Assembly (NCBI GenBank): GCA_029432795.1
Contig: JARNMJ010000005.1
Coordinates: forward strand, 62,001 to 126,000
Direction: 5' to 3'
DNA length: 64,000 nt
Source of the DNA: Pontiellaceae bacterium B12219
Lineage (GTDB): Bacteria > Verrucomicrobiota > Kiritimatiellia > Kiritimatiellales > Pontiellaceae
Of this stretch, positions 1 to 64,000 are shown piece by piece. How positions within the stretch are numbered: position 1 is the stretch's first letter; the number at the start of each line of letters is the position of its first letter. Made by a program: the position numbers and the translations under genes. Under the pieces are notes generated by a model. That model did not search any database, was not told where the DNA came from, and saw nothing but the letters and a program-made list of their open reading frames with translations.

Positions 1-2324
1 TGGCGCCAGGTATTATTCAGCCCATCCGGAGCGGGTCCCAGAAGCGGAAGGCGCATGCGTTCCATGCGGGGCCATTGATACACCGCGGTTTCCACCTCCA
101 TGTTGGCCTGATCTTTGTTGTCCGGCTCGTTGAATCCCATTCCAATCGTACAATTGGCACGGCCATACCATTCCGGCTGATACCGCAGAATAGAGGCCGC
201 AGCGTTCTTCATGCTTCCCCCCTGCATCGGGTAATACTGCCCATACTCCAGTTCGTCTTCATCGTCAATGGTCCAGCGATATCCCCAGCTGGCCTGATAC
301 ATATAGCTGAAAAAGAAATGCGAGGCCTGCCCCTTTTTCGGGAAATGGGTTGCGTAGTTAATTTTCCAATGTTTGGAAAACTCAGAGCCGTCGGCCACCT
401 GCACCACATTCGTGCCGTCGAGGCCGAGCACCAGCCCGCTCCAGGCGTTGACGATTTTGACGTGCTCGCCGTCGCCGGCATCTTCCAGCCGCCAGCGCTG
501 ATGCGGCATGGAAGAATAATCGCCTTCAACAATCGCCGCACCTTGATTGGTAGAAGCATTCAATACCTCAAAGCAGCGTTCGGTTACCCTGCTGCGCAGG
601 CGGAAGGTATCCGTGCCCAGATTACACAACACCTGAAACTGCGGTTCGTCCGTTGTAATGGCCGAGCTGTTGGTTGTCGTCGTCAGGTTCAGACCGGTAT
701 CGCGGTTTTCAAGGGTGTAGTAGTCGTTCTCATAATCCATGAAATCCAGAGCCGGCGGCGCTTGATCGAGCACGTCGGTCCAGAGCGGATAGCCGCCGAG
801 ATTCTCGGGCAGCACCACCAGCTCCCGGATAACGGCCTGGCTGGAATCCAGCGAACGAACGCGGATATATTTGGTGATCGCAGAACTGCCGAACCAAAGA
901 TTCAACTCGGGGGCTGTGTTTCCGCTGACCGAACCGCCATCAAAAAGAACCCAATCCGTTGCATTGCTGCTGTAAGCCACCTCAAAATTCTGGATCTGAG
1001 AACCTGCCATGCCTTTATAACCGGAATAAAGCTGAATGCCGCGGATGTTTTCCGCCATGGGCAAGTGAATCTCCAGATCATGCGGGCCGATCGTGTTGGC
1101 GGAAGCCCAGGCGGAGGAATTGTCGGCATAGCCGTCGATGGCCAGCTTCGGATAGTTTTCGCCGTCCACGGAGGAATAGTCATACTGACGCAGCTTGGCG
1201 ATGTTAAGATCAACATCGGTTCCGAACAGAACTGCGGCTCCGTCAGAGGTCGGCGGATAAAGCGCCAGCTCTTTCACGCGTGCCGTGCTGTCGGTGGTGT
1301 ACAGACGGAACGACTGCGCCGTGACCGGAGCGGAGAACGCCAGATTGAGGTTGGGCAGCGTATTGCCGGACACTTCGGTCCCGGCGATATCGACCCAACT
1401 CCCGTTATCATCGACCTGCAGTACAAAATCAGACATAGCAGCATCCTCTGCTCCGCCGCTGAACAGATGCGCACTGCCGATGGTCATCGGAACCGCCAAT
1501 TCAATTTTGAGCCAGTGCGGACCGGTGGAACCGCTGACCCAGCGGTTGTCCTGCGACACAAAACCGTCGGTCGCATACTGAACCGGGTTGTCTGATGTGG
1601 CTGAGTCCGCAGTTACCGCCTGGTATTTGGCCAGGTTATAATAAAAATCGGGCGAAGAGGCCGGTTTCAGGCTGACGCTGATCGTTTCGTTGGTCACAGC
1701 GAACACGTCGCCGAAAACGGCGGAGGCGGCACCGTTGTAGGTGAGGTCCCCGGAACTGTAGAGCCCCTGATAATAGGCCAGATCCGCTCCGGTAATGGTG
1801 AGGGATCCGTCACTGGTTCCACCTGTGATCTTATCAGCAAAATCGATTGATCCGTTGCCGGATGAATTATCAAAAGTCGGCGGAGCCCCGAACGTCACGG
1901 AGCCCCCTCGAATGATCACGGCGCCGGTACCATTATCACGCCCGATGAAGAAGGTACCGCCCGGAGCGGCATTGAAACCGCCGGAACGAAGGTCAATGGT
2001 GCCGGTGCCGGCACTTCCATTACCAAGCAGCACGGCATTCGGCCCATTGAAGTTCAGCACGCCTCCATCAATAATCAGGCTGGAGGCTGTCGTTCCGCCA
2101 TTCCCGATCGTGGTGTTGATCGTGCGGCTTGTGCTTTGAATATCCACCGTCCCACCGGTGCCGATGCTGACTGAGAACCCATTCTGCTGCCAATAATCGA
2201 CACTGGAGCTGATGGCAACCGTCGCTGTGATATTGCTTCCGTTATAAGCGGGCGCAATATTGCCGGCATGCGCAATCCCCGCCGCCAACAAACCTGCACT
2301 TAATACACATACTCTTTTCTTCAT
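1..2324 (-). CDS. Secreted GH128-like multidomain glycoside hydrolase, C-terminus beyond window edge
   Basis: This reading frame is open from the ATG at 2324 to the left edge (774 codons plus 2 bases), so the C-terminus is missing. It has a signal peptide (MKKRVCVLSAGLLAAGIAHA). Next comes a Gly/Asn-rich beta module, about residues 21-215, nearly identical in layout to the next two secreted proteins. Two discoidin (F5/8 C)-like domains follow at about 222-345 and 365-490, then a ricin-like trefoil at about 535-640. The start of an Asl1/GH128-type barrel carries GFNEPD, with probable acid/base Glu733. The part after residue 220 closely matches the right-edge gene at 61131, including the RMERxRLPL stretch. 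It is probably an extracellular glycan hydrolase; the substrate is unknown. Unlike its paralogue, it has the beta module fused in front. Confidence 0.85.
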   Translation of the reverse strand, partial: MKKRVCVLSAGLLAAGIAHAGNIAPAYNGSNITATVAISSSVDYWQQNGFSVSIGTGGTVDIQSTSRTINTTIGNGGTTASSLIIDGGVLNFNGPNAVLLGNGSAGTGTIDLRSGGFNAAPGGTFFIGRDNGTGAVIIRGGSVTFGAPPTFDNSSGNGSIDFADKITGGTSDGSLTITGADLAYYQGLYSSGDLTYNGAASAVFGDVFAVTNETISVSLKPASSPDFYYNLAKYQAVTADSATSDNPVQYATDGFVSQDNRWVSGSTGPHWLKIELAVPMTIGSAHLFSGGAEDAAMSDFVLQVDDNGSWVDIAGTEVSGNTLPNLNLAFSAPVTAQSFRLYTTDSTARVKELALYPPTSDGAAVLFGTDVDLNIAKLRQYDYSSVDGENYPKLAIDGYADNSSAWASANTIGPHDLEIHLPMAENIRGIQLYSGYKGMAGSQIQNFEVAYSSNATDWVLFDGGSVSGNTAPELNLWFGSSAITKYIRVRSLDSSQAVIRELVVLPENLGGYPLWTDVLDQAPPALDFMDYENDYYTLENRDTGLNLTTTTNSSAITTDEPQFQVLCNLGTDTFRLRSRVTERCFEVLNASTNQGAAIVEGDYSSMPHQRWRLEDAGDGEHVKIVNAWSGLVLGLDGTNVVQVADGSEFSKHWKINYATHFPKKGQASHFFFSYMYQASWGYRWTIDDEDELEYGQYYPMQGGSMKNAAASILRYQPEWYGRANCTIGMGFNEPDNKDQANMEVETAVYQWPRMERMRLPLLGPAPDGLNNTWR

Positions 2325-2387
2325 AAAAATCCTCATTTCAATATATGGGTACAGGTAAAAACCTTGATGGGGAAATGCTCTCGAAAA

Positions 2388-2406
2388 TTTTCCAACCCCT
2401 GGAAAA
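2388..2406. repeat. Intergenic copy of the TTTTCCA-N5-TGGAAAA palindrome
   Basis: The 7-bp arms are perfect (TTTTCCA / TGGAAAA) around ACCCC. This is the only full copy in the window outside a coding sequence. It sits between the stop of the PEP-CTERM gene and the start of the left-edge hydrolase, immediately downstream of the hairpin terminator. Confidence 0.9.
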
Positions 2407-2408
2407 GA

Positions 2409-2431
2409 ACACGCCCCGGGTCGGGGCGTGT
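2409..2431 (-). terminator. Hairpin terminator after the PEP-CTERM gene
   Basis: A perfect 9-bp stem (ACACGCCCC / GGGGCGTGT) has a 5-base loop and lies 32 bases past the stop codon at 2463 on the minus strand. It is followed in that direction by the T-rich stretch TTCTTTTCC. The copy of the iterated palindrome at 2388-2406 lies directly beyond it. Confidence 0.75.
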
Positions 2432-2462
2432 ATTTATATTAATCTTTTAGTCTTGCGGCTGA

Positions 2463-3194
2463 TTACATCATGAAACGGCGGCGGATGAACAGAACAGCGC
2501 CACCAAATGCCGCAACCAGTCCCAGCGTCGCCGGTTCCGGAATGACACTCAACGTTGAGCCGGTCACTTCAAAGACATCACCAAAAGTCTCCGTGTTAGC
2601 GCCTTGGAATGTTAGGTCTCCAGCACTGTAGAGCCCTTGGTAATACGTCGTGTCCGCTCCGGTGATCGTGAGCGTACCGTCGCTAACTCCGCCGCCAATC
2701 TTATCAGCAAAATCGATCGAGCCATCGCCCGAGACGGCATCAAAGGTAGGCAACAGGCCAAAGACAGCCACACCGCCACGAATGAGTACCGTACCAGACC
2801 CGTTATCACGACCGATGAACAGCGTGCCCCCTGGGGCGGCATTGAAGCTTCCTGACCGAAGATCAATGACCCCGGTGCCAGCGCTTCCGTTACCAATGAG
2901 CACGGCATTCGGCCCATTGAAATTCAACAACCCCCCGTCAATAACAAGCGAAGACGTCGCAGTACCTCCGTTCCCGACCGTGGTGTTGATGGCTCGGCTA
3001 GTGCTCTGAATATCCACCGTTCCCCCAGAACCGATGGTAACGTCGTAGCCATTCTGTTGCCAATAATCGCCACTGGCACTTATGGTGACAGTTTCAGTGA
3101 TGTTGCTCCCATTATAGGCGGGTGCAATATTCCCGGCCAGAGCCGCTCCCGCCGCCAGCAGGCCAGCAGTTATTCCTATTACAATTTTCTTCAT
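2463..3194 (-). CDS. PEP-CTERM sorting domain protein with beta-rich module
   Basis: This 243-residue secreted protein has a signal peptide (MKKIVIGITAGLLAAGAALA), a Gly/Ser/Asn-rich repetitive beta module (about 21-210), and a C-terminal PEP-CTERM signal. That signal consists of VIPEPATLG, a hydrophobic helix and the basic tail RRRF. PEP-CTERM proteins are known to be processed by exosortase and to be associated with extracellular matrix or the cell surface. No exosortase gene is in the window. At DNA level the module is clearly similar to that of the left-edge hydrolase gene, offset about 870 bp, which suggests tandem duplication. It has no enzyme motif; a structural or adhesive role is inferred. 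Confidence 0.85.
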   Translation of the reverse strand: MKKIVIGITAGLLAAGAALAGNIAPAYNGSNITETVTISASGDYWQQNGYDVTIGSGGTVDIQSTSRAINTTVGNGGTATSSLVIDGGLLNFNGPNAVLIGNGSAGTGVIDLRSGSFNAAPGGTLFIGRDNGSGTVLIRGGVAVFGLLPTFDAVSGDGSIDFADKIGGGVSDGTLTITGADTTYYQGLYSAGDLTFQGANTETFGDVFEVTGSTLSVIPEPATLGLVAAFGGAVLFIRRRFMM

Positions 3195-3266
3195 TTTTTC
3201 TCCTTATTTTTGATGCAGCTTTACCGACTGCACTCAGTTACTGACCTTGTTAAAGGTCAAATGGTT

Positions 3267-3866
3267 TTACATCGTAATAAATCCGAGCGTCACATCATCC
3301 GGAATGTGTCGAATCTGATAGGCGGTGATATGATCCATGCCTTCACCCATAATCGTAATTTCCTGATTCGTCGCATCCGCTGTAAAACGGCCGATGACAT
3401 AGTGTGCTTTACCGCCACCCAGTGTGACTTTGTTCCCGCCGTGTACGTGGTCTCCATAGGTCATGAAAACTTTATTCCTGTTTGGCCGGGTATCGGCAAA
3501 CCAGATCTGAATCAGATAGTTTTCACCGGCAATCAGTTTCCCGTCGCCCAAAGCAATCGGGGCACCGGCTCCGAAATCAACGGAACTCAACAGGAAATCA
3601 TATGCGGCATCCCCCGTGGTCCCGGGGAATAGATCCACACTGCTCGATCCACTTAAAAGGTTCCCGGCCAGAAACGTTACACCGTTAACCGTGATTGAAG
3701 TACCGCCGCCAGCGGCTCCGTTCACCGCATCAATGAACAGGCCTTCCGTCACAACATCCTGGCTGTTATTCACTTCAACCGGATCATCCCAGATAATCAC
3801 CGCTGCATTTATCGGTCCACAGACCAGCAAAAGCGGCAAAACAGTACCGATCCATTTATTTGCCAT
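3267..3866 (-). CDS. Secreted protein of unknown function related to the N-terminal domain of the 57594 protein
   Basis: This is a 199-residue protein. The ATG at 3866 is chosen because GGAGA lies 8 bases upstream and the signal peptide (MANKWIGTVLPLLLVCGPINA) starts there; the frame is open further upstream without a leader. The mature part is a beta-rich domain with IIWDDP near its start, NYLIQIWFADTRPNRN in the middle and a final FTADATNQEITIMG-type strand. The same order (INW, YEIQLWAMDCRVNKN, FVADATSQTF) occurs in the N-terminal domain of the 711-residue protein at 57594. No catalytic residues are recognised. It may be a carbohydrate-binding or surface domain, but that is not shown by the sequence. 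Confidence 0.75.
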   Translation of the reverse strand: MANKWIGTVLPLLLVCGPINAAVIIWDDPVEVNNSQDVVTEGLFIDAVNGAAGGGTSITVNGVTFLAGNLLSGSSSVDLFPGTTGDAAYDFLLSSVDFGAGAPIALGDGKLIAGENYLIQIWFADTRPNRNKVFMTYGDHVHGGNKVTLGGGKAHYVIGRFTADATNQEITIMGEGMDHITAYQIRHIPDDVTLGFITM

Positions 3867-3996
3867 TGAATTTCTCCGCATACTTAACCTAAAAATTATC
3901 CAGACATTGGAAGATCGCTTTATTTTCCGCCCTATCCCCCCTGCCGGCCAACTGATTTTCGGGATAGATAGGTACGGAAAGCTCCTCATTCCGGAA

Positions 3997-5943
3997 TTAA
4001 TATCTCAACTCATAGAACAGCTGGGATTCGCTGCCGATGGAATTGGTAACCGGCGAATTCACACCTGTTTCCGCGACGCCCCAGTTTGGGTAAACGAGGT
4101 TGGCATTGGTCCACACGTCGCACGTCGTTTCGCTTTCCCAGCTCAACACGACCTGACCGCCTGAAATGACGCCCATGGCAATGTCGCCGATTTCCGTGAG
4201 TACCGTGGGCGTTCCGAGCACATCGAACTCGCGGTAGGCTATCACCGGATTCCCCGATGGATATTGGTCGAAATTGCTGAAGGTAATCGCTTTGACGCCG
4301 CTGGCAATCACATTGCTGCCGGCCTTCGGGGTCATATATACGGCGGTCCATGAATTTGGAGTAAGGTTGGGTTCATACGTTCCGCTGCTGAGCAGCAGCG
4401 TGGTGTCGTCCATGAAGGTGACCGTTACATCATAGCCCTGGTTCGCACGACCGAAAGCAAGCGTACTCCATCCGGCGTACGTATTGATATTGGTGATGTC
4501 ATAACCCAGTGTATTTTCACTCGTATCAAACGTAATGGTAAATGAGTCTGTCGTGTCCAGCAGAACCGCAGCACCATCGTTTGCAGATGTTCCCGTGGCG
4601 CCATTGTTGAGATTGGTGACCTCAGCGACTGCAATTCCGCCGGTATCATCTACAACACTCAAGAGTGATGCCTGACCGATATTGGCAAGATCATTTGTGC
4701 TGAATGCCACAAAATTTATAGGGAATACATCCGTTGCGGTAGTTCCCTCAACCTGAGTCGTAACATCCACAAGCCGCACCGGAACCACTTCAATGACAAA
4801 CGTGTTTGTTGCACTCATCCCATTAGAATCCGTAACCACCACTTGAGAAGTATATTCACCAATCGCCATGTAGGTATTCGTAACGACGGCACCGCTGTCT
4901 GCATTTCCATCGCCGAAGGTCCATGAATAGCTGGAAATCGATCCCTCCCCGGAAGGGATACTTGCCGATGCATCAAAAATCACATCCAGCGGAACTTCCC
5001 CTGATATAGGCGTTGCCGTTGCCACGAGTTCCAGTGGCTGGAGCTCAACCATGATCGCCACGGAATTGCTGGCGGTATTCCCCTGATCATCCATGATGGT
5101 CAACCATGCGGTATAGGCGTTGGTGGCCGCATAGGTATTGGTGGCCAGTACGCCGCTAGCCGTGTTGCCATCGCCAAATTCCCAGAAATAGTTGGTGATG
5201 GTTCCGCCGGACAAACTGCCGGATCCATCAAAAATAACGTCGAGTGGCGCATAGCCGGTGGTCACCGAAGTCGAGATCACCGCTGCGGTCTCTGGCGGAG
5301 GGAGCGCGCTGAGAGTTTCGCCGCTTACCGAAAACACCTGACTGAACAAATACAAGCTGTTATCGCCATTATACGTTAAATCATCTCCATTATAGAGTGC
5401 CTCATAATAGGCATAATCCGCCCCTGTGATCGTCAAGGTACCATCGCTGGTTCCGCCGCCGATCTTGTCGGCGAAATCAATGGAGCCGTTCCCTGTCGTA
5501 CCAGCCGCATCAAATTCGGGCTTGGTGCTTATCGAAACCGTACCGCCGCGAATCGTGATTACCCCCGCCGCGTTTTGACGCCCGATGAAAAAAGTGCCCG
5601 TCAGCGTGGACGTAAAGCTTCCGGACCGGAGATCAACGGTGCCGCTGGAACCGCCACCATTACCCAAAAGCATCGAGTGACTCCCTGCAAAATTAACGGA
5701 CCCTCCATCAATAATCAGAACAGATGTTTTCGAAGCACCTATCGTGGTATTTTTAGTCGTCGAGGTAACCGCTATCGATCCGCTATTGGTAACCGTCAAG
5801 GTCACCGCGTTCTGCTGGTAATCTGCACCGCTGATTGCTGTATCAATCACTGAATTCGATGTATATGATGCCACAATATTGGCCTGAACAGCTCCCGCCG
5901 CTATTACCAATCCTGCCATCAACACCTTGATTTTTCGATTCAT
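3997..5943 (-). CDS. Secreted PKD-domain protein with N-terminal beta module
   Basis: This is a 648-residue protein. The signal peptide (MNRKIKVLMAGLVIAAGAVQA) starts at an ATG with GGAG 8 bases upstream. It has the same Gly/Asn-rich module as the two genes downstream (about 22-205), then two PKD domains recognised by FDGSGS...WEFGDGN and FDASAS...WTFGDGN (about 225-390). A beta-sandwich-like region spans about 392-580, and a short C-terminal domain starts EIGDIAMG and ends FYELRY. The C-terminal domain resembles that of the 57594 protein, which starts EIGDVSIE and ends near FYRVKL. No PEP-CTERM signal is present. PKD domains usually mediate binding or spacing in extracellular polysaccharide-degrading proteins, so a surface glycan-binding role is inferred. 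Confidence 0.85.
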   Translation of the reverse strand: MNRKIKVLMAGLVIAAGAVQANIVASYTSNSVIDTAISGADYQQNAVTLTVTNSGSIAVTSTTKNTTIGASKTSVLIIDGGSVNFAGSHSMLLGNGGGSSGTVDLRSGSFTSTLTGTFFIGRQNAAGVITIRGGTVSISTKPEFDAAGTTGNGSIDFADKIGGGTSDGTLTITGADYAYYEALYNGDDLTYNGDNSLYLFSQVFSVSGETLSALPPPETAAVISTSVTTGYAPLDVIFDGSGSLSGGTITNYFWEFGDGNTASGVLATNTYAATNAYTAWLTIMDDQGNTASNSVAIMVELQPLELVATATPISGEVPLDVIFDASASIPSGEGSISSYSWTFGDGNADSGAVVTNTYMAIGEYTSQVVVTDSNGMSATNTFVIEVVPVRLVDVTTQVEGTTATDVFPINFVAFSTNDLANIGQASLLSVVDDTGGIAVAEVTNLNNGATGTSANDGAAVLLDTTDSFTITFDTSENTLGYDITNINTYAGWSTLAFGRANQGYDVTVTFMDDTTLLLSSGTYEPNLTPNSWTAVYMTPKAGSNVIASGVKAITFSNFDQYPSGNPVIAYREFDVLGTPTVLTEIGDIAMGVISGGQVVLSWESETTCDVWTNANLVYPNWGVAETGVNSPVTNSIGSESQLFYELRY

Positions 5944-6128
5944 CCTTTTATCTCCATTTTTCCTTTTCTCTGTTCACTGCCCGGCAAGTGAAGCCGACTC
6001 TTTTCCCATATTTCAGGGATGCATCATGCCGGAACCAAAAATCCTGACCATCCACCGTTTGGTAGATGCCATCGATCCTGATTTCCCATAACATTTGCTG
6101 AATCATAAGTTCATGCTATAAGGATGTT
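5944..6128. promoter_or_regulatory. Divergent promoter region between the PKD protein gene and kinase 1
   Basis: This 185-bp gap must hold promoters in both directions. I see a Shine-Dalgarno site for each gene: AAGGAT before the kinase ATG and GGAG before 5943. No copy of either operator family described elsewhere is present, and no clear -35/-10 pair was found. Confidence 0.5.
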
Positions 6129-8099
6129 ATGCGACGAATTGCAGTCATAGCCGTGTCATTGCTATTGGGAGGCCTGCGTCTGGCCTTGGCCGACCTGGGG
6201 CCGACCCAGTTGGAAAAACTGTCCCTGCCTGAACTGGAACAGCGGCTGGCCGATACTGATGCCGAACTCGAACAGCTCGCCAGCTACACCCTGCGCGGGG
6301 GCACCGGCTCGCTGGGCTATCGATCCAAGACACATAACAACCCCAGCGCACGGGAGTGGGTTGAGATCGAATTCGGCGAAGAGGTTGCCGTCGATCAGGT
6401 CATTTTGGTGCCGGCCCTGTGGCGCGCCGCCAATGACGGTCTTCTGGCCGAGGGATTTCCGACCGCTTTCCGTATTCTTGCGGGAACAGCCCAAACGACC
6501 AATGTGGTGGCCTCTTTTTCCGAAGAAGACAACGTATTGCCACGCATCGCCCCCCTGGCAGTATCCTTTCCCCCTGTCAAGGCATCCTGGGCAGGAATCG
6601 AAACCTCCACCCTCTCGCCCATGATTCGCGGTGACCTGCATATGCTTCAGCTATCCGAAATTATGGTATTCAGCGGACAGGAAAATGTGGCTCTGAATAA
6701 ACCCATCAAAGCTTCCAGCTTTGATAAAGGAACCGGAAAAAATCAGTTTCTCACCGACGGATTCACCCCCTACCTGATGGATGCCGCCGAAGGGCTCTAC
6801 AGCGCAACTAAACTGATCCGAGTCAACCGGGAGCAACCAGCACCCCACCTTCAGATCGACCTGCAAACCCCCAGCCCGGTCAACCAGATCAACCTGCACA
6901 CGGCCGATGTGGCCCTCTCCATCCCGATGCAACGCTTAAACACGTGGGCTGTGCCCCGCCATGTTCGCGCCACTGGTGCCAACCGCCCCGATTTTTCGGA
7001 TGCAACCACCCTGTGTGAATTCAAACAGGAATCGCTCTACGACAACGGCCCCATCATCATGCGCCGCTTCCCCGAAACCACCTGCCGCTATATCCGGATT
7101 GTAATCCTTGATCCCCGTCCAATCGTCTCTGCTCAAGACGCGGCAAATGAGATTGCTTTCACGGAAATTGAAGTATTCTCAGGCGGGCAGAATATTGCGC
7201 GTGGTGCGCCGGTCACCCACAGCAGCGGGCTGAGGCCATATGACCAGGCACTGCTGCGAATCACCGATGGGCTCAACTACTATGGGAAAATCCTGCCCAT
7301 ACGGGATTGGATGAACCAGCTGGCGCGCCGTCACGACCTTGAAATCGGACGTCCCCTCCTTGTTGCCGAGATGAATATCCGCTATGCGCGCCAAAAAACA
7401 AACCTGCATCGTTTGGCCTGGCTCGCAGCCATACTCGGGGTCGGCATCGCCTTCGCCATACTGATCGAACGCTTCATCCATCTGCGCCACCTCACCCTCA
7501 TCAAGGAGCGCTTTGCCGCCGACCTGCACGACGAACTGGGAGCCAACCTGCATACCATCGGGCTGTTGAGCGACCTCGCCGAAGAAACACAGGACAGTCC
7601 CGACGAACAAAACGAATATCTGCAGCGTATCCGAACCGTGACGGAACGATCCGGCAAGGTCGTCCGGAACGTGGCCGACCTGCATGAGTCCAGCGACCTG
7701 TTTACGGGACTCAGAACCGACATGCAGCGGGCGGCGGAACGCATCGTACGCCACCTCGAACACGACCTTGCCATCGAAGGTGAAGAATACCTTCCCCAGC
7801 TGAAACCGCAAAGATGCGTCAGCCTGTTCCTGTTCTACAAAGAATGCCTGATCAACATCTGCCGCCATTCCGGTGCCACCCGGCTCTGTACCCGCCTGAC
7901 CGCCTCCACCGGGAATGTCTGCCTGGAGATCGTCGATAATGGCCGGGGATTGCCGGATTCCATGCAAAACGGAATTCCTCCATCACTCAAACGCCGGGCA
8001 AAACTGCTCCGGGCAAAACTGACTGTCGAAAGTCCCGCTGAAGGGGGAACACGCATCACCTTAACGCTCAAATCCCGAAAATTAGGATTTATCAAATGA
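6129..8099 (+). CDS. Sensor histidine kinase with periplasmic discoidin-like sensor (pair 1)
   Basis: This 656-residue kinase has a signal peptide (1-21), a short Leu/Glu-rich coiled segment (about 27-50) and a large periplasmic region of discoidin-like folds (about 55-400, with ENVALNKPIKASS and QNIARGAPVTHSS type strands). One membrane helix lies at about 426-448. A HisKA_3-type dimerisation helix carries the phospho-acceptor His467 in DLHDELGANLHTIG, and a HATPase domain carries the DNGRGLP box. Discoidin folds bind glycans in known proteins, so sensing of an oligosaccharide is inferred. The stop overlaps the start of the response regulator (ATGA), consistent with translational coupling. 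The ATP-binding domain lacks the usual second Gly-rich box. A paralogue lies at 26069. Confidence 0.9.
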   Translation: MRRIAVIAVSLLLGGLRLALADLGPTQLEKLSLPELEQRLADTDAELEQLASYTLRGGTGSLGYRSKTHNNPSAREWVEIEFGEEVAVDQVILVPALWRAANDGLLAEGFPTAFRILAGTAQTTNVVASFSEEDNVLPRIAPLAVSFPPVKASWAGIETSTLSPMIRGDLHMLQLSEIMVFSGQENVALNKPIKASSFDKGTGKNQFLTDGFTPYLMDAAEGLYSATKLIRVNREQPAPHLQIDLQTPSPVNQINLHTADVALSIPMQRLNTWAVPRHVRATGANRPDFSDATTLCEFKQESLYDNGPIIMRRFPETTCRYIRIVILDPRPIVSAQDAANEIAFTEIEVFSGGQNIARGAPVTHSSGLRPYDQALLRITDGLNYYGKILPIRDWMNQLARRHDLEIGRPLLVAEMNIRYARQKTNLHRLAWLAAILGVGIAFAILIERFIHLRHLTLIKERFAADLHDELGANLHTIGLLSDLAEETQDSPDEQNEYLQRIRTVTERSGKVVRNVADLHESSDLFTGLRTDMQRAAERIVRHLEHDLAIEGEEYLPQLKPQRCVSLFLFYKECLINICRHSGATRLCTRLTASTGNVCLEIVDNGRGLPDSMQNGIPPSLKRRAKLLRAKLTVESPAEGGTRITLTLKSRKLGFIK

Positions 8100-8749
8100 A
8101 TATCAACGTCATGCTGGTGGAAGACAGCCCGGAATACCGGGACGTCATAGAAATAGCCATAAATAAAGAAACGAATATTATGCTATCAGGAACGTTCGGT
8201 GCAGCGGAAGTGGCGTTGCGGAGCCTGCTGGACCCTATGCAAAGCACAAAGCCGGATATTATTCTGCTCGATCTGAACCTACCCGGCATGTCAGGGCTTG
8301 ATGCCATTCCCTGGATTGGAAAATACGCCCCTGCCGCCAGAATCATCATCCTTACGCAGTCGAACCGGGAAGCCGACGTCTTGCATGCGATCTCTCAAGG
8401 TGCTTCCGGTTATCTGCTGAAATCCTCCTCCGTAAAGCAGATCAAGGAAGGCATCCGCAGCGTCATGGACGGCAACGCCCTGCTCGACGGCCGCGTGGCC
8501 CGGTATATCACCGATGCAATAAAAGCAAAGACTGCCATGGTTCAACTCGAAAAACCGCTCTCTGAACGTGAAATGGAAATCCTCACCCTGCTTGGAGATG
8601 GACTGCTTAAAAAGGAAATCGCCGACCGGCTGGGCATCGGTGTCGGCACCGTCAAAACCCACATCCGCCACATCTACGAAAAGCTCCAGGTCGAAAACGC
8701 CCCCGCTGCCATCTCCAAGGCTTACAAGAACGGTATCCTCCCGTTCTAG
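8096..8749 (+). CDS. NarL/LuxR-family response regulator (pair 1)
   Basis: This 217-residue regulator has an N-terminal receiver domain with the acidic pair E9/D10, phospho-acceptor Asp59 in ILLDLNLPGMSG, and K109 in YLLKSS. A C-terminal LuxR-type helix-turn-helix (about 148-217) is marked by LSEREMEILTLLGDGL and IGVGTVKTHIRHIYEKL. It overlaps the kinase gene by four bases and should receive phosphate from it. It ends convergently with the GH117-like gene at the end of run B, only 36 bp away. Run B is a plausible target; this is inference from position. Confidence 0.92.
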   Translation: MNINVMLVEDSPEYRDVIEIAINKETNIMLSGTFGAAEVALRSLLDPMQSTKPDIILLDLNLPGMSGLDAIPWIGKYAPAARIIILTQSNREADVLHAISQGASGYLLKSSSVKQIKEGIRSVMDGNALLDGRVARYITDAIKAKTAMVQLEKPLSEREMEILTLLGDGLLKKEIADRLGIGVGTVKTHIRHIYEKLQVENAPAAISKAYKNGILPF

Positions 8750-8758
8750 GATTAAGCA

Positions 8759-8777
8759 TGAAGAGGCTCTTCGACTT
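8759..8777. terminator. Small hairpin between convergent genes
   Basis: A GAAGAG-G-CTCTTC dyad sits in the 36-bp gap between the regulator stop (8749) and the GH117-like stop (8786). It is followed on the plus strand by GACTTTTC. It could serve transcripts from both sides, but the stem is short. Confidence 0.35.
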
Positions 8778-8785
8778 TTCATGAA

Positions 8786-9727
8786 TCACTCAGGTGCCGG
8801 TTTTATCCGCTCGTCCCTCGGAGGCGTCAGCAATTTACCTGCAGGATCCATCTCACCCCCCCATGCGGGCGGCTCCCCCTGATTGCTGTCGGTGAAGGCT
8901 TCGGGGCGATAGGTGCCGCCCGCTTTCGGCCGGTCCACCACGTCGTGCGTTTTTGTGAAATGAATCCCGTCCGCTGCATACAGCACGCTGTTCGCGGTCT
9001 CTTTCACCCCGAGGCCGTCGGCCAGCGCGGCGACCCCCGTGCCCTGCGGCCAGACGACCACTTCATGATTGCCCGGAAAGTCCGGTTGTTCCGGATGGCG
9101 GATGTAAGGCCCGCCCGGCGACTCCGCAATCGCCAGCCCCATTCGCGTATAATGCGCGCTTTTGCCCAGCGGGCGCCCTTTGTAGTAAAGCCAGTATTTA
9201 CCGTCGCGGACGATCAGGCAGGAATCGTCGACCAGATGACTGTCGAAATCGTCCGGATTGTCGCTGTTTTTCAGGACCAGGCCGTCGGGCGAATCGGACA
9301 CCGCAATGCCGATTTTTGAATCCGGCTTCACCTTCGGTTTTTTCGAAATCGCGGTATAGAACAGCCAGTATTTTCCTTCGGCCACCAGGATGTTGGGGGT
9401 GAATACACTCGCCTCATCCCATGCGCCGGCTGCGCCTTTGGCAACCGCCTCGCCCTGTTCCGTCCAGTTTATTCCATCCGGCGAAGTCGCATACCAGACC
9501 GTTGCGTTATAGCCCGTCTTTACAGGGCCTCGCGAATACCAGACATAATAGAGATCCCCAACCTTGATGACGTCGCTCGGGTCGCGGCGCGAGACCACTT
9601 TATCCGGCCCGATCCCGGTCAAGGCGGTCCGCGAAAATGTGGCGGTGCCGTGGGATAGTTCATCGGCACGGGCGGTCAGGAGGCATGCCGGAAGCAGGAC
9701 CAGCAGAAGTGCTTTGTTCGGTTTCAT
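8786..9727 (-). CDS. GH117-like exo-hydrolase (3,6-anhydro-L-galactosidase-like), run B copy 2
   Basis: This is a 313-residue protein. The ATG at 9727 is supported by AAGGA upstream and starts the signal peptide (MKPNKALLLVLLPACLLTARA). The fold is a five-bladed propeller of the GH43/GH117 type: RRDPSDVIKVGDLYYVWYS, FTPNILVAEGKYWLFYT, DDFDSHLVDDSCLIVRDGKY and NHEVVVWPQGTGVAAL. These strings match what I recall of GH117 alpha-1,3-neoagarooligosaccharide hydrolases, which release 3,6-anhydro-L-galactose. The lengths are also right. A divergent GH43 is the alternative. A close paralogue lies at 19988. It follows the sulfatase stop by four bases and is the last gene of run B. Confidence 0.78.
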   Translation of the reverse strand: MKPNKALLLVLLPACLLTARADELSHGTATFSRTALTGIGPDKVVSRRDPSDVIKVGDLYYVWYSRGPVKTGYNATVWYATSPDGINWTEQGEAVAKGAAGAWDEASVFTPNILVAEGKYWLFYTAISKKPKVKPDSKIGIAVSDSPDGLVLKNSDNPDDFDSHLVDDSCLIVRDGKYWLYYKGRPLGKSAHYTRMGLAIAESPGGPYIRHPEQPDFPGNHEVVVWPQGTGVAALADGLGVKETANSVLYAADGIHFTKTHDVVDRPKAGGTYRPEAFTDSNQGEPPAWGGEMDPAGKLLTPPRDERIKPAPE

Positions 9728-9731
9728 CTTT

Positions 9732-11288
9732 TTATTTCCTTTTCTTTCCGGCCTTACCGACCGGTCTGTATTCAGCAAGCAGCGCCTGCATTTCCTGCAC
9801 CACTTCGGGGTACTGATTGTAGAGATTGGTCGTCTGGTTCACATCGGCTTCGAGGTCGTAGAGCTGGGCCGGCGGAGCATCTTTTTTAATCTTCCCGTTT
9901 TCAATATCGCTGTTCACGCTTCCGACAAACGACACGCACTTCGGTCCGCCGGCCGCATGTTCCCCCGGCCCTTTCGTAAATCCGCCACTTGCCTGCGCCG
10001 GAATATAGACCCACTTGCCGCTGCGAATGGAAAGGTGGGTCGGCCGGTAGGGACAAAGAGCAAGTGTTTCGCGCAACGGCATCTGTGGATCACCGACCAG
10101 CGCCGGCAGCACGTTGATGCTGTCGGCCAGCTGTTCCGCGTCAACTGTCTGATCCGTGAGAGCGGCAAAGGTGGCCAGCATATCCACGCCGCTGAACAGC
10201 TGACCGGATACCGTGCCCGGTTCAATGTGACCCGGCCATTTGGCAATGAACGGCACGCGCTGGCCGCCTTCCCAGACGCCGAATTTGAATCCTAGCAGAT
10301 CGCCGTTCTGCCGATGCCCGGCCGCAAAAGCATCCTGCCCGCCAGTGTTGAACATGCCGCCGTTATCGCTGGTGACAATCACCAGCGTTTTTTCGGCCAG
10401 TCCGTTTTCTTCCAGACATTGGATAAGTTCCCCGACCATCCAGTCGAACTCGTGAATAAAGTCGCCGTAGAGCCCGGCCTGACTGGTCCCTTTAAACTGC
10501 GGGGCGGGCGTGAACGGATGGTGAATGTTGGTCGTCGGAAAATAGAGGAAGAAGGGCTTCTCTTTATTTTCTGAAATCCAGGTCACCGCCTTTTCGGTCA
10601 GCAGCATGCCCGTTTTTTCATCGTCGTAGATCGCGTGCGCTTTCTTGGCACCCCCTACCTTATTGGCCGTTTTATTGCCAGCCGCTTCCGGATAGGTTGT
10701 GGTTTCCGAAAACGGCTTTTCAAAAGTGATTGGATCGTTCGGGTCATAGCCGACGACGGCATCATTCTCCACATAGACGTACGGATAGCCGCTGTTCACC
10801 TTGGGTACGCCGAAATAATAATCGAAACCGAGCTCCAGCGGCCCCGGCCGCAGCGGCTTGTTCCAGTCGGTCTTGCCGGTTCCGAAACCGAGATGCCATT
10901 TACCGATGGCCGCCGTGGCATAGCCTTTGTTTTTGAACAGCTGGCCGAGCGTGAGTTTATTCGTATCAATCAGCAGCGACTGAAAATGACCGCAAGGCCC
11001 CCAGATCCCCTTCCCGTCGTTGCCCCGGAACGGATATTCACCGGTCAGCAAACCGTAGCGCGAGGGCGTGCAGACCGCCGACGCCGAATGCGCATCGGTA
11101 AAACGACGCCCCTGCGCGGCAATCCGGTCGATATTCGGCGTCTGTACTTTGGTGGCACCGTAGCACCCGAGATCGCCGTAGCCGAGATCGTCGGCAAAAA
11201 TGAGAACCACATTCGGCAATGTTTCAGCCCGTGCAGAAACCGCCAGTAAAAAAAGCAGCCCCAATCGAAGTAAAAATCGTTTATTCAT
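9732..11288 (-). CDS. S1-type sulfatase
   Basis: This 518-residue protein has a signal peptide (1-21), metal-binding FADDLGYGDLGCYG, and the formylglycine motif C-T-P-S-R with Cys73. It later has a GKWHLGFG motif and a TSDNGG metal site. Type I sulfatases hydrolyse sulfate esters after oxidation of this Cys by a formylglycine-generating enzyme, which is not in the window. The start overlaps the upstream sulfatase stop by one base (TAATG), so the two are probably translationally coupled. An iterated-palindrome variant lies at 10410 in its I-Q-C-L-E codons. The target sulfate position cannot be read from the sequence. Confidence 0.93.
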   Translation of the reverse strand: MNKRFLLRLGLLFLLAVSARAETLPNVVLIFADDLGYGDLGCYGATKVQTPNIDRIAAQGRRFTDAHSASAVCTPSRYGLLTGEYPFRGNDGKGIWGPCGHFQSLLIDTNKLTLGQLFKNKGYATAAIGKWHLGFGTGKTDWNKPLRPGPLELGFDYYFGVPKVNSGYPYVYVENDAVVGYDPNDPITFEKPFSETTTYPEAAGNKTANKVGGAKKAHAIYDDEKTGMLLTEKAVTWISENKEKPFFLYFPTTNIHHPFTPAPQFKGTSQAGLYGDFIHEFDWMVGELIQCLEENGLAEKTLVIVTSDNGGMFNTGGQDAFAAGHRQNGDLLGFKFGVWEGGQRVPFIAKWPGHIEPGTVSGQLFSGVDMLATFAALTDQTVDAEQLADSINVLPALVGDPQMPLRETLALCPYRPTHLSIRSGKWVYIPAQASGGFTKGPGEHAAGGPKCVSFVGSVNSDIENGKIKKDAPPAQLYDLEADVNQTTNLYNQYPEVVQEMQALLAEYRPVGKAGKKRK

Positions 11289-12727
11289 TATTTAACCTTT
11301 TCCTTTTTGCCACCCTTGAATTCTGTTTTGGCGCGCCCTTTTTCTTCATCGGACAGTTGATCCCAATACAAAACATGGTTTCCAATCACTGGAACTTCCG
11401 GGAAAAGCGATCCGACCGGCTGCTGCTCCGATCCGGGTATCCCGAATTCCCCCAGCTTCAGGCGGGCGGCTTCGGCCAGCGCCATCATTTCGGACACCCG
11501 TTCCGGATGCTGTGCCGCGATATCCTGCAATTCCGCCCCATCGGTTTTGAGGTTATAAAGCTGCGGCGTCCGAATCTCGCCCTGCTTTTTCATCGACCAG
11601 AACGGCAGCTGTTCCTTCGTCCTCGGCAGATGCAGTTTCCAGTCGCCGACGCGCACGCACTGCAGGTTTTCGCAGTTGTAATAGCAAAACGGTTCGTCGG
11701 CCGAACGCGCAATCGGCTTACCCGAAAACAGCGGCGTCAGACTGACGCCGTCATAAAGCCGGTCGGTCGGCAGCGGCGCACCGATCAGCTCACTCAGCGT
11801 CGGAAAAAGGTCCATCGCCACCACCGGCACATCCGACACCGCCGGCGGAATGGTGCCCTTCCAATACAGAATGAACGGCACGCGATGCCCGCCCTCCATC
11901 GAAACATATTTCGTGCCGCTGTAGGGCCGGGCATAGACCGGTTTCACCGGCCCGTTATCCGAACTGAAAATGATCAGCGTATTTTCCAGCAACCCGTTTT
12001 TTTCCAAGGCCTGGAAAATTTCGCCGATGCCCCGGTCCGCTTCCTGAATGACATCCCCGCGCACGCCGTCTTTGGAGGACCATTTAAACGCCGGCCCGGC
12101 TTTATACGGCGTGTGCGGATAGTTGTGCGCGAAGTAGATAAAGAACGGCTCATCCCTGAACTCGTTGATGTATTGAATCATCCGTGCGGTGTAGAGCTTC
12201 GTCAACTGTTCCAACGGGGTGCTGTTAAAAATAACCTCGCAGCCGTCATAGAACGCATCGTTGTGTCCCATGTTGTCGGGCGCGCCGTAATAATGATCAA
12301 ACCCCTGATGGAAGTAGGAAAACTTTTCCTCCTTGCCCAAATGCCATTTGCCGACCATCGCCGTGACATAGCCCATCTTTTTAAACTGTTCAGCAATCGT
12401 GATTTCATCCGGGTTCAGCCCCAGAAACCAATGCGCTTCCCGATTCTGATTGATGCCCATATAAAGACCGGCCCGCTGGGGATAGGCCCCCGTCAGGAAT
12501 GCCGCGCGCGACGGCGAGCAGATGGAGGCGCCCGTGTGGAAATCGGTAAACCGCATGCCCTCCGCCGCCATGCGGACGATGTTCGGCGTGTTCACCTTGG
12601 TTGCGCCGTAGCAGCTGACATCGCTGTAGCCCATGTCATCCATCAGGATAAAAATGACATTGGGTTTCTGCGCAACACTCACTGCGGCAATCGTCATTAA
12701 TAATGGAATAAGAATCGTTCGTTTCAT
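11288..12727 (-). CDS. S1-type sulfatase
   Basis: This is a 479-residue protein. The ATG at 12727 is preferred over an upstream TTG because the signal peptide (MKRTILIPLLMTIAAVSVAQ) begins there; no clear Shine-Dalgarno site is visible. Metal-site LMDDMGYSDVSCYG is followed by C-S-P-S-R with Cys70, then GKWHLG and FSSDNGP. It lies 10 bases after the ThuA-LamG gene and overlaps the next sulfatase by one base. It carries two full copies of the iterated palindrome, at 11379 (P-V-I-G-N codons) and 12000 (F-Q-A-L-E codons). Secreted sulfate-ester hydrolysis in run B is inferred. Confidence 0.92.
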   Translation of the reverse strand: MKRTILIPLLMTIAAVSVAQKPNVIFILMDDMGYSDVSCYGATKVNTPNIVRMAAEGMRFTDFHTGASICSPSRAAFLTGAYPQRAGLYMGINQNREAHWFLGLNPDEITIAEQFKKMGYVTAMVGKWHLGKEEKFSYFHQGFDHYYGAPDNMGHNDAFYDGCEVIFNSTPLEQLTKLYTARMIQYINEFRDEPFFIYFAHNYPHTPYKAGPAFKWSSKDGVRGDVIQEADRGIGEIFQALEKNGLLENTLIIFSSDNGPVKPVYARPYSGTKYVSMEGGHRVPFILYWKGTIPPAVSDVPVVAMDLFPTLSELIGAPLPTDRLYDGVSLTPLFSGKPIARSADEPFCYYNCENLQCVRVGDWKLHLPRTKEQLPFWSMKKQGEIRTPQLYNLKTDGAELQDIAAQHPERVSEMMALAEAARLKLGEFGIPGSEQQPVGSLFPEVPVIGNHVLYWDQLSDEEKGRAKTEFKGGKKEKVK

Positions 12728-12737
12728 CACAATCAAC

Positions 12738-14360
12738 TTATCTGCTTACCTGAATGGTGTACTTCTCCATCAAATACTGAACCATCGTCTTCAGCTCAGT
12801 ATCTGTCAGCGGACGCTCATAAATGAGGAAACGAGCCAGTTCTCCATGAAAAGATTCTTTGCCGGGATGGTTCACGGCATCGCGCTCCTGACCAATTGCC
12901 AGCTTTGAGGGATTGGCCTCCGGATTCACAGGAACCGGTTTGCGGGCCACGGGATCCGCGGAGTTGATAAACAGTTCAAGGTCGACCACGCCCTGTCCGG
13001 CACCCATCCGCCCCATTACCAAATAGTATCGATTTTCCTCCAGGGGGGATGGACCGGCTATCAGCGGATTGGTTTGTTCATCCCACAGCCCCTTCTTCTC
13101 CATCGGCAACCCATTTCGCGTCCCCATCCATACCCGGTTGTCATCCATCAGGTTCCCCCAGAACCCGTCATAGGGCGGTCCATTTCGCAGATTCCCAAAG
13201 AACGAATTTACATCCTTTTTTCCGACCTGCTGTTTATACACGCACATGACCGAAAACCACGTATAGCCCTGCCCGGTTACCAGATGATCAAAGGCATCTT
13301 CATCCCTATTGATCAGTTCCTGTTCTTCAAAGATTAACGTGCTGTTATTTCCTATCTCGGGAACCGTATTCTTCAGCCTCGGACGGCCTGATCCGGCAAC
13401 CTTACGCCCCGCATCCTGTTTAACAAAAACATCTGCCGCCCCGGATCCCTCTTGATTGTGCCAGGCCCGAACAAAATCCCCCTCTTCAGTCTCCACTCCG
13501 ACATTGGCATCCAGATCGAGCAGCAATCCTCCGCTCACCGGCGGTTCTGTCGAGAGCAATGCCTTCCCGTTTTCAACGTGCGCACCGATGCGTCCGCTCG
13601 TCCAGCGCACCGCCCCTTCAATCAGTTTTTCAAAATCCGGATTCGCATAGATTTCCTTCGTGTGTCCTAACGATGTGAAGAACGATCGCCCTCCATCATA
13701 TTCATGATACCAGACAAAAGGATGGTCCCCGCCCATCTTCTGATTCGGCTTTCCCTCGTAGGAACGTTCATCCAATGAAATCAGAACATTCACCTTCTCG
13801 CGGGGATTCCGATCAAAAACATGCCATTCATCGGTCACCAACCACTCTTCCGGCAAATGTTGCGTGGCAGGATGGGTACGGTCTTCCACCACCAGGCGTG
13901 CCTGCTGTACCCTGGGGTGCCGCACCTGCCGAGCTCCAATCAGGCCCTCATACCAACCCTGAAAGGTACCCCCTTCTTTCCAGAGTGCACCGGCCGTATG
14001 AATCCCCACAAACCCACCGCCCTGCTGCACATAGCGCTTTAAGGCCTCCTGATCCCCGGCCTTCATGACCGGCCCTTTGTTACCGCAATTGTTATTAAAT
14101 ACCACGGTGTCAAAAGTACTGAGGTCCACCTTAGCCAGATGGCCCGGTTCGTTCACACAGACCACTTCCCAATCATTCTTCCTCCCCAGTTTTTCAATTA
14201 ACGCTTTCGCGTTGGGCATGGATGCATGTTCGTAGCCATTATTACTCTGAAAGCTCAATACACGAAAAGGTTCCTGCGCCATCTCCTCCAGGGCTGCCAG
14301 CCCCCAAAAAGCGACAAGTCCTGAAAAACCAGCCTTAAAACCTCCGATCGGTTTTATCAT
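12738..14360 (-). CDS. ThuA-domain protein with C-terminal LamG-like domain
   Basis: This is a 540-residue protein. The N-terminus is a weak signal or membrane segment. A ThuA-like domain (about 32-260) shows VLSFQSNNGYEHASMP, VVFNNNCG, GGGFVGIHTAG and HPFVWYHEYDGGRSFFTSLGH, a class I amidotransferase-like fold without an evident full catalytic triad. A concanavalin/LamG-like jelly roll follows (about 278-535) and ends FLIYERPLTDTELKTMVQYL. ThuA was named for trehalose utilisation in rhizobia. In PVC bacteria such proteins often accompany secreted glycan-degrading genes, but no reaction is established here. The start directly abuts the upstream sulfatase stop (TAG-ATG), so it is part of run B. 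Confidence 0.82.
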   Translation of the reverse strand: MIKPIGGFKAGFSGLVAFWGLAALEEMAQEPFRVLSFQSNNGYEHASMPNAKALIEKLGRKNDWEVVCVNEPGHLAKVDLSTFDTVVFNNNCGNKGPVMKAGDQEALKRYVQQGGGFVGIHTAGALWKEGGTFQGWYEGLIGARQVRHPRVQQARLVVEDRTHPATQHLPEEWLVTDEWHVFDRNPREKVNVLISLDERSYEGKPNQKMGGDHPFVWYHEYDGGRSFFTSLGHTKEIYANPDFEKLIEGAVRWTSGRIGAHVENGKALLSTEPPVSGGLLLDLDANVGVETEEGDFVRAWHNQEGSGAADVFVKQDAGRKVAGSGRPRLKNTVPEIGNNSTLIFEEQELINRDEDAFDHLVTGQGYTWFSVMCVYKQQVGKKDVNSFFGNLRNGPPYDGFWGNLMDDNRVWMGTRNGLPMEKKGLWDEQTNPLIAGPSPLEENRYYLVMGRMGAGQGVVDLELFINSADPVARKPVPVNPEANPSKLAIGQERDAVNHPGKESFHGELARFLIYERPLTDTELKTMVQYLMEKYTIQVSR

Positions 14361-15758
14361 CTAGTTTTTCTCCTGGGGATTCACCAATCCATGCGGACGC
14401 TGATCGGATCCCACGACATGCAGCCCACCGATCTCTGCGCGGATCCGGTCCGCTTCCCGGGTCAGCGTTTCGACCGTTTCGGGATGCTGCGCGAACACGT
14501 TGTGTTTCTCGCCGGCGTCGGCATCCAGATCAAACAGCATCGGCTTCTTCAACGTCGTATAGATGCGCTGGCCGCTGTCCTTTTTGGCCCAATACGGCTG
14601 ATCTTCGGATGTTCGGGGAAAATGCAGCTTCCACCGCTCATTGCGCACGGCCTGCAGATTCAGTCCGTTGTAATAATAGAAATACGTGTGCGGGCTCTGC
14701 TGCGTCTTTCCGGTCAGCAGCGGCAGGATGTTTTTACCGTCGATCGTCCGGTCGTCCGGCAGCGCCGCCCCGGCCACAGCGCCAAACAGCGGCAGCAGGT
14801 CCAGGCTCGAAATCATAGCATCCGAAACCTGTCCTCCCGGAATCCGGCCCGGCCAGCGGAATATACCCGGAACGCGGTGACCGCCCTCCATCGTGACATA
14901 CTTGCCGCCGCTCAGCGGCTTCGCCGTGCCGTCGCGTGCCGGCCCGTTATCCGACAGGAAAACCACCAGCGTATTTTCGGCGATACCGGCCTCGTCCACG
15001 GCCGCCACTACCCGGCCGACGCTGTGATCGAGTTCCTGCACAAAATCGATGTACGTTCCCGCCCGACCTTTAACCCCGGATTTGCCCTTAAAGGTTTTGC
15101 TCGGCAGCAGCGGACCGTGGGCAATGTGGTGCGCAAAATAGATAAAGAACGGCTGCTTATGATCCTGTTTGATAAAATCAACAATCTCGTCGGTGTAAAG
15201 CTTCGTCACCTTTTCAAAGGGCACATCCTTTTCAACCACCTCGCGGTTCCGGTAGATCGTCCGTTCGTCGACCCGATCCTTCTGCGTGGCATAATTGCTG
15301 TAGAGCCCCAGATATTCATCAAATCCGGCGTCGAGCGGATGCGAACCCTCCACATGAAAACCGAGGTGCCATTTGCCCACCATCTTCGTGTGATAGCCGG
15401 CCGACTTCAGCAACTCGGCCATGGTCACCTCGTCCGGTGCAATCCCGTAGTCGGCGTATTTCGGGAACGGATGCCGCGAAATCGGATGGCCGCAGCGCAT
15501 CGGATAGCGGCCGGTCATCAGTGCGGCCCGCGAAGGACCGCACACGTTGGCCGCCACCAGGCAGTCGGTTGAACGCAAGCCCTGTTCGGCCAGGCGGTCA
15601 ATCGCCGGCGTTTTTACCGGCGCCCCGTAACAGCCCAGGTCCCCATACCCCAGGTCATCGGCAAAGATCAGAATAATATTCGGCTGAGCCTGTCCCCAGG
15701 CCGCAAGCCCGAACATCAGCCCCGCCGCAACCATCGCCATCCTTGTTTTTACAGTCAT
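14361..15758 (-). CDS. S1-type sulfatase
   Basis: This 465-residue protein has a signal peptide (about 1-24), FADDLGYGDLGCYG, formylglycine motif C-G-P-S-R with Cys73, GKWHLGFH, FLSDNGP and a GGKYVTMEGGHRVPG stretch typical of arylsulfatase A-like enzymes. The length is normal for the family. It lies between the ThuA-LamG gene, which it abuts, and a CxASR-type sulfatase 23 bases upstream. No iterated palindrome was found in this gene. Confidence 0.93.
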   Translation of the reverse strand: MTVKTRMAMVAAGLMFGLAAWGQAQPNIILIFADDLGYGDLGCYGAPVKTPAIDRLAEQGLRSTDCLVAANVCGPSRAALMTGRYPMRCGHPISRHPFPKYADYGIAPDEVTMAELLKSAGYHTKMVGKWHLGFHVEGSHPLDAGFDEYLGLYSNYATQKDRVDERTIYRNREVVEKDVPFEKVTKLYTDEIVDFIKQDHKQPFFIYFAHHIAHGPLLPSKTFKGKSGVKGRAGTYIDFVQELDHSVGRVVAAVDEAGIAENTLVVFLSDNGPARDGTAKPLSGGKYVTMEGGHRVPGIFRWPGRIPGGQVSDAMISSLDLLPLFGAVAGAALPDDRTIDGKNILPLLTGKTQQSPHTYFYYYNGLNLQAVRNERWKLHFPRTSEDQPYWAKKDSGQRIYTTLKKPMLFDLDADAGEKHNVFAQHPETVETLTREADRIRAEIGGLHVVGSDQRPHGLVNPQEKN

Positions 15759-15781
15759 GACATCCCCGCCGATCGGCTGAT

Positions 15782-17212
15782 CTACTTTTTATTTTTCTTA
15801 CCCTTCGATGCCTTCAGCAGGGGATCGTCCAGTTTTTTGCTCAATACCGTCAGCGCCTCGCGCATCTGTTTCAGCTTGGCGGCATACTCCGGATTCTTGG
15901 CCAGGTCGTTCATCTCATTCGGGTCTTTTTTCAGGTTGAAGAGCCGTTCGACGTCGGCGGTGGGATAGGAAATAAACTTCCAGTCGCCCCGGGTAATCAT
16001 CCGCTGGCGGTTCATGTAGGCCCCGTAGATTTCCGGATAGTGCTCATCCGCTTCGCCGCGCAGGAGCGGCAGCAGGCTTTTGAAATCAACTCCGTCCATT
16101 GGCGCGCCGGCCAGATCAAGCGAGGTGGCCATCGCATCCTGCAGGTAGATCGGCGCATCGATCTTGATGCCCGGTTTTACATCCGGCCCGACCACCAGGA
16201 ACGGCACGCGCACACTGTGGTCATACATATTCTGTTTGCCGGACAGCCCGTGATGCCCCACGGCCAGCCCGTGGTCGGCCGTGAACACAATATAGGTATT
16301 GTCCGCTTTGCCCGATTTTTCCAGCGCCTGGAAAATCCGGCCGATCTGGTCATCCATGTGGGTGATCAGCGCAAAGTATTCCTGACGATGGACCTTCACG
16401 GCATATTCCGTGCGGGGGTACGGCATCAGCTTTTCATCGCGCAGTTTCAGGCCGCAGATCTTATCGGCATACGGATATTGCGGCAGGAAGTTTTCCGGCA
16501 GCTGAATGCGGTCGAGCGGATAGCGGTCGATATATTCCTTCGGCGACTGGCGCGGGTCATGCGAGGCATTGAACGCCAGATACATGAAGAACGGTTTATC
16601 GTCCTGCGCCGCGGTTTCCAGATAGCCGACCGCGTCGTCGGCGAGCACTTCGCTCCAGTGGGTGCCGCCCTCCCAGAATCCGCCATACTTGGTCTCCCAG
16701 GGTTTCCAGCCGTTTTCATAATCCTCCGGACTTTTCGGGCGGTTGTATCCCTCGGGCGTCTGCTTCGGCATACCGCCGCGAATATTTTTCGAGACATTAA
16801 AAAGGTCCGCCGCATCCGCGCCCGGCACATGCCACTTGCCGGTCATATACGTCTGATAGCCTGCATTCTGCATACGCTGCGACCACATGCGCTGCGTTTT
16901 CACACCGGCTTTGACCCCGTCCTGGGCCTGCCAGACAAACCGGCCGGAGTTGAGCATCGATCGGCTGGCCGCACAGACCGCCCCGCCCCAGGCGCCCATG
17001 TTATAGGCATGTGTAAAGCTGGCCCCGTTTTCAACCAGCTTGTCGAGGTTCGGCGTATCGATGTCGAGCATACCGGCGGCGCCGATGGTCTCGTAGCTCA
17101 TGTCGTCCGCAAAAATAAATATCACGTTCGGCGGCTGCCCTTCCGCAGCCGCCTGCAGACCAACGGCAATCAGAGCTGCCGCGGCAATCATTCGATACAT
17201 TCTGTTCATCAT
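15782..17212 (-). CDS. S1-type sulfatase, C-A-A-S-R subtype
   Basis: This 476-residue protein has a signal peptide (1-23), [14 protein letters not shown], formylglycine motif C-A-A-S-R with Cys80 preceded by NMGAWGG, TGKWHV, and [22 protein letters not shown], a form seen in iduronate-2-sulfatase-like enzymes. The tail KASKGKKNKK is very basic. The start overlaps the upstream sulfatase stop (ATGA). It is closely related to the sulfatase at 55889; the two share motif spacing and most loop sequences. A full iterated palindrome lies at 16317 in F-Q-A-L-E codons. The Pro-to-Ala change in the motif is a known variant and does not imply inactivity. Confidence 0.92.
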   Translation of the reverse strand: MMNRMYRMIAAAALIAVGLQAAAEGQPPNVIFIFADDMSYETIGAAGMLDIDTPNLDKLVENGASFTHAYNMGAWGGAVCAASRSMLNSGRFVWQAQDGVKAGVKTQRMWSQRMQNAGYQTYMTGKWHVPGADAADLFNVSKNIRGGMPKQTPEGYNRPKSPEDYENGWKPWETKYGGFWEGGTHWSEVLADDAVGYLETAAQDDKPFFMYLAFNASHDPRQSPKEYIDRYPLDRIQLPENFLPQYPYADKICGLKLRDEKLMPYPRTEYAVKVHRQEYFALITHMDDQIGRIFQALEKSGKADNTYIVFTADHGLAVGHHGLSGKQNMYDHSVRVPFLVVGPDVKPGIKIDAPIYLQDAMATSLDLAGAPMDGVDFKSLLPLLRGEADEHYPEIYGAYMNRQRMITRGDWKFISYPTADVERLFNLKKDPNEMNDLAKNPEYAAKLKQMREALTVLSKKLDDPLLKASKGKKNKK

Positions 17213-18633
17213 TCGGTTTCTCTCGTTGTTAAGGGTTTAGCGTCGGCAATGAATCCGGCCGGCCGGCTGTTTTCGGCCAGCTCTTCTTTATAGGATTCCG
17301 CGTAAGAACGAAGACGTTCCACAACCTCGGGATGGGACGCCAGCACATTGTTTTGCTCCCCCGGATCCGCATCCAGATCGTACAGGGCCATGATCGGCGA
17401 GCTGGAGCCTTTGCCCCGGCGGGCGGGCGCGTTCCCTTCCGCCTTGCCGAAATGCAGCTTCCATTTACCGGACCGAACGGCTTTGAGCTGATTCCCTCTA
17501 AAATAGAAAAAGGCCTCGTGCGGCGTGGTTTTATTTTCCACCAGCACCGGAAGGATGTCCCGGCCGTCGATCACGCGGTCGACCGGGATTTCAGCCCCGG
17601 CGAGTTTTCCAAAGGTTGGAAACAGATCCATCGTGGTCATCAGTTCATCGATGGTCTGACCGGCCGGAATGCGGCCGGGCCAGCGGATGATGCCCGGCAC
17701 GCGCATGCCGCCTTCATAGGAGCTGCCCTTCCCTCCGGTCAGCGGTGCCGTTTTCCCGACGGACGGGCCGTTATCGGATGTGAACACCACCACCGTATTT
17801 TCATCGAGCCCGTTGGCTTTCAGCGCGTCGAGAATCTGACCGACCGACCAGTCAATTTCGCTGATGGCATACTTGTAGATTTTATCGCGGGTTGAATAAT
17901 CAATGCGCTCTTCATCCTTCAGCTTCTCCCGGATTTCATCGGGTACGTTTTCCATAAACGGCGGCGACATGTGAATCGGTCGATGTGGAATCGGGTGCGG
18001 GATGTAGAGAAAAAACGGCTCGTCTTTGTGTTGCCCGATAAACGCCACGGCCCGCTCGGTAATGCGCTTCGTCAAATAGTCCGCATCGGGCTCTTCCTCG
18101 ACAACGGTTTCCATTTCCATAAGCGGAAGCGGCGGAAAATGATGTTTTGGATTCGTGTGAAACGGATGAATATCGTGGCTGTAGGGCAAACCGAAAAATT
18201 CATCGAAACCCTGGCGGGTCGGCAGGAATTCCGGCTGATCGCCCAGATGCCACTTGCCGAAGATACCGGTGGCGTAACCGGCCGATTTCAGCAGTTCGGC
18301 CAGGGTGATTTCTTCCGGATTCAGTCCGTTTTGATCGCCGGCCAGGAAGACGCCGGCGGCCAGGCCGATGCGCTTCGGGTAGGAGCCGGTCATCAATGCT
18401 GAGCGGGACGGCGTGCAGACGGACCCCGTCACATAAAAGCTCGTCAGCTTTGCGCCCTCCTCCGCCATCCGGTCGATGCGCGGCGTGTTGACATGGTCTC
18501 CGCCGAAACAGCCCAGATCAGCATAGCCCTGGTCGTCGGTCAAAATAATGATCACGTTGGGCGGCCCAGCAACGACCGTGGCCGAATATAAACAGGCCCC
18601 CACGAACAACCCGACAAGATTTCCTTTATTCAA
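17209..18633 (-). CDS. S1-type sulfatase with a TTG start
   Basis: This is a 474-residue protein. No ATG precedes the signal peptide (NKGNLVGLFVGACLYSATVVA); the codon at the right place is TTG with GGAGA 7 bases upstream, so a TTG start is called. It has LTDDQGYADLGCFGG, C-T-P-S-R with Cys73, GKWHLGDQ, FTSDNGPS and a GGKGSSYEGGMRVPG loop. The stop overlaps the next sulfatase start. A full iterated palindrome lies at 17605 in P-T-F-G-K codons. A dispersed inverted repeat lies between this gene and the DUF6786-like gene upstream. Confidence 0.9.
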   Translation of the reverse strand: MNKGNLVGLFVGACLYSATVVAGPPNVIIILTDDQGYADLGCFGGDHVNTPRIDRMAEEGAKLTSFYVTGSVCTPSRSALMTGSYPKRIGLAAGVFLAGDQNGLNPEEITLAELLKSAGYATGIFGKWHLGDQPEFLPTRQGFDEFFGLPYSHDIHPFHTNPKHHFPPLPLMEMETVVEEEPDADYLTKRITERAVAFIGQHKDEPFFLYIPHPIPHRPIHMSPPFMENVPDEIREKLKDEERIDYSTRDKIYKYAISEIDWSVGQILDALKANGLDENTVVVFTSDNGPSVGKTAPLTGGKGSSYEGGMRVPGIIRWPGRIPAGQTIDELMTTMDLFPTFGKLAGAEIPVDRVIDGRDILPVLVENKTTPHEAFFYFRGNQLKAVRSGKWKLHFGKAEGNAPARRGKGSSSPIMALYDLDADPGEQNNVLASHPEVVERLRSYAESYKEELAENSRPAGFIADAKPLTTRETE

Positions 18634-18662
18634 ACTTATATCTCCTAAACCAGCAGAGACTA

Positions 18663-18730
18663 TTTTGACAGGATTACAGGATAATGGGATCGTTCTTTAT
18701 CCGGTTCATCCTGTTATTCCGTCTAAAAAA
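18663..18730. repeat. Imperfect inverted repeat built on CAGGAT units
   Basis: The left arm TTTTGACAGGATTACAGGAT pairs imperfectly with the right arm (ATCCGGTTCATCCTGTTATT then CCGTCTAAAA), with CGTTCTTT as loop. It fills most of the gap upstream of the TTG-start sulfatase. CAGGAT repeats of this kind are, as I recall, widespread between genes in PVC-type genomes. It may act as a hairpin terminator for the DUF6786-like gene; mobility is not shown. Confidence 0.6.
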
Positions 18731-18735
18731 TAGAG

Positions 18736-19986
18736 TTATTGAAAAGCCGTCTTGATGACGTCCAGTTTGGCACCGAGCAGTTTGCGGGCAATCGGATCGA
18801 GCTCTTCTTCCGAACCCTGGATATGGAAGGTGCGCTGCACATGTGTCATCGTTTCGCCGGGCTTGAGGGCGGCGGCGGGCGAGGACGTTTCCAGCTCATA
18901 GAACGGACCCAGCGGCGCAACGCCGGGCTCGGGAGAACCGTCGTTGTAAGAGTTGATCACGTCGCCGGCATAGGGTTCTTCCTGCAGCTCCCACATAGAG
19001 TTCACGAAACCGTTCGGCGCTTCCTGCACGTTGTAGGTGACAATGTTGAGCACCTGCCCGGCGGCATCGTAGCTGCCGGCAATGCCCTTCGAGCGCTGCG
19101 GACTGATCCCGATCTTACCGCGCCGCGTTCCGTCGCCCTTGAAAAAGAGCTTCTGCTTCTGAACGATCAGGTAGTCCTCGGGAATCGCACCGAAGTAGGT
19201 GTCGTTCACTCTGGGGCCGAGTGCCTTATCTCCGCCTTTGTTAAAGGGAATGACGACAGTGGTTTCGGGCGACGGGTTATACATGCCGAGCATCCAGATG
19301 GAGAGCAGCCCGGTTTCCGGTTTCCAGGCATTGGAACCGGTGTTGGTGATCCGGTTGTCGGTTTCATAACCCACCATGCGCAGGCCTTCGCCGAGTTCAA
19401 CACCCAGCAGTTCGGAGGCTTCCGCTTTATCCAGCAGCTTCACCGTGCGCTCAATACCCACTTTGAATTCTGTTCCACTGTAATTAACCAACTCGGCATC
19501 ATGAGTAAACGTGGCGGAACTGTTATCTTCCGAAAACATTTTAAACCCCTCGGTATCGATTACCGGCGGCGTTGTCCAATCGGAAAATTCAAACTTGGTT
19601 CCCGGCTTGAAAAAGAGTGCATACTGGCCGCCTTCCGGACCCAGCCAGAACCGTTCCTCGCCCCCGAAAATATAGATATGCTCTTCGAGTTTTCCTTTTT
19701 TCTCATCGTCGGGAAGAAGGCCCGCTTCGATTACGGGTCGGTTAATCCAGCCGAAACTGGGGCCCGCCTTGCGATCAAAGGTGCTGGTCATCACCCTGCC
19801 CTGATATTCCGGTGCCACCGCAACCGCCGCATCTCCAGACCTCAACAGCACAATGGATGTGTGCTGCTTCATGAAGTCCACATCATCTGAAAATGCACCG
19901 CATTCCACCGTGTTCGTCGTTGCGTATCCGGGAACCAAATACAACGTTGCGATTCCCACTCCTATTGCTGTTTTCATATTCATCAT
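18736..19986 (-). CDS. DUF6786-like secreted protein
   Basis: This 416-residue protein has a signal peptide (about 1-22). The mature part reads as a beta-rich, mutarotase-like fold: VAVAPEYQGRVMTSTF, GPSFGWINRPVIEAG, HIYIFGGEERFWLGPEGG, and a second half with TNTGSNAW and FFKGDGTRRGKIGISPQRSKG. I associate this pattern with the DUF6786 family, which has no established function; the assignment is from memory. One base separates its start from the GH117-like stop, so the two are co-transcribed. A role in handling a released sugar is inference from that coupling only. Confidence 0.7.
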   Translation of the reverse strand: MMNMKTAIGVGIATLYLVPGYATTNTVECGAFSDDVDFMKQHTSIVLLRSGDAAVAVAPEYQGRVMTSTFDRKAGPSFGWINRPVIEAGLLPDDEKKGKLEEHIYIFGGEERFWLGPEGGQYALFFKPGTKFEFSDWTTPPVIDTEGFKMFSEDNSSATFTHDAELVNYSGTEFKVGIERTVKLLDKAEASELLGVELGEGLRMVGYETDNRITNTGSNAWKPETGLLSIWMLGMYNPSPETTVVIPFNKGGDKALGPRVNDTYFGAIPEDYLIVQKQKLFFKGDGTRRGKIGISPQRSKGIAGSYDAAGQVLNIVTYNVQEAPNGFVNSMWELQEEPYAGDVINSYNDGSPEPGVAPLGPFYELETSSPAAALKPGETMTHVQRTFHIQGSEEELDPIARKLLGAKLDVIKTAFQ

Positions 19987-19987
19987 C

Positions 19988-20968
19988 TTAGTTCCCTTCC
20001 TTTAAGGTTACGTCAAACCGCTGGATAAACGGCAGGTTTCCCTTCCCTTTCGGCCGTCCTATCTCAACACCCCACTCCGGAATATCGCCGGTACCGCTCT
20101 GCGTAAATGCCTCAGGGCGATACGCACCGCCGGCCCACGGGCCGCTTTTCACTGTTCCGATTTTTGAAAAATTGACACCATCTTCGGCATAGAGGATTGA
20201 GTTGATGATCTGTTTGGGGCCGGTGGTGCCGATCATGGCGGCCACGCCTTCGCCCTGCGGCCAAATGAGCACTTCATGATTTCCGGGAATCACCGGATTT
20301 TGCGGATGCCGTACATAGGGCCCTCCGGGTTTATCGGCGATGACCAGGCCCATCTGGGTTTCCCCGGGGCTTTTACCGAGCTGGCGGCCTTTGTAGTAAA
20401 ACCAGTATTTTCCGTCCCGGACGAGCAGGCAGGCATCGTCAACGAGATGGCTGTCAAAATCATCGGGGTTGTCACTGTTTTTCAGTGCCGGGTTGGAGTC
20501 AAGCCGCTCCCAGGGCCCGTCCGGCGAATCCGACACCGCGATGCCGATTTTGGAATCCGGATTAAAAGGTTTTTTATAGGGCCTGGAAGTTCCCGTATAG
20601 AACAGCCAGTATTTTCCTTCTGCGACCAGAACATTGGGAGTAAACACACTGCCCGCCTCCCACGTGCCCGGTTCGCCTTTGGCCAGCGCCATGCCCTGCT
20701 CTTTCCAGTTGAAACCGTCGGGCGAGGTGGCGTACCAGACGGTCGCATCGTAGCCCGGAGAGATGGACCCTTTTGAATACCAGACATAGTAGAGGTCATT
20801 GACTTTGATCACATCGCTCGGATCACGGCGCATGATACCCGGTTCCTCTCCAATGCCTTGCAGCTCGGAATGCTTCACTTCCACCGTTTTCGTCTGCGAT
20901 TGCGCCGTAGCAGCTCCGCACAAACAGCCAAGCATTCCCATCAATACACTCCAACCAAGTTTACGCAT
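19988..20968 (-). CDS. GH117-like exo-hydrolase, run B copy 1
   Basis: This is a 326-residue protein. The ATG at 20968 follows AAGGAG by five bases and starts the signal peptide (MRKLGWSVLMGMLGCLCGAATA). Conserved strings include RRDPSDVIKVNDLYYVWYS, ATVWYATSPDGFNWKEQG, FTPNVLVAEGKYWLFYTG, NPDDFDSHLVDDACLLVRDG and NHEVLIWPQGEGVAAM. They are shared with the 8786 paralogue and with GH117 as I recall it. A five-bladed propeller releasing 3,6-anhydro-L-galactose from neoagaro-type ends is the best guess. A 20-bp TGTG/CACA palindrome lies 57 bp upstream of the start, so this gene probably has its own regulated promoter within run B. Confidence 0.8.
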   Translation of the reverse strand: MRKLGWSVLMGMLGCLCGAATAQSQTKTVEVKHSELQGIGEEPGIMRRDPSDVIKVNDLYYVWYSKGSISPGYDATVWYATSPDGFNWKEQGMALAKGEPGTWEAGSVFTPNVLVAEGKYWLFYTGTSRPYKKPFNPDSKIGIAVSDSPDGPWERLDSNPALKNSDNPDDFDSHLVDDACLLVRDGKYWFYYKGRQLGKSPGETQMGLVIADKPGGPYVRHPQNPVIPGNHEVLIWPQGEGVAAMIGTTGPKQIINSILYAEDGVNFSKIGTVKSGPWAGGAYRPEAFTQSGTGDIPEWGVEIGRPKGKGNLPFIQRFDVTLKEGN

Positions 20969-21243
20969 GTTTCTCCTTCTCCAACTCAAGCCGGTAAACG
21001 TACGGTATTTCAGGGAGAATGTAATGTGACGTAATCGCGCCACAGACCAAATGGAAGATCTAAACAAACTCGATAATGCACCGTGGAATGTTCCGATTCG
21101 CTTTCAGGTAAAACTTTTTATCCTGGAAAAGGAAATGTCAGCCCGCAGAGCAACCATTTAAGTTTAGTATTCATCGCTGCTCCACGTGCTTTTTTTGTAT
21201 CCTGCGCCTCTTGTTTTCAATCCAGAAACCACCGTTCATATAT
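20969..21243. other. 275-bp intergenic region before GH117-like gene
   Basis: It holds the palindrome at 21025-21044, the Shine-Dalgarno site for 20968, and otherwise AT-rich sequence near 21110 and 21190. I see no gene or strong terminator for the upstream GH43-CBM6 gene. Confidence 0.5.
21025..21044. promoter_or_regulatory. Candidate operator, TGTGACG palindrome copy 1
   Basis: The sequence is TGTGACGTAATCGCGCCACA, a 20-bp imperfect palindrome with outer arms TGTG(A/G)CG and CG(C/T)CACA. It differs at two positions from the copy at 25953. It is 57 bp upstream of the GH117-like start at 20968. The dyad form suggests a dimeric transcription factor; which one is unknown. Confidence 0.65.
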
Positions 21244-22671
21244 CTACTTTTTCTTTATTCGTTTTGCCTTCTTTGGAGCCCATTCAAACCAGTTCAGGTT
21301 CATCAGGTCTCCGGAACCGCCGGAAAAACAAAGGTAGATGGTGCGAAATCCGGCAACGCCGCTCACCATTGTCGAACATGTTTCGAATTGATCCAAACCA
21401 CCGGTTGCCGAAACGGGAATCGTACCGATAACCTTCCCGTTCAGGTGGTCCAGCCGCAGTTCAATGGTTCCGCCCGCCTTGGAAGCCGCAACCCGTACGC
21501 GGAAAGGTATCAGCGTATTTGGATTGCTGCCGAAATAAATCTTCTCATAACACGACCAATCGCCGTTTGAAATATTCCCGAGTCCTGTACTTTTCCCGCC
21601 ATCCTTCTGGACAGCAATCTTCACTCCCGATTCTTCTGAGAAATCTTCCGCCTGATGACGCAGGCTGCCCTTTGGAGGCGGCGGTTCATTCGGCTCTACC
21701 GATCCCTTTTCTGACGATTTCACCTTCTTTGAAGACGAAAGTTCCACCCCTTCATCCAAGGTGTAGATGACGGGCTCAATGGTTCCATCCTCATGAAATG
21801 TCATTTTATCGAAGCAGGCGGAGCGTCTGCAACTGTTGCCATGGTTCACATCCCCGCGATGATAAAAGAGATACCACTCCCCGTTAAACTCAATGGCTGA
21901 GGTGTGATTAGGGGACGCCGGTGAATTGGGTGCAAGTTCTCCTTTAAAATCTGCATACTGAGGCAAAGGAGAATCGGCCATCCAATATTGCGTAACTTTT
22001 CCAACCCGCGCACTGAAGTAGTAAATCCCGTTGCGTTTAAAGACATGAACCGCTTCATTCACCTCTTCTGAGCTCAGGCGAATCCAGGGACCATCCAGCT
22101 CAACCATATTATCCTTCAGCCTGGCCCCCATGATATGCCGGCCCGGATCACCGATATCTTCCCAGTGATCATTCCCGTAAATATAGGCCTGACCGTCATC
22201 ATCAACGAATACAGTGGGATCAAAAATTTTCGTAAACTCATTGCTGACCGCCGATTCCCACGGTCCCACCGGAGTCCTGCTTTTTGCCACGCCAACCTCG
22301 GTGATATCGCTTGGAAAATACCAGTAGTACCAGCCGTCCTTATAAGCCGCATCCGGCGCATTCATATTCGAATGCGCATATTCAAACCCCGGCGCGAGCT
22401 GAGGATCCAGCACCACACCGTGGTTAATCCATGTCTTCAGGTCCGACGATTCAAGCACCACATAGTCCTTCATCGATTCATAGTTCGATGCATCCGGCTG
22501 GTCGTGCGAACAATACACATAAACCTTGCCGTCAAAAACCTCTGCCGCAGGATCACACGCATACACAAACCCAGGATCCGTTTCCCTTAAAATAGGATTT
22601 CCTGCGAATACGGGACCTGCAACCAACAGCCCCGCCACCCCTAAAACGACCTTCATTCTTTTCATTTTCAT
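21244..22671 (-). CDS. GH43-like glycosidase with C-terminal CBM6
   Basis: This 475-residue protein has a signal peptide (about 1-24) and a GH43 five-bladed propeller (about 25-310). The likely base Asp is in ACDPAAEVFDG, the pKa modulator in NMNAPDAAYKDG, and the acid Glu in NEAVHVFKRNG. A Ser/Lys/Pro-rich linker (about 318-345) leads to a CBM6 domain (about 348-465) that starts RHQAEDFSEESGV and shows GNISNGDWSCY. The tail KKAKRIKKK is basic. GH43 enzymes are mostly arabinosidases, xylosidases or galactosidases; the specificity here is unknown. The start at 22671 is the first of several nearby ATGs. It lies 24 bases after the next GH43. Confidence 0.88.
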   Translation of the reverse strand: MKMKRMKVVLGVAGLLVAGPVFAGNPILRETDPGFVYACDPAAEVFDGKVYVYCSHDQPDASNYESMKDYVVLESSDLKTWINHGVVLDPQLAPGFEYAHSNMNAPDAAYKDGWYYWYFPSDITEVGVAKSRTPVGPWESAVSNEFTKIFDPTVFVDDDGQAYIYGNDHWEDIGDPGRHIMGARLKDNMVELDGPWIRLSSEEVNEAVHVFKRNGIYYFSARVGKVTQYWMADSPLPQYADFKGELAPNSPASPNHTSAIEFNGEWYLFYHRGDVNHGNSCRRSACFDKMTFHEDGTIEPVIYTLDEGVELSSSKKVKSSEKGSVEPNEPPPPKGSLRHQAEDFSEESGVKIAVQKDGGKSTGLGNISNGDWSCYEKIYFGSNPNTLIPFRVRVAASKAGGTIELRLDHLNGKVIGTIPVSATGGLDQFETCSTMVSGVAGFRTIYLCFSGGSGDLMNLNWFEWAPKKAKRIKKK

Positions 22672-22695
22672 TACTCGGCTTATTCAAATAAATAT

Positions 22696-23616
22696 TTACG
22701 GGAGGACACTTGGCGACTGTTGAACCATTTTGATGGTTCCGTCGTCATTAAAGAAGAGTTCATCGAAGCAAATAGAACGATTGGTCGATTTTCCGCCGGA
22801 GAGATCCGCATTGTGATAAAACAGGTACCACTGGCCTTTGTATTTTACCACAGAACCATGCGTAGTCAGGGCACTCGTTTTTTCCAGAATAATGCCTTTG
22901 CTCTCCCAGGGGCCTAACGGAGAGCCGCTCATGGCATAACGCATCTGATGGCCGCCTTTTGTATTATCCGGATAGATCAGGTAATAGATCCCGTCCCGCT
23001 TAAACACAAACGGTCCTTCTCGGTGGTCGTAGAGTTCGGACTGCAATACCATCTCCCCGTCAATCTCCATCATATTGTCTTTGAGCTTGGCTGCATACGT
23101 TTTTTTACTGACCACGCCATACAGGTAAGCCTGACCGTCATCATCAATGAACACGCAGGGATCACAAAAGGTCGTCCCGCCTTTCACCTTCCCCTGCACC
23201 TTGAAATCAGCCGCCGGATTTTTGCTGGTTGCGACGCCCACTTCCCATTCTTTATTTGTGTTGGTATGGGGAAAATAGAAATAGTAGAGCCCATCTTTAT
23301 AGACACAGTCCGGAGCCCACATGGCCCCCGGTCCTCCGCTCCACTCCACATCGCGCGAATGAAGAATCTCTCCGTGATCCGTCCACGTGATCATGTCATC
23401 GGTGGAAAAGACATGATAACCATCCATGGCTCTGTATCCTTTTCCTTTGATATCGGTTGAAGGATAGACATACAGGCGGCCATCCGCCCAAACGCGGGCC
23501 GTCGGGTCAGCAGTGAACATGTGCTTGACGAACGGGTTGGAGGCCCGTTCCGCGGCGTACAGTACAGCGACTGTTGAAAGGCTCAAAACGACCATCAGTT
23601 GTTTTATTTTTTGCAT
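22696..23616 (-). CDS. GH43-like glycosidase
   Basis: This 306-residue protein has a signal peptide (1-21) starting at an ATG with AAAGGAG upstream. It is a single-domain GH43 propeller: base Asp in TADPTARVWADGRLYVYPS, APDCVYKDGLYYFYF, FCDPCVFIDDDGQAYLYG, and acid Glu in HREGPFVFKRDGIYYLIYP. It ends at the last propeller strand without a CBM. Its C-terminal NRSICFDELFFNDDGTI matches CRRSACFDKMTFHEDGTI in the downstream GH43, so the pair arose from a common ancestor. The substrate is unknown. It sits between the toroid lyase-like gene (93-bp gap) and GH43-CBM6. Confidence 0.9.
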   Translation of the reverse strand: MQKIKQLMVVLSLSTVAVLYAAERASNPFVKHMFTADPTARVWADGRLYVYPSTDIKGKGYRAMDGYHVFSTDDMITWTDHGEILHSRDVEWSGGPGAMWAPDCVYKDGLYYFYFPHTNTNKEWEVGVATSKNPAADFKVQGKVKGGTTFCDPCVFIDDDGQAYLYGVVSKKTYAAKLKDNMMEIDGEMVLQSELYDHREGPFVFKRDGIYYLIYPDNTKGGHQMRYAMSGSPLGPWESKGIILEKTSALTTHGSVVKYKGQWYLFYHNADLSGGKSTNRSICFDELFFNDDGTIKMVQQSPSVLP

Positions 23617-23709
23617 AGTACTCCTTTGTATTTTTCCATATCCGAATACCGAAAAGGCTACCTAAGCAGACTTGTAAAAAAGCAGGCACCATTAAACAGC
23701 AGCTCTTCA

Positions 23710-25794
23710 TCATCGGCCCTGTCTTATTTTTTTTCTATAACGTGTCCAAGCCGATATGCCAACAAAAATGACAGCCATAACGCCGACTCCGACCAGCAGG
23801 AAGAATTTTTGATTTAAAGACTCTTCAGCATCCACGACAACGATTTCAGGCACAAACCGCTTTTCCGCAACGTCTGAAACAGGATTCGTCACGGCCACTT
23901 CCGACTGAACAACAACGGATTCTTCAACGGCCTGTGCGTTATCTATTCTCAGCTGATCCAGAATATAGGCCGCATCCTTGCCCTGCACCGAAACGTTCAT
24001 CTGCTGAACACCCTGCTGCAGCGAAACGCCCCGGGCAACCGTATAGGTTTCCCAGCTCTGTTCCGGCGTCACCGGCAAGGTGACAGCCCCCGTTGCGGTC
24101 TTCTCCTGAAAATTGAAACAAATCTGACCCTCTTCGCGCGCCATATAGCGAACACTCAGGTCATAGTTTCCAACCTTTGGAACATACACGGTATAGGTCA
24201 GCCACTCGCCGTCCATCAGTTCTGTGAGCGCATGTCCGCCATCCGACAGTTTGACAATGTCCACGTCGTCATTCCGGTAGGCCTTGCTCCGGTTGCCCTC
24301 CGTGCTGTCATGGTACGTCCGGCCGTTTCCAGACATCGGAAACCAGTCATAGTTTTCCGCCTCAATCGTGGCCGGCAATACGTGCATTCCGAATACGGAC
24401 ACGCCGTTTTCAAAGCCGCTGACCGGATCGCCCGCGCAACCCGGCGGACGATGAAATGTCAGACCGCCCCAACCGGGATGGTCCGTGTTCCAGCCGTTGC
24501 CTTCAATGCCGACCAGATCCAGAGAACGCTTCGTCCAGACGGCCTGATCGCCCTGCCCCATGCGGACGTTGAAATGAGCCCACGCCTGCTCATAAATGGG
24601 GCGATGTTCCGTAAATGCGCCGCGGCTTACCCGATTGGTGTTCGCATCAAAATAGGGATTGATTGCTTTCGACAGCCAACGTCCGGTCCGATCCTTACGT
24701 TCGATAAATTCACCCGACTCCACCGTCGGCTCCCACGGCGTCGGCTGATCTGGATAGGACTGAATGAACGAGGTGTTATAGCGCGCCGAAAATTCGAAGG
24801 CTTTGAGCAATCGGTTATCCAGATCATTCCAGGCCGGATCGCCCTGGTTCCAGGCCACCTCCGCCATCATCTGAAAAATGCTTAAGCCGAAATAGGAATG
24901 CTGCTGGTCGCGCGAGCTTTCCTGACACTGGCCGTTTTCCCAGAAATAATTCGCCAGCGTTCCGTTGTATCCCCAATCTTCCTGACGGGACTCCCGCTCG
25001 TGTTTGTAGATAGTGTGGTAGGGATTATCGCTGATGACACTCGTCGATTTCGAAGGCCCGGCCGCATAGGGCAGATCATCCGGCCGATGCGGCAAACCTT
25101 TATAATAGCGCAGTGCCCGATCGAACATGATTTCGTTGTCGAGAAACACCGCCATGGAAATCATCGCACGAAAGGCAATGGCATCCTGGTTGCCGTGACG
25201 GTCCGGATCGCCATTAAGAATGTTCCAGTAAAAGGTTTTATCACCTTCCGGAATTTCCGTGGTGGAATACCCCGGATATACCAGCATCGCTTTGAACTTC
25301 TCAATATCCTCCGGGTCCCACCCGTCGTAAGTGCTTTTGATGATTTCCGCACCTTCGATCATTTTCCAGGGACGGTTCCCCGAGTTCAGCGCAAACCCGC
25401 TGGTGCGCGTCAGGTTCTGCCAGGCATTGAAAATTTCCACACACGTTGCAGCGTGGCGCTCATCGCCCGTGATGTACCACATCAGCGCATTCAGGTAGGC
25501 GGCGGTTGAATCCGAAACAAAGGCCCCTTTGTTGGCATCTGTACTCGTCATCGAGAGATCGCCCAGTACCTTATAGTCGTAGCGGGCCTTCGGATATTCC
25601 TGCAGTTTTTTAAACGTTGACCAATAGGGTTCCGCCTTTGTTTCCACCATATACTTCATCCGGTCGAGATCGGACTTTTTATGCAGGCAGCCCGGATGCA
25701 CAAATGTGCGCTCGGCAAACAAAGGGGTCATTGCCGCGAACAATACGATCAGTATCCCAGAAAACTTACAATTCGGACTTTTATTTCCTCTCAT
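23710..25794 (-). CDS. Toroid polysaccharide lyase-like protein with CBM6 and C-terminal membrane helix
   Basis: This is a 694-residue protein. The ATG at 25794 is chosen because AAGGAG lies 8 bases upstream. It has a signal peptide (about 1-28) and an alpha-helical domain of the alginate-lyase superfamily type (about 30-465), with NRPWKMIEGAEIIKSTYDG, GDPDRHGNQDAIAFRAM and HRPIYEQAWAHFNVRMGQGD. A CBM6 domain follows at about 475-610 (PATIEAENYDWFPMSG, LMDGEWLTYTVYVPKVGNY). The C-terminus has a Val/Glu-rich stalk, one membrane helix (about 660-682) and the basic tail RYRKKIRQGR. The last part predicts anchoring to a membrane with the enzyme outside the cytoplasm. The lyase family and substrate are not assigned. 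It is the first gene of run B. Confidence 0.8.
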   Translation of the reverse strand: MRGNKSPNCKFSGILIVLFAAMTPLFAERTFVHPGCLHKKSDLDRMKYMVETKAEPYWSTFKKLQEYPKARYDYKVLGDLSMTSTDANKGAFVSDSTAAYLNALMWYITGDERHAATCVEIFNAWQNLTRTSGFALNSGNRPWKMIEGAEIIKSTYDGWDPEDIEKFKAMLVYPGYSTTEIPEGDKTFYWNILNGDPDRHGNQDAIAFRAMISMAVFLDNEIMFDRALRYYKGLPHRPDDLPYAAGPSKSTSVISDNPYHTIYKHERESRQEDWGYNGTLANYFWENGQCQESSRDQQHSYFGLSIFQMMAEVAWNQGDPAWNDLDNRLLKAFEFSARYNTSFIQSYPDQPTPWEPTVESGEFIERKDRTGRWLSKAINPYFDANTNRVSRGAFTEHRPIYEQAWAHFNVRMGQGDQAVWTKRSLDLVGIEGNGWNTDHPGWGGLTFHRPPGCAGDPVSGFENGVSVFGMHVLPATIEAENYDWFPMSGNGRTYHDSTEGNRSKAYRNDDVDIVKLSDGGHALTELMDGEWLTYTVYVPKVGNYDLSVRYMAREEGQICFNFQEKTATGAVTLPVTPEQSWETYTVARGVSLQQGVQQMNVSVQGKDAAYILDQLRIDNAQAVEESVVVQSEVAVTNPVSDVAEKRFVPEIVVVDAEESLNQKFFLLVGVGVMAVIFVGISAWTRYRKKIRQGR

Positions 25795-26068
25795 TCCGGG
25801 CACTCCTTCAACTTCATTCTTCGCTAACGACCCGTCTAAATTATGAAAATCCTGAATCAGGCCTTTCCTTTAAATTTAAAGTACAGTGAATCCGATTTGC
25901 GCGGTGCACGGCAACACGGCGAAACAGAATACCACACGATGAAATTCTGTCATGTGACGCATTCGCGCCACACGGCAAAATCTCAGAGAATTGCTCGCAC
26001 CGACCTCCATCAGGAAACGAAACCGAAATAAGTTGCACATCGGGACGCGACCGCCTAAACAAAACACC
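25795..26068. promoter_or_regulatory. Divergent promoter region, run B / kinase 2
   Basis: This is a 274-bp gap. It contains the TGTG palindrome (25953), an AT-rich palindrome TTTAAATTTAAA near 25869, and the CCTGAATCAGG dyad near 25851. The last two lie nearest the lyase-like gene and could be part of its promoter. No exact -35/-10 pair is claimed. Confidence 0.55.
25953..25972. promoter_or_regulatory. Candidate operator, TGTGACG palindrome copy 2
   Basis: The sequence is TGTGACGCATTCGCGCCACA, with arms TGTGRCGC and GCGYCACA around four bases. It lies in the divergent region between run B (start 25794) and kinase 2 (start 26069), 97 bp upstream of the kinase and 158 bp upstream of the lyase-like gene. 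Confidence 0.7.
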
Positions 26069-28120
26069 ATGCGTCCTCTTGCTATAAACATTGCAGTTTG
26101 TCTGTTGGCCCCCCTCTGCCTCGCCGGTGCCCGATCTCCATCCTCAGGCGGGGAATCAGAGAAAGCTCCCTCGCTGTCGCAACTCGAAGAGCGGCTGTCC
26201 GCGCTCGATGCTGAGCTCGGGCGGCTCGCCCGGTTTACGACCCGCCGCGGAGCCGGAAGTATTGGATGGAGCTCCCGACAATGGAAAACGCCCGATCATC
26301 CCGAATGGGCGGAGATTCAACTCCCTCGGAACGCAACCATTGATGAGATTGTTCTGGTTCCCGTCCTTTGGGATTACGCGGACAAAGGCCCTCAGGCCTC
26401 CGGCTTTCCCGTGGCGTTTGAAATACGTGCAGGAATGAAAGGCGACTCGACCGGAAACGTGATTGCCCGATTCGGTCCCGAAGACCGCCTCCTGCCGCGC
26501 GTGGCACCGCTGGTGATCCCCCTTCCGCCGACGAGCTTATCATGGGTACGGATTCAATCAACGCAGATGTCAACAACCGGCCTGATTGAACAATACACCT
26601 TCGGCTTTTCTGAAATCATGCTGTTCAGCGGCGGACACAATGTTGCAAGGCACCAGCCTGTCCGCGCTTCATCCGAGCCCCTGAACTGGGGCGGTGAGGC
26701 CATCTCGCCCAAAGCACTTACCGACGGATCCACCCCCTTTCTGATGGATTCGTCTCAGGGCAAAAAATCCCGCACCTACCTGGGCCGCTTCTCTTCGGAC
26801 ACACCGTTTTCATTCATCATCGATCTCGAAGAAAGCTACCCCGTGGACGAAATCCGCTACCACAGCGCCGCCGATGTCAGGCAGCACATCCCGCTCCCCA
26901 AAGAGGTTGACTATGGACTTCCCAGACACCTTATCGTGGAAGGTGCCAACCGGGCCGATTTTTCCGATGCCATTCCCTTACTGAACTATCAACTCCATAC
27001 AATTTATGACGCCGGGCCAATCCTGGTACGCAGTGTCCCCGGAACCCGTTGCCGCTATATCCGCCTCTCCATACCCGATCCCTACACGGTTCCCGCCAAC
27101 ATTAATGGACGGCGGTATGTTAATCTGTCGGAACTGGAAATCATTTCCAACGATCGGAATGTCGCCTTGGGAAAAACGGTTGTTTTCCCAAAAACAAATA
27201 TCCAGCACCTATCCAAAACATCCATTACGGACGGGAGCAATAATTTTGGAACGCTCCTGCCCATCCGGAACTGGATGGAGCAGCTGGCCCGCCGCCACGA
27301 TCTGGAACGGGAGCGCCCGCTCCTCGTTGCAGAACTCAACACCCGCTACGCCCGCCAGCAACGAAATCTTTTACTCATGTACTGGAGCGCCGGCATCCTG
27401 GCCGCTTCCACCGTTCTGACCATCCTCATCGGCCGCATCCTCCGCATGCGGCATGTGGTTGAAATTAAACAACGTTTTGCCGCCGATCTGCACGATGAAC
27501 TCGGAGCCAACCTCCACTCCATCGGACTGATCAGCGATGTGGCACAAAATGCCGACTCCAGCGAGCAGTGGCAGATGCTCAGCCGGCGGATTCGGGAACT
27601 GACCGAGCGCTCCGGAACTGCCGTGCGACACTGCACCAATCTACTTGAAGCCGACGACCTATATATCGGCCTGACCTCGGATATGCAACGGGCTGCCCAC
27701 CGCATCACAACCAATCTGGAGCACGATTTTGTCATCGAGGGCAAACCGTTTCTCGACCGGCTTCAGCCGCGTACCCGTATTGATCTCTTCCTGTTTTATA
27801 AAGAAGCTTTGGTCAACATCTGCCGGCACTCCGGCGCCTCCAAAATAAGCACCCGTCTGATCGGCGGATCCAAGGAAACGATTCTAACCGTCTGTGACAA
27901 CGGGAAAGGCCTTCAGGGTCACGTACCGACCTCACTCAAGCGCCGTGCCCGTCTGCTTCGAGCCAAACTCATCGTTGAATCCCCTGAAACGGGAGGAACG
28001 GTAATTACTCTAAAGCTGCGCCCCCGGCGGGGACTGCGCTTCAGTCAAAAGTCAAAAAGTCCAACATCAAAAATCTCCAATACGAATCAAGCGACCGGCC
28101 AAAATACATTTGACCTTTGA
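26069..28120 (+). CDS. Sensor histidine kinase with periplasmic discoidin-like sensor (pair 2)
   Basis: This is a 683-residue kinase. The ATG at 26069 starts the signal peptide (MRPLAINIAVCLLAPLCLAGA); the frame is open upstream but lacks a leader. The layout matches kinase 1: a Leu/Glu coiled segment, discoidin-like folds (about 60-405, with HNVARHQPVRASS), a membrane helix (about 433-455), phospho-acceptor His475 in DLHDELGANLHSIG, and the ATP box DNGKGLQG. It again lacks a recognisable second Gly-rich box. The last 25 residues, rich in Ser/Lys/Asn/Thr, are encoded by degenerate heptameric repeats and have no match in kinase 1. It is divergent from run B and 29 bp before its regulator. Confidence 0.88.
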   Translation: MRPLAINIAVCLLAPLCLAGARSPSSGGESEKAPSLSQLEERLSALDAELGRLARFTTRRGAGSIGWSSRQWKTPDHPEWAEIQLPRNATIDEIVLVPVLWDYADKGPQASGFPVAFEIRAGMKGDSTGNVIARFGPEDRLLPRVAPLVIPLPPTSLSWVRIQSTQMSTTGLIEQYTFGFSEIMLFSGGHNVARHQPVRASSEPLNWGGEAISPKALTDGSTPFLMDSSQGKKSRTYLGRFSSDTPFSFIIDLEESYPVDEIRYHSAADVRQHIPLPKEVDYGLPRHLIVEGANRADFSDAIPLLNYQLHTIYDAGPILVRSVPGTRCRYIRLSIPDPYTVPANINGRRYVNLSELEIISNDRNVALGKTVVFPKTNIQHLSKTSITDGSNNFGTLLPIRNWMEQLARRHDLERERPLLVAELNTRYARQQRNLLLMYWSAGILAASTVLTILIGRILRMRHVVEIKQRFAADLHDELGANLHSIGLISDVAQNADSSEQWQMLSRRIRELTERSGTAVRHCTNLLEADDLYIGLTSDMQRAAHRITTNLEHDFVIEGKPFLDRLQPRTRIDLFLFYKEALVNICRHSGASKISTRLIGGSKETILTVCDNGKGLQGHVPTSLKRRARLLRAKLIVESPETGGTVITLKLRPRRGLRFSQKSKSPTSKISNTNQATGQNTFDL

Positions 28121-28139
28121 CCTTCAGGCTTTCGACCAA
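28042..28139. repeat. Degenerate heptameric repeat at the kinase 2 / regulator 2 junction
   Basis: Period-7 units run CAGTCAA, AAGTCAA, AAAGTCC, AACATCA, AAAATCT, CCAATAC, GAATCAA. A second set near the stop codon runs GACCTTT, GACCTTC, AGGCTTT, CGACCAA. The run extends across the kinase stop codon at 28118-28120. Confidence 0.75.
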
Positions 28140-28149
28140 AAGGAATTCT

Positions 28150-28815
28150 ATGAAAAATAAAATCAACATTATGCTGATCGAAGACCACCCCGAATATCGC
28201 GAAAGCATTGAGCTCGTTTTAAGCACAACAGAGGATCTCCTACTTGCCCGCCAGTTCGGTACGGCCGATCAGGCTCTCCACGTTCTGGAGCAGAAACCTC
28301 CGGTCGAGGTGCCGGACATCATACTGTTGGACCTTAACCTGCCGGGGCTGAGCGGCATTGATGCCCTGCCCCTGTTAAAAAAGCATTCCCCGCAGACTCC
28401 GATTATTGTCCTTACCCAGTCCGATCACGAAGCGGATGTACTCGCAGCCATCAGCGCCGGCGCCTCCGGTTATCTGCTGAAGGCCTCAACCGGCAGCGAA
28501 CTCATCGGCGGGATCCGAACCGTTTTGAATGGCGGTGCCCCGATCGATCCGAAGATGGCCCGCTACATGGTGGACTTCCTATCTGACAAACCACAGCACA
28601 CCGAAAAGGACTGCACGCTTTCAGAACGGGAACTCAGCGTTCTGACCCTGCAGGGCGAAGGACTCGTTAAAAAGGAGATCGCAGAGCGACTCGATATCAG
28701 CACCCACACCGTGGACAACTATATGCGGCGAATCTATGAAAAACTTCAAGTACCCAATGCCCCCGCCGCCATCGCCAAAGCGTTCAGAAGCGGACTCTTT
28801 CCCCGCAATAGTTGA
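28150..28815 (+). CDS. NarL/LuxR-family response regulator (pair 2)
   Basis: This is a 221-residue regulator. The ATG at 28150 follows AAGGA by six bases. The receiver domain has E11/D12, phospho-acceptor Asp61 in ILLDLNLPGLSG and YLLKAS. The LuxR helix-turn-helix has LSERELSVLTLQGEGL and ISTHTVDNYMRRIYEKL. It is paralogous to the regulator at 8096, but the recognition-helix region differs (STHTVDNYMRR versus GVGTVKTHIRH), so the two may bind different sites. It is convergent with the GH2 gene at 28855 (39-bp gap). Confidence 0.92.
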   Translation: MKNKINIMLIEDHPEYRESIELVLSTTEDLLLARQFGTADQALHVLEQKPPVEVPDIILLDLNLPGLSGIDALPLLKKHSPQTPIIVLTQSDHEADVLAAISAGASGYLLKASTGSELIGGIRTVLNGGAPIDPKMARYMVDFLSDKPQHTEKDCTLSERELSVLTLQGEGLVKKEIAERLDISTHTVDNYMRRIYEKLQVPNAPAAIAKAFRSGLFPRNS

Positions 28816-28854
28816 CGGCGGTTCTATGTGCTGTGATCGGCCGGAGTTCTCCGC

Positions 28855-32019
<3,165 letters not shown>

Positions 32020-32041
32020 TTAATTTTTGACACAAGATGTC

Positions 32042-32857
32042 TTAAACAGATGCATAAAATTTACCGAGTTCGGTCAGCGATCCATTGTCATTAAACAGTG
32101 CAGAAGTCCCCAGTTTAGGATGAGACGAGCGGGTATGAAACCACGCGTATCGCTCGATATAATCGCGCTTTTCCATAGCTGGAAGCACATCCTCCATGAA
32201 ACCCAAGATTTTTTTCGGGGAAAATTTATTCGGTTTTTCCGCGGTCGCATTCCAATCGGCAACCGCAAATTCAGTTACCCAGAGCGGCCGGTCATACAGT
32301 TTGTGTATTTTTTCGAGCATGCCCATGAAATAGCGGGAACTTGCCCCTGCATAGGAATGCACCGTAATAAAGTCCACCCGATATCCTTTACGTTTAACCT
32401 CCTGCATAAAGGCGGTCATCCACTCGCCATCCGCGTGCACGCCCGCCGGACTGCCCAGGCGAAGTCCCGTATCCATCAAGCGCGGCCACAGTTCAATCGC
32501 CTTTTCGACCGACATGTTGGCCTGCGATTTCTGGTCCGGCTCATTGAATCCCAACAACGTTTTATAACCCGCTTTTTTAATCGCATTCATTTTCTCGGCA
32601 CTGCAGCCCCACTTCCCCCACTGCATGGGAACAAACTCAGCAAACGCAGGAGAACCCTCAGGCTCCTTCGCACCCCAGGTATAATACCAATCAGGTTTAA
32701 GTTTCTGCAGCCGGGTTTTCCACAAACCGTTTGGGCGCACCAGCACACAACAGCCTTTCTTTTTTGAAGAGAGTCTGACCCGCCCGCTTGCAGTTCCTGC
32801 CCACGCAATACCCGCTCCGGCAATCAGACCTCTTCGGTTCATACCATTTCCGTCCAT
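32042..32857 (-). CDS. GH128-like (Asl1-type) glycoside hydrolase, single domain
   Basis: This is a 271-residue protein. The ATG at 32857 has GGAG 9 bases upstream; a second ATG at 32842 is also possible and begins MNRRGLIAGAGIAWAG, a twin-arginine-like leader. The domain is an Asl1/GH128-type barrel: WYYTWG, FVPMQWG, LLGFNEPDQKSQANM with the probable acid/base Glu, VDFITVHSYAG, and PLWVTEFAVADW with the probable nucleophile Glu. The same motifs occur inside the two large hydrolases at the window edges, of which this is a stand-alone version. Family members include endo-beta-1,3-glucanases; specificity here is unknown. Confidence 0.85.
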   Translation of the reverse strand: MDGNGMNRRGLIAGAGIAWAGTASGRVRLSSKKKGCCVLVRPNGLWKTRLQKLKPDWYYTWGAKEPEGSPAFAEFVPMQWGKWGCSAEKMNAIKKAGYKTLLGFNEPDQKSQANMSVEKAIELWPRLMDTGLRLGSPAGVHADGEWMTAFMQEVKRKGYRVDFITVHSYAGASSRYFMGMLEKIHKLYDRPLWVTEFAVADWNATAEKPNKFSPKKILGFMEDVLPAMEKRDYIERYAWFHTRSSHPKLGTSALFNDNGSLTELGKFYASV

Positions 32858-32887
32858 ACAAATCGTCTCCACGTAAAACCTGGTATT

Positions 32888-35284
32888 TTAGTCCAATCCG
32901 GCAAGCCCACCGAACAGCTCCTTGGACGCATAGATTTTATAATCCTTGATCTTGCCGGGGTTCGGACCGTTACGCGGAAGATAACGTAATGAACGAAACG
33001 CCTGCACCTTGCCGAGATCCAGCACCACCTGATGGGGATGTCCGTCCATTTCACCGCCCTTGTACTGCGTGTGCCAGAAAGTGACGGGCTGGTTATCGAT
33101 AATATTACCCGCCGATGACGGTTCCGCCACGATCTCTTCAGAATCAGCATAGATCACCTGCCATCCGTCACGGTCCAGCCAATTATCCTCGGCATCGACC
33201 AGATGCAGCTCCGCAATGGAGGCATGACGGTCATTATTCTGAGCACTGAGTGATTCAATACAGATGTAACGGGCCTTAACTGATTTCCCGAAATCCACAA
33301 ACTGGGCGGCATCCCCATTCTGGAACGCACCTTCAGCAATCACCTGACTCGGATCGAGTTTAATCGTTTCTCCCGGCTTACGGTTATAGTTGAGATTCTC
33401 ATCAATTTTCAGGCCATACCTGATTTCCGTGACGCCCGTGATCGCAGTATGTCCGGTCGGCTCAATATCCATCACGATAATCTCGTTGACCCCTTCCTTC
33501 ATCCAGCACCCCGGCATGTAGAGCGTATACTGCGGGCCGATGTCCCAGTACCGCCCGAGATTGATCCCGTTCACCCAGACCATCCCTTTCCCCCAGCCGG
33601 TCACATCCAGCAGCGTATCCCCGATTTCATCCACCGTAAATTCTCCGCGATAAAACACCGGGAGTGCTGTTGCCCCGGCCGGCGCATCAGAAAACTTCAG
33701 CGATGCGATATCCGCCGGCTCCAGCGGGAACGTCCGAATTTCCCAACCCAGCACCGGTTTTCCGTCGAGCGTGACATCGCCCAATCCTTTGCGGTCTTTC
33801 ATCAGCTCGCGCGCATAGTTCAGATGCCCCATATTTTCGAGCAGGATATCCAGTTCAACCTCCCCCCCCGGAAGCTGCAGTTGTGCGGCGTCCTGTTTCA
33901 GACGACGGTCCAGCGTCGCGGCACGTTCACCATCAATAATGATCACCGCGCGGTCCTTCAGCTCGGAAAACGCAAGGGTATAGTTTCCGGCCTTTGGAAC
34001 CTCCAGCGTGGTTGAATAAATCGCCAGCCCCTGATTCAGGTCCAGCGCTTCCATACAGGGCGCATTTTCCGATTTAAAGGGTTCCCGGAAAAGCTGGTCA
34101 AATGAAGCCGTTTGATTCAGCTCAAACGTCGGCACCTCAATGCGTTTGATCTGCTCCGGCGGTTCCGGCAGTTCATAATCTTCGGGCAGATATTTTTTGA
34201 TCGTATTTTTAAAGGTATAAAATTTTTCTGTGATCCGTCCGGTTTCATCCATCGGCGCATCATAATCATAACTCGTGGTGTCCGCGCTGTACTGTCCCGA
34301 CGACCAGTTGGCCCCGGAATTAAAACCGAAATTGCTGCCGCCATGCAGCATGTACACATTAAACGACACACTGTTCGCCAGCATCCAATCGATCTCTTTG
34401 ATGAAAGGAGCCAGCGCTTTGGTATGGTGCTTCGAACCCCAGTGGTCGAACCAGCCGACCCAGTATTCACCGCACATTTTCGGCATACCCGGATATTCCC
34501 GGTCAAAAAATGCGAAGGCTTTATCCGCACTGCCGCCGAAATTCATGGTGGTGTACACTCCGTCAATATGGGCTGTTCCGATCGTCTTTTTCTTCGGCCA
34601 GTCACAGCGGATAAACATCGTATCAAAACCGGCGTCGACCAACTGGTCATAAATCGCACGGTTATAGGCCATATCATCTTTGTTTCCCGGACGCCCGAAC
34701 TGCCCGTATTCATTTTCCACCTGAATCTGGATAATCGGCCCGCCGTGCGTCACCTGTAGATCCTTTAGCTGCTCACCCACGGCTTTCATATAGCGCGCCG
34801 TCGCTTCCAGGAATTTCGGATCGTTGGTGCGCACCTGCATCTCTGGATCTTTCAAAAGCCACGGCGGCATTCCTCCAAAGTCCCATTCGGAGCAAATATA
34901 CGGGCCCGGACGAACAATCAGCCACATACCCTCCTCCTGACAGACCCGCGCAAACTCGGCGACGTCAAGGTTTCCGGAAAAATCAAATTCTCCCGGTTTC
35001 TTCTCGTGGGCATTCCAGAACAGATAGGTGCCGATGCAGTTGAACCCCATAGCCTTGGCCTTTTGAATGCGATCCCGCCAATAGGCACGCGGCACGCGCG
35101 GATAATGGATGGAACCCGAAATGATGACGGCCGGCTTACCATCAAAGGTGAAATTTCCGGCGGCAGCACCAAAGACAGGTTGTTTTTCTCCAACCGGATT
35201 AGGCTCAGGGGGTATCGGTAGCGTTCCCCCTATAGAAACAGTAGCAAAACCCACAAGAAGCATAACCAAAATCGACTTTTTCAT
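32888..35284 (-). CDS. GH35 beta-galactosidase with C-terminal discoidin-like domain
   Basis: This is a 798-residue protein. The ATG at 35284 is preferred for its leader (MKKSILVMLLVGFATVSIGG) and AAGG upstream; 35299 is possible. The GH35 barrel shows SGSIHYPRVPRAYWRDRI, YLFWNAHEKKPGEFDF, GPYICSEWDFGGMPPWLL, acid/base Glu192 in VENEYGQFG, and nucleophile Glu273 in CGEYWVGW. Beta domains follow, including a jelly roll with GMVWVNGINLGRYWDIGPQYTLYMPG. A discoidin-like C-terminus (about 650-798) ends near LPRNGPNPGKIKDYKIYAS. It should release terminal beta-galactose. Heptameric repeats fill the gap upstream. Confidence 0.94.
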   Translation of the reverse strand: MKKSILVMLLVGFATVSIGGTLPIPPEPNPVGEKQPVFGAAAGNFTFDGKPAVIISGSIHYPRVPRAYWRDRIQKAKAMGFNCIGTYLFWNAHEKKPGEFDFSGNLDVAEFARVCQEEGMWLIVRPGPYICSEWDFGGMPPWLLKDPEMQVRTNDPKFLEATARYMKAVGEQLKDLQVTHGGPIIQIQVENEYGQFGRPGNKDDMAYNRAIYDQLVDAGFDTMFIRCDWPKKKTIGTAHIDGVYTTMNFGGSADKAFAFFDREYPGMPKMCGEYWVGWFDHWGSKHHTKALAPFIKEIDWMLANSVSFNVYMLHGGSNFGFNSGANWSSGQYSADTTSYDYDAPMDETGRITEKFYTFKNTIKKYLPEDYELPEPPEQIKRIEVPTFELNQTASFDQLFREPFKSENAPCMEALDLNQGLAIYSTTLEVPKAGNYTLAFSELKDRAVIIIDGERAATLDRRLKQDAAQLQLPGGEVELDILLENMGHLNYARELMKDRKGLGDVTLDGKPVLGWEIRTFPLEPADIASLKFSDAPAGATALPVFYRGEFTVDEIGDTLLDVTGWGKGMVWVNGINLGRYWDIGPQYTLYMPGCWMKEGVNEIIVMDIEPTGHTAITGVTEIRYGLKIDENLNYNRKPGETIKLDPSQVIAEGAFQNGDAAQFVDFGKSVKARYICIESLSAQNNDRHASIAELHLVDAEDNWLDRDGWQVIYADSEEIVAEPSSAGNIIDNQPVTFWHTQYKGGEMDGHPHQVVLDLGKVQAFRSLRYLPRNGPNPGKIKDYKIYASKELFGGLAGLD

Positions 35285-35296
35285 ACGTAGGGCCTT

Positions 35297-35331
35297 CATA
35301 ATTCAGCATTTCTTATTCGACATTGGATATT
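35297..35331. repeat. Degenerate heptameric repeat upstream of the GH35 gene
   Basis: Five consecutive 7-mers ending in ATT: CATAATT, CAGCATT, TCTTATT, CGACATT, GGATATT. They occupy the whole gap between a sulfatase and the GH35 gene and overlap the possible upstream ATG at 35299. Confidence 0.8.
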
Positions 35332-35334
35332 TCC

Positions 35335-36762
35335 CTACTCCCCTTCAAATTGTTCCTGACTAAACGTGAAAATATCGGAATCAGTACGCGCTTTCTTCAT
35401 GATGTCCGAAATCTGTTTCACCGTTTCGGGATGGTCGGCGGCGACATTCTTCTTTTCGCCGGGATCAACGGAAAGGTCGAACAGCTTCATCGGTGCATTC
35501 GGATTTTTCAGCACGTTATACCGCACCCCTTTCCACTTGCCCATACGCACGGCAATACGGCCGCCACGCTCATGAAATTCCCAGTAGAGATATTTATGAT
35601 CCGGCTGCACCTCTTTGCCGAGCAGTGTGGGAACCATTGAGATGCCATCGGTATTTTCAGGGATTGGAACCCCGGCGAGTTCATTGAAGGTCGGTACCAT
35701 ATCCCAGAAAGCGGAAATATGATCTGATTCAGACCCCGGAGGAATCGTGCCAGGCCAGTAAGCCATCATCGGCACATGCACTCCACCTTCATACAGGTCG
35801 CGTTTAAGACCTCGATACGGCCCATTGCTGTTGAAGAAGTCGGGATCAGCCCCACCCTCCCGATGCGCACCGTTGTCGGACGTAAAGATGATCAGCGTGT
35901 TATCAGCAATACCGAGTTTTTCCGTCAGTGCAACAATCTCGCCCACCTGATCGTCGAGCAGGGTAACCATCGCCGCAAATGCAGCGCGCGGTTCGGGCTG
36001 CGACTGATAACGGCCGTCACGCAACTCCGGCCCGTCATCCACTCCTTCAAAGGGATTCGGCTCCTCAAATTTTCCACTGAATTTTTCCATATAATCATCC
36101 GGGGCCACTAACTCGGCATGGGGTATGATCGTCGCGACGTAACAGAAAAATGGATGATCCTTGTTGTCCTCGATAAACTTCAGCGTCTGCTCATGAATGA
36201 GCTCCGGACCATAGGCGCCCTTGGCGGTTCCGGCATTGGCATCGAGCACAACTTTCTGATCGTTGTCCCAAAGGTGATACGGATAGTAATGATGTCCGAG
36301 CCGCTGGCAGTTGTAGCCGTAGAACACGTCAAACCCCTGATTCATCGGATCGCCCTCGGAGCCCGGATAACCCAGACCCCATTTGCCGAAGGCACCGCTC
36401 ACATAGCCGGCCTCTTTCAGCATTTCCGGCAGCAGAACCACTTCATCCGGAATCGGATGCTGACCTTCCGGCATGACTTCCTTATTGCCACGCACGAATG
36501 TATGGCCTGTGTGCTGGCCGGTCATCAGCGCCGAGCGTGACGGCGCACAGACGGTGCTGCCGGAATAGTGATCGGTGAAAAACATGCCCTTTGCTTTCAA
36601 AGCATCGATATTCGGCGTCTGAAAATGTTCCTGCCCTAAACAGCTCAAATCGCCGTAACCAAGGTCATCGGCCAGAATGTAGATGATATTCGGCGGCGCG
36701 GCATGTGCCGTCAGAGCAGCCGAAAAAGCCAATCCCAATGCAATCGATGTGTATTTTTTCAT
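35335..36762 (-). CDS. S1-type sulfatase
   Basis: This is a 475-residue protein. The ATG at 36762 is chosen for the leader MKKYTSIALGLAFSAALTAHA and AAGGA 9 bases upstream; 36771 is the alternative. It has LADDLGYGDLSCLGQ, formylglycine motif C-A-P-S-R with Cys72, TGQHTGHTFVRGN, FGKWGLGYPGSEGDPMNQGFD and FTSDNGAHREGG. This form is common in arylsulfatases of PVC bacteria and Bacteroidetes. It follows the sulfatase at 36816 by 53 bp in run A. No iterated palindrome was found in it. Confidence 0.93.
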   Translation of the reverse strand: MKKYTSIALGLAFSAALTAHAAPPNIIYILADDLGYGDLSCLGQEHFQTPNIDALKAKGMFFTDHYSGSTVCAPSRSALMTGQHTGHTFVRGNKEVMPEGQHPIPDEVVLLPEMLKEAGYVSGAFGKWGLGYPGSEGDPMNQGFDVFYGYNCQRLGHHYYPYHLWDNDQKVVLDANAGTAKGAYGPELIHEQTLKFIEDNKDHPFFCYVATIIPHAELVAPDDYMEKFSGKFEEPNPFEGVDDGPELRDGRYQSQPEPRAAFAAMVTLLDDQVGEIVALTEKLGIADNTLIIFTSDNGAHREGGADPDFFNSNGPYRGLKRDLYEGGVHVPMMAYWPGTIPPGSESDHISAFWDMVPTFNELAGVPIPENTDGISMVPTLLGKEVQPDHKYLYWEFHERGGRIAVRMGKWKGVRYNVLKNPNAPMKLFDLSVDPGEKKNVAADHPETVKQISDIMKKARTDSDIFTFSQEQFEGE

Positions 36763-36815
36763 GAGGTTCATTCCTTTCTCTGGATTCAATAGTTTAAATT
36801 TTCCGACCGGTCTCT

Positions 36816-38342
36816 TCATCGCACACCCTCCTGCCTCCGGAACTTCTTCAACATGCGGTCCATCTCCGCCGCCTTTTCCGGATACCGGGCGATTACATTT
36901 GTTGTTTCGCCCGGATCGTCTGCCAGATTAAACAGCTTCGGGGCCGCGGGCTTCCCGCCCCAGGAATACTTCTGCTTTTCCATATATTTCCAGGGACCCT
37001 GACGCAATGCCAGGCCATGCGCTTCCTCAATCATCACGGTATGACCAACCGCCTCTTTTCCCAGCAGGGCCGGAAGGATGTTCCAGCTGTCGCGCGCATC
37101 TTCATCCGAAAGCTCAATGCCCAACAGCGCAGCAAAGGATGCAATAAAATCGATCTGGTTCACCATCGCATCCGAAACGCCCGGTTTAACTGTTAACGGC
37201 CAGCGGATGATAAAAGGGACGCGTGTGCCGCCTTCATAAATCTGATATTTTCCGCCGCGATAGATGCCGGAACCATCATGGCCGCGGTCGACCTCTTTCG
37301 TGGACGTCCGCACCGTTGTACCGTCATCATAGCCGTCGTCATAAACCGGACCGTTATCGCTGGAAAAAATAATGATCGTATTTTCGGCCAGCCCCAACTG
37401 TTCCAGGGTTTGGAAAATTTCGCCCACCGCCCAGTCAAATTCAACCATGGCATCCCCTCGGTATCCGAGTTCCGTTTTTCCCTGAAAACGCGGATTCGGC
37501 GCACGCGGCACATGAATGCACTGCGATGCAAAATAGAGAAAGAACGGTTTGCTGCGATTTTCGGTGATGAATGCCCGGGCCTGCTTCACAAACTCATCGG
37601 TTATGGTTTCATCATCCCACAGCGCCGATTTACCACCGGCCATGTAGCCGATGCGGCCGATACCGTTAATGACGCTGTGGTTATGTCCGTGCGTGCTTGA
37701 GTAATAGGTCATGGCCTTTTTCTGGAAGCGCGCATTCGGATACGGTGTACTGCCGGGACGGTCCACCTCGGCTTTACTTTTGCCGACATAGAGCGGATCA
37801 TCGGGATCCAGATTCACTACCCGATGCCCATTCAGATAAACACACGGCACGCGATCGTTGGTGGACGGGAGCAGGAATGAACGATCGAACCCGATTTCCA
37901 ACGGGCCCGGTTTCACCTCCCCGTTCCAATCGGTAGCAACCCCTTTCTGCCCGATGCCGAGATGCCACTTTCCAACAACACCCGTCACATAACCGGCCTG
38001 TTTAAAAAGCTTCGGCAGCGTCAGGATATCCGTTGGAATTGAGAGCGGCGCGTTCGGCGGAAGAATGGATACGCCATGCCGGAATCCGTGAATACCGGTC
38101 AGCATCGAAAAACGCGACGGCGTGCAGGTGGCCGCCGAGCAATGACCATCCGTAAAACGCAATCCTTCCTTCGCCAAGCGGTCAATATTCGGAGTCGGGA
38201 TCATTTCAGATCCATAGACACCGACATCACCGAAGCCGACATCATCGCCGTAAATAATGACCACGTTCGGCCGTTCCATTGCGGCCTCAGCCAAACCGAC
38301 GCCGCACAAAGTCAGGGTTAAAATCAGTTTTATCCGGTTCAT
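36816..38342 (-). CDS. S1-type sulfatase
   Basis: This is a 508-residue protein. The ATG at 38342 overlaps the GH2 stop (TGATG); a GTG one codon earlier is also possible. It has a signal peptide (about 1-21), IYGDDVGFGDVGVYGSEMIPTPN, C-T-P-S-R with Cys73, GKWHLGIG, FSSDNGPVYDDGYDDG and a C-terminus with LADDPGETTNVIARYPEKAAEM. This N- and C-terminal wording is nearly that of the collapsed pseudogene at 47194, so the two are relatives. An iterated palindrome lies at 37401 in F-Q-T-L-E codons. Confidence 0.93.
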   Translation of the reverse strand: MNRIKLILTLTLCGVGLAEAAMERPNVVIIYGDDVGFGDVGVYGSEMIPTPNIDRLAKEGLRFTDGHCSAATCTPSRFSMLTGIHGFRHGVSILPPNAPLSIPTDILTLPKLFKQAGYVTGVVGKWHLGIGQKGVATDWNGEVKPGPLEIGFDRSFLLPSTNDRVPCVYLNGHRVVNLDPDDPLYVGKSKAEVDRPGSTPYPNARFQKKAMTYYSSTHGHNHSVINGIGRIGYMAGGKSALWDDETITDEFVKQARAFITENRSKPFFLYFASQCIHVPRAPNPRFQGKTELGYRGDAMVEFDWAVGEIFQTLEQLGLAENTIIIFSSDNGPVYDDGYDDGTTVRTSTKEVDRGHDGSGIYRGGKYQIYEGGTRVPFIIRWPLTVKPGVSDAMVNQIDFIASFAALLGIELSDEDARDSWNILPALLGKEAVGHTVMIEEAHGLALRQGPWKYMEKQKYSWGGKPAAPKLFNLADDPGETTNVIARYPEKAAEMDRMLKKFRRQEGVR

Positions 38343-40840
38343 CACGGTTTACTCTCCAGTTGAATGGTGTTGCTCTCCAGTCCGTCCGATTTTGCGGTCA
38401 GCAGAATGGGACCCGGCCGATTTTCCAATGATTGGACAATCACCAGACAGAGTCCGTTAAAGGCGTTGCGCTTGTTTGCCTGAAACGGTTCGTGACTCGT
38501 TGCATCTCCGTTACCGACCGCCAAAATTTTTCCGGGTCCCTCCATGGAAAAATGAATCTCGTTGTGAGAATGCGGCACCATCAACCCCGCTTTATCAGAA
38601 ACCTGAACCGTGATAAACGAAAGGTCGAGCCCATCGGACCGGATGACCGAGCGGTCTGCCGTCAGATCGATTTTTGCGGCCTCGTCCGTTGTTTTCACAA
38701 TTTCTTCCGCCCACGGCCTGCCATTTTTATACGCAATAACTTTCAGTTCGCCGGGTTCATAAACCGCATCATCCCAGCGCAGGCGATATTCGTAAGGGCC
38801 CTTCTTTTTGCGTCCGAGCGATTGTCCGTTTAGGAAAAGTTCCGCCTCATCGCCCGAGGTATAGACGTGCACCGGCGTAATTTTCCCAATGCGCTCCGGC
38901 CAGTTCCAGTGCGGAAGAATATGCACCATCGGCAGCTCCGGCCGCCAACGGGCCTGATAGATATAGAACCGGTCTTTTTTAAATCCGCACAGATCCAGAA
39001 TGCCGAAATAGGAACTGCGCGAAGGCACCGTCCCACCAAGCGCGTTCATCTGCTCTTCCATCTTCTTCTGCTCTTCCGGATCGGAAAAATTCAGCAGATT
39101 GGTTTTATCGTCGTTATAAGGCGTCGGTTCACCCAGATAATCAAAGCCGGTCCAGACAAACTCGCCGAACACATACGGCAGTTTATCCTGCGCCCTAAAT
39201 TCAACATCCGGATTATTGGCCCATGGCGGCGCGGTCAGATCGTAGGAGCTGACCTGAAAATTTCCGCCCACGCCCATCTTTTTGTTATTGGAAACCGGAA
39301 AAAAATATTCGCCGCGCGAACTGACCGTCGAAGCGGTTTCGCTGCCGTAGAGCGACTGCTTCGGATTGGTCTGCTTAAATTTTTCATAGAGGTGCGGCTT
39401 ATAATTATAGCCGAACAGATCCATGGTTTCCTGAAATCCGTTCCAGCCGGCCTGACCGTTATTACAACTGACAGAAACCGGTCGCGTAGGGTCCAGCTGA
39501 TGCACCAAATCGGTCAGCATCTGCGAAATCTCAAAATTGTCCCCCTTATCCCACTGCTCGCGCACTTCGTTACCGGTACTCCACATCACGACCGATGGAT
39601 GGTTCCGATCGCGCAGAATCATCGCGGTCAGATCCCGCTCATGCCACGCATCGAAAAAGTTGGAATAGTCATTCGGCGTTTTACCCGTGGCCCAGCAATC
39701 GAATGCCTCGACCTGCAGCAGGATGCCCATACGGTCGCATAAATCCAGCAGTTCCGGTGCCGGCGGATTGTGTGAGGTGCGAATGGCATTGCATCCCATT
39801 TCCTTCAGCAGTTCAACCTGACGTTCCAATGCCCGGAAATTCATTGCCGCCCCCAGCGGACCCAGATCGTGGTGCATGCAGACGCCGTTCATCTGCACCC
39901 GCTTGCCATTGAGCAGAAATCCGCGGTCGGCCGTAAACTCGATGGTTCGAATGCCGAAGGTGTTTTCAACCGCATCAACCACCTGGCCGTCTTTTAATAC
40001 AGAAGTTTTCAGGATATATAGGTTTGGTGTTTCCAAATCCCAGAGCTTTGAATCCGAAATGCTGATGGAGCAATTATTCCCTTCTCCTTGTGCTATGAGC
40101 TCGTTGGAACCGGATAGGTAAACGTTGTGTAACACCTGTACCGTACCGCCGCCATCCTGGCGGCCATCCGACGAGGCCTGCTGGAAACAGGCGGTACGGT
40201 TCAGCTCCGTTTCCACACGAACAACGGCTTCATTCTTTTTGATCTCCGGCGTGGTGATGCTGACGCCCCAGTGGGCCACGTGAATGGATGCTGTTTTCAC
40301 CAGCCGCACATTACGGTAAATTCCGGCGCCGGGATACCAGCGCGAAGACTCGCCTTTATTGTCCAGTCGCACCGCCACCACATTCCTGCCACCGAATTTA
40401 ATATGATTCGTCAGATCGATCCGGAACGAGCTGTAGCCGTAGGGCCATTCTCCGGCAAACTGCCCGTTGATATAAATCTTCGATCGGCTCATCGCGCCGT
40501 CGAAATCGATGAATATTTTTTTACCTTCATCGGACGCCGGAACCTCAAAGGTTTTCCGATACCACCCGATGCCTTCATACGGCAGTTTGCCCGTGCGGCC
40601 CGGCAGGTCCATGCGGAAAGGACCCTCGATCGCCCAGTCGTGCGGCACGTCCAGCTGACGCCAATCCGAATCATCAAACGCCGGTTTTTCCAATCCCTGG
40701 AACTCCGCGCGTTCCGATCCATCCGGCATGACACCGAAGCGCGCAAACCGCCAGTCGTTGTTGAAGTTCGTTACTTCACGCACCATGGCCTGCCCGGTGA
40801 TTGCGATCAGAAACACGAGTATGAGATACACAAACCTCAT
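38342..40840 (-). CDS. GH2 beta-galactosidase-like enzyme
   Basis: This 832-residue protein has a signal peptide (1-18), a sugar-binding domain with DVPHDWAIEGPF, GIGWYRKTFEVP and GESSRWYPGAGIYRNV, and a TIM barrel with acid/base Glu425 in STGNEVREQW and probable nucleophile Glu501 in YGSETAST. FGEFVWTGFDYLGEPTPY follows, then DUF4982-type and Ig-like domains. This subtype contains exo-beta-galactosidases, including porphyran- and carrageenan-active ones as I recall. It overlaps both neighbours (the M60-like gene by ATGA, the sulfatase by TGATG), so it is tightly coupled. Iterated palindromes lie at 38421 and 40686. Confidence 0.92.
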   Translation of the reverse strand: MRFVYLILVFLIAITGQAMVREVTNFNNDWRFARFGVMPDGSERAEFQGLEKPAFDDSDWRQLDVPHDWAIEGPFRMDLPGRTGKLPYEGIGWYRKTFEVPASDEGKKIFIDFDGAMSRSKIYINGQFAGEWPYGYSSFRIDLTNHIKFGGRNVVAVRLDNKGESSRWYPGAGIYRNVRLVKTASIHVAHWGVSITTPEIKKNEAVVRVETELNRTACFQQASSDGRQDGGGTVQVLHNVYLSGSNELIAQGEGNNCSISISDSKLWDLETPNLYILKTSVLKDGQVVDAVENTFGIRTIEFTADRGFLLNGKRVQMNGVCMHHDLGPLGAAMNFRALERQVELLKEMGCNAIRTSHNPPAPELLDLCDRMGILLQVEAFDCWATGKTPNDYSNFFDAWHERDLTAMILRDRNHPSVVMWSTGNEVREQWDKGDNFEISQMLTDLVHQLDPTRPVSVSCNNGQAGWNGFQETMDLFGYNYKPHLYEKFKQTNPKQSLYGSETASTVSSRGEYFFPVSNNKKMGVGGNFQVSSYDLTAPPWANNPDVEFRAQDKLPYVFGEFVWTGFDYLGEPTPYNDDKTNLLNFSDPEEQKKMEEQMNALGGTVPSRSSYFGILDLCGFKKDRFYIYQARWRPELPMVHILPHWNWPERIGKITPVHVYTSGDEAELFLNGQSLGRKKKGPYEYRLRWDDAVYEPGELKVIAYKNGRPWAEEIVKTTDEAAKIDLTADRSVIRSDGLDLSFITVQVSDKAGLMVPHSHNEIHFSMEGPGKILAVGNGDATSHEPFQANKRNAFNGLCLVIVQSLENRPGPILLTAKSDGLESNTIQLESKP

Positions 40841-42762
40841 TCTATTTCCTCGGGAAAATAAAGATCGATAATTTCCTGCAGGGCGGCCTGCGCGGCCTGC
40901 CCGTTCGATTCATCGTATTCATTCAGCTGCGCTTTGTACCAGCCGGTGCCGTAGAGCGGATTTTGTGCATTCTTCAGTCCGCCGGGATAGACCCGTTTAC
41001 TGTGCGCGACAAATTCCGCGTTATTCATGGGAATGAGCGTTTTATACTGTTCCAAGCGCTGGAAAATTTCCGGCGAGGGTTTCAGCCCCGCTTTCCGGAT
41101 CGCCTTCGCCAGCGCCTTCGGGTTTTCGGGCTGAATGCCCCAGAAATGGACCAGCGGCGTCAGATCCGCACCGCTGGCGACGGAGAGGCGCAGAATCCGG
41201 TCGTCGACCGGATCGTTGTTCTGCGGGACTTTATCGCCCGGCTCGTACAGCTCGTTATCCATTTGCCAGAAACGGCCCAGCGCATCCCAACCGAACAGGT
41301 TGGCGATTTCAACATATTTCCCGAAGCCGCGGTGCTGATATTTAAATTCATCGCCGGGCCGGTTGGAATGGTTCATCTCGCTGCCCTGCTGGAAATTGTC
41401 CGTGACCATCCACATCACCGCCACCTCATCGAGCGTCAGGTGCTTCATGTCGTTCACCGAACTGCCGTAGGCTTCGTCGAGGCTCCAGCCGAACTTCCGG
41501 TTCATCACGGCCACATGCGGCAGGTTTACCACGGCCTCCACTTCGCCGCGGAATTTGGAGAAAAACTGGGAGTGCCCGACCTCATGAAAAACCGTCCAGT
41601 TGACATATTGCGGGCCCTTGATCATCCACGCGTGCCGGCACTGCTCCGGATTGTGGGCGTTGTAGGGATAGTTCGACTGCGGGTAGCCGGGAAAATTGGC
41701 ATTGCCGCGCATGGAGACATCGACCTGAAGATAGAGCACGGTCTTAGAACGCACCAACGGATAGCCGAATAATTCAGACACCGCATCCATCGCCTTATCC
41801 CAGTCCGCCATCAGCGTTTCCGGATCGTCGAGATCGCGGATCCAGGCGGACGGCACCTGCATCATGAATTTATCGCTCTCGAAATCAGCCCACGGCGCCG
41901 GGTTATTCCGTTCGGTCTTTTTCCATTCGGAAAACGTAGTTTTGTCGAAACTGCGCGCCGAGAAAAACGGAGCACGAACCACATTTTTAAACGCCACCGA
42001 AACAAGGCCCGCATCGGCCTCATACGGCACTTCAATATAAATGCCCCCGCCCAGCGGATTGGCAATCAGGGTATCGCGCTCTGCAATCGGATACACCAGC
42101 AAAACGCGATCCAGCCGCTTGATCAACGGCTTCTTATTCAAATCCCACGAATGCGCGCCCACACGAACCGAATAGCCTTTATTGATCAATGCGTCCGGAA
42201 CCCGCAAAATCCCAATGCTTCCCGGGGCCAGATAACACCCCGTCGGACGGCGCGCCGGGTTCTCCCGCCCACTGACCGGACTGCCCCACGCAGTCGGTTG
42301 TGAGGCGTTAATGCGGACCTGAACCACCTCCGACAGATCTTTCGGCGGCTCAACAGCTCCCGGGAAATAGCTGGAACTTTCAAACTTTTTTCCATCAAGG
42401 GTGCGGCGGAATTTTTTTACATTTTCCGGGGTATAGGTGTAATCCAGCAACCCCTGCTGAATCGCGAACATGGCATAGTCCAGCTCAAGCCCCGCTTTGG
42501 GTTTTCGCGGCAGCCCCTTTCGGGTTGCGTCATTCATAAACAACGGGCCATCCATTTCATCGTATTGCCCGATCAGTTCAAATGCTTCCGCAACAGCGGA
42601 CTCACTCGTGCCCAGCTGCTCCAGATCACGCTGCACTGCATCCGCTTTTCGGAGCAGATCTTCAGCGTTACTACTATCCGATTTATTCGGTTGCGCAGCA
42701 TGGATTGAACAAAACCCACTGAACCCGATCAATAGGCTGATGAATATATGTTTTACAGTCAT
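40837..42762 (-). CDS. M60-like (enhancin/mucinase) metallopeptidase
   Basis: This 641-residue protein has a signal peptide (about 1-22), a helical N-terminal part (30-130), and a beta domain with RRPTGCYLAPGSIGILRVP (M60 N-terminal type). The zinc motif is HEVGH with His393, Glu394 and His397, and Glu further on. PF13402 members cleave glycoproteins and need glycans near the scissile bond in characterised cases. Its place between a GH30-like gene and a GH2 gene, with ATGA overlaps on both sides, suggests it acts on a glycoprotein carrying the same glycan. That is inference. An iterated palindrome lies at 41050 in F-Q-R-L-E codons. Confidence 0.88.
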   Translation of the reverse strand: MTVKHIFISLLIGFSGFCSIHAAQPNKSDSSNAEDLLRKADAVQRDLEQLGTSESAVAEAFELIGQYDEMDGPLFMNDATRKGLPRKPKAGLELDYAMFAIQQGLLDYTYTPENVKKFRRTLDGKKFESSSYFPGAVEPPKDLSEVVQVRINASQPTAWGSPVSGRENPARRPTGCYLAPGSIGILRVPDALINKGYSVRVGAHSWDLNKKPLIKRLDRVLLVYPIAERDTLIANPLGGGIYIEVPYEADAGLVSVAFKNVVRAPFFSARSFDKTTFSEWKKTERNNPAPWADFESDKFMMQVPSAWIRDLDDPETLMADWDKAMDAVSELFGYPLVRSKTVLYLQVDVSMRGNANFPGYPQSNYPYNAHNPEQCRHAWMIKGPQYVNWTVFHEVGHSQFFSKFRGEVEAVVNLPHVAVMNRKFGWSLDEAYGSSVNDMKHLTLDEVAVMWMVTDNFQQGSEMNHSNRPGDEFKYQHRGFGKYVEIANLFGWDALGRFWQMDNELYEPGDKVPQNNDPVDDRILRLSVASGADLTPLVHFWGIQPENPKALAKAIRKAGLKPSPEIFQRLEQYKTLIPMNNAEFVAHSKRVYPGGLKNAQNPLYGTGWYKAQLNEYDESNGQAAQAALQEIIDLYFPEEIE

Positions 42763-44030
42763 TCCTTAATCCTGCAGGTGAAGATGCTGATGGTTCCCGG
42801 CGCAAGATCGGCCTTGAAGGTTTTGCCTGCGAACGGTTTGATGATCCCACTGTTTCCTTCGGCTGGCGCATCATCTGACCACTGCCGCCCTTCAACCTTT
42901 CCGACGATTCGTCCCGAAGCCAGTTTGAAACGCAGATTGTCCCATTCCTTTGAATTATCGAAGTTAATTGCATAAACCGTCAGTTTATCCCCTTGCAGAA
43001 AAGCGCGCGTATGCAGTTCAGATAAATCGACGGTTCCGGATCCGTCCGGATCAACCACCTTGACCGGCCACGCATTAACCAGCGGAACACTGGCGGCATG
43101 CATCAGGTGATCCCGCCGTTTTTTGGGAGGATTAAAGTCCCACCAGGAAAGTCCATTCATACCGTTATCCACACAGTCCCACAGAGCGAGAAAGGAACAG
43201 ACGGCGGTCTTCATCGAATGCGTACTGTCATCGGCCTCACCATGGTTATCCCAATGCAATTCGGTATGCCACTTTTCGCGATCGCCCGCATAGGCGAGAT
43301 CCGACTTCAGTTTATCCAGCGGGCGGTGACGGGTATAATAATGACCGCCGAAAATATCCAGGGTATCGCTGTTCATTTCGGAAAAGGTTTTCATCCAGTT
43401 ATTCCGACCCATCGCATAATCCTCGGGCCCGATAATTTTCGGCATTTTCAGTCCGCGCTCGTCAGTCAGCTTTCTTAACTCCAGTACAATATCCCGATGG
43501 GTTTCCGGCATGATGTTGCCTTCATTGAACCGACGCTCGTTATCGATGCCCAGGATATCCACTTCCAAACCTTCACGCTTCATGTATTCCAGATAGTCGG
43601 CAAGCAGAATGGCATATTGTTCAGGAATGACCCCGTTGCTGTCCTTGGTCCACTCGGGAAACGACTTCGTATTATCGAGCTTTTTACTCGCAAAGATAAG
43701 CGTGTCAGGTCGTATCTTCTTTGCCAGTTTCAGGCCGCGGGTTTCACTCTCGTAATACTCATCAAGAACCACCCCCGGTTCCGGATGTGCCGGTTTTTTA
43801 CCGGTTCCGTAAATCGAGGTGCGGATGCCGCTGAAGCCATACTCTTTAAGCAGAAGTTCACCATACCCGTTCCGCATAAATTTCCAGGGTGCGGAAGGCG
43901 ATTTAAAATCGTAAAAAAACCGATTAATCTGCGTACCTTTTTCCTCGGGAAAGATAACGACATCATCATAGGCATGTACTCCGGAACAGAGCAGTACGAG
44001 CAATATTGAAATAGCATAAAAATTCGACAT
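42759..44030 (-). CDS. GH30-like clan GH-A glycoside hydrolase
   Basis: This 423-residue protein has a signal peptide (1-20) and a TIM barrel (about 25-330) with GIDNERRFNEG, holding the Asn-Glu acid/base pair of clan GH-A, and WHTELHWDNHGE, holding the likely nucleophile Glu. A small beta domain follows (about 340-423: LTVYAINFDNSKEWDNLRF, GTISIFTCRI) in the place where GH30 enzymes carry theirs. I cannot separate GH30 from neighbouring GH-A families with certainty. It leads a tightly overlapping set with M60, GH2 and a sulfatase. The CYGCCTNATYRRCTAG site lies 37-52 bp upstream of its ATG. Confidence 0.75.
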   Translation of the reverse strand: MSNFYAISILLVLLCSGVHAYDDVVIFPEEKGTQINRFFYDFKSPSAPWKFMRNGYGELLLKEYGFSGIRTSIYGTGKKPAHPEPGVVLDEYYESETRGLKLAKKIRPDTLIFASKKLDNTKSFPEWTKDSNGVIPEQYAILLADYLEYMKREGLEVDILGIDNERRFNEGNIMPETHRDIVLELRKLTDERGLKMPKIIGPEDYAMGRNNWMKTFSEMNSDTLDIFGGHYYTRHRPLDKLKSDLAYAGDREKWHTELHWDNHGEADDSTHSMKTAVCSFLALWDCVDNGMNGLSWWDFNPPKKRRDHLMHAASVPLVNAWPVKVVDPDGSGTVDLSELHTRAFLQGDKLTVYAINFDNSKEWDNLRFKLASGRIVGKVEGRQWSDDAPAEGNSGIIKPFAGKTFKADLAPGTISIFTCRIKE

Positions 44031-44229
44031 CTAAGCACCTTACAAAAAAGTAACCGCCCAACCAACCTAGCTGATAAGGCGGTATTGAATCAGCGTATTG
44101 CGGGCATCATCGCCCTCACCATAACTCTAACGCTCCCCATACCGAAAGAATGACAAAATACTTTCAGTGTCTTGGGCCCACAGCAATTCCATCAACCGTT
44201 TCAGTTATCCTTGCCAAACATGAACCGGC
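44031..44229. other. 199-bp promoter gap splitting run A
   Basis: It contains the operator-like site at 44067-44082 and a weak GGGC/GCCC hairpin near 44109. It separates the sulfatase pair (45774, 44230) from the GH30-like/M60/GH2 set, so a new transcript probably starts here. Confidence 0.55.
44067..44082 (-). promoter_or_regulatory. Candidate operator CYGCCTNATYRRCTAG, copy 1
   Basis: On the minus strand it reads CCGCCTTATCAGCTAG, in the same orientation as the GH30-like gene that starts at 44030. Eleven of 16 positions are invariant across the four copies in the window. Confidence 0.65.
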
Positions 44230-45777
44230 TTAATCCGCCTGGCTGCCCCACCAATCGGCATTCGGAGCCCAATTCGGATCAAGGTAGTCCGCCGCCCGCT
44301 TTTCAAGCGCAGGCAGCTTCTGGTTTTCAATTTGTTTTTGCTGTTTCATTTTTTTGGTCGGATCAAAACGATCATCGGGTTGCGGAATGACAGCAGCCGT
44401 ATCCTCCAGCCAGCGGTCCAACCGGCGGCGCAGCTCAGCTACCCGTTCGGGTTGTGCAGCCGCAAGGTCCTGCTGTTCGCCGATATCCTCCGCCAGATTA
44501 TAGAGCTCGTCGCGCCCATCCTCGTAGTAGTGAATCAACTTCCAATCTTTGGAACGAATGGTCGACGAGGGTTCGCCTCCCTGATTTCCGTAGTGCGGAT
44601 AATGCCAGAACAGATCGCGGTCCGGAATCGTCCCGCCTTTGAGCACCGGCACCAGACTGACGCCATCAACATGCTGTTCCGGCATCAGCGGCAGTCCGGC
44701 GAGTTCGAGCATCGTGGGATAAAAATCCATTCCAATGGCGGGAACTTTTGTGGTCGATCCGGGCGTGCCGATGCCGGGCGCACGAATGTAGAACGGTTCG
44801 CGAATTCCGCCTTCCCATTGACGCCCTTTTCCACCGCGCAAAGGCAGCAGGCTGGTTGAATACGCATCGCCGGAGGAAACTCCGCCGTTGTCTGAAGTAA
44901 AAATCACCACGGTATTTTTATCGAGCCCCGTCTCCCTGAGTGTGTCGAGCACGATCCCTACCGCATCATCGAGCAGCTCAACCATACCGGCATAGATCGG
45001 ATTATCCTGCACCTGACGCACCGGCAGCGTGCGATCGATTTTGAAACGGGGGCCATTTTCCGAGGGTTTCATCAGCTTCGCTTTCTTTCGGTATTTCCCG
45101 CAGAGTTCTTCCGTCGTCTGGATCGGACCATGCACGGTGTAGAAGGAGAGGTAGGCTAAAAACGGAGTGTCCTGATGTTCTTCAATAAAGCGCGCGGTTT
45201 CATTCGCCAACCGCAGCGTCAAAGCTTCACCATCGGGGCCATTTTCCAACCGTGGATTAATCCACGGCGCAAAATATCCGCCTTTCGGAGAACCGACTTC
45301 CCAGCCCCCTTTGTTGATATCGAACCCATGATCCTCCGGCCAGGACCCTTCGTCGCCGAGGTGCCATTTTCCGGCAAAGAAGGTGCTGTATCCCGCAGTC
45401 CGCAATGCTTCGGCCAGTGTGATCTCGGAGGCCTCAAGCGTATGAGAATATGCGGCCGGCAGAAGCTTATCGTTGCGCTTCCACTGGGTTCCGCTGGCGG
45501 CACCGATCCAATCGGTGATGCCATGCCGCGGCGGTGCTTTTCCGGTCATGATACTGGCGCGCGACGGACTGCAAACCACGCATGCCGCATAGCCGTTTTC
45601 AAAGCGCATTCCCGATTTTGCGAGCGCATCGATATTCGGCGTTTCATGGAAGGTGCTTCCCTCCACCCCGAGATCGAGCAGTCCCAGATCGTCCACAAGA
45701 ATAAATACAAAATTGGGTTGAGCAACAACCACCTGCGAGAACGCCGCACATAAAATCAATGACACAACATACTTCAT
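44230..45777 (-). CDS. S1-type sulfatase
   Basis: This 515-residue protein has a signal peptide (1-19), LVDDLGLLDLGVEGSTFHETPN, C-S-P-S-R with Cys69 in TGKAPPRHGITDWIG, GKWHLGDEGSWPEDHGFDIN and FTSDNGGVS. The length and DHGFDIN/GGWEVGSPKGGYFAPW loops match a broad arylsulfatase type in marine degraders. The start overlaps the upstream sulfatase stop by ATGA; the two share the SPKGGYF loop and are probably an old tandem pair. An iterated palindrome lies at 44540 in S-K-D-W-K codons. Confidence 0.93.
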   Translation of the reverse strand: MKYVVSLILCAAFSQVVVAQPNFVFILVDDLGLLDLGVEGSTFHETPNIDALAKSGMRFENGYAACVVCSPSRASIMTGKAPPRHGITDWIGAASGTQWKRNDKLLPAAYSHTLEASEITLAEALRTAGYSTFFAGKWHLGDEGSWPEDHGFDINKGGWEVGSPKGGYFAPWINPRLENGPDGEALTLRLANETARFIEEHQDTPFLAYLSFYTVHGPIQTTEELCGKYRKKAKLMKPSENGPRFKIDRTLPVRQVQDNPIYAGMVELLDDAVGIVLDTLRETGLDKNTVVIFTSDNGGVSSGDAYSTSLLPLRGGKGRQWEGGIREPFYIRAPGIGTPGSTTKVPAIGMDFYPTMLELAGLPLMPEQHVDGVSLVPVLKGGTIPDRDLFWHYPHYGNQGGEPSSTIRSKDWKLIHYYEDGRDELYNLAEDIGEQQDLAAAQPERVAELRRRLDRWLEDTAAVIPQPDDRFDPTKKMKQQKQIENQKLPALEKRAADYLDPNWAPNADWWGSQAD

Positions 45778-47192
45778 TTTAAACTCCCTTTCTTCGAAGC
45801 TTTCTTTCTAAACTCAGGATTCAATTCCGTAGGAACCGGCGCATTGATTTCGGCACGCCATTTTCGCAATAGAGCCATCAGCTCTTCCGTTTTTTCGGGA
45901 TAGGATGCCGCAATATTTTTGCGTTCACCCGCATCGGCATCCAGATCGTAGAGTTCGATGGCACCGTCCTCAAAATATTCATAAAGCTTCCACTTGCCCT
46001 GCCGCAGTGCAGAACCCGGACGGGTACGAAAGAGAGCATCGTGGGCATCGTCCTCCACACCGGCATACTTTTGCAGATAGATCGGGAAGTGCCAAAAGGG
46101 TGTGCGCTCGGGAAAGGTGCCCGTTTCTGTGAGCAACGGTAACAGGCTGACGCCGTCGAGCTGCTTCCCTTTCGGAACAGGAAGTCCGGCGGCGGCGAGG
46201 AATGTCGGATAGAAATCCGTTCCAATGACAGGAACCGTGCAGATCGATTCCGGCGCAACGAAACCGGGCCAGCGCACGACGAGCGGCACACGAATACCGC
46301 CCTCAAAATAGGATCCCTTTCCGGCGCGATACGGCGCTTGCGATGAAGTTTTACAAATCCCGCCGTTATCCGAACAAAATACAATCAGCGTGTTATCCCT
46401 CAACCCAAGCACGTCCAGCTCGGCGAGAATTTTCCCGATACCCTGATCCATTTTTTCGATCATCGAGGCGTAGGTTGCATTGACGTTTTTTCCCTCGTAG
46501 TTACCGATGAACTCCGGCACGGGCTCCAGCTTGGAATGAACGGAATAGTAGGCCATGTGCATAAAGAACGGAACCGCCTTGTTTTCGCGCATGAACCGGA
46601 TGGCCTGGTCGGCAAAAATATCCTCCCGGTGTGTTCCTGAAGGATACCGGTCATTGAACGGCACCATCGACCCTCTCTTGAAGGGCGAAAAATACCCGCC
46701 CTTCGGGGAGCCCGACTGGTCACCGCCAATATTGATATCAAAACCCTGCATCAGCGGATTATTCCCGACATGCCACTTACCGAGGTGGATGGTTTTGTAG
46801 CCTCCCGCCTGCAATGCAGCCGCCAGCGTGAGATTATCCGGGCCAAGGTGCTCCGTATTTTTGACAGGGATCAGTTTGCGGTCTGCTACGTTCCCGCGGT
46901 CGGAATGACCAACGGTGTAGACGCCGTGGCGCGGACTGTATTGCCCGCTCATCACACAGGCCCGGCTCGGCGCGCAGTTGGCCGCCGGGGCATAGGCTTC
47001 CGAGAAGAGCATGCCTTCCGCACGCAACCGGTCTATGTTCGGCGTGCGGTAACGCGCGCTGTTGAACCCCACATCCATCACGCCGAGATCGTCCGCATTG
47101 ATATAGATAATATTGGGTTTTGCTTGAGCAACAACCCGTCCAGCACCAATGAGCGTCAGCAGTAATGCCACTTTATAAACGTTTAATCTCAT
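45774..47192 (-). CDS. S1-type sulfatase
   Basis: This 472-residue protein has a signal peptide (about 1-24), INADDLGVMDVGFNSARYRTPN, C-A-P-S-R with Cys73, SGQYSPRHGVYTVGHSDRGN, GKWHVGNNPLMQGFDINIGG and FCSDNGGICKTSS. The basic tail is RKKASKKGSLK. It lies just downstream of the collapsed sulfatase remnant (two bases after its stop) and overlaps the next sulfatase. A near-copy of the iterated palindrome (one arm base changed) lies at 46210. Confidence 0.93.
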   Translation of the reverse strand: MRLNVYKVALLLTLIGAGRVVAQAKPNIIYINADDLGVMDVGFNSARYRTPNIDRLRAEGMLFSEAYAPAANCAPSRACVMSGQYSPRHGVYTVGHSDRGNVADRKLIPVKNTEHLGPDNLTLAAALQAGGYKTIHLGKWHVGNNPLMQGFDINIGGDQSGSPKGGYFSPFKRGSMVPFNDRYPSGTHREDIFADQAIRFMRENKAVPFFMHMAYYSVHSKLEPVPEFIGNYEGKNVNATYASMIEKMDQGIGKILAELDVLGLRDNTLIVFCSDNGGICKTSSQAPYRAGKGSYFEGGIRVPLVVRWPGFVAPESICTVPVIGTDFYPTFLAAAGLPVPKGKQLDGVSLLPLLTETGTFPERTPFWHFPIYLQKYAGVEDDAHDALFRTRPGSALRQGKWKLYEYFEDGAIELYDLDADAGERKNIAASYPEKTEELMALLRKWRAEINAPVPTELNPEFRKKASKKGSLK

Positions 47193-47193
47193 T

Positions 47194-47464
47194 TTACCGC
47201 AATCCCTCAGACGCCATCAGTTCCTGAATCAACTGCTCCATCGATGCCGCCTTTTCAGGATATTCCGCGATGTTTTGGGGTTCTCCCGGATCGTCTTTCA
47301 AATTATACTGCAACTTGGGAAGCAGCTTCGCCCCATAGCCCCCGAACCCCACATCGTCTCCGTATATAATGACTGCATTCGGATTTTCCAGAACTGCCGC
47401 CGTGGCCCGCCCTGCAAGGAACAGCAGTGCGGCAGCGCCGGATAGAATTACAGTTTTTTTTCAT
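47194..47464 (-). pseudogene. Collapsed sulfatase: N- and C-terminal ends fused, with frameshift
   Basis: From ATG 47464, eight A residues follow. If the frame is shifted by one base, the remaining sequence reads as a signal peptide (KKTVILSGAAALLFLAGRATA) shortened to about 20 residues. After that comes NAVIIYGDDVGFGGYG, the N-terminal metal site of a sulfatase, and then immediately KLQYNLKDDPGE...NIAEYPEKAASMEQL, the C-terminal end, to TAA at 47194. About 400 codons including the formylglycine motif are missing. The sulfatase at 36816 has matching ends (IYGDDVGFGDVG and LADDPGET...YPEKAAEM). Two lesions, internal deletion and A-run frameshift, make this a remnant. It fills the 302-bp gap between GH29 and a sulfatase. 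Confidence 0.85.
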
Positions 47465-47494
47465 CGAACGCTTTAGCATCATTCCATTCCGCTA

Positions 47495-48877
47495 TTACTC
47501 ATGTTCTACGACAATCACTGAAGCGATGTTATCCGGCGCTTTTTTCGGAAGCTGCACAAGCCATCCGTCTGGACCTTTCTTAATTTTCAGATCCCGCTGT
47601 GTTGCATCTGCGAGCAGGTAGGCACGCGTTACCGGTGTATTGGCTGTTGCCACGGTCAGCATTCCGTTTTTCGGCCAGTCAAAAACGTGGGCATAGAATT
47701 TTCCAGGCTTCGTGGTGTAGCGTCCCCAGTCCGGCTTGCCGAACACACTGGCTTCTGTTCCGTAAATGGACCCACCGTTAACGTCCATCCACTGCCCGAT
47801 TTTCTCCATGCGTTCGATGCTGGCCTGCGGAATACTGCCGTCCGCTTCCGGCCCGACGTTCAGCAGATAGTTCCCGCCTTTGGAAACCACATCAATCAGG
47901 TTACGAATCAGGGTCTCGGTCGATTTCCACTTCGTATCAAACTGGTTGTATCCCCAACTGGTATTCATCGTCATACAGGTTTCCCAGTCCACACCTTCCA
48001 CCCCGTTCGGGGGAATCTTTTGTTCCGGCGTGCAGAAATCGCCGTACTGCGGATCGATGGAAAATCCTTTGGACCAATCGTGCTCCTTGGGCCATCCCGC
48101 CTCCGGACTGCGATACAAACGGTTGTTCATCACGATGGCCGGTTGATGCTTCCGCACCAGTTCAATCAGCTCTTTCGCCCGCCAGCTCTCGCCCTGACAC
48201 TGTTCCTTGCTGTAATCCCACCAGACAATATCGATCGGACCGTAATTGGACATGATCTCTTCCACCTGACCGTGCAGGTAATCCACATAGACCGAATTAT
48301 CGCGGCCTTCATTGCTTACGCCCCTGATGAACGGAATACCGAATTCTTTGCCCGTATAGGCCTGCGGATGATGCCAATCAATAATCGAGTGATACGCCCC
48401 GACCTTGAGCCCTTCGGCTCGTGTGGCATCGACAATCTCCTTAAAGAGATCGCGCCCGCAGGCATCTTTCGCATCGAATGTCGTCAGCTTGCTGTCGTGC
48501 AATGCAAACCCCTCATGGTGTTTGCTCGTAAATACGAGATAACGACAACCCGTTATTCTTGCAAGTTCCGCCCACTCCTCCGCAAAATCAGCTCTTGGCG
48601 CAAACTTCGGAATCAGTTCGGCTTCATAAACGTCCGCCTTAACACCCGCCCGTTGCTGAATCCATTCAACACCGCCCTTTTTCCACTGTCGATCGCCCCA
48701 TTCTCCGGCAGGAATACTATACAGCCCCCAATGGACAAACATACCGAAACGCGCTTCGCGCCACCATTCCATGCGGGCGTCACGCTCTTTGATGGCTTCG
48801 CTTTTCACGGTTTCTCCGGCTACCAGTTGCCCCGTTGCCATAACGAGCAGGACACCCATTACGATTTGTTTTTTCAT
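47495..48877 (-). CDS. GH29 alpha-L-fucosidase-type enzyme
   Basis: This is a 460-residue protein. The ATG has GGAG 7 bases upstream and starts the signal peptide (about 1-21). The GH29 barrel shows EARFGMFVHWGLYSIPAGEW, FTSKHHEGFALHDSK, GAYHSIIDWHHP, nucleophile Asp221 in VWWDYSKE, and GNYLLNVGPEADGSIP. A C-terminal beta domain follows. The family hydrolyses alpha-L-fucosides; some members act on alpha-L-galactosides, which would suit a porphyran-type galactan. It lies between the collapsed sulfatase and a GH2 gene (96-bp gap). Confidence 0.93.
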   Translation of the reverse strand: MKKQIVMGVLLVMATGQLVAGETVKSEAIKERDARMEWWREARFGMFVHWGLYSIPAGEWGDRQWKKGGVEWIQQRAGVKADVYEAELIPKFAPRADFAEEWAELARITGCRYLVFTSKHHEGFALHDSKLTTFDAKDACGRDLFKEIVDATRAEGLKVGAYHSIIDWHHPQAYTGKEFGIPFIRGVSNEGRDNSVYVDYLHGQVEEIMSNYGPIDIVWWDYSKEQCQGESWRAKELIELVRKHQPAIVMNNRLYRSPEAGWPKEHDWSKGFSIDPQYGDFCTPEQKIPPNGVEGVDWETCMTMNTSWGYNQFDTKWKSTETLIRNLIDVVSKGGNYLLNVGPEADGSIPQASIERMEKIGQWMDVNGGSIYGTEASVFGKPDWGRYTTKPGKFYAHVFDWPKNGMLTVATANTPVTRAYLLADATQRDLKIKKGPDGWLVQLPKKAPDNIASVIVVEHE

Positions 48878-48930
48878 TCAGCATCTCCATGTTCTATTGC
48901 TCCGGCAGCTAAATGTTGTGACTGCCCGGA

Positions 48931-48965
48931 TTTATTCTTAATCCCAATATTCAATCACCGGATCT
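48931..48965. repeat. Possible degenerate heptameric repeat
   Basis: On the minus strand the gap between GH2 and GH29 reads in 7-base steps GTGATTG, AATATTG, GGATTAA, GAATAAA. The units are looser than at 35297 or 51271. Confidence 0.4.
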
Positions 48966-48973
48966 ATAAATAA

Positions 48974-51900
48974 CTATCGCACGTTGATTTCGTCGATATA
49001 CATACAACCGTTTTCCACGGTGGTGAGTCGGATGGTATTTGCCCCGCGCCCCAGCGAAACAGGCACGGTAACCGTTTTCCAATCGGAGCCCCAATTTCCA
49101 GTGCTTGGAAGCATCAGCGCTTCGTTCACGATTTTTCCATTAACCGTCAGCATGACCGAACGCCCCGGCCGACCTTTGGTTTTACCGCTGTAACGGATGA
49201 CCAAATCAGCCGTCCCGGCATCACCATCATTTTCCTGATACCATTCAACATAGGCCCCTTTGTTCTGGCCGAAATCCAGAAAACCTTTCCCGTTGAAACC
49301 GGACCCTTTGCTGGAAACCTTTGCGCCTTTAAACGCGGCATCCTCAGCCTGATCGCCCCCGGCATTCAAGGCCTTCGGCTCTTCGTTCCAGACAAAGCCC
49401 TCATCGGATGCAAAGCGTTCTTCCAAGGTTTGGATCGGTTTACCATCGGCCACAATCAATGCTTTAACCGTGGTGCCCAGCGGAACGGAGAAAGCGTCCG
49501 AATACGGCTTGGACTTTATCGTCGGAACGGAGCCATCTGTCGTATAGAAAACTTGAATTCCAAGGGTTGGAACATTTCCTCGCAAAGAAAGCTGCTGAAC
49601 ATCGATGCTCACCTTATTCGAAGTGATCAGCTTCTTTTCACCCAGAATACAACTGGCCAATAAAGCAATGTCGCCCGCTTCACCGGTCGATTCAATATAG
49701 GCGCGCGTCAGTCCATAGAAGGCAATGCGATTATCTACACCGAAATGCTTCTCCACATCGATCGGACTGCCGTTATCCAATGCGCGGATTTTTCCCGGAC
49801 CGATCACATGAAAATACGTGCGGTTTTCACCATAGGGATAAAATTCCCCGGTATCATCCGTCGTGGTCACACGCACCTGCACGATATCCTTGCCCGCAGG
49901 AGCCAGCGGTTCGCCATCGATGGAAAGTGCAATACGCGCCGGGGCACCGGCGGTACGGACCTCTTCCTCCACAATCACCCGGCCGTCTTTAAATCCAACC
50001 GCCTTCAACGCGGCGGGTTTCCACGGCACCATCCACTGACACTGCATTTCATCCCATTTCGTTCCGGGCCGCTGCTTGCCGAGCGACGTTCCGTTGAAAA
50101 ACAGTTCAACCTCATCGCAATTGGAATAGACCTGCACCGGAATTTCTGTCCCCTCTTTCACCTTCGGGTGCGTCCAATGCGGCAGGATGTGAACCATCGG
50201 CTCATCGGTCCACTGGCTCTGATAGAGGTAATAGAGATCCTTTTCAAAATTGGCCATATCAATGGCGCCGCCCATGAACGATTTGAACGGCCAGCCGCCA
50301 TGCACATAGCTCGCTTCACCGATATAGTCGTAGCCCGTCCAGCGGAACGAACCTGCAAAGTTAGGAATATCACGAATCTGTTCAATGTTATGACGAGCCG
50401 AAGAACGGACGGTTGCATTGTCATAACTTGAATCAAATACCTGCTTGCGATTACCGCGTTCGGACTCCTTGATCCAATCGTGCGTAAACACCTCGACTTC
50501 TGTCAGGTCCGGTATATCAAACACATTCTGTTTCTTTCCGTCGCGGTACCAGGTTTTAGTACGGTAATAACCGCGAACCTGCCAGGTGTGTGTATTTTCT
50601 GTACCGATGAAAACCTTGTCCGTTTTCAGGCGGTCGAACCAGGTAACCGTTTCGCTGGCCCCGTTGGCCCCCAGCACGTCCATATATTCCGAACTGGAAT
50701 GTCCGGAGGTTACCGGACGCGTTGGATCAAGCTCATGACATAGAGCAACAATCTCTTTACCGACCTGGCCATGGGTTTCGTTGCCGACGCTGTAAATGAC
50801 CACTGACGGATGATTCCGGTCGCGCTTGATCCAGTCCGCCACATCGCGCTGCCACCATTCGTTGAAGTGGTATCGACCGTAATCATGCGCGGCCTTTTTT
50901 TTCCACCCATCAAAAATCTCATCCATCACCAGCATACCGACTTCATCGCAAATATCGTAAAAGGTCGGTGTCTGCGGATTGTGCGAGGTGCGGATGGCAT
51001 TGCAGCCCATCGCCTTCAGCTGCTCGATGCGGAAGCGCAGAATTTTATCCGGAACCGCCGCGCCGAGCGCACCGGCATCCTGGTGATTGCAGACGCCCTG
51101 CAGTTTGACATTTTTTCCATTCAGCCACATGCCGGTTTCGGGTTTCCATTCCACATCGCGAATCCCGAAACGAGTCGTCGTTACCGTATCGAGGGTGGTT
51201 CCCCTGATTTTAAGCTTTGTAACCGCGGTATATAAATTCGGGGAATCCAGATCCCAAAGCTGAGGAGAGGAAACCTGAAAGCTGAAACCTGAAACCTGAA
51301 ATTCACCGGCCGATATCATGACCGGCTTATGCATTCGGTCCACTTCTTTACCGTTCGGATCGATGATCGAAATTTCAATCTGTACGGATTGCGCCCGATC
51401 CGTTGTGTTCCGGACTTCAGCATCGATCTCGATTTCGTTCCCATCCGTACGTACAAAAACTCCATCGGTTGGAACATAAACCTTATCTTTCACGTCAATC
51501 CAGGTGTGCGCATAGATGCCGCTGCCGGTGTACCACCGCGCCGACGGCTGTTTTTCGTTATCCACACGCACAGCAAACGTAATGCTTTCCGAGGTCTGGA
51601 CGATGTCGCTGATGTCGTAGGCAAACGAACTCCAGCCGTACGGGCGCGTGCCCAGCTTCTTTCCGTTCGCCCAGACCGTGCTGTTCATGTAGACACCGTC
51701 GAATGCAACTTCCACATGCTTTCCTTTCCAATCATTGGAAACCGGAACCGTTTTACGGTACCACCCGATCCCGGCGGGCAGATAACCGGCCGTGCCTCCC
51801 ATGGGATTGTCTTTGGCATATTCGCCCTCGATGCTCCAGTCGTGCGGAACGTCCAGCACGCGCCAGGCTGCATCGTCAAAATTCACCTGTTCGGCTCCTG

Positions 51901-52003
51901 GAACATCCTCTTGGATGAAACGCCAGTCCGAATCGAATCCCGTCCGGTCGGCCAAAGCCGCAACGGCTGTTGCCGCAATAAAAAATAAAACCTTTTTTTT
52001 CAT
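48974..52003 (-). CDS. GH2 beta-galactosidase-like enzyme with C-terminal CBM-like domain
   Basis: This 1009-residue protein has a signal peptide (1-18), a sugar-binding domain (DVPHDWSIEGEY, AGIGWYRKTVPVSNDWKG, ARWYTGSGIYAHTW), and a barrel with acid/base Glu409 in SVGNETHGQ and probable nucleophile Glu469 in IGTENTHTW, then GSFRWTGYDYIGEASY. DUF4982/Ig domains and a chitobiase-type strand domain (FYTTDGSVPTIKSKPY) follow. A CBM6/35-like module (about 870-1009) ends NGCMYIDEINVR. The FQVSGFSFQVSS segment is encoded by a heptameric repeat. Four iterated palindromes lie in this gene (49095, 49421, 49558, 51725), the densest cluster in the window. Confidence 0.93.
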   Translation of the reverse strand: MKKKVLFFIAATAVAALADRTGFDSDWRFIQEDVPGAEQVNFDDAAWRVLDVPHDWSIEGEYAKDNPMGGTAGYLPAGIGWYRKTVPVSNDWKGKHVEVAFDGVYMNSTVWANGKKLGTRPYGWSSFAYDISDIVQTSESITFAVRVDNEKQPSARWYTGSGIYAHTWIDVKDKVYVPTDGVFVRTDGNEIEIDAEVRNTTDRAQSVQIEISIIDPNGKEVDRMHKPVMISAGEFQVSGFSFQVSSPQLWDLDSPNLYTAVTKLKIRGTTLDTVTTTRFGIRDVEWKPETGMWLNGKNVKLQGVCNHQDAGALGAAVPDKILRFRIEQLKAMGCNAIRTSHNPQTPTFYDICDEVGMLVMDEIFDGWKKKAAHDYGRYHFNEWWQRDVADWIKRDRNHPSVVIYSVGNETHGQVGKEIVALCHELDPTRPVTSGHSSSEYMDVLGANGASETVTWFDRLKTDKVFIGTENTHTWQVRGYYRTKTWYRDGKKQNVFDIPDLTEVEVFTHDWIKESERGNRKQVFDSSYDNATVRSSARHNIEQIRDIPNFAGSFRWTGYDYIGEASYVHGGWPFKSFMGGAIDMANFEKDLYYLYQSQWTDEPMVHILPHWTHPKVKEGTEIPVQVYSNCDEVELFFNGTSLGKQRPGTKWDEMQCQWMVPWKPAALKAVGFKDGRVIVEEEVRTAGAPARIALSIDGEPLAPAGKDIVQVRVTTTDDTGEFYPYGENRTYFHVIGPGKIRALDNGSPIDVEKHFGVDNRIAFYGLTRAYIESTGEAGDIALLASCILGEKKLITSNKVSIDVQQLSLRGNVPTLGIQVFYTTDGSVPTIKSKPYSDAFSVPLGTTVKALIVADGKPIQTLEERFASDEGFVWNEEPKALNAGGDQAEDAAFKGAKVSSKGSGFNGKGFLDFGQNKGAYVEWYQENDGDAGTADLVIRYSGKTKGRPGRSVMLTVNGKIVNEALMLPSTGNWGSDWKTVTVPVSLGRGANTIRLTTVENGCMYIDEINVR
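51271..51305. repeat. Heptameric tandem repeat inside the GH2 gene
   Basis: Five units: AAACCTG, AAAGCTG, AAACCTG, AAACCTG, AAATTCA. On the coding strand they give the short peptide FQVSGFSFQVS between two GH2 domains. Confidence 0.85.
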
Positions 52004-52105
52004 CCAAAAAACCCCTTTTCTTTATAGATATATAAACGCCGGGCACCGGAAGTACGTGACACCGAACCTGAATTAATCAGATTTAATATGCAGTACAGAC
52101 CTGGG
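52004..52105. other. Gap between two run A genes
   Basis: This 102-bp gap lies between the sulfatase stop and the GH2 start. It is AT-rich near 52015-52035. No operator copy or clear terminator was found. Confidence 0.4.
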
Positions 52106-53632
52106 CTATAAACGCTCCAGATCCGGACGGGGCGAATCCAGCTCGCGCAACAGGATGGCCTTCAGATTGGAAACCTTTTCCGGATAGGTTGCGGCGAGGT
52201 CGTGGCGCTCTTCGTTGTCCGTATTCAAATTATAGAGTTGAAAATGATCGGCCTCCCGATCCACTTCAACCAGCTTCCACCCATCGCGGCCGATCAGAGC
52301 AGCACGTCCCATTTTGTTAAACCCGTTGTTTACGATAATATAATCGTGCTCTTCCACCTGTGGTTGGCCGAGCAGCGTCGGCAGATAGGAAATGCTGTCT
52401 TTTCCCTCCGGCAGTTTTACCGCCAGAATTTCGGCCAGCGTTGCCATGAAATCATAATGAGCACTCAGGAGATCCGTTTCCGATCCCGGCTGAATGTGAC
52501 CCGGCCAACGTACGATCAGCGGGCACTGCATGCCGCCCTGATACGCGGCACGCTTCAGTCCGGCGCGGCCGCCGGCTCCATCAAAAATATCGCCGCATTC
52601 GGAGGTGCGCCATTTTTTATCGGTCAAATTGGCCGCTTCCCCGCCGGGCCGTTTTTTCGGAAAACTCCATTTCGGGCCGTAATAGAGTTCGTGGCCATTA
52701 TCTGAAGTAAAAGCAACGATCGTATTTTCATCCAACCCCAACGTCTTCAGTTCCTGCATAATCAAACCGACGTGGTCATCCAGCATCCGGACCATTGAGG
52801 CATACTTTTTCTCCGCCAGCGACCAGCCTTTTTGTTCGGCATAATCGGGATGAAACTCGGGAATCGCCACCGGTCCATGCGGCAGCTGGGTGGAGTGATA
52901 AATGAAAAACGGGTTATCCTTATTCACGCGCATGAATGTGAGCAGTTCTTCGATAAACACGTTCTGCGAATAGGTTTCTCCGCCGGAGCCGACAGGCTCG
53001 TCGCCCTTCTCCGACATTTTTCCGCAATCAATCCGCGAGTTGCCTGCAAGCGGCATTTTTTCGCCGTTTTTCCAGAGATACGGTGGATAGAATCCATGCG
53101 CCCGCTGGTGACTGTAATACCCGACATATTCATCCCAGCCGAATCGCGTGATACGATCGTGGTTGGTTAAAAATCCGGAATCCAGCTTGCCGTACTGCGC
53201 GGTTTTATAACCGGCCTGCTGCGCCACCTGTGCCAGAAAAATTTCCTGCTCCGGAATGGGCGTCGATTTGGTTTCCACAAATTCATTCAGCCGCAGCATG
53301 TATTCCGCTTCGGGCACCTTTTCCCGATCCATCTTCATCAGCAGTCCGGCGGAGGTAAAATCCCAACCGCCTTGCCGCCCGTCGTGCATGCCGGTCAGCA
53401 ACGTCCAGCGCGAAGGCGCGCAGAGAACACCGCCGTAATATCTATTAAATTTCATGCCCTCGGTTGCCAGCCGGTCGATATGCGGCGTTTTAATAATCTG
53501 CTGCCCGTAACACCCCAGCAAACCAATACCGAGATCATCGGCATTAATCAGAATAATATTCGGTTTTTCGGCGCCGGCCCCAACGGCCAGCCCCGCCAGC
53601 AGGACGAACATTCTGATTTTCATAAAACACAT
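52106..53632 (-). CDS. S1-type sulfatase
   Basis: This is a 508-residue protein. The ATG at 53632 overlaps the GH95 stop (TAATG) and has GAGG upstream; the ATG at 53623 (MKIRMFVLLAGLAVGAGA) is an alternative. It has INADDLGIGLLGCYGQQIIKTPH, C-A-P-S-R with Cys71, TGMHDGRQGGWDFTSAG and FTSDNGHELYYGPKWSFPKKRPGG. The last loop is longer than in the other sulfatases here. No iterated palindrome was found in it. Confidence 0.93.
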   Translation of the reverse strand: MCFMKIRMFVLLAGLAVGAGAEKPNIILINADDLGIGLLGCYGQQIIKTPHIDRLATEGMKFNRYYGGVLCAPSRWTLLTGMHDGRQGGWDFTSAGLLMKMDREKVPEAEYMLRLNEFVETKSTPIPEQEIFLAQVAQQAGYKTAQYGKLDSGFLTNHDRITRFGWDEYVGYYSHQRAHGFYPPYLWKNGEKMPLAGNSRIDCGKMSEKGDEPVGSGGETYSQNVFIEELLTFMRVNKDNPFFIYHSTQLPHGPVAIPEFHPDYAEQKGWSLAEKKYASMVRMLDDHVGLIMQELKTLGLDENTIVAFTSDNGHELYYGPKWSFPKKRPGGEAANLTDKKWRTSECGDIFDGAGGRAGLKRAAYQGGMQCPLIVRWPGHIQPGSETDLLSAHYDFMATLAEILAVKLPEGKDSISYLPTLLGQPQVEEHDYIIVNNGFNKMGRAALIGRDGWKLVEVDREADHFQLYNLNTDNEERHDLAATYPEKVSNLKAILLRELDSPRPDLERL

Positions 53633-55899
53633 TATTCAGCCTCCAGCACACTGGTCTTTCCGTTCATCCGAACCGTGACATTTGTCGGCGCGGGTCCATT
53701 CAAACGCTTTATTTTAAGGTCAGTCACCTTGCCCTGTTCCCAGCTGAAATCCACTTCAAACCCACCGCGTGCGCGCAGCCCTTTCACTTCACCTTTCGGC
53801 CAGGCCTTTGGCAGCGCCGGAAGCAGTTCAATTTCGCCGGCGTGCGACTGCATCAGCATTTCAGCAATTCCGGCAGCGGCACCGAAGTTGCCGTCGATCT
53901 GGAACGGCGGATGATTATCCAGCATAGACGGAAGGATCGATTTCGAAAATAACATCCCAAGGTTTTCATAGGCCGCTTCGCCATTGCCCAGCCGGGCATA
54001 AAAATTAATGATCCATGAACGACTCCAGCCGGTGTGCCCGCCGCCGGAAGCCAGACGTTTGGCCAGCACCTTCTGCGCGGCCTCCATCATTTCCGGTGTT
54101 TCCTGCCACGAATATTGCCGGCCCGGATGCAGGCCGAACAGATGGGAAATATGCCGATGCCCCGGCTCGGCTTCCGTCACGCCGGCGGTCCATTCGAGAA
54201 TGCGGCCGTCCTCACCGATTTCCACCGGCGCCAGCTTTGCCAGTGCGGCTTCGAGCTGCGCGCGGAATTCGGCATCAATGCCCAGAATTTCCGAAGCCTG
54301 GATGCAGGCCGAGAAATTTTCAAAGATGATCTGATGATCCATCGCCGGCCCCATACAGACCGCGGCCTTTTTCCCGTCCGGGGTCAGGAACATATTTTCG
54401 GGTGAAATCGACGGACCGGAAACCAGTTTTCCCGTGGTTGGATGTTCAACCAGATACCCCAGATAAAACTGCGCGGCTTCTTTCATGAAGGGATACGCGG
54501 TTGTGCGCAGAAACTCCGGATTCTGACCGTAGAGATAGTGCTCCCAGTAGTGCGAAGCCACCCAGCCGCCCGCCATCGGCCACATGCCGTAGCGCGGTTT
54601 GCCGAAGCCGGTTGTGAACAGCCAGGCATCCGTCGTGTGGTGCATGGCAAAACCGTCGCAGCCGTACATTTCTTTTGCCGTATTCCGACCGTTGGGAAGC
54701 AGCCGTTCGGTAAAGCTGAAAAACGGTTCATGGCAATCGGCAAGGTTCAGCATTTCCGCGCCCCAATAATTCATCTGCATGTTGATGTTTACATGGTAGT
54801 CGGAATTCCACGCCGGTTTTACACCGTCGGCCCAGATGCCCTGCAGGTTTGCCGGCATGCAGCCGGGTCGGGAACTGCTGATCAGCAGATAACGCGAGAA
54901 CTGCACAAAGAGTGACGCCAGCGACGGATCATCGAATCCCTTTTTTGCGGCGGCAATGCGCTGATCCGTCGGCAACTCGGCCTGTGCATTTTCTCCCAGA
55001 TACAATGCGAAGCGCTTGAAAAAGGTTTGGTACTCGGCAATGTGGTCATCCTTCGCCTCGTCATAGAACCGTGCCGATGCCGCCGCCAGCTGCGCTTCGG
55101 TTACGTTGGCCGGTTCTTCGCCGAAATAATCCGTGGCCCCCGTTACCACCAGCACCACAGAGTCAGCATTTTTCACCGCAATGCTTTTTTCCAAGGTCTG
55201 GAGCTTTCCGCCCTGATTCAACACAGCCACGCGGCAGTCTGCCTTCACCCCGTTTCCGACATGTTCCTTCAAATGAAGTTGGTTGCCGGAAACGGAGATA
55301 CTCGGTTTCGCTTTCGGCCGGGAAAGTTTTGCTTCAACACTGATTTTTCCGGGTTGGTCGGCGGACAGTTTAATAAAAATCGCCTGATCGACCGCCGATG
55401 CAAAATATTCGCGGGTATAGCGCACCCCGCTTTCGGTAAAGGTTACGCGGACCTGCGCACGTTCAAGGTCCAGCTCCCGACGATAGTCAGTTGAATTTTC
55501 CAATCCCTGGAAAATCAGATTGAGGTCGGCCAGCGATTGAAAGGTGTTCGAACCGGACGGCAAGCGTTCGCCGAGCAATTGATCAGCGATGAGCTGATCG
55601 GCTTCGGCATATTTTTCCGCGAAGAGCAGTTCGCGGATTTTATCGATCTTTTTATAACCGCCGGGCCGGTCCTTATTTTCGCCGTTCCGACTCCAGACAC
55701 TTTCCTCGTTCAGCACAATGCGCTCGGTCTGAACCCGCCCCAGAATCATGGCACCCAATCGCCCGTTGCCGACCGGCAGGCCATGATCCCACCTCGGTGC
55801 AGGGTGTTCAAACCACAGGGTATTTTCCAACGCCTGAACGGAAGAAGTTCCTAGGACCGCACTCAACAGGCCAACCGCAAACGTTGCGTTAAATGTCAT
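53632..55899 (-). CDS. GH95 alpha-L-fucosidase/galactosidase-type enzyme
   Basis: This is a 755-residue protein. The ATG at 55899 is chosen because GGTGATC just upstream matches the extended anti-Shine-Dalgarno sequence, and a leader ([23 protein letters not shown]) follows. Starts at 55920 (ATG) or 55932 (TTG) are possible. GH95 strings include [80 protein letters not shown] and [12 protein letters not shown], then [22 protein letters not shown]. The family comprises (alpha/alpha)6 enzymes acting on alpha-L-fucose, and in some cases alpha-L-galactose. It overlaps the upstream sulfatase stop by 11 bases. Iterated palindromes lie at 55187 and 55496. Confidence 0.95.
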
Positions 55900-57310
55900 A
55901 GGGATCACCCAATTCGACATTCTTTTTCTCAAGTACTTTACGCAGTTCTTTCAGCTTATTGGCATATTCAGGATTGGCCGCCAGATCATTCATTTCCTGC
56001 GGATCGGCATTCAGGTTAAAAAGCCGTTCCACCTGAATCGTGGGATAATAAATCAGCTTCCAGCCATTTTTGGTGATCATGCGCTGCTTATTCAAATACG
56101 CACCATACACGGCATCGTAATGCCCTTTCGACTCCCCGCGAATGATCGGCATCAGGCTCTTGAAATCCACCCCTTCTGTTTCCTCAACTTCGGCAAGATC
56201 CAGCGCAGTGGCCATCGCATCCTGCAGATAAATCGGCGCATCAATTTGTTCTCCGGGTTTAATGCCCGGACCGACTATCATGAAAGGAACGCGCACACTG
56301 TCGTCGTACATATTCTGCTTCCCGACCAGTCCATGGTGCCCGACCGCCAGCCCGTGGTCGGCGGTGAAGATGATGTAGGTATTATCCGCTTTTCCGGTTT
56401 CTTCCAAGGCCTGGAGGATTTTTCCGATTTGATCATCCATGTGGGTGATGAGCGCATAATATTCCTGGCGATTCACTTTCACGGCATATTCCGTTCGCGG
56501 ATACGGCATCAGTTTTTCATCGCGCAGTTTTTTGCCGCAGATGGCCTGGGCATAGGGATATTCCGGCAGAAAGTTTTCCGGCATTTGAATGCGTTCGAGC
56601 GGATAGCGGTCGACATATTCTTTGGGCGACTGCCGCGGATCGTGCGCCGCGCTGAAGGCGAGATACATGAAAAAGGGTTTATCCTCTTCAGCGGCCTGCG
56701 CCAGATAGTCGAGACTGTGGTTCGCCACCACTTCGCTCCAATGCGTTCCGCCCTTCCAGTAACCACCGTATTTAGTTTCCCACGGTTTCCAACCGTTGGA
56801 ATACGCTTCGGCGTCTTTGGGGCGATTATAGCCCTGCGGGGTTTGGTTCGGCATGCCTTTTCGAACATCCAGCGCAATATCGAAAACCCTTTCTGCCGGG
56901 GTGCTAACATGCCATTTTCCGGTCATATAGGTTTGATAGCCCGCCTGCTTCATGCGCTGCGACCACATACGGCCGTTGGCCGCTTCTTCGTTCATGTCGG
57001 CAGCTTTTGCATTCCAGACAAAACGACCGGTGTTGAGCATGGCCCGACTCGCCACGCAAACAGCCCCGTTCCAGGCTCCCATATTGTAAGCGTGTGTGAA
57101 CGTAACGCCGCGCTCGACCAGCGAATCCAGATTCGGCGTATCAATATCGAGCATCCCGTAGGCCCCGATGGTTTCGTAGCTCATATCGTCGGCAAAAATA
57201 AAAACGATATTCGGTTTGGTTTCCGCCCATGCGATCGCTGCAGACCACAGCCCGCACAGCAGGCATACCATTCGCAGTGGTGATGTATTTCTTCGGTTGC
57301 TCATCTTCAT
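55889..57310 (-). CDS. S1-type sulfatase, C-V-A-S-R subtype
   Basis: This is a 473-residue protein. The ATG at 57310 has AGGA 7 bases upstream. The leader runs to about residue 29, followed by [19 protein letters not shown] with Cys85 after [15 protein letters not shown] and [22 protein letters not shown]. It is closely related to the sulfatase at 15782 in run B; the middle ([19 protein letters not shown], EYAVKVxRQEY) is nearly the same. It heads run A. Iterated palindromes lie at 56402 and 56785. At the second, the run B paralogue keeps the peptide (NGWKPWE) but not the palindrome. Confidence 0.93.
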
Positions 57311-57369
57311 ACAATATCCTTAATTTTTTAAAACCAAACCATCATGAATCATAAAAAAAAAATCACAAC

Positions 57370-57385
57370 CTGCCTAATCGACTAG
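57370..57385 (+). promoter_or_regulatory. Candidate operator CYGCCTNATYRRCTAG, copy 2
   Basis: CTGCCTAATCGACTAG lies in the divergent region, 60 bp upstream of the sulfatase start at 57310 and 209 bp upstream of 57594. Its orientation matches the plus-strand gene. Confidence 0.65.
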
Positions 57386-57423
57386 TCTGCCCACCTGAAA
57401 CTCCTGAACCTTTTTAACCGGAA

Positions 57424-57439
57424 CTGCCTGATTGGCTAG
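57424..57439 (+). promoter_or_regulatory. Candidate operator CYGCCTNATYRRCTAG, copy 3
   Basis: CTGCCTGATTGGCTAG is followed by GTAGGC, so the outer bases form a GCCT/AGGC-type dyad. It is 38 bases after copy 2 and 155 bp upstream of 57594. Confidence 0.65.
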
Positions 57440-57593
57440 GTAGGCGAAATTATTGCTCCATGTTATTCATTACCCAGTCAGGTGGAGGAAGGTTGCACGG
57501 GAGCAACCATATACAGACTCCACTTTTGAAGAAAAAGGGTCCCCGGAGAGGAAAACAGCCGGAACTGGCCGAATGTTAAAAAGGAGATGAACG

Positions 57594-59729
57594 ATGAATA
57601 AAATATTCAAGATGTGTGCGGCAGGATTGTTTCTGACGTTGACTTCACACGCAGCGAACATCAACTGGAATACAGCACAAACCATTTCGGGCGACACGGA
57701 TGTGTCGAAAAACGGCGTTCAGGTATTCGGAGTTTCTTTCACTTCGGAATCCAGCGGAAGCAGGACCGTCAACGGGGAGGTGTTTAATTTTTATAACGCA
57801 GGCGCAGGCCGAGGTGATGCTGTAAATACCAGCGGTGCTTCCATCAATATTAACAGCTACATGACCGATACGTTTTCAGCAACTGCGGTTGGAGCATTCG
57901 GACAGGGAACCACGTTCGAGGGGCTGAGTGAGGACTATCAAAAGGTGTTGAATGATGCGTTGTACGACTCGGCCGCTTCAGATGTGATCACATTTACCAA
58001 CCTGACTGTTGGGAGTGAATATGAGATTCAACTATGGGCAATGGATTGCCGGGTCAATAAAAATGCGACTTCATTCCTCGAGCTGGATGGCGACGGCACG
58101 GTCGGTTCCGGCACGCTGCTGGATTTCAATGTTTCCAACGATCTATCTAACGCCCAGACCACCACCTATGTTGCGGATGGTATTGGCCAGTGGATCACGG
58201 GCACGTTTGTGGCTGATGCGACAAGCCAGACGTTCCTGATGGACGGCTATCGCGCCACCGAGGGGGCCGAAGCCAGCATGCAACCCGTTACCGGAAAGCG
58301 CCAGCTTCAGGCGCTGCAGCTGCGTTTGATCTCCGGGACGATAGCCGTAGTGACTCCGTCCACAACCGCTGGCTATGCTCCGCTCGAGGTCGTATTTGAT
58401 GGATCCGGCAGTGCTTCCGACGGAAACATTATCGATTATTCCTGGGACTTCGGTGACGGCAACGTGGCCAGCGGAGTGGTGGTTACCAACACTTACACAT
58501 CAGCCGATGACTTTACCGCTTCGCTTACCGTCACCGATGATCTGGGGGGGATTGCCAGCAATTCGCTCGTAATCACCGTTGAGAGTCAACCTTTAGAGGT
58601 CGTGGCAACGGCAGCGCCCGCCTCCGGGACCGCGCCCCTGGCGGTGGTTTTCGATGCCTCGACGAGTGTCCCTTCCGCCGGAGGCTCAATTACGAGTTAT
58701 TCCTGGAACTTTGGCGATGGCAACTCGGACAATGGGGTCACGGTTACACATACCTATACAGCGACCGGGACGTACACGGCTGAACTCGTGGTGGCTGATT
58801 CCAATGGGCAGATCGATACAAACACGATGACGATTGTCGTTCACCTGCCTTCGGATGGAACCTATAGCGACACCTTTGATAATGATGGGTTGGCGCTGAA
58901 TGCTGGAAGCGGCGGCGGGATGAAGGTGTATATTCCCCAGGCGAGCAAAGCGATCTATTTCGCGGACGATGGAAATCTGACCGGCGTCATAACTGCTCCG
59001 ACCGACGGGGCGGCTCGCGGCGCAGTCTATTCCACGAACGCCTTCCAAATTACCGAAGGCTTCACCCTGGACGTTGTCTACAATGTTAACCTGATCGACA
59101 CAACCATCGCAGACACCGCCACGTTCGGATTGGTGGATGAAGTCGGTAATCTGGATGGCTTGTTTGTTGATGCATCAAAAGGGATCACCGGTCTGGGAAT
59201 AAGCCTGACGACCCGCGGAGGGGGTGCCAAGAACGCACAGGGTCTGATTGAGCTGGATGCCGACGGCGTTACCTTGACCAACCTCAGCAATGCACAGCTG
59301 ATTAGCTCAGGAATTGACAAAACCTTCAGCCTGACCGTTCAGGAAGACGGAAGTTTCAGCTACAGCATCGACGGAGCTCCGGCCACCACCGGTACAACAA
59401 CGCTGGATCTTTCAAAGGACTATCATTTTGCGGCCTATACGCAGCGCAATGCCGGTTTTGCTATCCAAAGCATTTCGTTAATTCCGATTAATAACGTCAC
59501 TGAAATTGGAGATGTTTCCATTGAGCTGGGCAGCGGCACCGAAGCTGTATTTTCCTGGTACGGCGAATTTCAGGCCAACTATGAGCTTCAGGTTCGGGAT
59601 AATCTCGTTATTGGCGGCGATGAAGCCTGGGTGACGGTTACTAATGTTGCCGGTGCAGACACCATTATTTCAATTACAGATGAAATGGATAAACCGACCG
59701 AATTCTATCGGGTTAAACTGGCGGAATAA
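57594..59729 (+). CDS. Secreted PKD-domain protein
   Basis: This is a 711-residue protein. The ATG follows AAGGAG at good spacing and starts the signal peptide (1-20). The N-terminal beta domain (about 22-245) resembles the whole 199-residue protein at 3267. Two PKD domains follow (about 255-420: VVFDGSGS, YSWDFGDGN, VFDAST, YSWNFGDGN). A lectin- or LamG-like sandwich (about 430-635) comes next, then a C-terminal domain starting EIGDVSIE and ending FYRVKLAE. The PKD pair and C-terminal domain resemble those of the 3997 protein, so this is a mosaic of the same parts. No catalytic motif was found; glycan binding at the surface is inferred. It is followed by a good terminator. Confidence 0.85.
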   Translation: MNKIFKMCAAGLFLTLTSHAANINWNTAQTISGDTDVSKNGVQVFGVSFTSESSGSRTVNGEVFNFYNAGAGRGDAVNTSGASININSYMTDTFSATAVGAFGQGTTFEGLSEDYQKVLNDALYDSAASDVITFTNLTVGSEYEIQLWAMDCRVNKNATSFLELDGDGTVGSGTLLDFNVSNDLSNAQTTTYVADGIGQWITGTFVADATSQTFLMDGYRATEGAEASMQPVTGKRQLQALQLRLISGTIAVVTPSTTAGYAPLEVVFDGSGSASDGNIIDYSWDFGDGNVASGVVVTNTYTSADDFTASLTVTDDLGGIASNSLVITVESQPLEVVATAAPASGTAPLAVVFDASTSVPSAGGSITSYSWNFGDGNSDNGVTVTHTYTATGTYTAELVVADSNGQIDTNTMTIVVHLPSDGTYSDTFDNDGLALNAGSGGGMKVYIPQASKAIYFADDGNLTGVITAPTDGAARGAVYSTNAFQITEGFTLDVVYNVNLIDTTIADTATFGLVDEVGNLDGLFVDASKGITGLGISLTTRGGGAKNAQGLIELDADGVTLTNLSNAQLISSGIDKTFSLTVQEDGSFSYSIDGAPATTGTTTLDLSKDYHFAAYTQRNAGFAIQSISLIPINNVTEIGDVSIELGSGTEAVFSWYGEFQANYELQVRDNLVIGGDEAWVTVTNVAGADTIISITDEMDKPTEFYRVKLAE

Positions 59730-59754
59730 CATTGTCATTTATGCAGTTCTCATG

Positions 59755-59783
59755 GAGCAGACGCAGGGTTCCTGCGCCTGCTC
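59755..59783 (+). terminator. Hairpin terminator after the PKD protein gene
   Basis: The 12-bp stem AGCAGACGCAGG / CCTGCGCCTGCT has one A-C mismatch and a GTT loop, and starts 26 bases after the stop at 59729. It lacks a long T run, so efficiency is uncertain. Confidence 0.6.
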
Positions 59784-59807
59784 TATACAGCCCGGAAACC
59801 ATCTAAA

Positions 59808-59823
59808 CCGCCTGATCGGCTAG
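59808..59823 (+). promoter_or_regulatory. Candidate operator CYGCCTNATYRRCTAG, copy 4
   Basis: CCGCCTGATCGGCTAG is followed by GCAGACC. It lies 111 bp upstream of the GH29-like start at 59934 and in the same orientation. With the following GC it gives a GCCT...AGGC dyad. Confidence 0.7.
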
Positions 59824-59933
59824 GCAGACCGAATCCGCTCTACATGATAAAAGGGTCATTGAATATTCCCCCTAGCAACGGGAATGAAGAGATAGGCACT
59901 CATTTTAATAACCCCGGAAGTAAGGAATCAACT

Positions 59934-61043
59934 ATGACGCATCAGAACTTAAACCGCAGAACATTCACACTGACCGGTGCAGCGGCTTTGACCGCAGCGC
60001 ATACCGCACGGGCCTATTCCCCAAAAAACAATGCGGTTCCTTCTTATCTAAAAGACTATGCGGACCTCTATCAAAACGATCCCCGAGCCGCTGCCCTGAA
60101 CTATTTTCAGGAAGCTGAATTCGGCCTGTTTATTCACTACGGCCTCTACTCGCTGCTGGGCCGGGGAGAATGGGTTCAGCTGAAAGAAAAAATTCCCGTG
60201 CGGGAGTATGCGAAACTGAAAAATGATTTTACCGCAGAGAATTTTGATGCCGATTTCATCACCGATATGGCGCTCAATGCCGGAATGAAATACGTCAACC
60301 TCACTACACGGCACCACGACAGCTTCTGTCTCTTCGATTCAAAATATACCGATTTCAAAAGCACCAACTCACCGGCCAAACGAGATCTCGTGGCAGAGCT
60401 GGCCGAGCAGTGCCGCAAGAAAAATCTCGGGTTTTATTTATACTATTCACACGGCCGCGACTGGCGCCATCCGCATGCCCCCAACAACGGTGACTGGGGA
60501 GGAAGTGCCCGGCCCAAATATGATCCGCCGGAAACATTTTATAAATACGGAGAGGATCAGGATCTCCAGATTTATGTGGAATTCATGAAAAACCAGATCA
60601 CCGAACTGCTGACCAACTACGGCCCGGTCGGCGGCATCTGGCTGGATGGAGAGGGAACTCCCAAATCCCGAAAGAACAAACTGCACCTCTTTAAAACACA
60701 GGAACTTTACGACCACATCCATTCACTGCAGCCCCAGGTTCTGGTTTCCTATAAACATGGTCTGACCGGCACCGAGGACTTCAAAGCCCCCGAACGTAAA
60801 TTTGAGGGAACATCGGATGTGCCCCTGGAATTCTGCGATACGCTGCAGCCCTGGAAGTGGGGCTATGACAAGAGACTGGATGGAAAGCATAAGAATGCGG
60901 ATCAGGTTATGAAGATGCTTGCCAATGCAAAGGCAAAGGGAGGCAACCTTCTGCTGAATGTCGGTCCCCTGCCGGACGGCACCATTCATCCCGAAGATGT
61001 GATTACGTTGGCAGAGGTCGGCAAGCGCCGCCGCAAAGGGTAG
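59934..61043 (+). CDS. GH29-like glycosidase with twin-arginine-type leader
   Basis: This is a 369-residue protein. The ATG at 59934 has AAGGA 8 bases upstream; the frame is open for 30 more codons but without a leader. The leader NRRTFTLTGAAALTAAHTARA fits a Tat signal. The GH29 barrel has EAEFGLFIHYGLYSLLGRGEW, TTRHHDSFCLFDSKYTDFKS, YLYYSHGRDWRHP, nucleophile Asp238 in GIWLDGEG, and GGNLLLNVGPLPDGTI. It is shorter than the 460-residue GH29 at 47495 and lacks its C-terminal beta domain, ending KRRRKG. Tat export would mean folding in the cytoplasm. Activity on L-fucose or L-galactose is inferred. Confidence 0.88.
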   Translation: MTHQNLNRRTFTLTGAAALTAAHTARAYSPKNNAVPSYLKDYADLYQNDPRAAALNYFQEAEFGLFIHYGLYSLLGRGEWVQLKEKIPVREYAKLKNDFTAENFDADFITDMALNAGMKYVNLTTRHHDSFCLFDSKYTDFKSTNSPAKRDLVAELAEQCRKKNLGFYLYYSHGRDWRHPHAPNNGDWGGSARPKYDPPETFYKYGEDQDLQIYVEFMKNQITELLTNYGPVGGIWLDGEGTPKSRKNKLHLFKTQELYDHIHSLQPQVLVSYKHGLTGTEDFKAPERKFEGTSDVPLEFCDTLQPWKWGYDKRLDGKHKNADQVMKMLANAKAKGGNLLLNVGPLPDGTIHPEDVITLAEVGKRRRKG

Positions 61044-61063
61044 CATCTCCCGGTGCCACACAA

Positions 61064-61087
61064 AACCGGATGAGCAGTCATCCGGTT
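61064..61087 (+). terminator. Hairpin after the GH29-like gene
   Basis: A perfect 10-bp stem AACCGGATGA / TCATCCGGTT encloses GCAG, 21 bases after the stop. No T run follows, so it may be a weak terminator or an RNA-stability hairpin before the next gene. Confidence 0.55.
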
Positions 61088-61130
61088 GTAAGGGCCCTGG
61101 ATTCGATTTCATATACAGGAGTTTATTCGC

Positions 61131-64000
61131 ATGAAAAATACCATTTGGGCCACGATCGCCTATGCTCTGTTTTCGCTGGGCTTTTCCGCCACAGCCGCGA
61201 AAAACCAATATAATCTGGCAAAATTCCAGAAAAGCTATGCCGACTCCGCCACCGGCAGCGAGCCGGTGCAATATGGCAACGACGGATTTGTCACCCAGGA
61301 AAACCGCTGGGTCAGCGACAATTCCGGGCCGCACTGGTTTGAAATTGAGCTGGCCGTTCCGATGACGATCGGCAGCGCCCACCTCTACAGCGGCGACACC
61401 TGGTCGTCGGCCATGGCCAACCTTTCACTGCAATACCACAACGGTTCCGACTGGATCGACATTCCGGGAACGGCCGTTTCCGACAACACGCTACCGGAAT
61501 TAAATCTGATGTTTTCCTCGCCCATTACCGCACAGCGCTTCCGCCTGTACACCACCGACAGCATCGCCCGTATTCGGGAACTGGCGCTCTATCCCCCCAC
61601 CTCAGACGGTATGGCGGTCCCATTCGGTACAGACCTCGACCTCAACGTTGCCAAACTGCGCCAGTTCGCAACTTCCTCCATCGATGGCGACAACTATCCG
61701 GGACTGGCCATCGACGGCTATGTCGACAATTCCTCCGCCTGGGCCAGCGCCGACACCGCCGGCCCGCACGATTTTGAAGTCCATTTTCCGCAGAAAGAAA
61801 AAGTCCGCGGTATTCAGCTTTATTCCGGATGGGACGGACAGAGCGGCACACAGATTCAGAATTTTGAAGTGGCCTACAGCAACGACGCCACCGGTTGGGT
61901 CGTCTTTGACGGCGGTTCCATTTCTGGCAACACCGAATTGAATTTGAATCTCTGGTTCAATTCGGCCGCCAACGCCCAAACCGTCCGCGTCCGTTCGTTC
62001 GACGCCGACCAGGCCGTCATCCGCGAACTCGTTGTGTTTGCCGAAAACGGCAGCACCGGCTACCCGCTCTGGACCGATGCCAGGAATGAAGCGCCGCCCT
62101 CCCAGAACTTCATGGATTACGAAGATTCCTACTACACTCTCGAAAACCGCGCCACCGGGCAGAACCTCTCCACCTCAACCAACGGCGCGTCGGTCACAAC
62201 CGCGGAGCCCTGGTTCCAGGTCCTGCTCAATCTCGGCACAGACACCTATCGCCTATGCAGCAAAGACAGCCTTGCCTGCTTTGAAGTTTCACTGGCTTCC
62301 ACCAACGAAGGCGCGGCCGTGGTCGAAGGAAACTATTCCGCCATGCCGCATCAGCGCTGGCGTTTGGAAGACACCGGCGACGGCACCCACTTCCGGATCG
62401 TTAACGTCTGGAGTGGAATGGTGCTCGGTCTCGACGGTACTAACGTGGTGCAGCAGATCTCCGGGCCGGAATTTTCCAAACATTGGAAAATCAACTACGA
62501 AACCCACTTTCCAAAGTATGGAAAAGCGGCTCATTTTCATTTCGGCGACATGTTTAAACCCAACTGGTACTACGGCTGGAACTTTGATCAGGAGGGCGAG
62601 AGTGATTACGGCGAGTACATGCCCATGCAATGGGGAGGAATCGGATCGAGCACGGCCGGCATTCTTCGCTATCAGCCGGAATGGTACGGCCGCGCCAACA
62701 ACACCACCGTACTCGGCTTCAACGAGCCCGACCTTCACGACCAGGCCAATATTGACGAGGATGCGGCGGCTTATCAATGGCCGCGCATGGAACGCCTGCG
62801 CCTGCCGTTGGCGGGGCCGGTTCCGGCGGCCTATAAAGGTTCGTGGCGCCAGAATTATGAAGCTCTCGCCGCAGAACGCGGCCTGCGTTCCGAATATATG
62901 GCCGTTCACTGGTATTCAACCGCCGGAGCCGCAACCGGCAGCCCGGGTACGCTGATCAACAATATGGAGTATCTGTATAACCTCTACGGCAAGCCCATTG
63001 TCCTGACGGAATTTTCCACCCGCAATTTCAACGGCACGATGACCTCCTGGAGCCGCAACCATAACTACAATTTTCTGGCTGAATTTATGTGGCGGGCTGA
63101 AAGCCTGCCGTGGCTGAAAAGGTGGTCCCTTTTTGAATGGGGGTATGGCGGAGATCCGGACACAACCGACGCCAATAGCGATGATCCAACCGATATGAAC
63201 TCCCCCAAGCTGGCTTTGCACTACAACAACGATAAAACCGATCCCGGCTGGGAAGACCTGATGGAATGCGGCCTGCTGATGGCGGGGTGGGATGGAAATG
63301 CGAGCGTTAAGGGTGACACCGCCTACATCATTCACAACAAAGGCCGATTCCTGCGCCTGATTGACCATCCGGCGTCCAACACCGTGACGACCGCCGATGT
63401 TGAAAACCGCGCCGCCTCGGAACAGTTCATCCTGGAAAATGCGGGATCCGGCAGAAAATACATTACCGGCCTGAGCGACGGACGACGCCTTTCCTCCGAC
63501 GGTTCGAACGTCGGGCTGGCCGCGGCGGGCACCACCGGCGCCTCGGTGGAGTGGGAACTGAACGAATATCAGTACGGCTGGTTCTACATCGACCACCCCT
63601 CAACCGGCAAACGCCTGCGCATCACCAGTGAAAATGTGATTGATGTCGCCGGCGGCTCCGATGCCTACGACAACGTGCGCTTCCGCTTCATCAAGCACTA
63701 CCTGCCGATCACCCTGACCGAAGTGCAGCCCCTGCCCTATTCCGAAAGTTTTGAAAACGGAATCGGTGCCTGGCGTTATTTCGACAATCAGGACAAATTC
63801 TGGGAAGTCGGCAGCGGCGGAACCCCGACTGCGGCGGCCGGCCCGGACGGCGCTTCGGGTGGCGATTATTATCTCTTCAGCGAAGGGCATGATGCCGGCT
63901 CCTTTGTCACCAACAGCGTTGAGTGTGTTTTTGATTTCAGCACAACATCCACAGTTCTAATGGGCTTTGACTATCACATGTACGGGGGCTACATCGATTT
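61131..64000 (+). CDS. Secreted GH128-like multidomain glycoside hydrolase, C-terminus beyond window edge
   Basis: The frame is open from the ATG at 61131 (AGGAG 9 bases upstream) to the right edge, over 956 codons. It has a signal peptide (1-22), two discoidin-like domains (about 25-155 and 165-300), a ricin-like trefoil (about 335-445), and an Asl1/GH128-type barrel (about 455-690). Probable acid/base Glu532 is in LGFNEPD, and probable nucleophile Glu627 is in VLTEFSTRNF. A second trefoil-like domain (about 725-860) and the start of a MAM-like domain (SYSESFENGIGAW type, from about 868) follow. It is paralogous to the left-edge gene but lacks its N-terminal beta module. Iterated palindromes lie at 62472 and 62508. 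Confidence 0.87.
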   Translation, partial: MKNTIWATIAYALFSLGFSATAAKNQYNLAKFQKSYADSATGSEPVQYGNDGFVTQENRWVSDNSGPHWFEIELAVPMTIGSAHLYSGDTWSSAMANLSLQYHNGSDWIDIPGTAVSDNTLPELNLMFSSPITAQRFRLYTTDSIARIRELALYPPTSDGMAVPFGTDLDLNVAKLRQFATSSIDGDNYPGLAIDGYVDNSSAWASADTAGPHDFEVHFPQKEKVRGIQLYSGWDGQSGTQIQNFEVAYSNDATGWVVFDGGSISGNTELNLNLWFNSAANAQTVRVRSFDADQAVIRELVVFAENGSTGYPLWTDARNEAPPSQNFMDYEDSYYTLENRATGQNLSTSTNGASVTTAEPWFQVLLNLGTDTYRLCSKDSLACFEVSLASTNEGAAVVEGNYSAMPHQRWRLEDTGDGTHFRIVNVWSGMVLGLDGTNVVQQISGPEFSKHWKINYETHFPKYGKAAHFHFGDMFKPNWYYGWNFDQEGESDYGEYMPMQWGGIGSSTAGILRYQPEWYGRANNTTVLGFNEPDLHDQANIDEDAAAYQWPRMERLRLPLAGPVPAAYKGSWRQNYEALAAERGLRSEYMAVHWYSTAGAATGSPGTLINNMEYLYNLYGKPIVLTEFSTRNFNGTMTSWSRNHNYNFLAEFMWRAESLPWLKRWSLFEWGYGGDPDTTDANSDDPTDMNSPKLALHYNNDKTDPGWEDLMECGLLMAGWDGNASVKGDTAYIIHNKGRFLRLIDHPASNTVTTADVENRAASEQFILENAGSGRKYITGLSDGRRLSSDGSNVGLAAAGTTGASVEWELNEYQYGWFYIDHPSTGKRLRITSENVIDVAGGSDAYDNVRFRFIKHYLPITLTEVQPLPYSESFENGIGAWRYFDNQDKFWEVGSGGTPTAAAGPDGASGGDYYLFSEGHDAGSFVTNSVECVFDFSTTSTVLMGFDYHMYGGYID

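Follow-up and report, generated by a model that had tools for sequence, protein, structure and literature searches.

NarL recognizes inverted repeats of TACYYMT heptamers in a 7-2-7 arrangement. The LuxR lux box and the TraR box, inverted repeats of 20 and 18 bp, respectively, are read by GerE-type helix-turn-helix (HTH) domains and often abut the −35 element, and the CRP site, TGTGA-N6-TCACA, has 8 bases from TGTG to CACA. In polysaccharide utilization loci of Bacteroidota, HTCS regulators are single hybrid proteins with an AraC-type HTH. For sulfatase-rich PVC bacteria, the choice among many polysaccharide gene clusters is a largely unknown matter. At promoters controlled by DevR/DosR of Mycobacterium tuberculosis, the promoter-proximal binding site overlaps the −35 element (PMC3029386). 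In one Pontiella study, the kinase and regulator genes were remarked on only as nearby genes (PMC10880615), and our literature search, which had partial coverage, found no earlier description of an operator/regulator system such as the one analysed here.

This system comprises two copies of a 20-bp palindrome, within a 64,000-nucleotide stretch of DNA (the window), and the proposed binder, the response regulator RR2, with its partner kinase HK2. Like DevR/DosR with its Dev boxes, RR2 is a NarL-family response regulator and the sites overlap a −35-like box, but the operator sequence is another one, each promoter carries one site whereas DevR typically uses at least two cooperating boxes, and the targets are polysaccharide enzymes. 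RR2 shares its regulator family and the inverted repeat with NarL; neither site contains a TACYYMT heptamer, the unit here being 20 bp with TGTG..CACA ends. Unlike LuxR and TraR, RR2 has a phosphoreceiver and no acyl-homoserine-lactone domain, which sets the sites apart from a quorum-sensing lux box. HK2/RR2 resembles HTCS in outline, with a dedicated sensor adjoining each polysaccharide gene cluster, yet it is a split kinase and NarL-type regulator.

Results

The two 20-mers, TGTGACGTAATCGCGCCACA at positions 21025-21044 and TGTGACGCATTCGCGCCACA at 25953-25972, are present in the window exactly as an earlier note on this DNA had claimed. They differ at 2 of 20 positions (18/20 identical), and 7 of the 10 arm pairs are complementary in each copy. 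With up to three mismatches allowed, they are the only matches in the whole window, against a mean of 0.02 in shuffles. Their ends are like those of CRP/FNR sites, but TGTG and CACA are 12 bases apart, which bears out the non-CRP spacing given in the note. Copy 1, on the minus strand and reading TGTGGCGCGATTACGTCACA in the GH117 direction, lies 57 bp 5' of the ATG of a GH117 gene. Copy 2, likewise on the minus strand and reading TGTGGCGCGAATGCGTCACA in the lyase direction, lies in the divergent gap between an alginate-lyase-like gene (minus strand, start 25794) and HK2 (plus strand, start 26069), about 97-116 bp upstream of the HK2 ATG. The context described earlier holds for both copies, which we propose as RR2 operators.

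RR2 (28150-28815, plus strand) is a NarL/LuxR-type response regulator with a receiver and a GerE HTH (Response_reg, 3.5e-23; GerE, 7.5e-16; helix ISTHTVDNYMRRIYEKL), and among solved structures it matches NarL (1a04, 1.6e-27) and DevR (3c3w, 1.3e-20). Its partner HK2 (26069-28120, plus strand) is a sensor histidine kinase with HisKA_3 and a weak F5/8 type C (discoidin-like) match. As expected of a NarL/FixJ-type operator, the 25953 site adjoins a kinase/regulator pair whose regulator is of the receiver-GerE kind. On the minus strand, the alginate-lyase-like gene with CBM6 (23710-25794) heads the first target operon, which probably includes two GH43-type genes 3' of it (22696-23616 and 21244-22671, together spanning 21244-23616). 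The second target operon is headed by the GH117 gene (19988-20968, minus strand), whose assignment as anhydro-alpha-L-galactosidase-like is confirmed by sequence match to the solved anhydro-alpha-L-galactosidases 4ak5 and 3p2n. The closely spaced genes that follow at 8786-19986 on the same strand, namely DUF6786, sulfatases, ThuA, further sulfatases and a second GH117, probably form one long operon with it.

The contig carries three GH117-type genes (8786-9778 and 19988-20968 in the window, and C229:46184-47125), all of them within sulfatase-rich runs, and the other two are 63-67% identical to the 19988 copy. The source organism is a seaweed-degrading marine bacterium, a Pontiella species.

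The whole genome of the organism (4.75 Mb) was scanned with the pattern TGTGRCGNNNNCGCGCCACA at up to two mismatches, with the reversed pattern as control, a scan that the earlier note had suggested. A third real copy, TGTGGCGTAATCGCGTCACA, is located at C229:25192, 58 kb from the first site and 50 bp before a GH116-related gene outside the window. Past these three copies there is no excess in this genome (11 two-mismatch matches, against 10 with the pattern reversed). The three copies lie in intergenic DNA, each upstream of a gene; many copies outside promoters, which the note had regarded as speaking against its proposal, were looked for across this genome and none such were seen. The motif is a three-site rather than a two-site regulon in its own genome.

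Beyond this genome, the motif (consensus TGTGGCGCGATCGCGCCACA) occurs in three other Pontiella genomes, G020 (8 copies), G003 (3) and G021 (1). A scan of 310 genomes of the class Kiritimatiellae with an extended pattern returned 15 copies, all in these four genomes; two further genomes hold one one-mismatch match each, of different sequence, and the reversed control pattern gave two matches altogether. The site upstream of the GH116-like gene is found in three species, whose proteins are 76-81% identical, and that of the GH117-DUF6786 operon in two. The remaining targets in G020 and G003 are mostly PEP-CTERM-like surface proteins adjoining the same enzyme set. Taken together, these comparisons of sequence suggest that the palindrome is a real, conserved operator.

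In all 15 copies from the four species, a TKACA box (TGACA or TTACA) directly abuts the gene side of the palindrome, and in most of them a −10-like element follows 15-17 bp beyond this box. Specifically, copy 2 shares one base with the −35-like ATGACA (25948-25953, minus strand), and alignment places a probable −10-like TATTCT of the lyase operon at 25926-25931 (minus strand), 16 bp from the −35 box. Copy 1 shares one base with ATTACA (21020-21025, minus strand), and a weak candidate −10-like element of the GH117 operon, TACGTT, lies at 20997-21002 (minus strand). Because every copy is oriented to the gene start and abuts a −35-like box, the geometry is that of an activator; an inverted repeat near the −35 element at an activator position, as in NarL/FixJ-type operators, is seen at 15/15 copies. 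Judged by the orientation of the −35 boxes, the two window copies point at the lyase operon and the GH117 operon. The palindrome had been said to link kinase 2, the lyase and GH117; this link is clearer for the two enzyme operons than for the kinase.

HK2 and RR2 belong to a paralogous family, with about 15 HK2 relatives and 18 RR2 relatives in the same genome. A motif-independent search for palindromes near the kinase/regulator (HK/RR) pairs recovered the TGTG set together with a larger set, YATCC..GGATR. The sites of the latter lie beside HK genes, with a −35 element resembling GRCAAA and a −10 element resembling GGTAWATT adjoining them, a layout equal to that of the TGTG set with an offset of one base. 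A YRYS..SRYR 20-mer stands within 300 bp 5' of the HK gene in 43 of 94 HK/RR pairs drawn from PVC genomes, versus 8 in shuffles; scoring only the best palindrome upstream of HK is weakly above shuffles, and the signal becomes clear with the YRYS..SRYR ends. A scan for perfect palindromes overlooked most of the real sites, because real sites are imperfect. The palindromes of the paralogs lie mostly at −62 to −146 from the HK start, a range that includes the copy near RR2 (−116), which also falls within the broader family position of a 20-bp palindrome roughly 60-250 bp 5' of the HK start. About half of the paralogs have no recognisable site. Orthologous HK/RR pairs across species share the same palindrome: that of RR1, CATCCACCGTTTGGTAGATG, at 6049-6068 in the window, 61 bp before HK1 (6129), recurs without a single change at the corresponding locus of G021 (C204:98826) and is probably the RR1 operator. 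Additionally, across Pontiella and additional PVC genomes (L111-L162 and further kinase loci), paralog pairs have regulator-specific 20-bp palindromes 5' of the kinase gene, most of them YATCC..GGATR.

In an alignment to NarL, RR2 has the recognition helix TVDNYMRR, which is of the Y..R type. Helices of the [YF]..R type (third variable residue Y or F, last one R) pair with TG..CA palindromes, e.g. TGTCATCCGTTCGGATGACA, TGCCCCTCTTTTGAGGGACA and TGTCTACCAATCAGTAGACA, and H..H regulators pair with YA..TR palindromes; RR2, which combines Y..R with TGTG..CACA, follows this correspondence of helix class and outer bases. TG palindromes accompany 8/18 [YF]..R regulators versus 1/66 H..[HN] regulators (Fisher p=8e-6), and 6/6 versus 1/30 (p=3.6e-6) when RR2 is excluded and only loci with a site are counted, figures inflated by shared ancestry among the loci; strict dereplication leaves 3/3 versus 1/12 (p=0.009). 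Loci fetched later added one more F..R regulator, with the palindrome TGTCCCTCATTGGAGGGACA. In RR2, L281 and L287, whose second variable residue is Asn, base 4 of the palindrome is G, where other sites mostly have C; this link was spotted post hoc with n=3, and two more Asn-type regulators have no clear site.

Discussion

We propose that the palindromes are probably RR2 operators, at which a phosphorylated RR2 dimer would activate the lyase/GH43, GH117/sulfatase and GH116-like targets. RR1 and RR2 are the only DNA-binding regulators recognised on the 131-kb contig, and RR2 is favoured because RR1 has its own, different palindrome. It is also favoured because the 25953 site lies within the range of paralog palindromes upstream of HK genes, because its Y..R helix fits the TG..CA class, and because the succession of palindrome, −35 and −10 equals that of the paralog sites. 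The earlier suggestion of either RR2 or a separate dimeric factor is thereby narrowed in favour of RR2 by contig, position, helix and layout, and the separate factor keeps the smaller share. In the proposed mechanism, HK2 presumably senses an extracytoplasmic breakdown product of red-algal galactan and would phosphorylate RR2, whose dimer would sit on the 20-bp inverted repeat and place a recognition helix in each of its halves. Since the operator runs into the −35 box, bound RR2 would touch RNA polymerase in the manner of a class-II-type activator. The polymerase would then be recruited to the lyase/GH43 operon (from 25953), the GH117/sulfatase operon (from 21025) and the GH116-like gene (from the third site), activating them.

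A separate factor is kept as a rival because two sister species hold the motif without an RR2 ortholog. Orthologs of RR2 are found only in its own genome and in G020, and G003 and G021 have well-conserved copies without one; there, the motif would be bound by related regulators of shared specificity or by a different factor. G021 encodes a cousin, RR_b, with the helix AIDKRMRR, partly similar to that of RR2, and G003 retains only a truncated regulator relic with the helix HTVDQFTRR. RR_b itself, found only in G020 and G021, is preceded by a related element, TAGGGCGCGATTGCGTACCT, and its specificity may in part be the same. Shared specificity is weakly favoured because a decayed RR_b-like HTH fragment (L093, G020 C124:64705-64869) lies about 0.5 kb from the motif copy at C124:65356. 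In G020, HK2/RR2 stands behind another HK/RR pair, and no motif copy lies directly 5' of HK2. The conserved copies in G003 and G021, and the coherent gene set formed by the targets in all species, would fit a palindrome that serves a different dimeric regulator, one with its gene elsewhere and common to the four species, which would co-control the polysaccharide genes; the proximity of RR2 would then be coincidental. We consider this unlikely, though it is the most serious of the alternatives: the palindrome/−35/−10 layout equals that of the RR paralog sites, the helix-type correlation suits RR2, and our genome-wide regulator scan, which covered the GerE and LacI families, found no LacI-type gene on C229, on G020 C124, on C184 or near the G003 sites. 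A LacI-type operator was itself rejected, since the centre is A/T rather than CpG and no LacI gene is linked on C229, G020 C124 or C184. RR3, present in G020, G003 and G021, was likewise set aside as a common binder; its gene has its own conserved upstream element, TATCGCCGGAAAAGGGTATA, and RR3 was not found in the genome of the window. Regulators with the helix pattern HxVDxxxRRI were confirmed in the four motif-bearing genomes only, a result that weighs little because these genomes are among the largest.

That RR2 binds these sites but represses, or autoregulates HK2/RR2, rather than activating the enzyme operons seems very improbable: copy 2 does lie between divergent promoters, 97 bp from the kinase ATG, but all copies face an enzyme or surface-protein gene and end at the upstream edge of its −35 box. 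Least credible is a chance likeness of two functionless palindromic stretches. The window alone offers just two copies, yet 0.02 are expected per window, and such a reading is already contradicted by 15 oriented copies upstream of orthologous genes in four species.

The palindrome and RR2, the reading we prefer, could be a further case of the NarL-type regulator/operator class, and the family-wide relation of helix and operator could be the surprising part. It is conceivable, though we would not quite count on it, that the split two-component systems of polysaccharide-degrading Pontiella and other PVC bacteria, an expanded family with one member per gene cluster, follow a code in which helix residues set the outer bases of the 20-bp operator (Y/F..R giving TG, H..H giving YA and Asn giving G at base 4). 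If so, operators and target regulons would be predictable from the regulator sequence alone. The present work proposes a regulator together with operators and targets for it, and under the suggested rule many unassigned clusters would become testable regulons.

Several further loci deserve mention. The RR3 element TATCGCCGGAAAAGGGTATA, or a near variant, occurs in three species (L090 12064-13230, L192 near 29600-30400 and the start of L103, in record coordinates). In G020, L094 (C124:80943-86963) holds two kinase/regulator pairs in tandem; inserted between HK2 and RR2 is a gene whose 126-aa product is presumably similar to four-helix rRNA intervening sequence proteins. G003 has two broken response regulators, L180 (C1:2094995-2095411) and L161 (C1:2118763-2121246); one is without most of its receiver, and the other is apparently split, with the HTH part 2 kb off.

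Follow-up and report, generated by a model that had tools for sequence, protein, structure and literature searches.

Why should two paralogous gene pairs in the same stretch of a genome be joined in such different ways? The question is raised by a 64,000-nucleotide stretch of DNA from Pontiellaceae bacterium B12219, referred to here as the window. Its two pairs, at 6129-8749 and 26069-28815, are members of a large family of sensor kinases with LuxR-type regulators and are found here amid sulfatase and glycosidase genes. In pair 1, the regulator ATG at 8096 lies within the kinase gene, whose stop ends at 8099, so that the ATGA overlap described in a sequence-only reading of this DNA is confirmed. 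In pair 2, the kinase stop TGA at 28118-28120 and the regulator ATG at 28150 leave a 29-bp gap, and the kinase carries a 25-residue tail in which Ser, Lys, Asn, and Thr account for 15 of the 25 residues. The same reading had derived the tail from period-7 repeats, had these repeats running past the stop into the gap, and had explained tail and gap together by a single insertion at the junction. The relevant features are as follows:

6129-8099, plus strand: kinase 1, the paralogue used for comparison, with no element at its junction
8096-8749, plus strand: regulator 1, overlapping kinase 1 by ATGA
26069-28120, plus strand: kinase 2, a sensor histidine kinase with HisKA_3 and, at the N terminus, a discoidin-like (F5/8 type C-like) part; its final 25 codons are insert-derived
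28043-28117, plus strand: the codons of the 25-residue tail of kinase 2, translated as SQKSKSPTSKISNTNQATGQNTFDL
28044-28071, plus strand: 5' arm of the insert, degenerate GTCAAAA heptads
28072-28108, no strand: middle (loop) of the insert, nonperiodic and containing no gene
28109-28136, minus strand: 3' arm, TTTGACC heptads, the reverse complement of the 5' arm and the source of the kinase 2 TGA stop
28140-28145, plus strand: AAGGAA, a Shine-Dalgarno-like sequence in the 3' end of the insert
28150-28815, plus strand: regulator 2, a response regulator with a receiver and a LuxR-type DNA-binding domain

The likely start codon of kinase 2 is the ATG at 26069, the mechanical start being a TTG at 25991, and its Pfam scores (HisKA_3, 22.6 bits; F5_F8_type_C, 20.3 bits) are both below the curated cut-offs. 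The insert at its 3' end spans about 100 bases and consists of arms of seven-base repeats that face each other. Lag-7 identity within 28042-28139 is 0.49 against a window mean of 0.246 (standard deviation, 0.046), which ranks this segment first among 9,129 98-bp segments of the 64 kb and is reached by none of 5,000 dinucleotide shuffles. Because the first repeats read GTCAAAA and the last read TTTGACC, the two ends of the array face each other: with one arm inverted, 28044-28071 and 28109-28136 agree at 20 of 28 positions, a score at least equalled in 11 of 2,000 shuffles. Each arm of this copy holds only 2.1 to 2.3 perfect units. As an exact doublet, GTCAAANGTCAAA was found at two places in the 4.75-Mb genome, one in each arm; since nothing else matched, the idea that the exact GTCAAA unit forms a family across this genome was rejected. 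The Ser/Lys/Asn/Thr-rich composition of the tail was confirmed, and its first half and last heptads are periodic, but its middle is not. The continuation of the repeats past the stop and the 29-bp gap were borne out. No target-site duplication or exact boundary could be fixed for the window element, no S23/IVP four-helix-bundle open reading frame (ORF) appears in this copy in the ORF list, and no Rfam family matches at E<=1 within 26000-30000, which places the insert outside any rRNA gene.

A plain tandem-repeat expansion, as the earlier description implied, does not fit these repeats, which form the two inverted arms of a widespread kind of element. Expansion by slippage would start from a heptamer that was present by chance where the kinase gene ends and was multiplied in replication, through the stop codon. 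Period 7 is real and local here, and long, near-perfect, one-directional arrays elsewhere in the genome (about ten copies at C196:75500) indicate that such units can expand, but slippage does not produce reverse-complement halves of the kind seen in the window insert.

We compared this junction with those of related gene pairs, using a set of 42 kinase-regulator junctions; 2 come from the window and 40 from a list of 42 further places with an identity of at least 42%. The genes overlap at 23 of these junctions, 13 have gaps of 1 to 16 nt, and 6 have gaps of more than 20 nt. All six long gaps contain palindromic repeat inserts, whose repeat type was judged by eye as heptads in the window, L062, L065, and L078 and as period-9-like repeats in L064 and L079. 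A single insertion at the junction does account for both the tail and the gap, as had been proposed. At the L070 junction, a heptad-like tail is present on one side and the overlap is retained. The overlap is also missing from many pairs of the family that have no repeats, which bears on the putative uncoupling of kinase 2 from its regulator in the sequence-only reading. The window kinase groups with L062 from genome G016 as its sister in the kinase tree (support, 100/100; the kinases are 75% identical), and for each of L065, L070, and L078 the sister gene has no heptad insert. The sisters of the insert-bearing L078 and L065, namely L089 and L066, overlap their regulators and have no such insert. 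The tree thus points to at least four separate gains of inserts among the kinase junctions. An orthologue with the same tail but without period 7 was sought and not found; the 75% identical orthologue has a different tail and heptad arms of its own.

The inserts of the window, L078, and L065 align with one another and begin in an identical reading frame (SQKSK) at the same position in the kinase gene. The window and L078 copies also have a common end, CGACCAAAAGGAAT, which includes the AAGGAA, so that slippage would have to account for homologous inserts with the same 3' end in other kinase lineages. The inverted match between arms is strong in L078 (reached by 0 of 2,000 shuffles) and is not significant in L065 (230 of 2,000). 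The tail could instead be an old trait of part of the kinase family, spread by recombination or gene conversion between paralogous pairs with no mobile element involved. In favor of this, all three SQKSK-type copies found occupy the same place at the 3' end of their kinase gene, and several genomes list at least 10 sensor kinase and LuxR-type regulator pairs each; however, the kinase junctions were chosen on purpose, and the shared location of these copies is therefore partly a matter of ascertainment. The insert is absent from the nearest sisters, L089 and L066, the three kinases occupy separate well-supported branches of the tree, and two-armed inserts of the same kind are found in unrelated places (an aconitase gene and the guaA-carB junction, described below). 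An inherited or gene-converted tail is, in our judgment, unlikely.

The orthologous junction of G016 (L062) has a gap of 450 bp, in which heptad arms of the GTCGAGT type flank a gene of the PF05635 family (23S_rRNA_IVP), so that slippage would also have to accommodate a gene-bearing form at the same place. The encoded protein scores 55.9 bits against a PF05635 cut-off of 33.8 and 60.5 bits with TIGR02436 ("four helix bundle protein"), and its sole match of solved structure is PDB 2gsc; L180 gave a bAvd match. Of 117 genomes searched, a set that takes in the window's own, 103 have genes of this family; the window's genome has eight. One of its copies (L104) has GTCGAAG heptads. In a relative of the same order, one PF05635 protein (L110) is identical over all 124 residues to the protein of a Pontiellaceae record (L179), in keeping with a likely origin of the window in Kiritimatiellales. 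At another locus (L105 1437-1845; G000:C111:94114), a PF05635 gene and AATTACG arms are situated inside an apparent type I restriction specificity gene.

The association of period-7 arms with PF05635 genes was examined in loci from relatives and in 80 loci that came from named genomes and covered many phyla, archaea included, these being the best 80 of at least 590 confirmed stretches. In the first set of relatives, 35 of 37 loci could be read (L120 and L123 were not located by motif search), and the best lag-7 identity averaged 0.665 in one flank and 0.682 in the other versus 0.43 at a distance of about 600 bp, with no comparable rise at lags 5, 6, and 8 to 11. The set from other phyla, in which 79 of the 80 loci were used (L198 was dropped) and a 5' flank was available for 77, gave 0.69 and 0.69 versus 0.43 to 0.44, and likewise at the multiple 14; the enrichment of the flanks is seen at lags 7 and 14 and not at 5, 6, or 8 to 13. 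For the pooled set, comprising 158 of 163 gene copies with control loci for 106, an arm was defined by a lag-7 identity of at least 0.57. Both arms were present at 116 of the 158 PF05635 genes versus none of the 106 control loci, and at least one arm was present at 138 of 158 versus 13 of 106; the other 20 of 158 copies had no arm by this threshold.

The sequence of the heptad differs from copy to copy, whereas the two arms of one copy agree. Compared with the reverse complement of the 3' unit of the same copy, the 5' unit matches at 5.66 of 7 positions on average (at least 6 matches in 72 of 116), versus 3.63 of 7 between the arm units of different copies (at least 6 in 3.2%). In the first 26 copies, drawn from the 35, none of 2,000 permutations did as well for the inversion of arms within a copy. 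Heptad similarity also rises with protein identity (Mantel 0.232; 0 of 2,000) and continues to do so when only pairs with unrelated neighbors are considered (Mantel r, 0.197; 0 of 2,000); the 49 such pairs with a protein identity of at least 60% average 5.43 heptad matches. The same gene with the same arms at unrelated sites is the trace expected of a moving unit.

We rejected an RNA-level structure as the constraint on the arms for want of support: G.U and A.C mismatches are balanced, and the window copy folds no better than its shuffles on both strands. Between the arms of the gene-bearing class, no bias of G.U over A.C was seen (50 to 46; 55 to 65), and the z scores for folding of the window copy are 0.13 on the sense strand and -1.53 on the antisense strand. 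Two other gene-less copies do fold better than their shuffles (z, -5.6 and -7.1). That the heptads are a conserved binding site or an RNA attenuator for regulator expression is very improbable, even though the insert sits between kinase 2 and regulator 2 and direct repeats of seven bases can serve elsewhere as activator sites (as described in accessible sections of PMC5930380), given that the insert is not conserved, most of the 42 junctions being repeat-free, and that neither sense-strand folding, nor mismatch bias, nor any Rfam match lends it support.

Filled and empty sites of the same kind of element can be compared within one genus at the guaA-carB junction (L359-L382), where 20 of 26 carB loci were readable and the types of occupant were judged by eye. 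Six of the 20 sites are empty (6 to 16 bp), five are heptad armed (446 to 473 bp), five have arms of the CGCAAAG/CTTTGCG type (292 to 474 bp), two hold short gene-less palindromes (121 and 125 bp), and two hold other occupants. The PF05635 motif is present in four of the five heptad-armed sites, and the occupant in G007 and G009 contains, by coordinates, a PDDEXK_3 gene. This junction has the appearance of a hotspot that is either empty or filled by heptad/PF05635 elements, period-9-like/PDDEXK_3 elements, gene-less palindromes, or other genes. Upstream of leuS, heptad arms with the PF05635 motif were found in 3 of 21 loci. When filled guaA-carB sites were set beside empty ones, no clear target-site duplication emerged. 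In filled leuS and carB sites, the outermost heptad looks like the sequence that precedes the ribosome-binding site in some empty sites (L329, L359, and L371). Seeding of the heptad by the target site was considered and set aside, as it concerns only these two loci (guaA-carB and leuS) and is not separable from selection on the ribosome-binding site.

Gene-less arrays of the same period are frequent in the window's genome. A scan of 863 kb, in contigs partly picked for carrying PF05635 genes, gave 28 arrays with a lag-7 identity of at least 0.68, a threshold that overlooks the degenerate window copy, versus none in three Markov simulations. At other lags, the same 863 kb gave 0 to 3 arrays at 5, 8, 10, and 11, 8 at 6, 11 at 9, and 12 at 13. 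By a crude ORF call, 13 of the 28 are inside ORFs, 8 cross ORF ends, and 7 are intergenic. No period-7 arrays occurred in 400 kb of three genomes that lack PF05635, versus 8 in 398 kb of four genomes that have it, these stretches coming from long contigs known from earlier matches rather than from a random draw. Several gene-less copies are read as protein. For example, a strongly palindromic heptad copy lies in frame in the aconitase gene of G036 (L019 1456-1530) and adds 24 residues, RQKSKVKSQKSGNLTSDLRPSTFD, and a two-armed copy at G000:C44:12051-12150 (L274) lies in frame in a likely signal peptide, after the first residues and ahead of the hydrophobic part. With two-armed inserts of the same type at unrelated loci and no arrays in the sampled DNA of the PF05635-free genomes, heptamer slippage at the kinase 2 junction is improbable. 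The window itself holds a second period-7 array:

51262-51307, minus strand: TTTCAGG heptads lying in frame within a gene for a GH2-type beta-galactosidase and translated as EFQVSGFSFQVSS

This array is present in six orthologues (its own gene and those of five relatives), at unchanged length compared with heptad-free homologues, and its dominant unit differs between genomes (TTTCAGG in the window and TTTCAAG in G001). Its units look as if they had been homogenized in place. Insertion as the sole cause of arrays within coding sequences was consequently not accepted for 51262-51307.

A second gene family was seen in a comparable setting. PDDEXK_3 genes (GxxExxY motif) are often situated between inverted period-9-like arms, e.g., ACCACGAAATACAC and GTGTATTTCGTGGT (L389-L418; for example, L397, L400, L412, and L418). 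Across the flanks of 30 PDDEXK_3 loci, the mean rise at lag 9 is weak (0.51 and 0.52 versus 0.47 in controls), and inverted period-9 arms are clear by eye at several loci. These genes and their arms are possibly a parallel class of element.

Taken together, the kinase 2 junction is probably a gene-less (nonautonomous or decayed) copy of a palindromic mobile element whose full form has a PF05635/TIGR02436 gene between heptad arms. The observations behind this reading are the anatomy of the insert, the gene-bearing form at the orthologous junction, gene-less homologues at two kinase junctions that have no counterpart in the sister genes, the association of period-7 inverted arms with the PF05635 family, and the filled and empty sites. 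From these we infer that the element moved as DNA, that the PF05635 protein may work in trans on these arms, and that a gene-bearing element would be the ancestor of the window copy. Counting against the reading are the missing gene, the degenerate arms, the modest inverted match (11 of 2,000 shuffles), and the ordinary RNA folding of the window copy, together with the armless 20 of 158 gene copies, the nonsignificant inverted match of L065, and the unchanged length of the beta-galactosidase array. The same holds for the failure to establish a target-site duplication or an exact boundary, and no transposition event was observed.

Under this reading of a gene-less element copy, the insertion would have taken place at the 3' end of the kinase 2 gene, and one arm would be translated as protein (SQKSK...) to form the tail. 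The facing arm would provide the in-frame TGA, and the outer end would provide AAGGAA, the ribosome-binding-like sequence ahead of regulator 2 that, to judge from the sequence, comes with the insert. With one arm open in the frame of the kinase, a second arm carrying TGA, and an end carrying AAGGAA, both kinase 2 and regulator 2 would remain translatable while the ATGA overlap is lost. This arrangement, at the end of a gene, may be why the insert was tolerated. As far as sequence can tell, the tail of kinase 2 is probably without function, and loss of the overlap may alter the ratio of kinase to regulator.

Part of this picture is familiar from the intervening sequences (IVS) of 23S rRNA genes. 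The accessible portion of PMC4990558 describes the 23S IVS of Coxiella as a selfish element: inverted repeats form its ends, and its S23 gene is preceded by tandem GACAGAT heptamers, the number of which differs between strains. The rRNA IVS with an S23/IVP gene, as in Coxiella and Leptospira, thus share both the protein family and the terminal inverted repeats with the gene-bearing elements found here. Inverted repeats able to pair are also found in the window copy (20 of 28 positions), but this copy is gene-less and lies in a protein operon, and the heptads vary between copies. No rRNA match to Rfam was found in 40 loci (the G016 kinase junction and 39 loci retrieved for a PF05635 copy), so that inserts in rRNA genes seem to be in the minority here. 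Compared with the period-7-armed PF05635 elements, the window copy has period 7 on both sides and the inverted unit and lacks the gene; since the gene is present at the orthologous junction, we class it only as a gene-less relative of these elements. IVP genes have also been noted in cas loci, e.g., between cmr3 and cmr2 (excerpts of PMC3936711), and in rRNA inserts of CPR bacteria (excerpts of PMC11270868). The available part of PMC10053308 relates the IVP family by structure and sequence to Avd, the accessory protein of diversity-generating retroelements (DGRs), but the arms of the heptad elements are not a template repeat as in DGR Avd systems. The 23S rRNA form is therefore already known, whereas we found no paper in open-licence PMC that joins period-7 inverted arms to PF05635 genes in general. 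For the TAACTGA repeats of Beggiatoaceae, the accessible text of PMC4679880 describes direct repeats of a fixed seven-base unit near genes or ORF ends with suspected mobility, and neither "four helix bundle" nor "S23" appears in that text. These repeats resemble the heptad elements in having seven-base units near genes and sometimes at ORF ends.

The STRR sequences of cyanobacteria, which are heptameric intergenic repeats, are similar to the heptad elements in their seven-base units near genes. Rickettsia palindromic elements are short palindromic inserts lying in frame inside protein genes, and by description the window insert is like them in being a short palindrome that is read in frame; heptad arms and a PF05635 gene are not known to be among their features. 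Small gene-less inverted-repeat copies beside a gene-bearing relative are typical of MITEs and of REP/RAYT elements. Unlike these, the heptad elements showed no transposase and have no fixed terminal sequence: only the period and the inversion are constant, and the unit varies with the protein subfamily.

A wider interpretation, whose chances we judge to be about even, is that a very large class of mobile DNA in bacteria and archaea, as yet without a name, has PF05635 as its only gene and is defined by the period of its ends and not by their sequence. Its members would have inverted heptad arms with an element-specific unit that is matched between the arms and co-inherited with the protein, and their gene-less offspring would give rise to tails, signal-peptide extensions, and internal segments of host proteins. 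The period-9/PDDEXK_3 class would run parallel to it, with some sites in common, and the rRNA IVS would be one special case.

PF05635 is known mainly from rare inserts in rRNA genes; in the samples analyzed here, its genes are usually found in protein-coding neighborhoods, between inverted heptad arms. Period 7 offers a simple handle for detecting such elements and their gene-less copies. The arms also raise the question of how distant arms keep one unit even though that unit differs between copies. For annotation, caution is warranted, as Ser/Lys/Asn/Thr-rich tails such as that of kinase 2 may derive from elements and not from function, and these elements can be seen as an evolutionary source of low-complexity protein tails.
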